Part shown: positions 1-64,000 of the stretch, piece after piece | How the letters are laid out: every line of letters begins with the position of its first letter | Position numbering within the stretch: position 1 is the first letter of the stretch | Origin: Haliclystus octoradiatus | Taxonomy: Eukaryota > Cnidaria > Staurozoa > Stauromedusae > Haliclystidae | NCBI GenBank assembly: GCA_916610825.1 | Contig: OU744449.1 | Coordinates: forward strand, 14,060,952-14,124,951 | DNA: 64,000 nucleotides | Direction: 5' to 3' | The notes under the pieces: generated by a model | The model's database searches: none | Seen by the model: the letters and a program-made list of their open reading frames with translations, nothing else | Told to the model about the DNA's origin: nothing | Made by a program: the position numbers and the translations under genes

Positions 1-2160
1 CTGATGTATTAAGCAGGAGTGATGAAAATCGTCATAACTGTATTGAAAATACCTTGAACTATTAAAACCTTTACTAAGGCTCATGCAATAATCTTTCATC
101 AAGCAATTAACATTTAATTTATGGGCTTTATGTAATTTTTATGTAATTTATATTTGCGGATTTATGTGTAGCCTTGAAATAGCAAAACACTATTTTAAGT
201 CAACTATGATGCAGTATGCAACCAAGATTACCATCGCAAACACAATTTCCATCATTTGTAGTTTTCCATTGAAACCGCAACAAAGGATTGTTTCTGGTCG
301 CTTCAAGTCAGATGACTATTTACAAAACTATTTCACTGTATCATTTTATAGACATTATAAAGCCGTTGCGAATATCTTATGTACGTGCTTTCTTGCACGG
401 AAAGACTCACAATGACACAAAGAGGCAATTTCCAGACAGAAGGATCGGCTATATATTCTTTAGACTTAAATAGAATAGTTTGCATTACAATTGCTTGAGC
501 CTTAAGGCAAAGGTCAGATATTAAAGCAGCTTGTGCCCGAGTTTGTGGTGTTTTCAAGAAATAAAGGATTTAAAAAGTAGTTTCCCAACAATGAATACAA
601 CCCAAATAATAAATATTTTTCTGCTATAGCTGGTTGAGGAACAATAAGGGGAGAAAAGCATGTGTCTAGTTTAAACCCGGCTTTCAGCTCAAACCGAAAA
701 GAATCGGCTGTCAGCCCATTTCATAAAGGAACTTGACATATGCACATATAGAATACCAAGTACATCAGGAGATGATCATATAGAGAGTGTATAAGTAATT
801 TAACGATATAATGCTTACAAGCCAGACGAATGAAAACATGCCAGAACTCACATCATCCTGTAAATGGATAATTATTCTCCTGCCCGAAGGATGTTCCCTG
901 TCGTGTCACCCTAAGCAAATACTTTCGAAAGAGAATAGTCATACAGCTATCGGAAACAAATTTCGTTGGACCCAAAAACCTTTATGTCGATGTAGGAATC
1001 CGGAAATAATGCTTTGCTCAACGCTGGCTTCTACAGTTCTAACCAGGCGCCAGGTACTTTAATTCCATTCGTTATTTATTAACCGTTTCCCAAATGATCT
1101 ATTTAGTCAAGGTTTACAATGAAATTAAATACCGTGTAATTAGAAGTTACATCCCAAAGTGGGAGAAATGAAACTTGACCTATATGCAAACATATCTCAG
1201 ATGTTACCATGAAAATTGGAAAGAATTTTATATATTTTATTTGCAGTAAATAAATCATGGTAAAACTCTCTTATGGAAAATAAAATCGTTCCCTCTTTTG
1301 GTTTCAAAATGTGGGACACGAGAATCTCCAAAATGCCATGTTTTAGGTCTATTTTGACGGGGAAATAGTCGCGCTGTGTAAACACTCAGCAACAACATGT
1401 AAGAATAGAAAAAAAAGTTTTATCCAAATCCGTTTAAAGGTGAGATATACACTTTAAGGGTTTAAGAGTTTAGTAATGACAAGAATCGAAAGTAAACTTT
1501 AATCTTTGTCAACCATCGAAATCGACAACAAATTATGATGCAATAAATTACAAAGCAATGTCAAGTAGACCTATATGAAAATAATTGACGAAGATGACAG
1601 TGACACAATTAATACAGTAAATCAATCCATCAATCAAACAGTTCCAGTTCCATTAATCGATGATAATAACTACGTAAAAGATTGGAGGAGAAATTTAAAA
1701 CAGAATATCAATAATATCCAAATGTCTTATGTCGAATGTCCAAATTTAAGACATCATCGCAGAATAGTTGTTGCTATATTCACTACACCTAAATCCATCG
1801 CTCAAAACGATGACACATGCGGTACACTCGTTCACAGGAAAGCTGAATACAATGGACCTCGTTTTAAATTTTTCCCTAAATTTCTTTCGTTTTCTGTTAT
1901 TTTTGAGATAAATTGCTCATAAATTGCAAATAAAATAAAAAACAAAAACACGTCATTTTTGAAGTGAAAATAACTGCGTTGCCTTTGCTCTCTTTTGTGT
2001 TAAGCGACCGTAAATAAAAATACGAAAAAGTCCGAGTCGACGAACTTTAGCTTATCAATTCTCTTATAATAATGTTGGAATTCAATGTGAACAACCATAT
2101 CCAATAAGATTGAGTTCTCTAATTATTGTTCGTGCTTTTTATTTTAATAAAGGCTTTATA
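1..2160. other. AT-rich region without recognised genes
   Basis: No coding domain, RNA gene or clear repeat was recognised here. The open frames are short and show no family resemblance. The LINE that follows is 5'-truncated, so this stretch is its upstream flank. Confidence 0.5.
1575..1922 (+). CDS. hypothetical 115-residue ORF
   Basis: An ATG-to-stop frame of 115 residues with an acidic N-terminus and a hydrophobic, Phe-rich C-terminus. I recognise no domain, signal peptide or splice context. It could be a chance ORF or a relic of a repeat. It is listed only because it is the longest frame in an otherwise empty stretch. Confidence 0.15.
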   Translation: MKIIDEDDSDTINTVNQSINQTVPVPLIDDNNYVKDWRRNLKQNINNIQMSYVECPNLRHHRRIVVAIFTTPKSIAQNDDTCGTLVHRKAEYNGPRFKFFPKFLSFSVIFEINCS

Positions 2161-2167
2161 TTTATAG

Positions 2168-2428
2168 GAGCTAGTTGCTGTAACTTTTTCAAACATCTGG
2201 ACAAGGAGAGCCATATACTCATCAAGGAGAAATTTGAAGTCCACAGGCATATTTGTCTCTGAAAATTTAACCAAAGAAACGTCCAATCTGTTTTATAAAT
2301 GCCGCCAATTGAGGAGAGATGGGAAACTCCTTGCTGCATGGTCTTATGATCTAAAGGTTTACGTGAAAAATTTGGAGGGAAATATCTTGGAGATAAGTGA
2401 TGAAGATGAGCTGTTTACTTTTAATTAA
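2168..2428 (+). pseudogene. LINE ORF1, C-terminal fragment
   Basis: The frame reads through IFVSENLTKETSNLF and a basic linker to DGKLLAAWSYD and KVYVKN, ending at the TAA at 2426-2428. This is the usual C-terminal signature of CR1/L2-type LINE ORF1 proteins, the region that packages LINE RNA. No ORF1 N-terminus (zinc finger, PHD or coiled coil) lies upstream, so the copy is 5'-truncated. It lies 51 bp before the ORF2 ATG. Confidence 0.75.
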
Positions 2429-2479
2429 TTTTACTTTACTAATTTTATTTTTTTCTAATGTTTCTATATTTGATAAATT

Positions 2480-3071
2480 ATGGTTGATACAGTAGGCTTA
2501 CCTTCAATCACCCAGTTAGGCTATCTTGCCCTGGATGATGTTGATCATAAACATCTTACTCTTGGTTCTCAAAATGTTCGTAGCATATTAAAAAATCATG
2601 ACAAACTTTCGGAATTTCTATCCCAGACCAACATAAAAATCTTGGCATTGCAAGAAATCTGGCAAGAAGGAGCCACTTTTATTCCCAATTACAATTTTGT
2701 TTGTAAAGAACGACCAAATAGGAGAGGTGGTGGGGTAGGTTTTGCTGTTCATGACTCACTCACTTTTTCTGTCTGTGATAACCTTACAATTATCAGTGAC
2801 GACCTTGAATGCTTTACAATTGAAACTCCTTCTTTATTTATTTTGTCGATTTATATCCCACCTAAAGCAATACTTTCAAAATCTCTTGATACTTTGAAAA
2901 GCATTTTGAATAAAACTAGAAAAAAAACTGTTTTTATGTTAGGTGATTTCAACACTGATCTTCTTGTTTCTTCATGTAAATCCCAATATCTCATTGATTC
3001 ATTATTTGATTTTAAATTATTTCCATTGATTTCTAAACCTACACGTTTAACACAAAAATCCTGCACATTAA
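2480..3071 (+). CDS. LINE ORF2 part 1: APE-type endonuclease
   Basis: Start ATG at 2480, following the ORF1 stop. The product begins MVDTVGLPSITQLGYL and moves into an exonuclease-endonuclease-phosphatase fold: SQNVRSILKNHDKL, then LALQEIW with the catalytic Glu, RRGGGVGFAV, and LGDFNTDLL with the metal-binding Asp and Asn. This domain nicks target DNA for target-primed reverse transcription. The frame is cut at ATTAA (3067-3071), the 5-bp target site of LTR element A, and resumes at 8269. The ORF that continues past 3071 into the LTR is an artefact of the insertion. Confidence 0.9.
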
Positions 3072-3312
3072 TGTTGTATTCCCTATAATTTAATATTAGA
3101 CTCTAGATTAATGAGTAAGCCAATATATTCCCAAGAGGCAACCCTAACTTCACTATGATAATCAGTTGGTGTTTAGCTCAGTAGATGGTTGGTTCTACTG
3201 TAGCAACCCTATTTAGTATTTACATTATTATTATCATTATAAGTTTGAATTTATTGAGTGTTATCTTTGTTGTCTTTACTTGCGTTACACAACACTTTAC
3301 ACACTCACAACA
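3072..3312 (+). repeat. 5' LTR of element A
   Basis: A 241-bp terminal repeat starting TGTTGTATTCCC and ending CACTCACAACA. It contains a stretch resembling a tRNA A-box (TTTAGCTCAGTAGATGG), probably fortuitous. Confidence 0.95.
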
Positions 3313-3322
3313 TGGCGCAGTG
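3313..3322 (+). promoter_or_regulatory. primer-binding site of element A
   Basis: TGGCGCAGTG directly abuts the CA end of the left LTR, the position expected for priming of minus-strand cDNA. I could not assign the tRNA. Confidence 0.6.
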
Positions 3323-3393
3323 ATTTATTTACCTTTTCGCGGAGATTAACATTACCGAATTCATTATTTACTCTTACCATTATATATATTACA

Positions 3394-6300
3394 ATGGAAT
3401 CTCTTCAACTTGCAAAAAATTCTCGTACTGGCTATAAAAGTCTTACTTGTCGTGCATTAGATCGTCTTGATTCTTCTATCAATTTCTTCGATACAATTGA
3501 AACACACATACGTAATATTAATGATTTAAATGCCTCAGAACTATCTTGTCAACAAGCAAAAACAGCATTGCAAAATTATCAATTGGCTCATCTGGCTGTA
3601 GTTACATTACAACCTATCGAAGACAACTCTGAAGAAAATGACATAAATACTTTCGAAAATCGTCTGTTAGCAAGCGAATGTGTCATTTTACAACGAAAAA
3701 CATTATTTACAAGGCCAACATCAACTCACTCGACGACAAGCACGTCCACCACATCATCGACACCACCAGTTCGCTGTACAGCAAAACCACCACCATTATT
3801 AGAAGAAGATGTTGATTTTAAAATATTTTCGCAATGGCAAGAAACCTGGTTTAATTATTGTAGCCTTATCGGTTTATCACTTCAACCACACGAACGCCAA
3901 GTCGCTACGTTTTGGGGACTTTGTTCTCCTGGGTTTTTAAGCATGATACGACGAGTCTTACAAATCGACCGAACTACAATATTAACGACGGACGAACTTC
4001 TTAATTTAATCAAAGATCATCTCAGATCAAAACGAAATACGAATCTTGACTGGCAAAGCTTTTTAACTATTCGCCAAAGCGACAACCAAACCATCGACCA
4101 TTTTTATACTTCCTTAATGGAAAGTAGTGATTATGCAGATGTTGACAAAGTTACACCAGAAATCTTGAGAACAGCTATTTTAATTCTTGGTTTAAATGAC
4201 GAAGAAATAAAACGTAAAGTCATTGCCAAAACGCCATCTTTGAATTTGGCTGACACACTCAAATTTCTCCAAACTGAGGAGGCTGCCACCGCAAACGCCC
4301 ACACGTTGACAAATAACAATAGCAACAGTTTTACCGCTTCCGCTTTTACACGAAATAAAAACAAGTCAACGACAAAAGAACAATCAAAAGAGAATAAACA
4401 CAAAGGTGCAAACAATCAATCGTCTGCATGTAAATATTGTGGTTTTTCATCTCATTATGGTCCTAAATGTCCTGCCGAGAAATCAATATGTCGTCATTGT
4501 AAAAAGACTGGGCACTACTCTCATGTCTGTCTCTCTACTACAAATCACCATGACAACGAATTACAATTACAACCTCCCGTGAAAACATCTCATGTAAAAA
4601 TTCAAAATGTCGGCGAGGATTTACCGTTTCTTGATATTTGTGTTTACAAAGGAGAAAAGTATTTACAAACAGTTCAAGCTATATGCGATACCGGTGCACA
4701 ACGTACAGTTGCTGGACCTGATTTTATTTCACAGCTGAAAATGGACATAGTTTCATTATTACCATCATCTAAAGATATATTTACTGCTATCAATAATAAC
4801 CAACTTACACAATTGGGACAGGTTAGTGTGTATTTTAAACTTGCTGGTAGGGTAGTTCCCTGCAATGTCATTATATGTGATCAAATCGAAGGACTTTACC
4901 TCTCAATGCAAATGTGCAAAGATTTGAATATTATATCACAAAATTTTCCAGCTCCTTTAACACATCAAATCAATTCTATCAGTCATTCACCAAATAACTC
5001 ATCTCCACTTATTTTCAAACATGATGAAAAGCAATGTTGGCTTGATTCTTTATCTACCAACCCATCTAATCAGCAAAAATCTGAAGATATCACAAAATTA
5101 AAAACTATTTATTCCAAAGTATTTCATTCTGATACCAGATTACAACCCATGAGTGGACCCCATGTAGGTGATACCATGAAAATTGAACTTAAACCTGATG
5201 CTGTTCCTTTCGCTGTCATGACAGCAAGAAAAATACCTTTTCCTCAGAGGGAGAAAGTTAAACTAGAATTAGATCGCCTGGAGAGTTTGGGTATTATTGC
5301 AGCTGTTGCAGATGAACCTGTCACTTGGTGTCACCCTTTGGTCATTGTTCCCAAATCTGACGGTGATGTTCGACTTTGTGTAGACCTCACCAAACTCAAC
5401 AAGCAGGTAAATCGCACATTACACCCATCACCTACGCCTGCTGATGCCGTTGCTAGTATTGATCGTACTTCAAATATATTTACCCTGTTGGACGCTAAAA
5501 GTGGTTATTGGCAAATGCCTCTAGACGAAGCTTCTCAACATTTAACCACCTTTATTACACCATGGCGACGCTACAAATTTTTGCGTGCCCCTATGGGGTT
5601 TATTTCAAGTGGGGACTCTTATAATTTACGTATTGACCTAGCTCTAGAGGGTCTTTTACATGTTACTAAAATTGTTGATGATACACTTATTGATGCCGAC
5701 TGTTATACCACCTTAATGTCTCGCACTTGTGATGTTTTAGAACGATTCGCAAAATATAATATTACTTTAAATACGAAGAAGTGTGTATTTGCAGAAGAAA
5801 GTTTAAATTTTGTCGGTTACAAGATTTCACCTGGTAGTTATGCTGCTGATTCTAAAAAGCTTGACGCAATTTCCAAATTTCCTCAACCAACTAATCGCAC
5901 TGAATTACGTTCCTTTCTTGGTCTTGTTAATCAACTTGGTATGTTTACGGCTGATTTAAGTGGTAAGCTAGCACCTTTCCGTGATTTATTAAAAACTTGT
6001 AATGAATTTTTATGGTTAGCAGATCATACTATAGCATTTGAAGCTACAAAACAATTATTACTTTCACCACCTGTATTATCTGGTTTTGATCCATCTTCAC
6101 CTACTGTTCTTCAAACCGATGCATCGAAAACTAAAGGACTTGGGTTTGTTCTACTTCAACAACAACAAGGTATGTGGAAGTTAATTCAATGTGGTTCCCG
6201 TTTTCTTCAACCCTGCGAAACACGTTATGCCATGGTTGAATTAGAAGCACTTGCAATTTTATGGGCCATTCGCAAATGTAAAGTTTATTTATCTGGTCTA

Positions 6301-7872
6301 CCAGCATTCCAAGTTGTTACTGACCACAAACCACTTATACCTATATTTAATAACTATACACTTGATGCTATAGAGAACACTCGTTTACAATCATATAAAT
6401 CAAAATTAAGTCAATACCAATTTACTGTCACTTGGACTAAAGGCAAAGATCATGCTATTCCTGATGCATTATCACGTGCTCCGGTATGCGATCCCACACC
6501 TGATGATATTGAAGATGATTCTCAATTTCCCACTGACCAGATCATTCGTATTGCTGCTTTACGTTTATCTCATGACGATTCTGAAGACAACACATCAATT
6601 ACACGTGCACCTCTTGCTGATCCTATGATTGATCAATTACGTAGCATTGCCCATACTGATACTCATTATCAACAATTAATTATTGCTATTCAACAGGACT
6701 TTCCTGAACCTATTACACCTGCTGTTGGTTTATTTAGAAAAATTTGGCCAGAACTTAGTATTGATAATGGTCTCATCTTATTTGGTGATCGTCTTGTTAT
6801 ACCTCGTTCTTCTCGTTCTGATGTCATATCTCGTCTTCACGCATCTCATCAAGGTATAGAGCGAACAAAACGTCGTGCTCGTCAAGTTGTATACTGGCCT
6901 GGCATGAACAGCGACTTAACTAATGCTGTCCAATCTTGTAAACAATGTGCTAAGTATCTTCCTAGTCTACAAAAGGAACCACTGATATCAGATCCATTAC
7001 CTTCTAGAGTTTTTGAATCTGTCTCTACTGATTTATTTAGCTTGAATGGAAAACATTATTTAATATATGCAGATCGTTTATCTGGCTTTCCTTTTATTTC
7101 TGAATGGCGTGATGACCCTTCTTCATCTCAAGTATTAGAAGTTATTAAACACCATTTTGTACAAACTGGTGTCCCATCACAACTTCGGTCGGACGGTGGT
7201 CCCCAATTTGCTGCCAAAGTATTTAATGATTTTTTAATTTCTTGGGGAGTTAATCGATCTCCTTCTTCTCCTCATTATCCTCAGAGTAATGGCCATGCTG
7301 AATCATCTGTAAAATCTGTTAAAACATTGTTAGCTAAAGTTTCAAATGGAAATATTAAATCTGATGAATTTCTCCGAGGTTTACTAGAACTTCGTAATAC
7401 TCCACGAGCTGAAGGTATTTCACCAGCACAGTGGGTTTATGGACATCCTTTACGTTCGTATGTTCCTGCTCATTTTAGATCATTTTCAAAAGACTGGCAA
7501 TTAGCAGCAAAAACTATTGATAAAAAATTAATCGACTTAGCCACGAAAAATAAAAAATATTACGATTCTAATGCGCATTCATTATCACCTCTACCTATTG
7601 GATCTACTGTTATTTTACAAAGTCCAATTACTAAACGCTGGGATGAAACTGGCATTGTTATTACTGCTAATCCACATGATTATGTTATTCGTTTACCTTC
7701 TGGCAAAGTCAAATGGCGCAATCGCCGATATATTCGTAAATTTACCATTCCAGATGATGATGATATCAATACTCATGTCGATAATCCAAATAATACTGAT
7801 AATACAGATGTCACACTTCAGTTAAGACGTAGTACTCGTGCCCGTCAAACACCCAAACGATATTCTACTTAA
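3394..7872 (+). CDS. Gag-Pol polyprotein of element A (single ORF)
   Basis: The open frame starts at 3280, but its first 38 codons come from the LTR/leader. The ATG at 3394 (MESLQLAKNS), about 1492 residues, is the likelier start because it lies after the PBS. Domains in order: gag with two CCHC knuckles (CKYCGFSSHYGPKC and CRHCKKTGHYSHVC, about 4429-4520); aspartic protease (CDTGAQ, about 4684); RT with VRLCVDLTKLN, LDAKSGYWQMPL and a catalytic IVDD in place of the usual Y-x-DD; RNase H (QTDASKTKGLGF, VTDHKPL); integrase with an HHCC finger and the DDE residues in STDLF, RSDGG and HAESS. A basic tail RRSTRARQTPKRYST ends the protein. Gag and pol are fused without a frameshift or stop, so the Gag:Pol ratio must be set by another route. 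Confidence 0.95.
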   Translation: MESLQLAKNSRTGYKSLTCRALDRLDSSINFFDTIETHIRNINDLNASELSCQQAKTALQNYQLAHLAVVTLQPIEDNSEENDINTFENRLLASECVILQRKTLFTRPTSTHSTTSTSTTSSTPPVRCTAKPPPLLEEDVDFKIFSQWQETWFNYCSLIGLSLQPHERQVATFWGLCSPGFLSMIRRVLQIDRTTILTTDELLNLIKDHLRSKRNTNLDWQSFLTIRQSDNQTIDHFYTSLMESSDYADVDKVTPEILRTAILILGLNDEEIKRKVIAKTPSLNLADTLKFLQTEEAATANAHTLTNNNSNSFTASAFTRNKNKSTTKEQSKENKHKGANNQSSACKYCGFSSHYGPKCPAEKSICRHCKKTGHYSHVCLSTTNHHDNELQLQPPVKTSHVKIQNVGEDLPFLDICVYKGEKYLQTVQAICDTGAQRTVAGPDFISQLKMDIVSLLPSSKDIFTAINNNQLTQLGQVSVYFKLAGRVVPCNVIICDQIEGLYLSMQMCKDLNIISQNFPAPLTHQINSISHSPNNSSPLIFKHDEKQCWLDSLSTNPSNQQKSEDITKLKTIYSKVFHSDTRLQPMSGPHVGDTMKIELKPDAVPFAVMTARKIPFPQREKVKLELDRLESLGIIAAVADEPVTWCHPLVIVPKSDGDVRLCVDLTKLNKQVNRTLHPSPTPADAVASIDRTSNIFTLLDAKSGYWQMPLDEASQHLTTFITPWRRYKFLRAPMGFISSGDSYNLRIDLALEGLLHVTKIVDDTLIDADCYTTLMSRTCDVLERFAKYNITLNTKKCVFAEESLNFVGYKISPGSYAADSKKLDAISKFPQPTNRTELRSFLGLVNQLGMFTADLSGKLAPFRDLLKTCNEFLWLADHTIAFEATKQLLLSPPVLSGFDPSSPTVLQTDASKTKGLGFVLLQQQQGMWKLIQCGSRFLQPCETRYAMVELEALAILWAIRKCKVYLSGLPAFQVVTDHKPLIPIFNNYTLDAIENTRLQSYKSKLSQYQFTVTWTKGKDHAIPDALSRAPVCDPTPDDIEDDSQFPTDQIIRIAALRLSHDDSEDNTSITRAPLADPMIDQLRSIAHTDTHYQQLIIAIQQDFPEPITPAVGLFRKIWPELSIDNGLILFGDRLVIPRSSRSDVISRLHASHQGIERTKRRARQVVYWPGMNSDLTNAVQSCKQCAKYLPSLQKEPLISDPLPSRVFESVSTDLFSLNGKHYLIYADRLSGFPFISEWRDDPSSSQVLEVIKHHFVQTGVPSQLRSDGGPQFAAKVFNDFLISWGVNRSPSSPHYPQSNGHAESSVKSVKTLLAKVSNGNIKSDEFLRGLLELRNTPRAEGISPAQWVYGHPLRSYVPAHFRSFSKDWQLAAKTIDKKLIDLATKNKKYYDSNAHSLSPLPIGSTVILQSPITKRWDETGIVITANPHDYVIRLPSGKVKWRNRRYIRKFTIPDDDDINTHVDNPNNTDNTDVTLQLRRSTRARQTPKRYST

Positions 7873-8022
7873 TTTTATTTACTATTTAGACTATTTACTA
7901 TTTACGATTTAATTTACATTCAAGTCACAATTCCATTCATTATTATTTTTTTTTTTTTTTTAGCTCATTATTAATTCATTTAGTTATTTCATTGACATTT
8001 TATTCGCTCCAAAAAGGGGAGA

Positions 8023-8263
8023 TGTTGTATTCCCTATAATTTAATATTAGACTCTAGATTAATGAGTAAGCCAATATATTCCCAAGAGGCAACCCTAACT
8101 TCAATATGATAATCAGTTGGTGTTTAGCTCAGTAGATGGTTGGTTCTACTGTAGCAACCCTATTTAGTATTTACATTATTATTATCATTATAAGTTTGAA
8201 TTTATTGAGTGTTATCTTTGTTGTCTTTACTTGCGTTACACAACACTTTACACACTCACAACA
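8023..8263 (+). repeat. 3' LTR of element A
   Basis: A 241-bp copy of the 5' LTR with one visible substitution. It is preceded by the polypurine tract and followed by the second ATTAA target copy. Confidence 0.95.
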
Positions 8264-8268
8264 ATTAA

Positions 8269-10006
8269 TAGACAATATCTTCACAAATTCAAGGCATTCT
8301 ATTTCCAGCGGTGTTATCACATCAGATATTTCTGATCATTTTTGCCCTTTTATATCAATTGGCAACCACAGTACCCCTTTGCAGAAAATATCTTTTCGTG
8401 CTATGGGTCCAAATAACATGGCACATTTCAAGCATTTGCTTTCTCTCTGTGATTGGTATTTACCTGACACACCAATTGATTCTTTTCAAAAATTTGAGTC
8501 TAACATCAACACTTGTCTTGAAACTGCTTGTCCTGTGATCAATAAGCCTTCTAATAGGAGAACGCACAGGCTAAACCCATGGTTAACACCTTGTTTGCTC
8601 ATCTCTCGCAAGAGAAGACAATTTTTATACATCAAATGGACCAGAACAAGAAATATCAATGTAAAGGCACTCTATGATTCATACAACAAATTGTATTACA
8701 AATTAATTAGAAAAAGTAAGACTATTTATTGGAATACTTTCTATGATGAAAACAAAGACAACATCAAGTCGATTTGGAAGGCCACAAATGAAATTCTTGG
8801 TAGAAACAAAAACAAAAATAGATATCCAAACTTTTTTAATTTGAACAATAAAGAAATTCATGAAAAACATGAGATTGCTAAGCATTTCAACAGTTTTTTT
8901 ATCAACGTTGGAAAATCCCTTACAAATAGTTTTCTAGAATCTTCCAATTTTGCACAATTTCTCCCAAAAAACGATGGTAATTCATTCAAATTCAAACATG
9001 TTACTAAATTTGCTGTGGAGAAAATTGTGTCCAATCTTAAATCAAAGTCCAGTACTGGTATAGATGAAATATCTAGCTCATTGCTGAAACACGTTAAAGA
9101 TGTTTTAATCCCACCATTAACATTTCTTGTGAACATTTCCCTTCGCACCGGCTACTTTCCAGATTCTTTCAAAATTGCTAAAGTAATACCTCTTTTCAAA
9201 TCAGGAAACAACAAAGAATTTTCTAATTATAGACCAATTTCACTATTGTGCACTTTTTCAAAAATTTTAGAAAAGGTTGTTTATTTTCAATTGTATACCT
9301 ATTTCAACACCATTCTCCTTACTAATGACCAATTTGGTTTTCGTAAATATTTTTCTACAAGTCATTGCTTACTTAACTTTTTAAACAATATTTTTTCTTC
9401 AAAAGGTTCAAAATATCAATGTGCTATATTTCTCGACACCAAAAAAGCTTTTGATACAGTCTCTCATGACATTCTTTTACAGAAGTTGAATCATTATGGT
9501 TTGCATGGGATTGAATTTGAATGGATGACCAATTACCTGTCTAATAGGAGGCAAGCAGTTTTATTTGATGGAGCTTTATCTAGTTTTTGTGAAATAAGCT
9601 GTGGAGTACCACAAGGTAGTATTCTCGGCCCCCTATTATTCTTGATTTTCATAAATGATTTACCCAATTCAACAAAATTCCAAGTAACCCTTTTTGCTGA
9701 TGATACAACATTACAATGGTCCTCAAATAACAAGGAATACCTTGAAAATGAAATAAACAAAGAATTGAAATCTGTGGCGCGTTGGTTTTATGAAAATCAT
9801 TTGACTCTGCACCCAGACAAATGTAAATATATGCTTTTCAACCATGCCAAACTTTTATCTATGTCTTTAGCACTTGATGGTCATGCTCTGGAACATTGCG
9901 GTTCTCTACAAAAGAATCATTTCATTAAATTTGTAGGTGTACTGATCGATGATGATCTCAGTTGGAAAGCCCATGCCAATTTTGTTGCTTCCAAATTACG
10001 TAAAAC
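8269..10006 (+). CDS. LINE ORF2 part 2: endonuclease end and reverse transcriptase
   Basis: Resumes with IDNIFTNSRHSISSG and SDHFCPF (the endonuclease SDH motif, with its catalytic His). It continues through the linker into the RT: STGIDEISSSLLK, PLFKSGNNKEFSNYRPIS, FLDTKKAFDTVSHD, GVPQGSILGPLLF, FADDTTLQW (catalytic Asp pair) and LHPDKCKYMLF. Removing element A with one ATTAA rebuilds SCTL-IDNIF without a break. The block ends at AAAC (10003-10006), the target site of element B. An ATG-initiated frame can be drawn from inside the upstream LTR at 8136, but it is a chance fusion. Confidence 0.92.
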
Positions 10007-10198
10007 TGTAATAATCAGAATATAACTATATTCATAATTATGTCATAACCATAGAGTTTCCGCTGTAAAGCCAATCACGTGACAAGTCACGTGATTTAGA
10101 TATTAAATACGAATGATTTGTTTAATGATATAGAGTTTTAGCAGTAACTTTCCTCAGGTGTGGTCGCTTGTGTTTACATGTAATCAGCTAGTATTACA
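10007..10198 (+). repeat. 5' LTR of element B
   Basis: A 192-bp LTR, TG...CA. It carries a perfect 11-bp inverted repeat containing two CACGTG E-boxes (10073-10096). Confidence 0.95.
10073..10096. promoter_or_regulatory. palindromic double E-box in the LTR of element B
   Basis: AATCACGTGAC, AA, GTCACGTGATT: two CACGTG cores in a perfect 11-bp inverted repeat with a 2-bp spacer. CACGTG is the core site for bHLH factors (Myc/Max, USF, CLOCK/BMAL type). Its place in the LTR suggests promoter control of the element. Binding is inferred. Confidence 0.55.
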
Positions 10199-10200
10199 AA

Positions 10201-10211
10201 TGGTAGCAGAG
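10201..10211 (+). promoter_or_regulatory. primer-binding site of element B (tRNA-iMet type)
   Basis: TGGTAGCAGAG is complementary to the CUCUGCUACCA 3' terminus of animal initiator tRNA-Met. It starts 2 nt after the LTR, as usual for Gypsy elements. Confidence 0.7.
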
Positions 10212-10286
10212 AGTGAGTTTTTTTTTATGATCGATTTTATTTGTAAAGTTTTAAAAGTTTATTTTTGGTAAAATAAAATAGTAAAT

Positions 10287-11669
10287 ATGTCTTCAAGATT
10301 TCGTCGTTCTATTGGACCAGTCGGTGATCGATTGAGAACGCAAGTACAACGTGGCCGCGGTATTTTGGATAATATCGTTGTGGCAGAAACTCAAGATGAC
10401 CACATTGAATTGATTAAACAGTTGAAGAGAAAGCTAGAAAATAATTATGGTACTCTGAAGAATTTATTGGAGAAATGGGAAGATTTGATTGATAATATCG
10501 AAGACAACGAAGATAAGGAACAGGAGAATACAACCTTAGACGAATGGATGAATGGGCAGAGATCATTAATGGGCCTGACCCTCGACGCTAGTGATATTAT
10601 CATCGAATTAGAAGAAAGACTATCAAGGTTAGAGAACCTGAAAGCTGTGATTGTAAGTAAGAATTTGGATAGTAATATTGAAAAAACTAATGATAATGAG
10701 TCTGCTGACGTAGCAGAGAGTGAAAACAATTCCACAGTAACTGCCGTCAGTACAGTCAGTGCAACTACGTCTATTAAATCAGCCACAAAAGCTTTCAGGC
10801 TTAAAAAATTTATGAATACTTTAAACGATTCATCTGATTCTATATCATTTGACAGATGGGTAAAAGATTTAAATGTTGTTTTAACTGATATGAATGAATC
10901 CGCAGAAAACGTTAAAGGTCAAGTGTCTATGTTACTTGGCAGACAATTCCGCCGGGTATGGGACGGAATGATAGACAATAGAGACGGCACCGCTACTGTT
11001 CCCGAAGGAGACTTATTTAAAATAATATTTCCTGAGTTGAAAAGAGCGGTGTTTCCTCAGAAATCTCATGGCGCCTTATACAAGGAATTGTTAAACCTAA
11101 AACAAAAATCAAATCAGACTGTAGCACAATTTAGAATGGATGTAACACAAATAGTAGAGGAGATGCTAATTCACGATTCTCGCGAATCAAAGGACTCCAT
11201 TATCTATCATCAAATGATGGAAGGGATACTCCCAGATTTGAAAGTTTTAATGGAATCTAAGCATTCTCTTAAACATAATAATTTAGAACAATTTTTAATG
11301 TATCTTTCAACTGAAGAAAGTGTTTACATTTCGAACAAACCACAGTCGTCTTCTGATATTAAGGCAGTAAAATCTGACAGTAATAAAGCTAAAACGAATG
11401 AAACTAAATCCTGTTTTCATTGTGGGAAACAGGGGCATTTTATTAAAGATTGTCACGTTAGCTGTGACAAGGCAGAAAAGCCGCATTCTAAATCTAAATG
11501 TAAAATAAAGGTGCCAATGAAATCTGGTAATTATGCCACAAAAGTTTTAACTGTCGAGGAACTGGAACAACAGGTTGCTGAATTAAAATATAAACAACTC
11601 CTAAAAGAATGTGCTACCGATTTAAGTACAAAAATGGTTACAGACGTTAAAGATAAAGATAATCAATGA
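10287..11669 (+). CDS. Gag protein of element B
   Basis: Starts at ATG 10287 (MSSRFRRSIGPVGDRL), 460 residues. An N-terminal charged coiled-coil-like segment (about residues 30-120) is followed by a Ser/Thr/Asn-rich linker, a capsid-like region (about 165-350) with the gag signature QTVAQFRMDVTQIVEEM, and one CCHC zinc knuckle CFHCGKQGHFIKDC near residue 377. A Lys-rich nucleic-acid-binding tail follows. Gag forms the particle and packages the RNA. The frame ends at TGA 11667-11669, and pol continues in the same frame. Confidence 0.93.
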   Translation: MSSRFRRSIGPVGDRLRTQVQRGRGILDNIVVAETQDDHIELIKQLKRKLENNYGTLKNLLEKWEDLIDNIEDNEDKEQENTTLDEWMNGQRSLMGLTLDASDIIIELEERLSRLENLKAVIVSKNLDSNIEKTNDNESADVAESENNSTVTAVSTVSATTSIKSATKAFRLKKFMNTLNDSSDSISFDRWVKDLNVVLTDMNESAENVKGQVSMLLGRQFRRVWDGMIDNRDGTATVPEGDLFKIIFPELKRAVFPQKSHGALYKELLNLKQKSNQTVAQFRMDVTQIVEEMLIHDSRESKDSIIYHQMMEGILPDLKVLMESKHSLKHNNLEQFLMYLSTEESVYISNKPQSSSDIKAVKSDSNKAKTNETKSCFHCGKQGHFIKDCHVSCDKAEKPHSKSKCKIKVPMKSGNYATKVLTVEELEQQVAELKYKQLLKECATDLSTKMVTDVKDKDNQ

Positions 11670-11678
11670 CAATTATTG
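11661..11678 (+). promoter_or_regulatory. candidate stop-codon readthrough site between gag and pol
   Basis: The junction reads CAA-TGA-CAA-TTA: a single in-frame TGA (11667-11669) followed by CAATTA. This fits the stop-CAR-YYA hexamer context known from tobamovirus-type readthrough. The frame is open for 460 codons before and about 1229 codons after. The first possible ATG of the downstream ORF lies well inside the protease region, so readthrough is the simplest way to make Gag-Pol. Seen: same frame and context. Inferred: function. Confidence 0.7.
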
Positions 11679-14600
11679 TTCTCTTGTAGAGAGGAATTAT
11701 CTGTGTTAGACAATGAAGGAAACGTGTTATGCGCCCCACTATTAGGACTATTAGACACCGGTAGTGGGCCTACTTTAATGTCAAAGGATATAATTATCCC
11801 ATTATTACAAAAATATTCTGATGAAATTCCATCTCGCCCCTGTACGTCTGGTCGTGTATGTGATGCCAGTGGAAATTCTTTAGCTATTATGGCCGAAGTA
11901 TTATTAAATATGAAATTATCTAAGGGAAAGATGGTAAAAATGTGGGTAAAAGTTCAAGGGGGCAACGTTAAAAATTCATGTTTACTTGGCAGGGAATTCT
12001 TATACCATGCTGGGTTTAATTTTGAAAGGATGAAAGACGATGGTAATATTATTAATTATTTAAAACCTCTTGATAAACCATCTGATATTATTAAGAGTAA
12101 TGATGTATGCAATGTTTATGTCGAAAAACAACATATTATGCATCGGCCAGGACATTCTGAAATTAAAGTTAGAATAGACAATAATAATACAATACGACTT
12201 AAAGATAATGAGGTTTTTGTTCTACAACCGTCGCCACATACTAAAGATAAGGGTTTGCTAATTGATGAACTTGTTATGCAATCTATTGTTAAATCTATTC
12301 CGATCAATTGTACATCCGGTCCAGTTACTTTAGAGGACAATGAAATAATAGCTACTATCGAAAAAGCTCATTTATTTACTACGGATGACATCAATCTATT
12401 ATGTGATGACAATGATAATAATTTTATTGAAAGCACTTGTAGCATAACTGATGACAATATGGTAGACGAGCGATTACGTATTATTTGCGATAGATTAATT
12501 ATGTCAAATTATACTGACGAAGAACAAAGTCAATTAACAAGTTTAATTTCTAAATGGAACAAAGTATTTGCTTTAAACGATTCAGAGCTGGGAGAAGTCT
12601 CTCTAGTTGAACATTCTATTATTACCCCTCCTGATGCTGCTCCTGTGCGACAGCATGTACGACGTTTAAATTTATCTTATCGTGACTCTTTAAAGAAACA
12701 ATTAAATGATTTATTAGGTCAAGGTATTATTGATGTATCTAGTAGTCCTTATGCAAGTCCTATTGTTATTGTTAAAAAGAAGGATGGTTCATTACGCTTA
12801 TGTGTAGATTATCGTGCATTGAATAGCATTACTAAGAAAGATAGATATCCATTACCTCGTATTGACGATATTATTGATACCATCGGATCTAAAAAGATTT
12901 TTAGTACTTTGGATTTATTTTCTGGATATTGGCAGATTAAGTTAGATAATGATGCACAAGAAAAGTCTGCTTTTGTTACACCGTTTGGTCAATTTTCGTG
13001 GCGGCGTTTGCCATTTGGGTTGTGTAATGCCCCGGCAACGTTTCAACGCCTGATGAATTCCGTCTTACACGATTATATTGGAATTTTCTGTTCAGTCTAT
13101 TTAGATGATATTATTGTATATTCATGTTCTCTTGAAGAACACACAAGTCATCTTAATTTGATTTTTCAACGTTTATATGATGCTGGATTGAGATTGAAGC
13201 CATCAAAATGCAATTTATTACAAAATGAAGTCCATTATTTAGGACATGTTATTACTGGTTCTGGTGTAAAAGTAGATTCTGATAAAGTTATGCAAGTTAA
13301 AAATATTGCACCACCTACTAATGTAACAGAATTGAGGTCATTTCTTGGTATGGTTGGATATTACCGTCGATTTATCAAAGATTATGCTAAAATAGCACAT
13401 CCATTGTATGCATTATTAAAAAAGGATAGACCATTTATTTGGAGTATTAATCAATCTGAAGCTTTTGAATTATTAAAAACTAAGCTTTGTTCAACTGATG
13501 TTTTAGCCTATCCGGATATGGACAGAGATTTTATATTACATACTGACGCTTGTAAGTCTGGATTTGGAGCAGTTTTGTCACAGCTAGATTGTAATGGGCG
13601 GGAACGCCCCATTGCTTATGCCGCTCGAACTGTTACCAGCGGTGAAGAAAATTATTGTATTACTGAATTAGAGGTAAAAGCTTTATACTGGGCGTGTAAA
13701 ACGTTCCGTCCTTATATTGAAGGTCATAAGACCTTGGTTTATACTGATCACAAGCCACTTACTAGTATTGCAAAACATATCGAATTAAAGGGTACTTGGA
13801 CCAGATGGGTATGTGAGTTAAATGGCTATGACCTAGATATACAATATAAACCTGGCATACTTAATGTTGTGGCGGATGTTTTATCGCGTACTGTGGCAGC
13901 TATAGATGATATGGAAGAAAATGTACAACAATTACCATTTTGTGATGAATCACATCAAAAGATTATTATTGAACAGGAGAAGGATCCTTTTATTAAAAGT
14001 ATTAAAAAGTATTTACATGATGGAGAACAACCTATTGACGAGGATCATTCTAGATTACTAAAATGCTATGATAATAGATTTGTATTACTAGATGGTATTT
14101 TATGTTTTGAGACCTCTAACTCTACTCGTGCACCTATTGTCGTGCCTGAGCATTTACGGTACAAATTATTAGAAGAAAATCATGGCGGATTCGGAGGTCA
14201 TCCAGCTGAAAAACGTATGTTAGAAAGAATAAGGCAATATTATTGGTGGCCTAAACTACGACAGTGTGTTCGGGATTGGTCAAAAGGCTGTTTTGATTGC
14301 GCTATCGCTAAAGGATCATCAAGACGTCGTAGATCACCAATGAAAATAACGGAGACACCTAATTGTCCTTGGGACATAGTATCAATCGATTTGACAGAAT
14401 TTAAACAAATATCTGAAAGAGGTAACAAAATTGCTTTAGTAGTATTAGATACATTTTCCAAATGGATAGAGGTATTTCCTCTTCCTAATAAGAAAGCTGA
14501 AACAATTTGTGAAACATTGTATCGTGAGATTATATGTAGATTCTCGGTACGCAATATTACAAGCGACCGTGGTTCTGAATTCTGCAACGAGCTATTAGAT

Positions 14601-15356
14601 GAGGTATGTACTCGATTAAAGATTGCCAGGGCTAAAACTAGTGGCTACCATCCCCAAGCAAATCCAGTAGAAAGGGTGAATCGTAAATTAAAAGAACAAT
14701 TAAGAATTTGTGTTCAGAAAAATCCGTATGACTGGGAAGTAGCATTACCTGAAGTTTTATGGGCTGATCGTGCTACACCACACACTGTAACTGGCAACAG
14801 TCCATATTATGTATTATTTGGATATGATCCAATCTTACCCTCAGAAACATCATTTAGAGAACCACGTACTCAATATCAAGTTGATGCTGATGATTATGCC
14901 TCAATTATGTTTGAGAATCAAAGAACAATTTGGAAAGAGGTATTTGAAAGAATTGAAGGTCAAAAACATATTTATAAGCGTCATTATGACAAACGTGTTG
15001 ATGCAGCTGAAAGTATTATAAGACCAGGTGATCGAGTATTTATTTTTCGGCCTGATTTATTACAAAAACGTGCAGGTAAATTAGTATCACCTTTTGATGG
15101 ACTCTATCGTGTGGAAAGTACAACAGACACTGGCGCAAATGTACGCCCAATTTTTCAGCGTGGAAAGAGATGTGATATTATACATGTAAATTTTGAACGC
15201 ATCAGTAAAGCCGATAAAAGGATTCCTGACAAATGGCGTACAGACTTTGGTAGACGCCGACGAGTAAAATTAAGTACAGATAATAAACCTGAACCTGATA
15301 TTAGGAATGATGATCAAATAAGTCATCCTTATAATTTACGATCTTCAGATAAATAA
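11670..15356 (+). CDS. Pol polyprotein of element B (protease, RT, RNase H, integrase)
   Basis: About 1228 residues, open from the TGA onward and in the gag frame. Domains in order: aspartic protease (LLDTGSGP, about 11750); RT with LRLCVDYRALN, STLDLFSGYWQIKL, LPFGLCNAPATF and catalytic YLDD (about 13100); RNase H (HTDACKSGFGAVLSQ, YTDHKPL); integrase HHCC finger (HGGFGGHPAEKRM to CFDCAIAK), then the catalytic Asp residues in SIDLTEF and SDRGSEF and the Glu in PVERVNR. The C-terminal module has GDRVFIF and YRVESTT. It does cDNA synthesis and integration. All catalytic residues are present. Confidence 0.95.
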   Translation, partial: QLLFSCREELSVLDNEGNVLCAPLLGLLDTGSGPTLMSKDIIIPLLQKYSDEIPSRPCTSGRVCDASGNSLAIMAEVLLNMKLSKGKMVKMWVKVQGGNVKNSCLLGREFLYHAGFNFERMKDDGNIINYLKPLDKPSDIIKSNDVCNVYVEKQHIMHRPGHSEIKVRIDNNNTIRLKDNEVFVLQPSPHTKDKGLLIDELVMQSIVKSIPINCTSGPVTLEDNEIIATIEKAHLFTTDDINLLCDDNDNNFIESTCSITDDNMVDERLRIICDRLIMSNYTDEEQSQLTSLISKWNKVFALNDSELGEVSLVEHSIITPPDAAPVRQHVRRLNLSYRDSLKKQLNDLLGQGIIDVSSSPYASPIVIVKKKDGSLRLCVDYRALNSITKKDRYPLPRIDDIIDTIGSKKIFSTLDLFSGYWQIKLDNDAQEKSAFVTPFGQFSWRRLPFGLCNAPATFQRLMNSVLHDYIGIFCSVYLDDIIVYSCSLEEHTSHLNLIFQRLYDAGLRLKPSKCNLLQNEVHYLGHVITGSGVKVDSDKVMQVKNIAPPTNVTELRSFLGMVGYYRRFIKDYAKIAHPLYALLKKDRPFIWSINQSEAFELLKTKLCSTDVLAYPDMDRDFILHTDACKSGFGAVLSQLDCNGRERPIAYAARTVTSGEENYCITELEVKALYWACKTFRPYIEGHKTLVYTDHKPLTSIAKHIELKGTWTRWVCELNGYDLDIQYKPGILNVVADVLSRTVAAIDDMEENVQQLPFCDESHQKIIIEQEKDPFIKSIKKYLHDGEQPIDEDHSRLLKCYDNRFVLLDGILCFETSNSTRAPIVVPEHLRYKLLEENHGGFGGHPAEKRMLERIRQYYWWPKLRQCVRDWSKGCFDCAIAKGSSRRRRSPMKITETPNCPWDIVSIDLTEFKQISERGNKIALVVLDTFSKWIEVFPLPNKKAETICETLYREIICRFSVRNITSDRGSEFCNELLDEVCTRLKIARAKTSGYHPQANPVERVNRKLKEQLRICVQKNPYDWEVALPEVLWADRATPHTVTGNSPYYVLFGYDPILPSETSFREPRTQYQVDADDYASIMFENQRTIWKEVFERIEGQKHIYKRHYDKRVDAAESIIRPGDRVFIFRPDLLQKRAGKLVSPFDGLYRVESTTDTGANVRPIFQRGKRCDIIHVNFERISKADKRIPDKWRTDFGRRRRVKLSTDNKPEPDIRNDDQISHPYNLRSSDK

Positions 15357-15542
15357 TTTTAAGTTACCTTTATTGGTACACAAGACAAATGGACATTTCA
15401 AGTTAATTTATCAATATATTCATTAAATAGTTTTAATTTCCTTTATAGTTAAACAAAAGAAATAAAAATTTAAAGTTAGTATTCATTAATTTTTTTTTGA
15501 GACAATCAGTGGAAGATTGTTATTATTTTAGTAAGGGAGAAA

Positions 15543-15734
15543 TGTAATAATCAGAATATAACTATATTCATAATTATGTCATAACCATAGAGTTTCCGCT
15601 GTAAAGCCAATCACGTGACAAGTCACGTGATTTAGATATTAAATACGAATGATTTGTTTAATGATATAGAGTTTTAGCAGTAACTTTCCTCAGGTGTGGT
15701 CGCTTGTGTTTACATGTAATCAGCTAGTATTACA
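15543..15734 (+). repeat. 3' LTR of element B
   Basis: Appears identical to the 5' LTR. The polypurine tract GTAAGGGAGAA lies immediately upstream. The twin E-box palindrome recurs at 15609-15632. Confidence 0.95.
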
Positions 15735-15738
15735 AAAC

Positions 15739-16291
15739 AATCTTCACCCTAATTCGTCTAAAAAATTTCTTAACTTTGAAGCATAAATTAATAATTTACA
15801 ATTCTTTATGCAAACCTCACTTTGAGTATTGTATTGAGATCTGGGGTCATGCAAATGTTTCACGGTTAGAGTTGTTGCAGAAAAAGTGTGTGAGGATTAT
15901 AATGAACGCAAAATACCTATCCCATGCCGAACCACTGATGAAATATTTAGGTATCTTGAAATTCAAAGATTTATACAATTTAAAGGTGGTTTCTTTAATG
16001 CATAGACTGTTAATTGCCAATGATTCTGTCCCATCGTTTTTACTATCAATGTTTAATTTTTTTGAATCCAGATTCAGAAAGTTGAATGTCTTTGAAGTTC
16101 CTTTTGTAACTAAAAAAATGCTACAATCATTACCAAATTATAGATTTCCAACACTTTGGAATGGTTTCACTTATACCTTTCCTGAAAATTTATATTCATC
16201 GTCTAATACTTTCATCAACTATATTCGAAAGAACATTTTAAAATCCTACTATTCCGTTTGCACTTACAAAAACTGTTACATATGTTGTTAA
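15739..16291 (+). CDS. LINE ORF2 part 3: C-terminal domain
   Basis: Continues the ORF2 frame after element B. The junction reads KLRKT-IFTLIRLKNFLTLKHKL, followed by IYNSLCKPHFEYCIEIWG, the conserved C-terminal 'thumb/tail' region of Jockey-superfamily RTs, and ends in a Cys-rich stretch (YSVCTYKNCYICC) before the TAA. Short relatives of this tail occur at 22030-22240 and 60021-60431 in this window, so several copies of one family are present. Confidence 0.9.
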
Positions 16292-16540
16292 ATTGTATTA
16301 TTTTTTTTGTATAGTATGTTAACTTCTTAATTACAATTAATTTTTGAATTTTCTTTACTGTAGTTTAAATTCACCATTTTTATTTTAATCTTTTACCCAT
16401 GTCATTCATAAACTCTATAGCGTCTCTCAATAGACAAGCAAATTTTGCTTACGAGATGACGTCAACCACTGTATATCATATTTCATAAATCAATGTCTTT
16501 AGTCTGTAAATATTTTTTTTTTTATCATGTGGTTGAAATA
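16292..16540 (+). other. 3' UTR of the split LINE
   Basis: AT-rich sequence between the ORF2 stop and the (ATTCT)n tail. No hairpin or polyadenylation signal stands out beyond an AATAAA-like GAAATAAAATTC just before the tail. Confidence 0.6.
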
Positions 16541-16570
16541 AAATTCTATTCTATTCTATTCTATTCTATC
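16541..16570 (+). repeat. (ATTCT)n tail of the LINE
   Basis: Five to six ATTCT units close the LINE, a microsatellite-type tail in place of poly(A), as is common in CR1/L2-type elements. Confidence 0.8.
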
Positions 16571-16671
16571 TATATTATATAAAAAAAACGACTTTAAAAT
16601 TACATTTGCAAATAGTTCACTGCTGGAACTGGAACATTTTAAACAACCAAGGAACTGCTCCTGGGACCGGG

Positions 16672-18304
<1,633 letters not shown>

Positions 18305-18340
18305 TACATGGCGAAGGAGTCAAAGAATACACATTCTTTA

Positions 18341-18382
18341 CTGTTACTCAAGTTTCATTCTTTTCACAGCGACTTCAGACAG
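18341..18382 (-). ncRNA. decayed hammerhead ribozyme motif (Penelope-associated)
   Basis: Minus strand: CTGT (stem I), then CTGAAGT where the conserved core is CTGATGA, a stem-II region, GAAAC, a short stem III, GTA, and ACAG closing stem I. The layout matches the intact motif at 51194-51233, but the core has two changes, so cleavage is unlikely. It lies 3' of the minus-strand GIY-YIG ORF, where Penelope-like elements are known to carry hammerheads. Confidence 0.5.
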
Positions 18383-18559
18383 ATTTTTTACTCAATGAAA
18401 ATATACATGATATCTACGTTCTATGATAAACTCTCCGTAATGCTGCTTTCTATTGTTTAATTAATACAATGCTACTGTTATTGCTATTGTTGATACAAAT
18501 GGTAGAAAAATGTGACGGTTTCCTTTATTCTCAGTAAATGATTATTTGTTATGTTTTTG

Positions 18560-19061
18560 ATTTATTAAAATTGGACAAGTAATATTTATTTTCGTGACGA
18601 CATTTAGATATTAATTCAAATTTTTTGTTTAGTATTGGTTATTTTGCGCATATAATATGATATTTTTCTAAGAGGCAGAAATGGCATTTTTTCGAGATGT
18701 TGTTGTATGCTTTTGCATTAGCGATGGCTGACCATTCGATTTTGTATGTGATGTTTTTGTCTTTTAAATCCCAAACGTGTTTGGATAGTTGTGTGCTAGT
18801 GTTGTATTTTCTGTGTTTAAGTGTTGCCTTGTGTTGCGTGTAGCGTTGTTTGAACGTGCCTTCCGTCAACCCAATGTAGCTCTGTCCTTCTTGGTCAAAT
18901 GGAGTAGTGACGTTTGCTTTATAGATAATACTTTTCATTTGGCATTTGTTGTTGATTGGGCATAAGTTTTTGTATCTACACTTGCATTGGTTGGTGCTAG
19001 TTGTGGTGTCTGTTGTCGAATTGATTATTTTATTGTTATGGCTCTTTAGGATTGAACTCAA
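18560..19061 (-). pseudogene. Penelope-like element, GIY-YIG endonuclease 3' part
   Basis: The minus-strand frame opens SSILKSHNNKIINS and continues CKCRYKNLCPINNKC (Cys-rich linker finger), SYIGLTEGTFKQRYTQH (GIY-YIG core with its conserved Arg), LSKHVWDLKDKN and CHFCLLEK. This is the C-terminal endonuclease of Penelope-like retroelements. The first stop is near 18639. In another frame the family's closing motif ELISKCRHENKYYL follows (about 18575-18625), so a small indel has broken the end. The RT is missing apart from an inverted piece next door. Confidence 0.85.
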
Positions 19062-19373
19062 GACTATCTGATTTATCCATTAACTGCACAATATTCGAGA
19101 ACAGTAAAGAACCATACGCTGACGCTTTTTGAAAAAGCGGACACGATACGCACCTAAAATACAATCCACGACAAACACCATTAAACAACAATAGAAAATG
19201 CCGATCAAGAAAAACTATATGGTTCAACCCACCCTACAACTAGAGCGTGAAAACTAACATCGGTCGTACGTTCCTTAACTTGATAAAAAAACGTTTCCCA
19301 AAATCGAACAAATTAAACAAGATCTTCAATCTCAACACCATCAAAGTCAGCTATAGTTGCACAAATAACATGA
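19062..19373 (+). pseudogene. inverted Penelope RT C-terminal segment
   Basis: Plus strand, with stops: LSDLSINCTIFENSKEPYADAF, LKYNPRQTP, RKTIWFNPPYN and FLNLIKKRFPKSNKLNKIF, ending KVSYSCTNNM. In an ordinary Penelope-like protein this segment sits immediately N-terminal to the SSILKSHNNK piece that starts the neighbouring minus-strand frame. Here the two are head-to-head with the 5' segment flipped, the signature of twin priming or a similar rearrangement during insertion. Confidence 0.75.
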
Positions 19374-20520
19374 ATTCATAGATAATCAGTTAGCTGAAAA
19401 GTTATCATAAATTCAATAATCTGCTCTTTTAAATAGGCAATTAGCAAACATTTTGTCAATAAATCTTTCTTTGTTTCATTTCTTTCTTCGCGTTCACGGC
19501 TTTTTACGAAATCCTTCAAATTATAGGTAAGAAACATTTTCTTTCCTTTTCAAGTTTTTCCGGTCAGTTTTCCATAATGAATAACAAACATAAGAACATG
19601 GAAAATATTGTTTAAAGATAAGAATCAATGACTATGCAAGAAAACGATGTTAAGCATCCATTCTTTTAATGTCAAGAAGAGAAATCCGAGAGAAATATAA
19701 ATTTCTCGATATCAATAATTATTTTTCCTCCCAGCTTTTAGTTGATTTATTAAAAAAGGCAAGTGTACAGCTCTCGACTCAGCTTTCTTCCTGTGACGAC
19801 ACGAAAATAGGAGAATTACATACTTGATCATGGATTGTAAAAATCAGAAAATGCTCTGAAAAAACGTCCCAAATAGTCACAAATCGGGGCTGGCTATGTT
19901 CTAAATCAAATAGTTCATACTTTCCGTGAACTATGCTCTGATAGCACCACTCGAGTCACTTCTAAGTATGAACTATTTGTTTATTAACAATCACTTGACT
20001 AAAATTCGAGTCACTATTGGTGGATTTGTACCACCTGTTTAGCAATTATGTCAAGACAACCCACGAGATACCATGGTAACCACTAAAAGCGTGCAGGTAT
20101 CTGTATATACCTGCACGGTTTAAACCAAAAAGCTAGAACATGTGTTTCGAAAATGGCGACGAGCTGCGACAGATTTAATATTTTTTCATAAAATCAAATT
20201 GAATGTATACTCTGTAATTGAAAATTCAGAAAAGTAACAACTTGGGCTTTCTATATTCATATGTAACTTTAACTATACTTTCAATATTGCAAACATGTTT
20301 GAAAAACAATTATGTTGAAATCTTCGCTTCATATTTTGAAATGGTATTCGTAAGAATTTCATTCCAAGTGTTTCGAAAATCAATGACCTATTAAATTAGA
20401 AAACAAATCATTGTTGTGGTGAAATTGATGAGAGATAATTGATGTTCCAGCCAAAGGTTATGTTACATGATTATTAAAATGATTAAATCACTCTAGTTCG
20501 TGGGCCATCAAAATTTAGAC
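19374..20520. other. AT-rich spacer without recognised features
   Basis: No domain-bearing frame, RNA gene or obvious repeat was seen between the Penelope fragment and the hairpin at 20521. Confidence 0.5.
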
Positions 20521-20600
20521 CCACTCGTTCTCTAACAACAAACCAGAAATCCATATTGTAAACGATATGGATTTCTGGTTTGTTGTTAGTGAACTCGTGG
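20521..20600. repeat. long perfect hairpin
   Basis: Arms 20532-20556 and 20565-20589 are perfectly complementary over 25 bp, with an 8-nt loop TGTAAACG. Beyond a mismatch the pairing continues with CCAC..GTTC against GAAC..GTGG, for about 36 nt per arm. It could be a small foldback transposon or a transcribed hairpin. No target duplication was identified. Confidence 0.75.
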
Positions 20601-20749
20601 TTGTAATTTCCGTAATCCCTCAATCCGTTCATAATATGCATGCGTTGCTACTCGAAAGCAACGAAGCAAACAAGTACCACAGTCGCCCTTAGAGTTATGG
20701 CAAATAGACTCTTCCTATTAAATGATGTCAACTTGTCTGGCTTACAACA

Positions 20750-22240
20750 AATCTTCTTTTGGGGGCAAAAACACAATCGCTACCCAGCCTTTTCAACATC
20801 GACAACAAAGAAGTGAATAACAAGCAGATAATTGCAGATAAATTCAACACTTTTTTGCAAACGTTGGACCACAACCATCAGAAAATTTTTCTTTTTAGTC
20901 AGGTAACTTGTGACCTAGATCTTCCACCGAATCAATAACATACCTTTAAATTCGAAGATGTCTTTCAGTCTTATATCGTCAAAATGAAATCACAGGTTAG
21001 ATGACCGGGATATCTCATATTTGTCTAAAGGCAATAGGAGATGAAATTATTGGTCCTTTATCATATTTAATCAATTTATCTTTGCAAACAAGTTTTATAC
21101 CCTCCTCCTTCAAATGTGCTAAAGTAGTTTCAATTTATCATTTCATCCTTTTCAGTCTGGATTTCGTCCTCGTTTCGAAACTGTACATTGTTTCATTAAT
21201 TTTCTAAATAACAAATTTCAAAATTCAAAATAAGAAATATGATATTGTACTATTTTTCGATTTAAAAAGGCATTTGATATTTAGATACAGTCTCGCATAA
21301 AACTGTTTAAAGAAATTCAACCATTATGGATTCCTTAAAAATGAGGTATGTTGGATGACAAACTATCTGACATCAAGAAGTCAAGTTGTATCCTTTGATG
21401 GTGCAACATCTTCTCTGCAACTAGTTTCTTATGGTGTACTACAGGGAAATATATTAAGACCTTTATTATTTCTAATTTTTATAAATGATTTACCAAAGTC
21501 AACAACAATTATATCTAATTTATTTGCTGATGAACTCTTCAATGGTCATCCAATTCAATCAAAAATCCAAAAAAATTCAACTTGAACTCAATGACAAAAT
21601 TTTAGAACAATGAGGTCTAAATGAAACCAATAAAAACATCAAATTTCTAGGCCTGTTGATTGATGACAAACTGAACTGGAAAGCTCACATCGACATAGTC
21701 CGTTTCAAAATTTGAAAGAATTATGTACTAGTTCGCTTAAAGCATACTCCTTCGATGAATCACAAGCTGCATATGTATACAGGCACAATAAACGTCATCT
21801 AGATTATGATCTGGCAATATGGAGAAACAGCCCGTCTATGAATATTGTCAATAGGCTCCATAAAGATGCATTCGGATACTATGTGGATCAAATTCAATGC
21901 ACTTACCGAACCACTAATGAGAACCCTTCATTCGCTACGAGTTATGTTTTTTCTACACACAGGTATTTAATTATCAAAATTGTCCTATTAACTTGAGAAA
22001 TGTTTTTGAGCTGAATATGAAAACAGTACATCGACAGTAAAATAAATTTTGTGTACCCTTTGCTAGAACAGATTATTTACAACCTCAACTCACAAGTTCC
22101 CCTCTCTCTGGAATATGGTTGTTCATATTTGAGTTTATTCAGCCCCGTATTCAGCATTAACATTTCAAGAAAATCATTCTTAAAATTATTGAAGCAACTT
22201 ATCATTGAGAGTTTCAATCCCAAATATTTGTTGGCTGGTA
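20750..22240 (+). pseudogene. decayed LINE of the same family as the split LINE
   Basis: Fragments in several frames follow the ORF2 order of the LINE at 2168-16570: NKQIIADKFNTFFANVG, IGPLSYLINLSLQTSFIPSSF, then SGFRPRFETVHCFINF, NYLTSRSQVVSFDGATSS, LLFLIFINDLPKS, LFADE (remnant of FADDT), and a C-terminal piece near 22060 with VPFARTDYLQPQLTSSPLSGIW. Multiple frameshifts and stops show an old, inactive copy. Confidence 0.8.
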
Positions 22241-22507
22241 CACCAGTTCAAAGCAACCATTTTAACCATCATACCTATATTCATTTTCACAATCATAACT
22301 TTCCTTGATTTGTTTCATTTTCATATTTTCATATTTTTCTTAGTCATAATCAATATATGTAAATATTACAATTGTGACTTTTTTATTACAATATATAATT
22401 GTGACTTTTTTATAATACTACGCTAAGATATGTTTCAAATTAAAAAAATGTATATACATGTACATATTTCAAACTAAAATTAATAAATATTAAATCTAAG
22501 TAAAAAT
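22241..22507. other. AT-rich stretch without recognised features
   Basis: Low-complexity A/T sequence between the LINE remnant and the next ORF. Confidence 0.5.
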
Positions 22508-23065
22508 TCAAGCGTTTTGATTAAAATAAAATAATTCGTCAAGTGACTGACCATACTTTGATGTTCCATAATGCTTGTCGCATTCCCACGTTTTATTGCA
22601 ATATTCATTCTTTGGATAAAAAATATCTTGGCTCTTTCTCTTCAGTTGTCTTGATAACTTGATAAGGATGGATCTGAGTTCGTCGAGGAATTGTTTTGCT
22701 TCATTACCAAAAGGACCTAGTATCTCGATTCCAATGGGTTGGACATGGTATCTGTTTAGGAGGCTAGTATATTTTTCAATTTTTCTTTCTTCTGCTCTTC
22801 TTGTCACTGAGCCCGCTTGTTTGTTGGATAAAGTTAGGATTGATGATGACAGGGTGTCTGCACATGTAAAGTCCCATACAAGGAATTTACCTTGATTCCA
22901 AGGAATTTGGGTCATACCATCAGGTCGCTTTCCATATTCTCTTGACAATGACTGTATAGTGTGGATGGAATGTGAGCTGAAGACAATGATCGGTTGATAA
23001 TGCTGTTGACTTCGGAATGCCTTGACCATCGACCAGCTGATCTTCATCTTCATCATCATCATCAT
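22508..23065 (-). CDS. mobile-element ORF with PD-(D/E)XK-like signature
   Basis: A 185-residue minus-strand frame. The first residues (MMMMMKMK) come from a CAT trinucleotide run and are probably not native. The conserved-looking part begins near residue 42: REYGKRPDGMTQIPW, then KFLVWDFTCADTL, AEERKIEKYTSLLNRY, VQPIGIEILGPFG and EAKQFLDELRS. The RPDG...VWDFT arrangement followed by a Lys/Glu-rich helix recalls the restriction-enzyme-like nuclease fold seen at the C-terminus of some retroelement proteins. I recognise the pattern as repeat-associated in animal genomes but cannot name the family. No RT lies in frame next to it. Confidence 0.5.
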   Translation of the reverse strand: MMMMMKMKISWSMVKAFRSQQHYQPIIVFSSHSIHTIQSLSREYGKRPDGMTQIPWNQGKFLVWDFTCADTLSSSILTLSNKQAGSVTRRAEERKIEKYTSLLNRYHVQPIGIEILGPFGNEAKQFLDELRSILIKLSRQLKRKSQDIFYPKNEYCNKTWECDKHYGTSKYGQSLDELFYFNQNA

Positions 23066-23195
23066 GTTTATTTATTTAAAACCTCGAACTCAACTGCAGG
23101 TCCAAGTTGAACCAGGCAGTTACCCTACTGGGTGTGTTTTACAGAATACCGAGTAAAATGTTATGTTATATACTTAATGAGAACTATATTACAGA

Positions 23196-23320
23196 AATTT
23201 ATAAATAAATAAATAAATAAATAAATCTATTTCCTAGATGTCTATGTATATATATATAAAGTAATTGTATGATAATGAAGAAGTAAAAATAAATAAATAA
23301 AATCATATATAAAATAAATA
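23196..23320. repeat. (AAAT)n low-complexity block
   Basis: Runs of AAATAAATAAAT with interruptions, together with a TATATA tract near 23250. Confidence 0.8.
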
Positions 23321-23518
23321 AAAAAATCATTTAAATACACTACATTAAGATCATGGATAAAATATTTACTTTAATAGGAGTTGAAAAAAAAACAAGCAAT
23401 ACTGACAGGTGTGATTAAAAGATTATTGTTCGCTACGTATTCTAAGAAAGTTGATCTGGATAAGTATAATAAATCAAGAGAAAGTTTAATAGCACTTTGT
23501 TAAAAATAATTGAACCAA

Positions 23519-23752
23519 TTATCTTAATAGAAAGTTTGCCAAGCTGTGAACTGTAAGATGGTATGTATGTATTAATCTCCTCGTTTTCATGCTCTTGTTT
23601 TTGATTTTACTAGGCGTAAAAAGTTCTTTGATGTAGTTTGGCGTTCGTCCATTTTTAACATCCCAGCAAAGTTTTAAGGCTGATAAATAGTAGCTATGTC
23701 GGAGAGACGGAATTTCCAGGCCGATTATCTGGAAGCAGGATACTTTTGACAT
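23519..23752 (-). pseudogene. LINE C-terminal fragment
   Basis: Minus strand: LEIPSLRHSYYLSALKLCWDVKNGRTPNYIKELF, followed by a basic stretch. This resembles the tail segment of LINE ORF2 proteins (LRHSYYLS..L..I..G..P). The fragment is short, with no adjoining RT. It abuts the end of the DIRS remnant. Confidence 0.55.
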
Positions 23753-23859
23753 GCTTCGTTCCAGACCAACAGAGACTCATATGCATCTGCAGAAGCAGGT
23801 ATCTAGCCTTTTGCATACTTCTTCCTTAATTCCACAAAGTAGTATATCACAATAGTTGA

Positions 23860-24949
23860 AATGTGGTAACTCACATCCCTTCTTCAGAATGTCAGTAATC
23901 GGAAGACCATTAGCATTAGCTTAGGAGGTGGAGGCACCCCGTGTGCTGTGTGCCTTGAACTGCTTAGTATCAATTCCTGATAATTTCAGAGCTTCCATAA
24001 TCCATCTGCCTGCGGTATCTGTAGAAGCTCTTACAAATGGTTTAGTGGACGTTAATAATAATTGATAGGGTTTTCAAAAGAGCAACATTTCTGAGTGTAC
24101 ATTTTTTCTCTGTCAAGCACATATCTTGTATAGATAGTGCACACAAGTTTTGGCAGCGTTGGCCAGATAGAAGTGCCAATAGCATGGTTACCTTATATGC
24201 AAATAGCTTTATAGTTATAGTAAGTTCCTCAAGCGGTTGTAATGTTGATAAACATTTGAGAATTAGATTCACGTCCCAAGTAGACACATATCTTGGGAGG
24301 GTGGTCTAAACTGGAACACACCCCTCATGAAACGGCTAACTAATGGATGGCTTCCAAACGTTGAGCCATTAAAAAGTTCAATAATGTTAGACATCGCACT
24401 TCTATCAGTATTCAAGGTGCTGCTGCTAAGGCCCTGGTTAAACAATGTTGCTAGGAATTTAACGCCCTCTTCTATAGAGGGTCGAAGTAAATCAATCTGT
24501 CTTGAACTACAGTATGATTGCCATCTGGTGATGTGCGTGTTGAATTGTTTTGTCGTTGACCTTCAACAAGAGGACATGACGAATTTTGGTTGATTTAAGA
24601 AGGTTTAATGACGGTAGTAGTGGATGTGATTTATGTGGTTGTTGAGGGAGACACAGTAAGTCCAATTGAGATAGTAGTATTACTGGCTTGGCAATTAGTA
24701 GTCTTGTCAGAAAGGACCACCAAGGCTGAGTGAACAAATATGATACCACTACTACCACTGTTACTTTCTCTGTGACCTTCTGCATGACCCTCAATAGTAG
24801 GCTAAATGGTGGAAATGCATAGAATAAATAATTAGACCATGGCAAATGAAACGCGTTTACTGCTACAGGCTCAGCTTCTGATCTATATGAGACATAACGA
24901 ATGACCTTCCAGCTTAGTCTGGTTGCGAATAAATCAATAGACGGTTTAA
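23860..24949 (-). pseudogene. DIRS tyrosine recombinase region
   Basis: Reads KPSIDLFATRLSWKVIRYVSYRSEAEP, then NYLFYAFPPFSLLLRVMQKV, TQPWWSFLTRLL, and after frame breaks YKVTMLLALLSGQRCQNLCAL, the recombinase Arg box. Near 23890-23950 the remains of the C-terminal His/Tyr-containing motif appear (HTGCLHLLS, then SDY in broken frame). DIRS elements use this enzyme in place of an integrase. The several stops make it inactive. Confidence 0.75.
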
Positions 24950-26965
24950 AGTGGGAATAAACCCCCAGACTATCTTTACATATGTAGTAGAACCCGACGT
25001 GAAAAAAACAATGGCATAATTTTTTTTTCGATCTGGAAATTATTTCTTGGTGAAAAGCGCCTTCAAAGTGGTGTTTTGACCCAAATGTCGCTGAGAAAAA
25101 AAAGGGATTGGATCTAGCTTTATGACGACAAAGTCACAAGTCGTGCGGTTTGTCTAACAGACTCAAGAGTGGGCTGATCACGCGACGTAATCTTTGAGGT
25201 GACCTAGCTCCGAGAAGTCACGGAAAAAAAATTTCTGACAAGCCTGAGCCATGAACAAACATATAAACTGGCGAATTACGTAAAAAAGATGCAATTTGTG
25301 ATTTCAGGAGCAGAATAAAATCTATTGAAACGCTCGGTCGAAATAATTTCTTGTAGCGTCATTAAGCGCGATGAATCTGATATAGATTGCGGATTAACAC
25401 AAATGTCAGGCGGTGCTAGTGTTCCTTTGTGACTAGTCTAGCGACACATATTAGTTACGTATTCTGGATGACCGCAGTACTTCTCAAATCTTAATTAGTA
25501 GACACGTACCCTTCGAAATAGCTTTATCCTACGCTATATAAGTTATATAGCTATTTTTAACTCTATCTGCAAGTTGTTCTCGAGTAAATATTTCTAGAAG
25601 ATATCCTTTTCATGATCTAGATGTGAATGTAAACTGACTCGATTTGCACAGTCATGCACAGACGACTTTTCCTCGAGATAGATGGTACTGCAAAGTATTA
25701 ATTGTACTTTTTCGGATTTGTTTAAGTATTACCAAATTATTAAATAGACATTTTTCAATTATCATTTCAAAATTTAAGTTTGAAATCGATGTTTGTCTAG
25801 TAAAACTTAAACCATGTAATCGTATAGTTTATACGACTGTAGATAGATATATTACACCCAATAGTCTAACAAAGTGTTCATCATTTATTTACCAAGCATT
25901 CGATATAAAACCATCGAAAATTCTTCAGTACATTACACTGTAAAATTCTATGAAATATCGGACAATAGTACAAAAATGATATGAGGGCTTGGACGTTCTT
26001 ATTCAAGTTTACAGCCATATACTAGAACTACAGTAATGCATATTCTATCATTTTTCGGTTTTGCGGTATATCTTCATTGCATAAATTGTTACCCTCTCTA
26101 TCAACGTTATCTGATTAACAAAATTAGGGTTTTGCAATGTGAAGTCTCGTTCCTGATTACACATACGCCACCAATTTTTTTTACCATACTAGCTAGTATT
26201 CATTCCTTTGGCTAGAAAGTAGAACATATGTTAGCATCATGTCACAATCTGTAGTTTATAGGATGCAGTAATACAGTGCATAAGCTACTTTTCACAAAAT
26301 ACCGTTCTACAGATACGATAAATCAGATGGACAGATTTCGTTTCTGTGAAAAGAGGACTATAAACCAACCTTTAATAGCGTTTCCCACCGTACATTTTGA
26401 TATTTACGCTCAAAAGAATACTCAATTTTCAGTCCAGACATATGCTTACAAACAATAAATTCTACTGAGCTAGCTTTCGTGGTCACCAGAGAATCTTTTG
26501 ATATGTGTTAAATATGTGTGAGAATGATATGTCAAAATATAATCTGTATATAACGCGCGCTACGAATGAAATATTTTCTGATTTTTATTTTCTTCAAATT
26601 CGTGAACTTTGAAATCATTAAATCATCTGGAATTTTGCTACTCTTGAGTTTATATGTTCTTCCTTACCTCAGTTTTGTGGGAGAGAATAATAGATTGCCG
26701 TTACAGAGCTACGCCATCTCAAACATAACATCGCGTGATTAATCCGATCTAAAGTCTATTAGAAAAACCACACGAATTGTGACTTTGTCGTCATAAAGCT
26801 AGATCCAATCCCTTTTTTTCCTCAGCGACATTTGGGTCAAAACACCACTTTGAAGGCATTTTTCACCAAGAAATAATTTCCAGATCGAAAAAAAATTACG
26901 CCATTGTTTTTTTCACGTCGGGTTCTACTACATGTGTAAAGATAGTCTGGGGGTTTATTCCCACT
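24950..26965. mobile_element. 2-kb non-autonomous TIR transposon with TTAA target duplication
   Basis: Ends AGTGGGAATAAACCCCC at 24950 and its reverse complement at 26965. The inverted repeats run about 270 bp inward at roughly 90% identity (24950-25225 and 26703-26965). TTAA flanks both ends (24946-24949 and 26966-26969). Collapsing the element with one TTAA restores the DIRS frame (NKLSI-KPSIDLFATRL) exactly. A TTAA duplication with precise ends is characteristic of the piggyBac superfamily. No transposase frame is inside, so movement would need an enzyme in trans. Confidence 0.8.
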
Positions 26966-27016
26966 TTAATACTTAGCTTATTGACAGTGAGATTGAACAT
27001 TTCATCATTTAGTGAC

Positions 27017-27218
27017 TGTTGTGTAATGTAATTTGTAATAATCAAGCTGTCCTGTCTTGTATATGCGAAGTTGTAATTCTATGTGTAATTGACGTCATCA
27101 CCCTATGTAATTCCTGTAATCTATCTATGTGTAATTTGAAAAATAAATCAGTTCCAGTTTGACCGTCGTTGTGTTCGCTGGCACTCAATGTCGCTATAGC
27201 AAAGTCAGCTATACGACA
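27017..27218 (+). repeat. 5' LTR of the TRIM-like element
   Basis: A 202-bp TG...CA repeat. It differs from the 3' LTR at three positions (near 27109, 27141 and 27181). Confidence 0.92.
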
Positions 27219-27488
27219 ATTTGGCGTCCCCGGGTGGGCTTCAACTAAACAGCTGAAGTATACTGTATAAAGCAAGTTAAATATCACCTCTGCTCAAAAG
27301 AAACGAAACACGAGAAGATATCAAAGGGAAGTGCATGTTAAAATCACCTCTGCAGAGACAAATCGGCCAACAAGAAACACAACGAGACGAAGTATTAAGG
27401 AGATTAAATCTACCTAAAGAAACACAGAAATCAACTAAGCAGGCAAGTTAAACCACCTCTGCTAAAAGAAACAACGACACTATTGAAA

Positions 27489-27600
27489 ATGCTGAAACAT
27501 GCAAGGAATGCTGAAACATGCAAGGAATGCTGAAACATGCAAGGAAACTGCTGAAACATGCAATGGACTTTATAAACTGCTGAAACATGCAGGGATTTGT
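27489..27600 (+). repeat. short tandem repeat inside the TRIM-like element
   Basis: Five copies of a unit built on GCTGAAACATGCAAGG; the last two are spread by an insertion. Possibly remnants of a packaging or structural region. Confidence 0.7.
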
Positions 27601-27706
27601 CAAGAATTAAAGGTTTTGTTTAACAATGTATGATCGTAAGTTGCCAGAAATTGTTTGACAAATTTTGTAAAAGTAAAATTGCCACTCCTTAAAGTTGGAA
27701 AGGGGA

Positions 27707-27908
27707 TGTTGTGTAATGTAATTTGTAATAATCAAGCTGTCCTGTCTTGTATATGCGAAGTTGTAATTCTATGTGTGATTGACGTCATCACCCTATGTAA
27801 TTCCTGTAATCTATCTATGTGTAATTTGAATAATAAATCAGTTCCAGTTTGACCGTCGTTGTGTTCGCTGGGACTCAATGTCGCTATAGCAAAGTCAGCT
27901 ATACGACA
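27707..27908 (+). repeat. 3' LTR of the TRIM-like element
   Basis: A 202-bp repeat preceded by the polypurine tract and followed by the second GTGAC target copy. Confidence 0.92.
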
Positions 27909-28274
27909 GTGACCATTCTATGCTATTGTATGACTGGCGAGATTGAGTGTCAGCCTGTGCATAACTGTAACCCTGTTATCTAAACACCGCAACCAAATAT
28001 ACTTCACAAGGGTATTTAGTTAGGAGAGTGGCTAGTGCCCATTCTATTTATTATAGACTATATAGTGGTATTGTACACACCATAACTTGAACATATTTAC
28101 CAACCATGGTACGAACGTATGACTTAAGTGAAAGCCAGACGGCTAAAGTTTCTAGAAAGTTAACTTGATCAGTGGCTTCTGTACATGACCACTGACCACC
28201 TGTTTAGTCACCATGGAAACAGCAACCCAACCTGTCAAATCGGGATCTCCATTCGATAGATTATTTGAAGAAGT

Positions 28275-28916
28275 TTATACGTTAACTACCCACCAGACTA
28301 GCTCACCCCGCGCAGACTGAGATAATTTCACGGCTGCGCTCTTGTCAGCTCCAAGAGAACGGTAGGACAGTTTGCCATATTTAACTGCTGGGAAACTAGA
28401 TGTTATAGTACCAAGTACTCTTGCTACGTCTCTATATATGACTGGCATGTAATATTTAAGAATGTCAGTGCATAGTTTACCCACTATCAAGGTTTTTTCT
28501 CTAGTCAATCTAATCTTCATTTCTTGAGAGTCGAATATAAAGCCAAGGTAAGTAAGCGTTTGTTGTGAGATGATATAGATTTCGGTGGATGTATTACAAA
28601 TACGAGTGAATCAAATAATTTAAGGGTGGCTATAACGTTTTGACAGCACTCATCATCTGTTGCTCCCACGACAGGTTTAGAATCAATCTACTAGAGCCAT
28701 CCATTCCTTTTTGACCGTGATAAAAATAAGTGAGATAAATTCACCATTCTGATGGCTTGACGGGACAATAACCCCTTTAGCTAAGAGAGAATTTATTTCT
28801 CTAGTGATCATTTGGCATTCAAGAGGATTAAACTTCTTGTGGTATTTATAAAATTTCTGTACAGGAGCTACGTCAAATTCAACGTACTGGCCTGTAACAG
28901 ACTCCAATACATCCAA
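28275..28916 (-). pseudogene. DIRS reverse transcriptase/RNase H fragments
   Basis: Two minus-strand frames. The first (28916-28683) carries the conserved DIRS RT N-terminus: ITREINSLLAKGVIVPSSHQ and GEFISLIF. The second (28520-28275) starts MKIRLTREKTLIVGKL and continues ARVLGTITSSFPAVKYGKLSYR and ARGELVWWV, the RT-RNase H connection. The catalytic RT core between them is not recovered, which suggests an internal deletion. Further RNase H residues (DPDLTGW, LETLAVWLSLKSY) follow in broken frames down to 27914. Confidence 0.8.
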
Positions 28917-29475
28917 ATCGGATGTTATAGCTTCCAGCGTTCAGCAATTACGCGGAGATTACCACCTTTAAAGTTTAACGCTTTCCCTGTAAAGTATAAC
29001 CTGAGATCTTTCACAGAATAAATAAGATTAAATACCTGTATTTCTTCTAGCGGTGTCCTCCCCTCTGGTTGGGTCGAGCTTTCTTTGGATACTGTGTTGA
29101 GTTCTTGTTGTATTGGTTGCACTGGCCTTGCCCTGGTGGTTTGCGTTTTCGATAGCCCTTGGAAAAAAAGACTGATCCTTGTGATATGAACTTGAAGGGT
29201 ACAAATGTCCGCCACTAGGTTGTGGGCCACCAGACGTTCCATGATGCGTTACAGCAATATCATATTCAGCTGGCTTAACGATCGTACATTATTAACCTGT
29301 GCTTTCAAATCATCTCCAAACAAGCGTGTAGCTGTAATAGGATTGCCAGGTTTACATAAAAAGAGTATTTGCTCTTCAAGATCGGTCTAATAGCTTCTCT
29401 TCTGTCTCTGGAAAATGTTACCTGGGCATGACCCAATAACGCCAACGCGTCAACGTTAGTCTTAATCAATCTATA

Positions 29476-29810
29476 TCACCAGTATTCTACATAAGAATTT
29501 GTGTAGAATTTGCTAATATTGATCCCACTGCATCTTCTGGATGGATGACATCTTAAAGTCTCTTTGCTTATGCTGATTTTGCATAAGTCCCACACTTCCA
29601 CGTTGACTAGGGGCGTGACCATTTGTGAACAAATTTTTGGTGCACTAACCTTAGACAATTTGTCTTTCAATGTTTCCGTCTTAATTGGTGATGACAAGCG
29701 CTTATTTATGATATCACTCAATTTGGCTGAATATCAGGCACAAAGTCCTCCACCTGGGCATAGTCTTGTTCGATCTCGTTTAACAGTTACATCCTTATAC
29801 GTTTAATAGT
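29476..29810 (-). pseudogene. DIRS gag-like fragment
   Basis: Minus strand: ISDIINKRLSSPIKTETLKDKLSKV, then KICSQMVTPLVNVEVWDLC. This resembles the DIRS gag segment in which a short Pro-containing motif is followed by VN.E.W. It lies upstream of the RT pieces as expected, with stops between. Confidence 0.6.
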
Positions 29811-30178
29811 TGTATATTATAACATATTCTGTTGTGTGTCTTTCTTTAGAAGGCCAGACACTGAGAATGGGTCATCTTCAGCATCATCCTTTGTTTGGAC
29901 CATATATATATTGTTACAGATATTATAAGGAAATAATTGTACGCCGTTTTTGTATTTAGCATTATAATATTTTGTAAAATTTTAAATGTAAAGTGCCTCC
30001 GGGGTTTAAAGGTAAATATTTGTTACTTGTCATTTATTTTCTATAGAAACTGAATTGATTATTATTTATAGTTGTTTTATTTGAATTAATTTAATGTTTT
30101 AATTTGTTTTAGAAAACCGTTTCATTTGAACAATATAGAGATTTGAAAATATTATGTGGTTTTTATTGTTTCAACTCT
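29811..30178. other. AT-rich spacer
   Basis: No feature recognised between the DIRS remnant and the TIR element that starts at 30190. Confidence 0.5.
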
Positions 30179-30365
30179 TGGTTTGATCATAGATTATAGA
30201 ATACAGGGATTGGCAACTAAGGTCTGGGCACGAAATATGTTTTTGTTTGAGATTTACCGGAAACACGTGTTCTTGAGCCGACACAGAATTTTGTGACAAA
30301 TTTTCACAAGTGTCATCACAACAACGCGGTCGACTGTTCTACTCATTTTATCATCATCATTCATA

Positions 30366-30593
30366 TGTGCTGATCGATGCAAATAAAATAACAGTCTCAT
30401 TTTCATTAACCTCTTATTCATGTAACATGTTAAATAATGATATACTGTGAATTATGACATAGACATTCCTCTGTGAGACATTAACTTGAATAGATCTCTT
30501 ACAACGTTATTAAATCTTTGTTGATTTGTCTTGTCTTTAATATACAAACTTATGATGCAGAATGAATCATATATTATACAAATGCCTTCTACA
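30366..30593 (+). repeat. 5' LTR of element C
   Basis: A 228-bp repeat starting TGTGCTGATCG and ending CCTTCTACA. Confidence 0.93.
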
Positions 30594-31470
30594 AATGGTG
30601 ACGACGACGTGATGATACCGCGAAGACAAAATTCAACTCCAATTATAAATCACGAGGAATCACTTCAATCACAGAAAACGATCAACGTGGTCAGTACACC
30701 AATAAAACTGCCACCATTTCACCGGACGCATATTTCTTTTTGGTTTGAACAAATTGAAAGCATGTTTGCATTAAGGAGAGTTACGGCCGAGATATCCAAA
30801 TATCACTATGTTATTGCTGAGTTACCACCTGACGTTGGACCTCTGGTAGTCATGGAAGAATCAAATGCAGCTGCCGGATATTGCCAAACCTTATACAAAG
30901 TTAAAAGCTTTACTAAAGCAAATGTTTGGTAAGACGAAGCAGCAGCGCCTTCAAGAGGCACTCGGTGAGATTTCCTTGGAAGATTTGAAACCTTCTATTT
31001 GTGAATTAAAGATCAGAAAGTCTCTTTTAGCCTCTGGGATTAAGGACGAGGATAGCTTAGTTCACCATTGCCTTATGAGTGCCCTGCCACCTCAAATTAG
31101 AAATATATTATTGGCTCAGGTTCATTTACCCTCCACAGATTTTTTATTAATTGCAGATACAATCTGGAATTCTGCCCGTTTCGAAACGGTCCAGGCTGTT
31201 TCGCAACCGTCTGCCCCGCCTACGTTGCATGTGGATGCAATTTCACACTCATCCCGCCGTGACAGTTCCTCTCGTGACGTTGATAAATCTGTAGTCCGAG
31301 GTTTCTATAGAGATCAACCATCTGTCATCTGCCGCTCACACTTATATTCCGCTGACAAGGCAACGCAATGCACCCGCTGGTGCAAATGGCCCGGGACTAA
31401 ACCTTCTTTTGATCGCTCATCTTCCCCCACTGGTTCACGTTCTATCTCCCCTGTCCCGGGAAACTCGTAA
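30531..31470 (+). pseudogene. Gag of element C, frameshifted
   Basis: The first frame (to 30932, its start inside the LTR) contains the CsRn1-type gag motif IKLPPFHRTHISFWFEQIESMF and EISKYHYVIAELPPDV. The second (from 30865) continues LQEALGEISLEDLKPS, GIKDEDSLVHHCLMSALPPQIR and the finger-like CRSHLYSADKATQCTRWC. The frame change lies between about 30865 and 30932. The protein would form the capsid and bind RNA. The CHCC spacing supports the clade call. Confidence 0.85.
30596..30613 (+). promoter_or_regulatory. tRNA-Trp primer-binding site of element C
   Basis: TGGTGACGACGACGTGAT starts 2 nt after the LTR and differs at two central positions from the perfect complement of the tRNA-Trp 3' end. 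Confidence 0.75.
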
Positions 31471-31499
31471 GTCACGTCGAGTCCCCTACTCGACGTGGC

Positions 31500-34400
31500 A
31501 AATGTTTATATGTTACAGGGAAAGTTCCCTATTTACCTTCGTTAGCATTTTTAATTGACACAGGCTCGGCTGTTTCCATTTTACCAAGTTCTGTCGTCAA
31601 ATCATTAAATATCCCATTTTCATCTTCTAGTTTATCTCTTATTTCGGCATCCGGACGCTCTATTAAAGTCGACAGCAAAATTCTTAGGGACATCAGTATA
31701 CCACGATTGCGCCGTTGTTTTCAACATTGTTTTGTCATTGCCGACGTTACCCAGCCAATTTTAGGCATCGATTTTTTACAACACCATAAAATTGTTGTTG
31801 ACTGTGCTGCCAGCACCTTGACAGACAACATGACGTCATTATCCACCTCATTGCGTTCTTGTCAGGTGTCTGTAGATTCATTAAAATTTAATTTTCCAAC
31901 CTATTTATCATCCAAATTAACGAAATTACTTCACGATTACAATATTCTTTTTTCTCCTGTCACTATTTCAAAAACACCCCCACATATCGTCACTTATCGT
32001 ATTGAGACTACTGGGGAGCCCGTTTTTTGTCGTCCTCGGCGTATGCACCCAAATAAATTAGCAATTGCTCGCACAGAGTTTGATAAATTTTTGAAAGCTG
32101 GTATCATTCAGCCTGCTACTAGCGAATGGGCAAGCCCCTTACATTTAGTACCTAAATCTGAACCAGGCATGTTTCGACCGGTAGGGGACTACCAAGCTTT
32201 AAATCGGATCACAAAACCGGATCATTATCCCCTACCGGATATTCAATCGTTTAACAGTGATCTTTATGGTTCAACAGTTTTTTCACGTCTAGATCTGACC
32301 AAAGCATACTACCAAATTCCCATTCACCTTGATGATGTAGACAAAACTACCGTCACAACTCCTTCGGTTCTTTTAGTTTTCTCTGTATGCCGATGGGACT
32401 CAAAAATAGTGCTGCTACCTTTTCCCGTTTTATCAACGACGTCCTACGTAATATACCTTGTTTTGCCTACATCGACGACGTTCTCATTTATGGAAAAACG
32501 CAGGAGGAGCATGATGCTAGTTTACAACTGATTTTTGAGCGGTTTCTGCAGTTTGGTTTGCGTTTAAATCTTTCCAAATGTTTGTTTCCCGTTGATCGAG
32601 TTGATTTTTTGGGATTCATTGTTTCTCAGCGGGGTATCGAACCAAAAACAAAATCTAAATCCGACCTTTTAGCATTACCAGCTCCTATTGACTACCTTCA
32701 TTGCGTCGTGCTTTGGGTATGTTTTCCTATTACCGTCGTTTTATTCCTAATTATGCCGAAATTGTTTCGCCATTACAAAAATTAGTTACTATGACACAAC
32801 CACCAACCAAAAACCAACGGCGTCCAAGGAGAACATTACCTAATTATGTTTGGCTAGAGGCACACGAGACGTCATTTCAAGTTCTAAAAACAGCAATAAA
32901 TCACGCTATAGCTCTATGTCATCCAGACCCCTCTTGTACTGATTATTCCATCACCAGTGATGCCTCTGGTCATGCAATTGGTGCTGTACTCCATGAACAT
33001 AATGGGCAATCTGCTCCACTCAGCTTTTATTCCCGTCACCTTTCTCCTGCAGAACAAAAGTATTCTACATTTGACAGAGAATTATTAGCAATCTTTGCCG
33101 CTGTAAAACGGTTTCGGTTTATGTTGGAAGATACAACTATCACTGTTTTCACAGATCATAAGCCTATTTCGGCAACATGGAAATCGTGTTCTAAAACATC
33201 ACACTCACCTCGTCAAGAGCGACAGTTATCCTTTTTATCTCAATTTGTACACGACATTGTTTATGTTCCTGGTGATTTAAATGCCGTAGCTGACACTTTA
33301 TCTAGAGATCTTGCGCCTTGCATTGTAGACTCACTATCGGTCCCTGTGAACATTGTTTCCTTATGATGTGTTACATTGAATGATTTGGTGCTGTCTCAGC
33401 ACAAGAATGATTTCGATCAGGCCGGTCTCCAACAAATAAAATTTGCTGAAGGGACATTGTGGTGCGACTCCTCAAAATCGGTGCCACGCCCCTTTGTTCC
33501 TCTTCCTTTGCGTCGAAATGTTTTCATGAATATGCACAACATTGGTCACTATGGCCGTGCCGCCTCTTGCAAGTTGATATCGGATCGCTATTATTGTCCA
33601 AAAATGAAGAAGAAAATTTCCCAGTGGGTTCAGCAATGCACAGCTTGTCAGCGAAATAAAGTCACCCGCCATACTTTCACTCCTTCAATACCATATGACA
33701 TCCCATGTGATCATTTACAAACAGTACACATTGACATTATTCATGTTCCACCTTCCACATGTTCCATCACACATGTTTCATCACCATGTCGTTATCTTCT
33801 CACAATGATAGACCGTTTTACCAGATGGGTAGAAGTAATCCCTCTCTTCGATATGAGTGCTCCTTCAGTGGCAGAGGCATTTGTATACTTATAAGTGAAT
33901 GGGTAACACGCTATTCTGCCCCGCAATATGTCATATCCGACCGAGGTTCCGACTTTGACTGTAATTTAATGCACGAATTGGCAAAGCTCATCGGGTTCCT
34001 CAAGATCTGCACTACTGCTTATCACCCCCAAACAAATGGGTTAGTCGAACGAATGCACCGCACGTTGAAGACAGTTTTAAGAACACTTGATACCAATTGG
34101 TTTAATGGTTTACCTTCAGCTTTACTATCACTGAGAATCTGGCCAGATGAGGATGGTGTATCTCCCTACGAACTTTTAACAGGGTTGAAGCCTTTGGTTC
34201 CGCGTACTTGTCTGGAAGATAAAAAGTAATTATCCTCTCATCATTTGTTATCGTCTCTTCAAGAACATTTTAAAGGAGTAAAATTCAAGCCACCAGCTTT
34301 AAGTCAACATCTTTCTTATGTACCTCCCGAACTAAGTAATTGCAAACGTGTTTGGGTTCGCGTAGATAGGCCTAAACGGCCATTGGAGGCTCCTTATACG

Positions 34401-34811
34401 GGCCCTTATCGTGTTATTAATCGAAATTCAAAGTTTTTCACTATAGATCGTGGAACACGTTCAGATACTGTTTCTGTTGATCGCTTGAAGCCTGTTTATG
34501 AGTCTGATGATCTACCGTCATGTTCACGTTCATTATCATTTCCACCTGTGTAATTACCATCGTTAACTTTGTCAGCGTCTTCGGCGCCAACCTCGTTTTC
34601 GATGTCAAGTCTCACATCGACTTCAACAGCGTCGCAGACGCGTTCGTCGACGATGTCTGACTCTGCACCTACCACGACAACAACGACGGTCCAGCCGCCT
34701 TTGTTGTCGCTGGATAGTTCACATGATCATCCTTCATCCACCACACCAACCATGACACGATCTGGACGACGAGTACACATAAATGCATCACCTGATTATT
34801 ACTACTACTAG
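31500..34811 (+). pseudogene. Pol of element C, multiply broken
   Basis: In order: protease (LIDTGSAVSILPSS, about 31551); RT (AGIIQPATSEWASPLHLV, LDLTKAYYQIPI, then in another frame CMPMGLKNSAATFSRF and YIDDVLIYG, the catalytic pair); RNase H (SDASGHAIGAVL, TDHKPIS); integrase (HNIGHYGRAASCKLISDRY, CTACQRNK, then SDRGSDF and GLVERMH); and a C-terminal RVWVRVDRP region. Single-base losses are visible near 32365 and 32696, both in T-rich runs, and near 33885. In-frame stops occur at about 33364, 34227 and 34551. Confidence 0.9.
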
Positions 34812-35252
34812 CATGGGATCATGGGATGTGCACCCTTTGGCGTGAAGACCAAACTACCACGTTTTACAGCTATCAAATTCTCAATATTCATGTTATAATA
34901 AAAAAAAAATAATAATAAGAAACGATAATCATGATAATAAATAAGCAATATATTTTTACGTAGATACATATATATATATATATATAATTCAACCATTTAA
35001 TAAATACATTTCCATAGTATCGCCTGTTATCTGACATTGATAGTATTAATCCAACATAACCAGGCGTTCTCTTTTCTGCTTTTACTTATTAACATTAATA
35101 AATAACTATTCCATGCTATAGTAACAGATCTCGAATATAACTTATCCAGATCCAGCATAACTAGCATGGCCATTTAAATATTGCCATCATACTTTTACAG
35201 TCTTTAGTATTCACCGTATCCTTACCGACTCCGTCTACTTGGGGCGGACGTA

Positions 35253-35480
35253 TGTGCTGATCGATGCAAATAAAATAACAGTCTCATTTTCATTAACCTC
35301 TTATTCATGTAACATGTTAAATAATGATATACTGTGAATTATGAAATAGACATTCCTCTGTGAGACATTAACTTGAATAGATCTCTTACAACGTTATTAA
35401 ATCTTTGTTGATTTGTCTTGTCTTTAATATACAAACTTATGATGCAGAATGAATCATATATTATACAAATGCCTTCTACA
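35253..35480 (+). repeat. 3' LTR of element C
   Basis: A 228-bp repeat that differs from the 5' LTR at one base by eye (TATGAAATAG versus TATGACATAG). The CATA duplication follows. Confidence 0.93.
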
Positions 35481-37077
35481 CATATCTTCAAGCTAGCAAT
35501 GATTTTCAGTACCTCGAATTTCCTAAACGTGAAAGGCGATGAAGAAAATGGCGAACTCTATCGGTGAAAGTTCGCGCCTACAGAGAAGTTTACGTTAATG
35601 TTAATATTGCTGAAGTATTTGGAAAACTAAAGGTGGTTTAACGGTGTCAGTAACCCTTCACACACGATCAAAACACACTGATTATAAAATTATCCGTCGA
35701 ATCGATGAAGATGAAGGTTTATCAACTTTATTTATTCACGACCAAATGAATCTACTCTTCTCAAAAATTTCTACGAATGAGTAAATATTTCTTCGGACAT
35801 TTCTGGAGATGTGTCAAATATATTCAACAATTTTGATCTACTCCCTACAAATCTGCTCGGCAGTAATAAAAACATTTATCTGGAATTCATTGCGTGGATG
35901 AGCACCTTCGGAAAGTCTATTTATTATTGTTGTGGAACTGTGAAAAAGGGTTTCGTAATTTATCCATAAGTAGATCAGATGGACTCTTGAAGCAACACGC
36001 TTGAATTTTTTGCAAATCCCAAAAGTTTAATCTACCTGGGATGTAGCAGCACAACACTCTGGTTTAGAAGATAACAATCAATACTGATCATTTTATTTTT
36101 TATTTGTCTACAAGGTATTATAATTTATTATATGAAGTGAGATAATTTTCGTAAACGAACGGCATGGGCTTACTGCTTGTAACTTAAAAGAGAAACTGGA
36201 ATTGAAAAAGAAATCGCTAAGGAACAAATTAAAAGAAAATTCAAACTTTAAAGTAACAGCAAGTCAACATTAATTTGAATAATAATGTGAACATCCATAA
36301 TTTGATATTGTATAAATTTCATTGTAAATGTGAGTGAACATAACGTAATTATAAATGTAATTCATCGACACTGAATGTTTTTAAAAGTGTTTTTAATTTA
36401 CCAAACCAGTTATCAATATTTGCACCATATCTTGTTCATTCTGTTGCTTGCTAAATTTTTGTAGTGTATTCATTCTCTCTGCTGTGATACATACACTATA
36501 CGGATTATTTGTTATGTGATGAAAATTGTTGAGTGTATTTTGTGCTACTTGTATGTCGTAGACCTATATAGGCCGCCGAGCTGTGAACTGTATTCCTGTC
36601 ATTTAGAAGAAGCGCAATTATTTTTTAGTGAACATTTAAGCTTGAATTTGATTTGTTAGTTATAAATGTATTTGATTACTTAGATAGAATAAATAGATTA
36701 ATTCAATCACGACAATCACATACATTTTCTTTTTCAAAGTAACAAACATTAATTTGCAAATTGCAAAAGTGATCAAAGCAATATTTTGGTGAAATACATC
36801 GCAAAACATAGTGAATTAAATTGGCCATATCTACTCTACTCGCTATTTTGTTTAAACGTAATTAAATTGTCATGAACATTTAGAGTAAGCTCTATTTAAC
36901 ATTGTCAAAACATAAAACTTCAAAGAAATATTGAGAAACGTAGGATATTATAGTATGCAAGTTACGAAGATTACAAGGTTTTGACCATATCGTTGTAATC
37001 TTGTGTCGGCTCAAGATCACTTGACTCCGTTTCGCGCCAAATTCGACATAATCTGACCGCTCGGCCGAGAACAATAG
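35481..37077. other. interior of the TIR element, non-coding
   Basis: About 1.6 kb of AT-rich sequence after element C. No transposase frame, RNA gene or tandem repeat was recognised. Confidence 0.5.
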
Positions 37078-37117
37078 AGTTGCCAATCCCTGTATTCTAT
37101 AATCTATGGTTTGATCA

Positions 37118-37533
37118 AAATACGAACGCGTATTTCCAAATTTATGATCTGAGTCAACATATATAAATATTTGACTCTCAAAACTGTTAAAAATTAATTA
37201 AAATGTTGGAGGGAGACAACACCTCACTCAAAATTATATACAATGGGATATTTACTACTGTGACTTATCTTATTATTAATAATTATTTAGATCTCATGAT
37301 TGTTGAAGAGCTCTCTCAATGTTCTAATTCCATGCATACCTCTTCTATTCATCTCTGGTTGCTTGGTGTGTTCCGTTTTGATTGTGGTATAGAACATGCA
37401 TCAAGAACACCTTTATTCTTGAGTTCTTCACATGTGAACATTTCTGGGTAATGGTTTCCCAATGAAAACGTAGCAATGGCACGGTGCGTTTGATTGATGG
37501 CTTTTTCTCGAGAATCTGTAAGGCTCCTGGCTT
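37118..37533. other. spacer without recognised features
   Basis: Only short, unconvincing frames. It may hold decayed 3' sequence of the adjacent minus-strand LINE. Confidence 0.4.
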
Positions 37534-38600
37534 CTAGAACATACAAAAGCACTTAGAGTGGAATAGATTTGATAACTTATAGGGGGCTGTCCACGCCAGT
37601 GTTTTTCGTTTTTTAATGATGATTTCTGGGTTGACTGTTATTCCTCCTAGGTATGTGAACTCTGTGACAACTTTTAAAACTTCTCCAGTATTGATGGTGA
37701 TTGGTGGAGGTAGTGCATGTCCGATGTGTAGAACTTCACTTTTTGATGAGTTTATTTCTAGTCCAACTTTTTGAGCAGAGTTGCATAGACGTGTAAAGTT
37801 CATTTGTGCTTCTACCGGTGTGTCGTTGAGAAGGGCATGGTAATCAGCAAAGGCCAGGTATGGTAAACGGATCTCTGGATAACGTGCGCTTTTCCAATGG
37901 CAGATGGTATATCCGTTGAGATTAGCATCTTTTATCACAGCATCGACGAACTACAAAGAGGAATGGAGCAAGAGTATCTCCTTGAAGAACGCCAGAAGAT
38001 GTGAGTAAGGTTGGCTGGATGTTTTTGCCAATTCTTGCTTGAGCAGATGTGTCGTAGTAGAGGTCCATTATTGCATTGACTAGAGTTTCGGGTACTCCGT
38101 GATATTTGAGGCAGACAGGGATATTTGAGGCAGACAGGGATAGCTGATCTGGATATGGAGTCAAATCCTTTTTTCAATCGATGAATATGATTGGTGAATT
38201 TCGTTGGTGTTTTCGACAGTCCTCGACCATAATTCTGAGAGCCGCATTTTGCTGGTGCTTCTTTCTGGGATATACCCTGCTTGGAATGGTGAGAGATATG
38301 GTGTTATTTGAGGTTGTAAACGCTTCAACAGCACTCGGTTGTACAGTTTTGGACATAAGCACATCAACGAGATACCTCGAACATTATTGAGCGATGTAGA
38401 GTTGTTTTTCTTTCGTATGTTGATACGATTGTGGACATTCGCCACATTGTAGGAGCGGTCCATCCCGTTATTGTTGAGTGATTTCTGATGACGGATAGAA
38501 CTTTGTCGATGATGGGCTTCAAGGCACGAATTGGTATGTTGTCTGGGCCTGTAGCACTATCAAGCTTTGTTTGACCATAACCGTATCTGATTCTTTGGTA
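37534..38600 (-). pseudogene. LINE reverse transcriptase fragment (second LINE type)
   Basis: Minus-strand frames in order: ATGPDNIPIRALKPIIDKVLS, VRGISLMCLCPKLYNRVLLKRL, LSPFQAGYIPERSTSKM, VCLKYHGVPETLVNAIMDLYY, SSGVLQGDTLAPFLFVV, LAFADYHALL (the DD pair reads DY), CNSAQKVGLEINSSKSEVLHI and FTYLGGITV. The sequence style (GISLM, QGDTLAPFLF, NSSKSEV) differs from the split LINE, so this is another family. It is broken by frameshifts and an altered catalytic motif. Confidence 0.8.
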
Positions 38601-38984
38601 TCTGGTTTGGCAGAATTTGCCATATCAGCAGTACATGTATGTTTATCTGCAGTTAGATCAGGGATGATTTTACCCATGCGAGACATGGTATCAGTGAGTG
38701 CGTGCAACGAATTGTTGACATTTAGCATCCAATGTGACATTTCCTCAGACGAATTGTCTGAAGGTAATGTAATTACATCGCTCGTAGATGCCTCTCGCGA
38801 AGAAGTAATACTTCTTTTTCGCTATCCATATTTATTTAATATGTCTGTTTCTAATCGATGTTCGTTTGCAACTGATCACAGTATGTTCCTTTGGCACATC
38901 TCGTTTGATGACACCTTAGTCACAGTGAAATGGTGACGTAGAATGACGATTCCAGATCAGCAATGTAGAGAATAAATAATGTTG

Positions 38985-39660
38985 ATGATAGACAGTCACC
39001 TTGAGCTACATCATTATGTTGCATTATTTGGTCTGAAATCAAAAGCAATTCAATGGATATCCTCATACCTAACAGACAAAAATCAATTTATTAAAGTTGG
39101 CGAAGCTTTATCACAAAAAATTACTTCACCTGTGGCGTTCCACAGAGATCAATCTTAGGACCATTGCTTTTCGTTATCTATGTTAACAATATGCCAGATG
39201 TAATTAGTCAAATGCTCTGTCTAAAAACAGAGCCAGTGATGAATTCAACTCGGACCTGGAAAATATAAGCAAATGGTGTCAGGATAACTCTCTGTGCCTT
39301 AATCTTAATAATTTAAAGCTTTATGTATCGGTCACAGGTGAGGTTTGGCCCCGGTTTTGGCTATGGTTTTTACAAAGAAAAATCCTCCAAACATTGTTTT
39401 GAATGACGAGCGTATGCCGTACCAACTGCGAGAAATTTAGGGGAGATCATGATGAAGAACATACTTACAAATCACACGTTATGCAAATGATAAAAACAGC
39501 AAAATATCACCTATCCAACATTCGCAGAATAAAAGATGACTTACCCCTAGAGATATTATTAACGATAATTGAGTCAATGATAATCCAGCATGCTACATAT
39601 GGACGGAAGTTAAGTATGGAGCTCTTACTGTCCAACCTTGTTACAGTAATTTCAGTGAGA
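38985..39660 (+). pseudogene. LINE reverse transcriptase fragment, plus strand
   Basis: Broken frames give HYVALFGLKSKAIQWISSYL, FIKVGEALSQKI, CGVPQRSILGPLLFVIYVNN and, near 39400-39650, YKSHVMQMIKTAKYHLSNIRRI and LLTIIESMIIQHATYG. This is the RT palm-to-tail region of a CR1/L2-type LINE with frameshifts and an internal gap around the FADD motif. Confidence 0.75.
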
Positions 39661-39854
39661 TGTGATAAATAATGCAGCAAAACTTTGCAAGTCATTGTGT
39701 ATCTGCACACAGTGTATTTGTTTATGTAACCAATATCAGACACACACGCTTCAATTATTTAGTTTTCATTTTTCCTAGTCTAAAACGAAAACAATGTGTT
39801 ATCATTGAAAATATATCCCAGTCGTTCAGTGCTGACAAGCTATATATGCTGTTG

Positions 39855-42800
39855 AGAAAAACTTTCTTTGATTGGCTGATCGAATTCTTCTGACGCTTTT
39901 CAAGAGAAAGACTTTCCTTGATTGGCTGATTGAATTCTTCTGACACTTTTTAAAAGGAAAACTTTCCTTGATTTGCTGATCGAATTCGTCTGACACTTTT
40001 TAAGAGGAAAACTTTCTTTGATTGGCTGATCGAATTCTTCTGACGCTTTTCAAGAGAAAGACTTTCTTTGATTAGCTGATTGAATTCTTCTGACGCTTTT
40101 CAAGAGAAATACTTTCTTTGATTGGCTGATTGAATTCTTCTGACGCTTTTTAAGAGGAAAACTTTCTTTGATTGGCTGATTGAATTCTTCTGATGCTTTA
40201 CGAAAGAAATACTTTCTTTGATTGGCTGATTGAATTCTTCAGACGCTTTTCGAAAGAAATACTTTCTTTGATTTGCTGATTGAATTCTTCTGACACTTTT
40301 CAAGAGAAAGATTTTCCTTGATTGGCTGATTGAATTCTTCTGACGCTTTTCAAGAGAAATACTTTCTTTGATTGGCTGATTGAATTCTTCTGACGCTTTT
40401 CAAGAGAAAAACTTTCTTTGATTGGCTGATTGAATTCTTCTGACACTTTTTAAGAAAAAAACTTTCTTTGATTGGCTGATTGAATTCTTCTGACGCTTTT
40501 CAAGAGAAATACTTTCTTTGATTGTCTGATTGAATTCTTCTGACGCTTTTTAAGAGAAATACTTTCTTTGATTGGCTGATTGAATTCTTCTGACGCTTTT
40601 CAAGAGAAATACTTTCTTTGATTGGCTGATTGAATTCTTCTGACACTTTTTAAGAAAAAAACTTTCTTTGATTGGCTGATTGAATTCTTCTGACGCTTTT
40701 CAAGAGAAATACTTTCTTTGATTGGCTGATTGAATTCTTCTGACGCTTTTTAAGAGAAATACTTTCTTTGATTGGCTGATTGAATTCTTCTGACGCTTTT
40801 CAAGAGAAATACTTTCTTTGATTGTCTGATTGAATTCTTCTGATGCTTTTCGAGAGAAATACTTTCTTTCATTGGCTGATTGAATTCTTCTGACACTTTT
40901 CAAGAGAAAGATTTTCCTTGATTGGCTGATTGAATTCTTCTGACGCTTTTCAAGAGAAATACTTTCTTTGATTGGGTGATTGAATTCTTCTGACGCTTTT
41001 CAAGAGAAATACTTTCTTTGATTGGCTGATTGAATTCTTCTGACGCTTTTCAAGAGAAAAACTTTCTTTGATTGGCTGATTGAATTCTTCTGACGCTATT
41101 TAAGAAAAAAACTTTCTTTGATTGGCTGATTGAATTCTTCTGACGCTTTTCAAGAGAAATACTTTCTTTGATTGGCTGATTGGGTTCTTCTGACGCTTTT
41201 CAAGAGAAATACTTTCTTTGATTGGCTGATCGAATTCTTTTGACGCTTTTCAAGAGAAATACTTTCTTTGATTGGCTGATCGAATTCTTCTGACGCTTTT
41301 CAAGAGAAAGACTTTCCTTGATTGGCTGATTGAAATCTTCTGACGCTTTTTAAGAGAAATCATTTCTTTGATTGGCTGATTGAATTCTTCTGACGCTTTT
41401 TAAGAGAAATACTTTCTTTGATTGGCTGATTGAATTCTTCTGACACCTTTCAAGAGAAATACTTTCTTTGATTGGCTGATTGAATTCTTCAGACGCTTTT
41501 CGAAAGAAATACTTTCTTTGATTTGCTGATTGAATTCTTCTGACACTTTTCAAGAGAAAGATTTTCCTTGATTGGCTGATTGAATTCTTCTGACGCTTTT
41601 CAAGAGAAATACTTTCTTTGATTGGCTGATTGAATTCTTCTGACGCTTTTCAAGAGAAAAACTTTCTTTGATTGGCTGATTGAATTCTTCTGACACTTTT
41701 TAAGAAAAAAACTTTCTTTGATTGGCTGATTGAATTCTTCTGACGCTTTTCAAGAGAAATACTTTCTTTGATTGTCTGATTGAATTCTTCTGACGCTTTT
41801 TAAGAGAAATACTTTCTTTGATTGGCTGATTGAATTCTTCTGACGCTTTTCAAGAGAAATACTTTCTTTGATTGGCTGATTGAATTCTTCTGACACTTTT
41901 TAAGAAAAAAACTTTCTTTGATTGGCTGATTGAATTCTTCTGACGCTTTTCAAGAGAAATACTTTCTTTGATTGGCTGATTGAATTCTTCTGACGCTTTT
42001 TAAGAGAAATACTTTCTTTGATTGGCTGATTGAATTCTTCTGACGCTTTTCAAGAGAAATACTTTCTTTGATTGGCTGATTGAATTCTTCTGATGCTTTT
42101 CGAGAGAAATGCTTTCTTTCATTGGCTGATTGAATTCTTCTGACACTTTTCAAGAGAAAGATTTTCCTTGATTGGCTGATTGAATTCTTCTGACGCTTTT
42201 TAAGAGGAAAAATTTCTTTGATTGTCTGATTGAATTCTTCTGATGCTTTTCGAGAGAAATACTTTCTTTCATTGGCTGATTGAATTCTTCTGACACTTTT
42301 CAAGAGAAAGATTTTCCTTGATTGGCTGATTGAATTCTTCTGACGCTTTTCAAGAGAAATACTTTCTTTGATTGGGTGATTGAATTCTTCTGACGCTTTT
42401 CAAGAGAAATACTTTCTTTGATTGGCTGATTGAATTCTTCTGACGCTTTTCAAGAGAAAAACTTTCTTTGATTGGCTGATTGAATTCTTCTGACGCTATT
42501 TAAGAAAAAAACTTTCTTTGATTGGCTGATTGAATTCTTCTGACGCTTTTCAAGAGAAATACTTTCTTTGATTTGGCTGATTGGGTTCTTCTGACGCTTT
42601 TCAAGAGAAATACTTTCTTTGATTGGCTGATCGAATTCTTTTGACGCTTTTCAAGAGAAATACTTTCTTTGATTGGCTGATCGAATTCTTCTGACGCTTT
42701 TCAAGAGAAAGACTTTCCTTGATTGGCTGATTGAAATCTTCTGACGCTTTTTAAGAGAAATCATTTCTTTGATTGGCTGATTGAATTCTTCTGACGCTTT

Positions 42801-43314
42801 TTAAGAGAAATACTTTCTTTGATTGGCTGATTGAATTCTTCTGACACCTTTCAAGAGAAATACTTTCTTTGATTGGCTTATTGAATTCTTCTGACGCTTT
42901 TTAAGAGAAATACTTTCTTTGATTGGCTGATTGAATTCCTCTGACACTTTTCAAGAGGAAAACTTTCTTTGATTGGCTGATCGAATTCTTCTGACGCTTT
43001 TCAAGAGAAAGACTTTCCTTGATTGGCTGATTGAATTCTTCTGACACTTTTTAAGAGGAATACTTTCTTTGATTGGCTGATTGAATTCTTCTGACGCTTT
43101 TTAAGAGGAAAACTTTCTTTGATTGGCTGATTGAATTCTTCTGACGCTTTTTAAAAGAAATACTTTATTTGATGGGCTGATTGAATTCTTCTGACTCTTT
43201 TTAAGAAAAAACTTTCTTTAATTGGCTGATTGTGTTCTTCTTCGGACGCTTTTCAAGAGAAAAACTTTCTTTGATTGGCTGACTGAATTCTTCTGACGCT
43301 TTTCAAGAGAAAAG
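39855..43314. repeat. 50-bp satellite array, about 69 copies
   Basis: Each unit contains CTTTGATTGGCTGATTG, then AATTCTTCTGACGC, then TTTTCAAGAGAAATA. Almost every unit keeps an EcoRI site (GAATTC) and an ATTGG (inverted CCAAT). Variants recur at fixed long distances: 'attgggtgat' at 40971 and 42371 (1400 bp), 'atttgctgat' at 40271 and 41521 (1250 bp). Blocks of 25 and 28 units have therefore been duplicated inside the array. The Lys/Arg-rich minus-strand frames across it are repeat artefacts. Confidence 0.97.
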
Positions 43315-43429
43315 GAGATGGATTAGTTTCCGAATAGAGCTAGAAATTGTATTAGTATGAAATTACTGTTGATAATTCACTACGTTTTTTTTTACTATGT
43401 AGAATCGATTTCAAAAAGAGTTACCACAC

Positions 43430-43741
43430 TTTTAAGTTTTTGAGATAAACTTTATTTTCGTGTCTACATTTACTAATGAGTTCCGATCCTTTGTTTAGCA
43501 GGTTATTTTTGTCGTAATTAATGATATATACAATTTTTCTAATAAGCAAAGGTTACATTTCTTCCAAGTATTGCTGTAGGCCCAAAACTGACCACTTAAT
43601 GTCAAACGACTTTTTCTTTTCTTTCAAACACCATATGTGTTTGGAGAGTTCGGTACTAAATTGTCTATTTTTTGATTTGAATGTCAATAGTAAATGTAGA
43701 CAAGAATATAAATATCTCGAAAACTTGAAAGTAACCGACAA
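43430..43741 (-). pseudogene. Penelope-like element, GIY-YIG C-terminal fragment
   Basis: Minus strand: STELSKHIWCLKEKKKSFDIKWSVLGLQQYLEEM, then after frame breaks NKGSELISKCRHENKVYLKNLKV, the standard end of Penelope-like proteins. The core GIY-YIG residues and the RT are missing. It lies immediately beyond the satellite array. Confidence 0.75.
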
Positions 43742-43833
43742 TAATTAAACAATAACTAACATTATAAATCCAATCATGTGTAATATTCTACCATGTAGTG
43801 CATCGATATGTTTTTTTTCAAATAATAAAATCT

Positions 43834-43884
43834 ATACTTGACTGATGATCGCCGCATGGCGTGAAACTCGGAGTAGCGAGAACA
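43834..43884 (+). ncRNA. hammerhead ribozyme-like motif
   Basis: Core CTGATGA (43842-43848), stem II CGCC-GCAT-GGCG with a flanking U·U mismatch, GAAA (43863-43866), a short stem III closed by ACT/AGT, and the cleavage triplet GTA (43873-43875). The outer part of stem I is AUACU pairing with AGUAU. Core residues are intact but inner stem I is weak. It sits beside a Penelope fragment, although that fragment is on the other strand. Confidence 0.5.
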
Positions 43885-44014
43885 GTATGTCTATTTTTTG
43901 ACTCATTTTATTTATTTATTTATTAAAGCTCTGATATTTATTATTGAGCACTATACTGTGTGGACCTCTTACATTATTTATCTATATAACTGAGTAAAAA
44001 TTTAGTTAAATGTA

Positions 44015-44285
44015 TTAGTGACATGCATTTGAATCTAGAGGAGATGCTTAAATCTGACACTGTCACTAGTAACCATCTTCATCCTAGACGCAAGACCATT
44101 CCACTTTCGAGCACCAGCGTGTTTGAATGAAAGTGGATGGCTTGACTCAATGTAGATGTTGTTGTGGGAATACGAGCGTGTTCTTGTGGAGTGCGGGTTT
44201 TTGAATAGACGGTATTGGAACTGCATCTCTTAGCATATACTATACACATCATTATACATTTAGTAATAGAGATGCAGACCTCCAA
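44015..44285 (-). pseudogene. LINE ORF2 3'-terminal fragment
   Basis: Minus strand: YRLFKNPHSTRTRSYSHNN, then SFKHAGARKWNGLASRMK and VRFKHLLR, the closing segment of many LINE ORF2 proteins (R..ARLWN.LP..I). Only the last 70-80 residues remain. Confidence 0.6.
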
Positions 44286-44682
44286 TATAGAGGAAGACTT
44301 AACAAATGTAACAGTAACTCAAGATAATTTAGAAAATATAATTAACTAAGTAAATTAACATTGGAAACGATATGTAACAGAATGAAATATTTTTATTTTG
44401 CTTTAGGAGACTTTATAAAATAATGGAGATGTTTAATAATTATGTTTAATAGTTATATAATAATCATTTCGTATTTGTAATGAATATGTAATATTTTACC
44501 GCGTCATGTAGACGTGTATGCATTAATAATTACAGCTATGCAGATATAATATTCTACATCATACATCAAACTCAAGCTAGCAAATGTGCTTATTGTCCTA
44601 ATACAGTGTATTAGAAGTGGGCGAAATGATTTATTCCCTGCCATCTATATCTGTGAAACAGCTTACTTCAACCGAACTATTT

Positions 44683-45771
44683 CTACATGTATGTCTCTAA
44701 CCATTCAATTTGCCTTAGAACGAATGGATCTCTCACGTCACCCAACTTCGTACGTTTATCGCCATACGAGTAACGTCCGTAAGCATACGGGAGAGTGTAA
44801 TCCCTAACTGATATTTTTGAGCCTTTTGAACTTGTAGATGGAAAGCGCTGACTCTTTTTGTACGATCTCCTACTAATGCAATGGCATGTTCCGCATTTAT
44901 GCAATGTCACCAGGGTAGCTTTGATTGCCTTCTTTAGTCTTGAATGCCTTGAACACAATACCAATGGCATCATTGAGCCACCGCTATAAGCTATAATGTA
45001 AGCGGCATTTAATAGCAGCGTGATACTGCGACCTGAATGACCCAGTAAGTAAAATAAAGCATAAACAAAAAACGGGGTCCAACTTATGAAATAAACAAGA
45101 ACCAATATTCCAATAGTCATAATGATTCGTTGCTGTCCATATGGTCTTGTAATACTTGTTTCACGTATGCTTTGAATATGTCGTGAAACACGTATACACA
45201 TTATTGTGGATAATAAAATAGTCAATGTCATTGGCATAACATAAGCACTAAACAATAAAAATAAAATATAAGTTATTCTTGATTCACCTTCTGGGTTAGC
45301 AAAAACGCACTGCGATGCATAGCGAATATGTGTGAATGTATTCCAACCTACTGTAGGACCAATAGCACAGGCAAACGAGCCAAGCCATACAAGAATTATT
45401 GCCAGATGTATTTGTTTCTGTCTGTGAGAGCGTTTGAACGGATTACGAATCGATAAAAATTTATAAACAACAAGCGCTACCACTGAATATACCGATGCGG
45501 ATAACCAAAATATATTCATAAATCCGTTAACTTTGCATACCGTTTCGCTTAATATCCATCCGCCTTTGATGACGGTGAGAAGGTTAAATGGTATACAACA
45601 GGCCACCATTCCGATGTTCACAATAGCAAGGTTTAATACAAGGCGATACGTTTTCGTTCTCATATCTCTGTTGCTTAAAATGGCCACAGTAACTAAACTA
45701 TTACCAAATAATCCAACACCAAAAATCACTATTAAAACCACTCCTTGGATACAACGTTCTAGGTCATCCAT
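44683..45771 (-). CDS. class A (rhodopsin-like) G-protein-coupled receptor, single exon, atypical motifs
   Basis: 362 residues in one exon; ATG at 45771. Seven hydrophobic segments lie at about residues 9-33, 44-68, 80-107, 121-142, 167-192, 215-243 and 250-273. Class A landmarks are GN in TM1 (N24), the disulfide pair C79/C155, W129 in TM4, P180 in TM5 and SWTPF in TM6 (W231, P233). Three activation motifs are altered: the TM2 Asp (2.50) is N52, DRY reads YKF (103-105), and NPxxY reads MPLVL (268-272). The tail has a Cys cluster (about 292-298) that could be palmitoylated, and many Ser/Lys. The ligand is unknown. It could be an orphan receptor with unusual signalling or a decoy. Confidence 0.85.
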   Translation of the reverse strand: MDDLERCIQGVVLIVIFGVGLFGNSLVTVAILSNRDMRTKTYRLVLNLAIVNIGMVACCIPFNLLTVIKGGWILSETVCKVNGFMNIFWLSASVYSVVALVVYKFLSIRNPFKRSHRQKQIHLAIILVWLGSFACAIGPTVGWNTFTHIRYASQCVFANPEGESRITYILFLLFSAYVMPMTLTILLSTIMCIRVSRHIQSIRETSITRPYGQQRIIMTIGILVLVYFISWTPFFVYALFYLLGHSGRSITLLLNAAYIIAYSGGSMMPLVLCSRHSRLKKAIKATLVTLHKCGTCHCISRRSYKKSQRFPSTSSKGSKISVRDYTLPYAYGRYSYGDKRTKLGDVRDPFVLRQIEWLETYM

Positions 45772-46627
45772 TATCCCTATATTTATTAAAGTTTTTCAAA
45801 GTTTTTTATGTTGAAAACTGATATCTGTCATATGACAACAATACTGTTCCATCCGTCTATATCCGGGCCTGTATCCCATAAAGCAACGAATCATACGGGA
45901 ATGTTTGCGTTTGCTTTGTCAATATCAGTAAACTCTTACGTTACTCTAATATTTGATAAACAACAAACATGTCCGACATAAAATGACATTTTGCTTGCAT
46001 TGTTATGGGCTTCTCAGGCTGGACGGTGATGTTGTCCGTGAATTCGGTTAATGATATTGTTACTGAGTATGGAATATGTTATTCAGAATTGATATTGATA
46101 GTTAAGTCAAATCGTTTATCGAACAAAATCAGTTGAAAATGGAACAAGGTACCCACAACTGTGATCTCACAATAATATTACAGCATACAACAATCAACAA
46201 GAATAGAACTCTGTCTCAGTTCATTGAACCATGATTGAACATTCGAGTCTTGAAGACATAAGACTCACATACAATTATATGATTATCTAGAACAGATCAG
46301 GGAGAGGGCTGCAAATCAAGGGAGAATGTAGCCTACCCTGATTTCGAAATTCGGCAATTACGTAACTATTACCTCGCAAAACGTCAATTGTATTTTGTCA
46401 AAGTCTGGATTATTTTATATACCGTGATTCAGTTTCACGGGGCAGAACAAGGGGTAGAGGATATTTGCCTAGTTTCTTTGTAGGGTAAACACAAATAAGC
46501 AGAATAAGAGATGAAAACAAAAAAGACAAAATATCGTTATATCGAATATCAACCTGAATGTATGAGATTACCACTAAAATGTTGTGATTAATAAATCCTA
46601 TTACGTGACGTGAATTACAGGCGAATT
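45772..46627. other. intergenic region between GPCR and RhoGAP genes
   Basis: About 850 bp between two minus-strand genes; it must hold the GPCR promoter and the RhoGAP 3' UTR. No TE or RNA gene was recognised. There is no clear TATA box near 45771. Confidence 0.5.
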
Positions 46628-63299
<16,672 letters not shown>

Positions 63300-63972
63300 C
63301 TGGAAATATTTCAAATGAAAGCAATGGTAAAAGTAATACATCCATAGCAATGATAAATTTGAAACCCTGGACAAATGAAGTATACATTAAAACAAATGCA
63401 GGTTGTTATTCAAAAACATTAACCGACAAACCAATATCAGCCTACACTGATTCTTGTTATCTTTTGAAGCATTATGCTTGATTTCAATAACAGGACAGAA
63501 ATGCTACAAAACGAGTAGCAGCATGTTTTAAACATAGAGTAACATAAATAATGCAGTCACTGGTTAGGCACCAAAAGCATCTATATATTTGATGAATATT
63601 AGCAATTATGAAATCATGGAATGTTTTTCTGAGCTATGATTGGCTGAGAGCTATTTCGAAAAAAACTACACAGCTTAGTTTTGGCCTAAACAGTTTAATC
63701 AAGAAGGCCATACAGTTTAATTTTGGGCTACCATGACAACGTAAATTCGAAAGAATCGAATACTCATGGCAACGTGACTTGAAAGAATCGAATACTTAAC
63801 GAAATTTCTCAGGTTTTGTAATCATAAAAGATTCAATATCAAGGGTATTTTCTATTCAAAATTTAAAATGTACAGATGGAGTATCGCTATGGAACTTAAT
63901 AATATGGGCTGTATCGCTTTACATTTACACTCCAGGTACAGTGAGAAACACGAAAAGCTAAAAATTACTCAC

Positions 63973-64000
63973 CCAGCATCTCGTGATTTTGAAACGCTTT
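63973..64000 (-). CDS. possible further PH-domain exon (partial)
   Basis: A frame reading KRFKITRCW ends in TGG followed by a strong donor GTGAGT, phase 0, which matches the phase of the next known exon. A Lys-Arg..Phe-Lys-Ile string suits a PH-domain beta strand, but joining it directly would skip several residues expected before AVDTAVMMSW. Either a small exon is missed or this is not an exon. Confidence 0.3.

What the first reader, a model, noticed from the sequence alone, without database searches (positions are those of the whole stretch)
11661..11678. Gypsy element B appears to use stop-codon readthrough (CAA-TGA-CAA-TTA) to make Gag-Pol
Seen: gag (460 codons) and pol (about 1228 codons) share one frame and are parted by exactly one TGA, followed by CAATTA. 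Known: the stop-CAR-YYA context promotes tobamovirus readthrough, and gammaretroviruses also read through a gag stop, whereas Ty3/Gypsy elements usually use a frameshift or a fused ORF. The LTRs are identical by eye and every catalytic motif is intact, so a random nonsense mutation is less likely than a kept signal. Element A in the same LINE solves the same problem with a fused ORF.
Basis: partly seen in the sequence, partly recalled or inferred. Interest (0 to 1): 0.85.

Follow-up and report, generated by a model that had tools for sequence, protein, structure and literature searches.

The report
Retrotransposon reading through its own stop
A recently active jumping gene in an animal-like genome seems to make its enzymes by letting some ribosomes pass a stop codon in a leaky setting, a trick known from tobacco mosaic virus, mouse leukaemia virus and fission-yeast elements; its nearest relatives in the same genome have no stop there.

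Summary
In a Ty3/Gypsy element with identical LTRs, a 460-codon gag and a 1228-codon pol share one frame, parted by one TGA followed by CAATTA. It is no private mutation: all 21 close copies found (window included) carry it, 18 of them with two identical LTRs and distinct target duplications. Two diverged relics keep TGA at the same place, though neither keeps CAATTA whole. B and the gag relic differ mainly at third codon positions (28/35/71), so TGA seems to have persisted while the lineage evolved as coding sequence. Pol's first AUG lies beyond the protease active site, TGA is not a Trp codon here, and no sense-codon copy was found. Published mammalian reporters give CARYYA about 15% readthrough in another gene's setting. 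Readthrough is the best explanation, not measured here. The sister family has sense codons at the junction (4 of 4 readable relics); five other families examined have a -1 overlap, so the stop looks gained. In-frame TGA in Ty3/Gypsy is known in fission yeasts; this tobamovirus-type context in an animal-like element appeared in none of my literature listings. A hairpin helper is unproven; splicing is not fully excluded.

The parts
10003..10006 (.). target-site duplication AAAC, 5' copy (3' copy 15735-15738)
10007..10198 (+). 5' LTR, 192 bp, TG...CA
   Evidence: identical to 3' LTR, 0 of 192 differences
10201..10211 (+). primer-binding site TGGTAGCAGAG, fits the 3' end of initiator tRNA-Met
   Evidence: sequence; the tRNA match is recalled, not computed
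10287..11669 (+). gag, 460 codons from ATG to TGA
   Evidence: zinc knuckle by Pfam at E 0.0032, below the curated cut-off
11409..11453 (+). zinc knuckle (CFHCGKQGHFIKDC)
11667..11669 (+). in-frame TGA stop at the gag-pol junction
   Evidence: in 21 of 21 close copies and 2 of 2 relics
11670..11675 (+). CAATTA, the CARYYA readthrough context
   Evidence: motif per PMC4132726
11679..11695 (+). predicted 7-bp hairpin starting 9 nt after the stop; unproven helper
   Evidence: its 20-nt window ranks 87 of 5709, its 24-nt window 176 of 5705 by energy; pair probabilities 0.52-0.70; folds around the junction not better than shuffles
11670..15356 (+). pol, 1228 codons (protease, RT, RNase H, integrase) to TAA
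11754..11762 (+). protease active-site DTG; upstream of the first in-frame ATG (11778)
15533..15542 (+). polypurine tract AAGGGAGAAA
   Evidence: sequence; assigned by its place next to the 3' LTR
15543..15734 (+). 3' LTR, 192 bp

Best explanation
Element B is a recently active Ty3/Gypsy retrotransposon, without a detected chromodomain, whose Gag-Pol is made by programmed stop-codon readthrough. Most ribosomes end at UGA 11667-11669 and release Gag; a minority decode UGA with a near-cognate tRNA, favoured by the 3' hexamer CAAUUA, and go on in the same frame to make Gag-Pol. This sets an excess of Gag over Gag-Pol. SHOWN: the arrangement, its presence in all copies found, persistence of TGA in two diverged relics, a third-position bias between B and the relics, absence of a pol AUG before the protease active site. 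INFERRED: that ribosomes read through, the efficiency, the residue inserted, and any part for the hairpin. The stop was probably gained after B split from a sister family whose gag and pol are fused.
For: TGA-CAATTA in 21 of 21 close copies, window included; 18 of 21 have both LTRs identical (0 of 192) with matching, mutually distinct 4-bp duplications, so TGA-bearing RNA was copied many times. Gag frame whole in 19 of 21, pol 1228-codon frame in 20 of 21. Relics L022 and L023 keep TGA at the aligned site. B/L022 gag differences by codon position 28/35/71, p 7e-6; B/L023 pol 42/46/66, p 0.04. First pol AUG is codon 37, DTG is codons 29-31, and similarity to the sister family's protein starts at codon 3-4. 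21 TGG codons and no in-frame TGA in the 1693 codons of the two frames, so TGA is not a Trp codon here. No sense codon among the 23 B-lineage junctions found (the tool calls such counts lower bounds). CARYYA after UGA gives about 15% readthrough in mammalian reporters, UGA about equal to UAG (PMC4132726, passages).
Against: No RNA, peptide or reporter data. CAATTA is whole in neither relic: L022 has TGA-AAA-TTA, L023 TGA-CAA-TGA; each change is private, so decay is likely but not shown. Substitutions polarised to the B branch are few and not significant (L023 pol 7/11/15, L022 gag 3/3/7). The junction's high conservation in L022 is not clearly beyond shuffling (338 of 5000 for the best 53-base window; other tests weaker). 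RNA folds are no better than shuffles (z -0.70 to +0.50, five stretches). One possible splice donor (10653) is kept in L022. In Tca2 a UGA between gag and pol was not read through by its flanks alone in budding yeast (PMC2194720, abstract).
Confidence: 0.84

Rival explanations
1. Splicing: an intron ending in the pyrimidine-rich TTATTGTTCTCTTGTAG just after the stop removes the TGA and makes a fused or separate Pol message.
For: The AG at 11688-11689 follows 11 pyrimidines in 14 and is kept in both relics. Four donors reach 7 of 9 consensus letters (10213, 10628, 10653, 11527), and each has an AG in matching phase just after the stop. Donor 10653 is kept in relic L022.
Against: No donor reaches 8 of 9. 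Donors 10628 and 11527 are lost in L022; 10213 lies outside the alignment. The pairs with 10628 and 10653 would remove most of gag. No copy lacking such an intron was among the 34 matches, although spliced RNA could be copied back.
Confidence: 0.07
2. Nonsense mutation in a defective master that spread on Pol made by other copies.
For: The near-identical copies come from one recent source, so a shared TGA alone proves little. Trans-mobilisation of defective LTR elements is known (mentioned in passages).
Against: No sense-codon helper among 23 B-lineage junctions; the seven sister-family copies examined (L068-L071, L121-L123) are broken or fragments; TGA is older than the burst, being in two relics at 75-78% identity; the stop carries a CARYYA context, about a 0.1-0.4% chance.
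Confidence: 0.05
3. Pol is started anew after the stop (termination-reinitiation or an internal start) and not fused to Gag.
For: An AUG overlaps the stop (AAUGACAA, AUG 11666-11668).
Against: That AUG opens a 7-codon frame out of frame with pol; the first in-frame AUG (11778) lies after the protease active site (11754); of the near-cognate starts checked, only one TTG and two GTG come earlier.
Confidence: 0.04

Closest known systems
Tj1, Tosmo1-3, Tcry1 (fission-yeast Ty3/Gypsy of the Tf1/sushi branch; PMC4600332, PMC10085805, passages read)
   Same: Ty3/Gypsy, gag and pol in one frame parted by an in-frame TGA; Tj1's pol lacks an AUG; related single-ORF elements exist (Tf1, Tf2). In Tj1 removal of the stop left virtually no transposition.
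   Different: Their context is GAA-TGA-CT(A/G), not CAA-TGA-CAA-TTA; fungal hosts. B's pol shows no chromodomain; B was not placed on a tree.
Gammaretroviruses (Moloney murine leukaemia virus)
   Same: In-frame stop at the end of gag read through to give Gag-Pol (PMC5009743, passages).
   Different: UAG with a stimulatory 3' pseudoknot; B has UGA, a CARYYA hexamer and at most a small hairpin.
Tobacco mosaic virus replicase readthrough (CARYYA class)
   Same: CARYYA directly after the stop, important for TMV readthrough and active with UGA in mammalian cells (PMC4132726, passages). TMV's CAA-UAG-CAA-UUA is recalled and differs from B only in UAG for UGA.
   Different: A plant RNA virus; what is shared is a cis signal, not descent.
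Candida albicans Tca2 (Ty1/copia)
   Same: gag and pol parted by one UGA (PMC2194720, abstract).
   Different: Different superfamily; the flanks did not direct readthrough in budding yeast.
SIRE1 of soybean (Ty1/copia), recalled only
   Same: Stop suppression with a stop-CAR type context in a plant LTR element.
   Different: The stop precedes the env-like gene, not pol. From memory; no paper on it was read here.

Membership tests
Ty3/Gypsy LTR retrotransposon | pol order protease-RT-RNase H-integrase | tested here: met
   Pfam RVT_1 368-528, RNase H 616-720, H2C2 825-881, rve 898-987; DTG at 29-31; no Pfam protease match
Ty3/Gypsy LTR retrotransposon | paired TG...CA LTRs with short target duplication | tested here: met
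   192-bp identical LTRs, 4-bp duplication in 18 of 21 copies
Tf1/sushi branch (group of Tj1; its chromoviral standing is recalled) | chromodomain at the integrase C-terminus ('usually' present in chromoviruses) | tested here: not met
   no chromodomain match in pol at E 0.01; a much diverged one could be missed
LTR elements with gag-stop readthrough | single in-frame stop between gag and pol, shared by copies | tested here: met
   21 of 21 close copies, 2 of 2 relics
LTR elements with gag-stop readthrough | pol lacks an AUG able to give a complete protease | tested here: met
   first AUG 11778, DTG 11754
LTR elements with gag-stop readthrough | measured Gag-Pol fusion product or reporter readthrough | not testable with these tools
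   needs bench work
CARYYA-type readthrough signal | stop followed by CARYYA | tested here: met
   CAATTA in 21 of 21 close copies; in 0 of 2 relics (AAATTA, CAATGA)
Gammaretrovirus-type readthrough signal | 3' pseudoknot shortly after the stop | tested here: inconclusive
   small hairpin 9 nt downstream with a 3-nt loop, no significant fold; no pseudoknot program was run

The most novel reading that the evidence does not exclude
Within one genome, a fused Gag-Pol lineage switched to stop-codon readthrough with a compact tobamovirus-like signal (UGA-CAAUUA, perhaps with a small 3' hairpin whose sequence the fused sister lacks), and this readthrough form is the one that has just multiplied, while the seven sister copies examined are broken or fragments: a natural before-and-after case of how a recoding signal arises in an animal Ty3/Gypsy element.
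Probability: 0.5. Interest if true: 0.65.

Novelty: new variant of a known kind. Interest (0 to 1): 0.5.

Why it matters
Retroelements generally need more Gag than Gag-Pol (recalled). In a 2003 survey, as reported in PMC5009743 (passage), 28 of 51 animal retroelements had pol at -1 and 2 at +1. A recently active element with a tobamovirus-type UGA signal, beside a fused sister family and -1 overlap families in the same genome, lets one ask how such a signal is gained and whether it changes an element's success. It also offers a natural CARYYA site in an animal-like genome; the motif is best known from plant viruses.

Tried and rejected
Recoded TGA (TGA = Trp): rejected, 21 TGG and 0 in-frame TGA in gag and pol, likewise 21 and 0 in element A. 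Selenocysteine: Rfam on 9990-15750 gave one match at E up to 1, a sub-threshold sRNA (RT-3, E 0.79), and no SECIS. Frameshift: rejected, pol is in gag's frame. Reinitiation at the overlapping AUG: 7-codon frame. Three-way junction around the stop (11657-11702): pair probabilities 0.52-0.87, but its 54-base window ranks 899 of 5675 by energy and by eye L023 breaks it; left as unproven. Nucleotide hyperconservation of the junction in relics: not significant. Gag homologues: none at E 0.001 among the 7993 candidates scored. Pol search (residues 1-480): 6395 hits, 120 listed, none closer than 58% identity. No relatives of this genome are held, so conservation across species could not be tested. 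Gao et al. 2003, the survey of gag-pol recoding, is not held, so whether it lists an animal Ty3/Gypsy element with an in-frame stop is unknown to me. Passages of PMC10309623, PMC7175516, PMC2678813, PMC554778 and PMC6875170 gave no such animal case; Cer1 is said to have no stop between gag and pol. On re-checking my calls I found that donor 10653 is kept in L022; splicing went from 0.06 to 0.07 and readthrough from 0.85 to 0.84.

Full report
What is there. The window lies at G000:C5:14060952-14124951 of a 262-Mb assembly. Its LTRs are 10007-10198 and 15543-15734, 192 bp, identical, flanked by AAAC on both sides. Gag runs from ATG 10287 to TGA 11669 (460 codons), pol from 11670 to TAA 15356 (1228 codons), same frame. 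The junction is AAT CAA TGA CAA TTA TTG.

Copies. A search with 11500-11900 found 21 places at 100% over 401 bases, the window's own among them, and two diverged ones; a pattern search with up to 3 mismatches found the same 23 and no match of the backward control. The tool warns that such counts are lower bounds. Of the 20 other close copies, 17 have both LTRs identical to the window's and matching 4-bp duplications; in three (L083/L084, L111/L112, L117/L118) no matching LTR stands at the expected place at one or both ends. With the window that is 18 of 21, and the 18 duplications all differ. Over 11199-15350, 19 of the 21 differ from the window at 0-2 positions; the other two (L048, L067) depart over part of the stretch. 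Gag is open to the TGA for 465 codons (stop to stop) in 19 of 21 and pol for 1228 codons in 20 of 21. So the TGA-bearing element itself multiplied recently. Because the copies are so young, their agreement alone says nothing on selection.

Relics. Relic L022 (C1:26498180-26498961, 75%) reads CAA-TGA-AAA-TTA; relic L023 (C2:13543737-13544023, 75%, and 13542995-13543654, 78%) reads CAA-TGA-CAA-TGA. TGA is kept in both; the hexamer is whole in neither, each with a private change. Differences between B and L022 in gag fall 28/35/71 on codon positions 1/2/3 (chi-square p 7e-6); between B and L023 in pol 42/46/66 (p 0.04). With sister copy L068 as outgroup, changes on the L023 branch are flat (22/21/18), those on the B branch lean to position 3 (7/11/15) without significance; for L022 gag they are 3/3/7 on the B branch and 12/3/9 on the relic branch. 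I read this as a lineage that evolved under coding constraint while holding the TGA. Against it, the junction is not conserved clearly beyond what shuffled differences give (338 of 5000 for the best 53-base window in L022; other windows and runs weaker).

Sister and other families. The closest other family (RT 54-70% identical) has an open frame across the junction: TKMVSDNDYNTDTFLTCRDQLSVLN in L068 against TKMVTDVKDKDNQ*QLLFSCREELSVLD in B. Four copies that can be read there (L068, L071, L121, L123) have sense codons; L122, more distant, is broken nearby; in L069 and L070 no match to the junction stretch was found. All seven carry other stops or are fragments. L022's junction has the same length as the sister's, so the TGA appears to stand where the sister has a sense codon (by eye). 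Five further families (L072-L076 as one; L077; L078; L079; L080) have gag and pol in overlapping frames with pol at -1, judged from open frames. Element A is one 1551-codon frame; its gag part was not verified. So the in-frame stop looks gained in B's line.

Why readthrough. Pol lies in gag's frame, so a frameshift does not help. The first AUG of pol is codon 37, past the protease DTG at codons 29-31, while similarity to the sister starts at codon 3-4. The AUG overlapping the stop opens a 7-codon frame. TGA is not a Trp codon here (21 TGG, 0 in-frame TGA). The AG ending TTCTCTTGTAG could be a splice acceptor; four donors of 7 of 9 consensus letters have an AG in matching phase after the stop; in L022 two of the four are lost, one (10653) is kept and one is outside the alignment. 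Splicing is thus weak but not excluded. Decoding of UGA is left as the likeliest. CARYYA follows 1 of 409 stop trinucleotides in the element and 11 of 8613 in the window. Loughran et al. 2014 (PMC4132726, passages) measured about 15% readthrough for CARYYA in the OPRL1 setting in mammalian cells, similar for UGA and UAG, and name CAAUUA as the hexamer they mutated.

Structure. A hairpin at 11679-11695, starting nine bases after the stop, lies in a 20-base window that ranks 87 of 5709 and a 24-base window that ranks 176 of 5705 by energy. Its sequence is unchanged in both relics and differs in the sister (not folded there). But five folds around the junction are no better than shuffles (z -0.70 to +0.50) and there are no compensating changes. 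It stays a suggestion.

Known work. In-frame TGA between gag and pol is known in the fission-yeast Ty3/Gypsy elements Tj1 (stop needed for transposition; PMC4600332, passages), Tosmo1-3 and Tcry1 (conserved GAA-TGA-CT; PMC10085805, passages). Moloney leukaemia virus reads through a UAG (PMC5009743, passages). Tca2 has a UGA whose flanks did not suffice (PMC2194720, abstract). Nine searches listed no paper whose title or abstract start describes an animal Ty3/Gypsy element with a CARYYA stop; I looked into ten papers by passages or abstract. The library lacks most subscription papers and the 2003 survey by Gao et al., so this is not proof of absence.

Verdict. Observation confirmed; interpretation supported by comparison, not by measurement. 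A new variant of a known kind: Ty3/Gypsy readthrough with a tobamovirus-type context, in an animal-like host, beside a fused sister.

Noticed in passing
3071-8263: Element A: second LTR element, repeats 3071-3312 and 8022-8263 identical, one 1551-codon frame with RT, RNase H and integrase.
   Followed up: partly
11657-11702: The stop lies in a fully stacked predicted three-way junction (7, 6 and 7 pairs, no unpaired bases at the centre); energy unremarkable and, by eye, broken in relic L023.
   Followed up: partly
11666-11668: An AUG overlaps the stop (AUGA), as in termination-reinitiation systems, but opens only a 7-codon frame.
   Followed up: yes
L077, L078, L079, L080, L072-L076: Five other Ty3/Gypsy families of this genome have pol at -1 relative to gag; their slippery sites were not examined.
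   Followed up: partly
30525-34229: A third Gypsy-like element by eye (protease, RT, RNase H, integrase motifs) spread over several frames, probably decayed.
   Followed up: no
16488-18350 and 50177-50897: Long trinucleotide-type repeat tracts, open in many frames.
   Followed up: no
44683-45795 (-): Frame of 370 aa that looks like a seven-helix receptor, with no database hit at E 1e-30; the host lineage may be poorly sampled.
   Followed up: partly
27017-27908: 202-base direct repeat, 99% identical, 690 bases apart.
   Followed up: no
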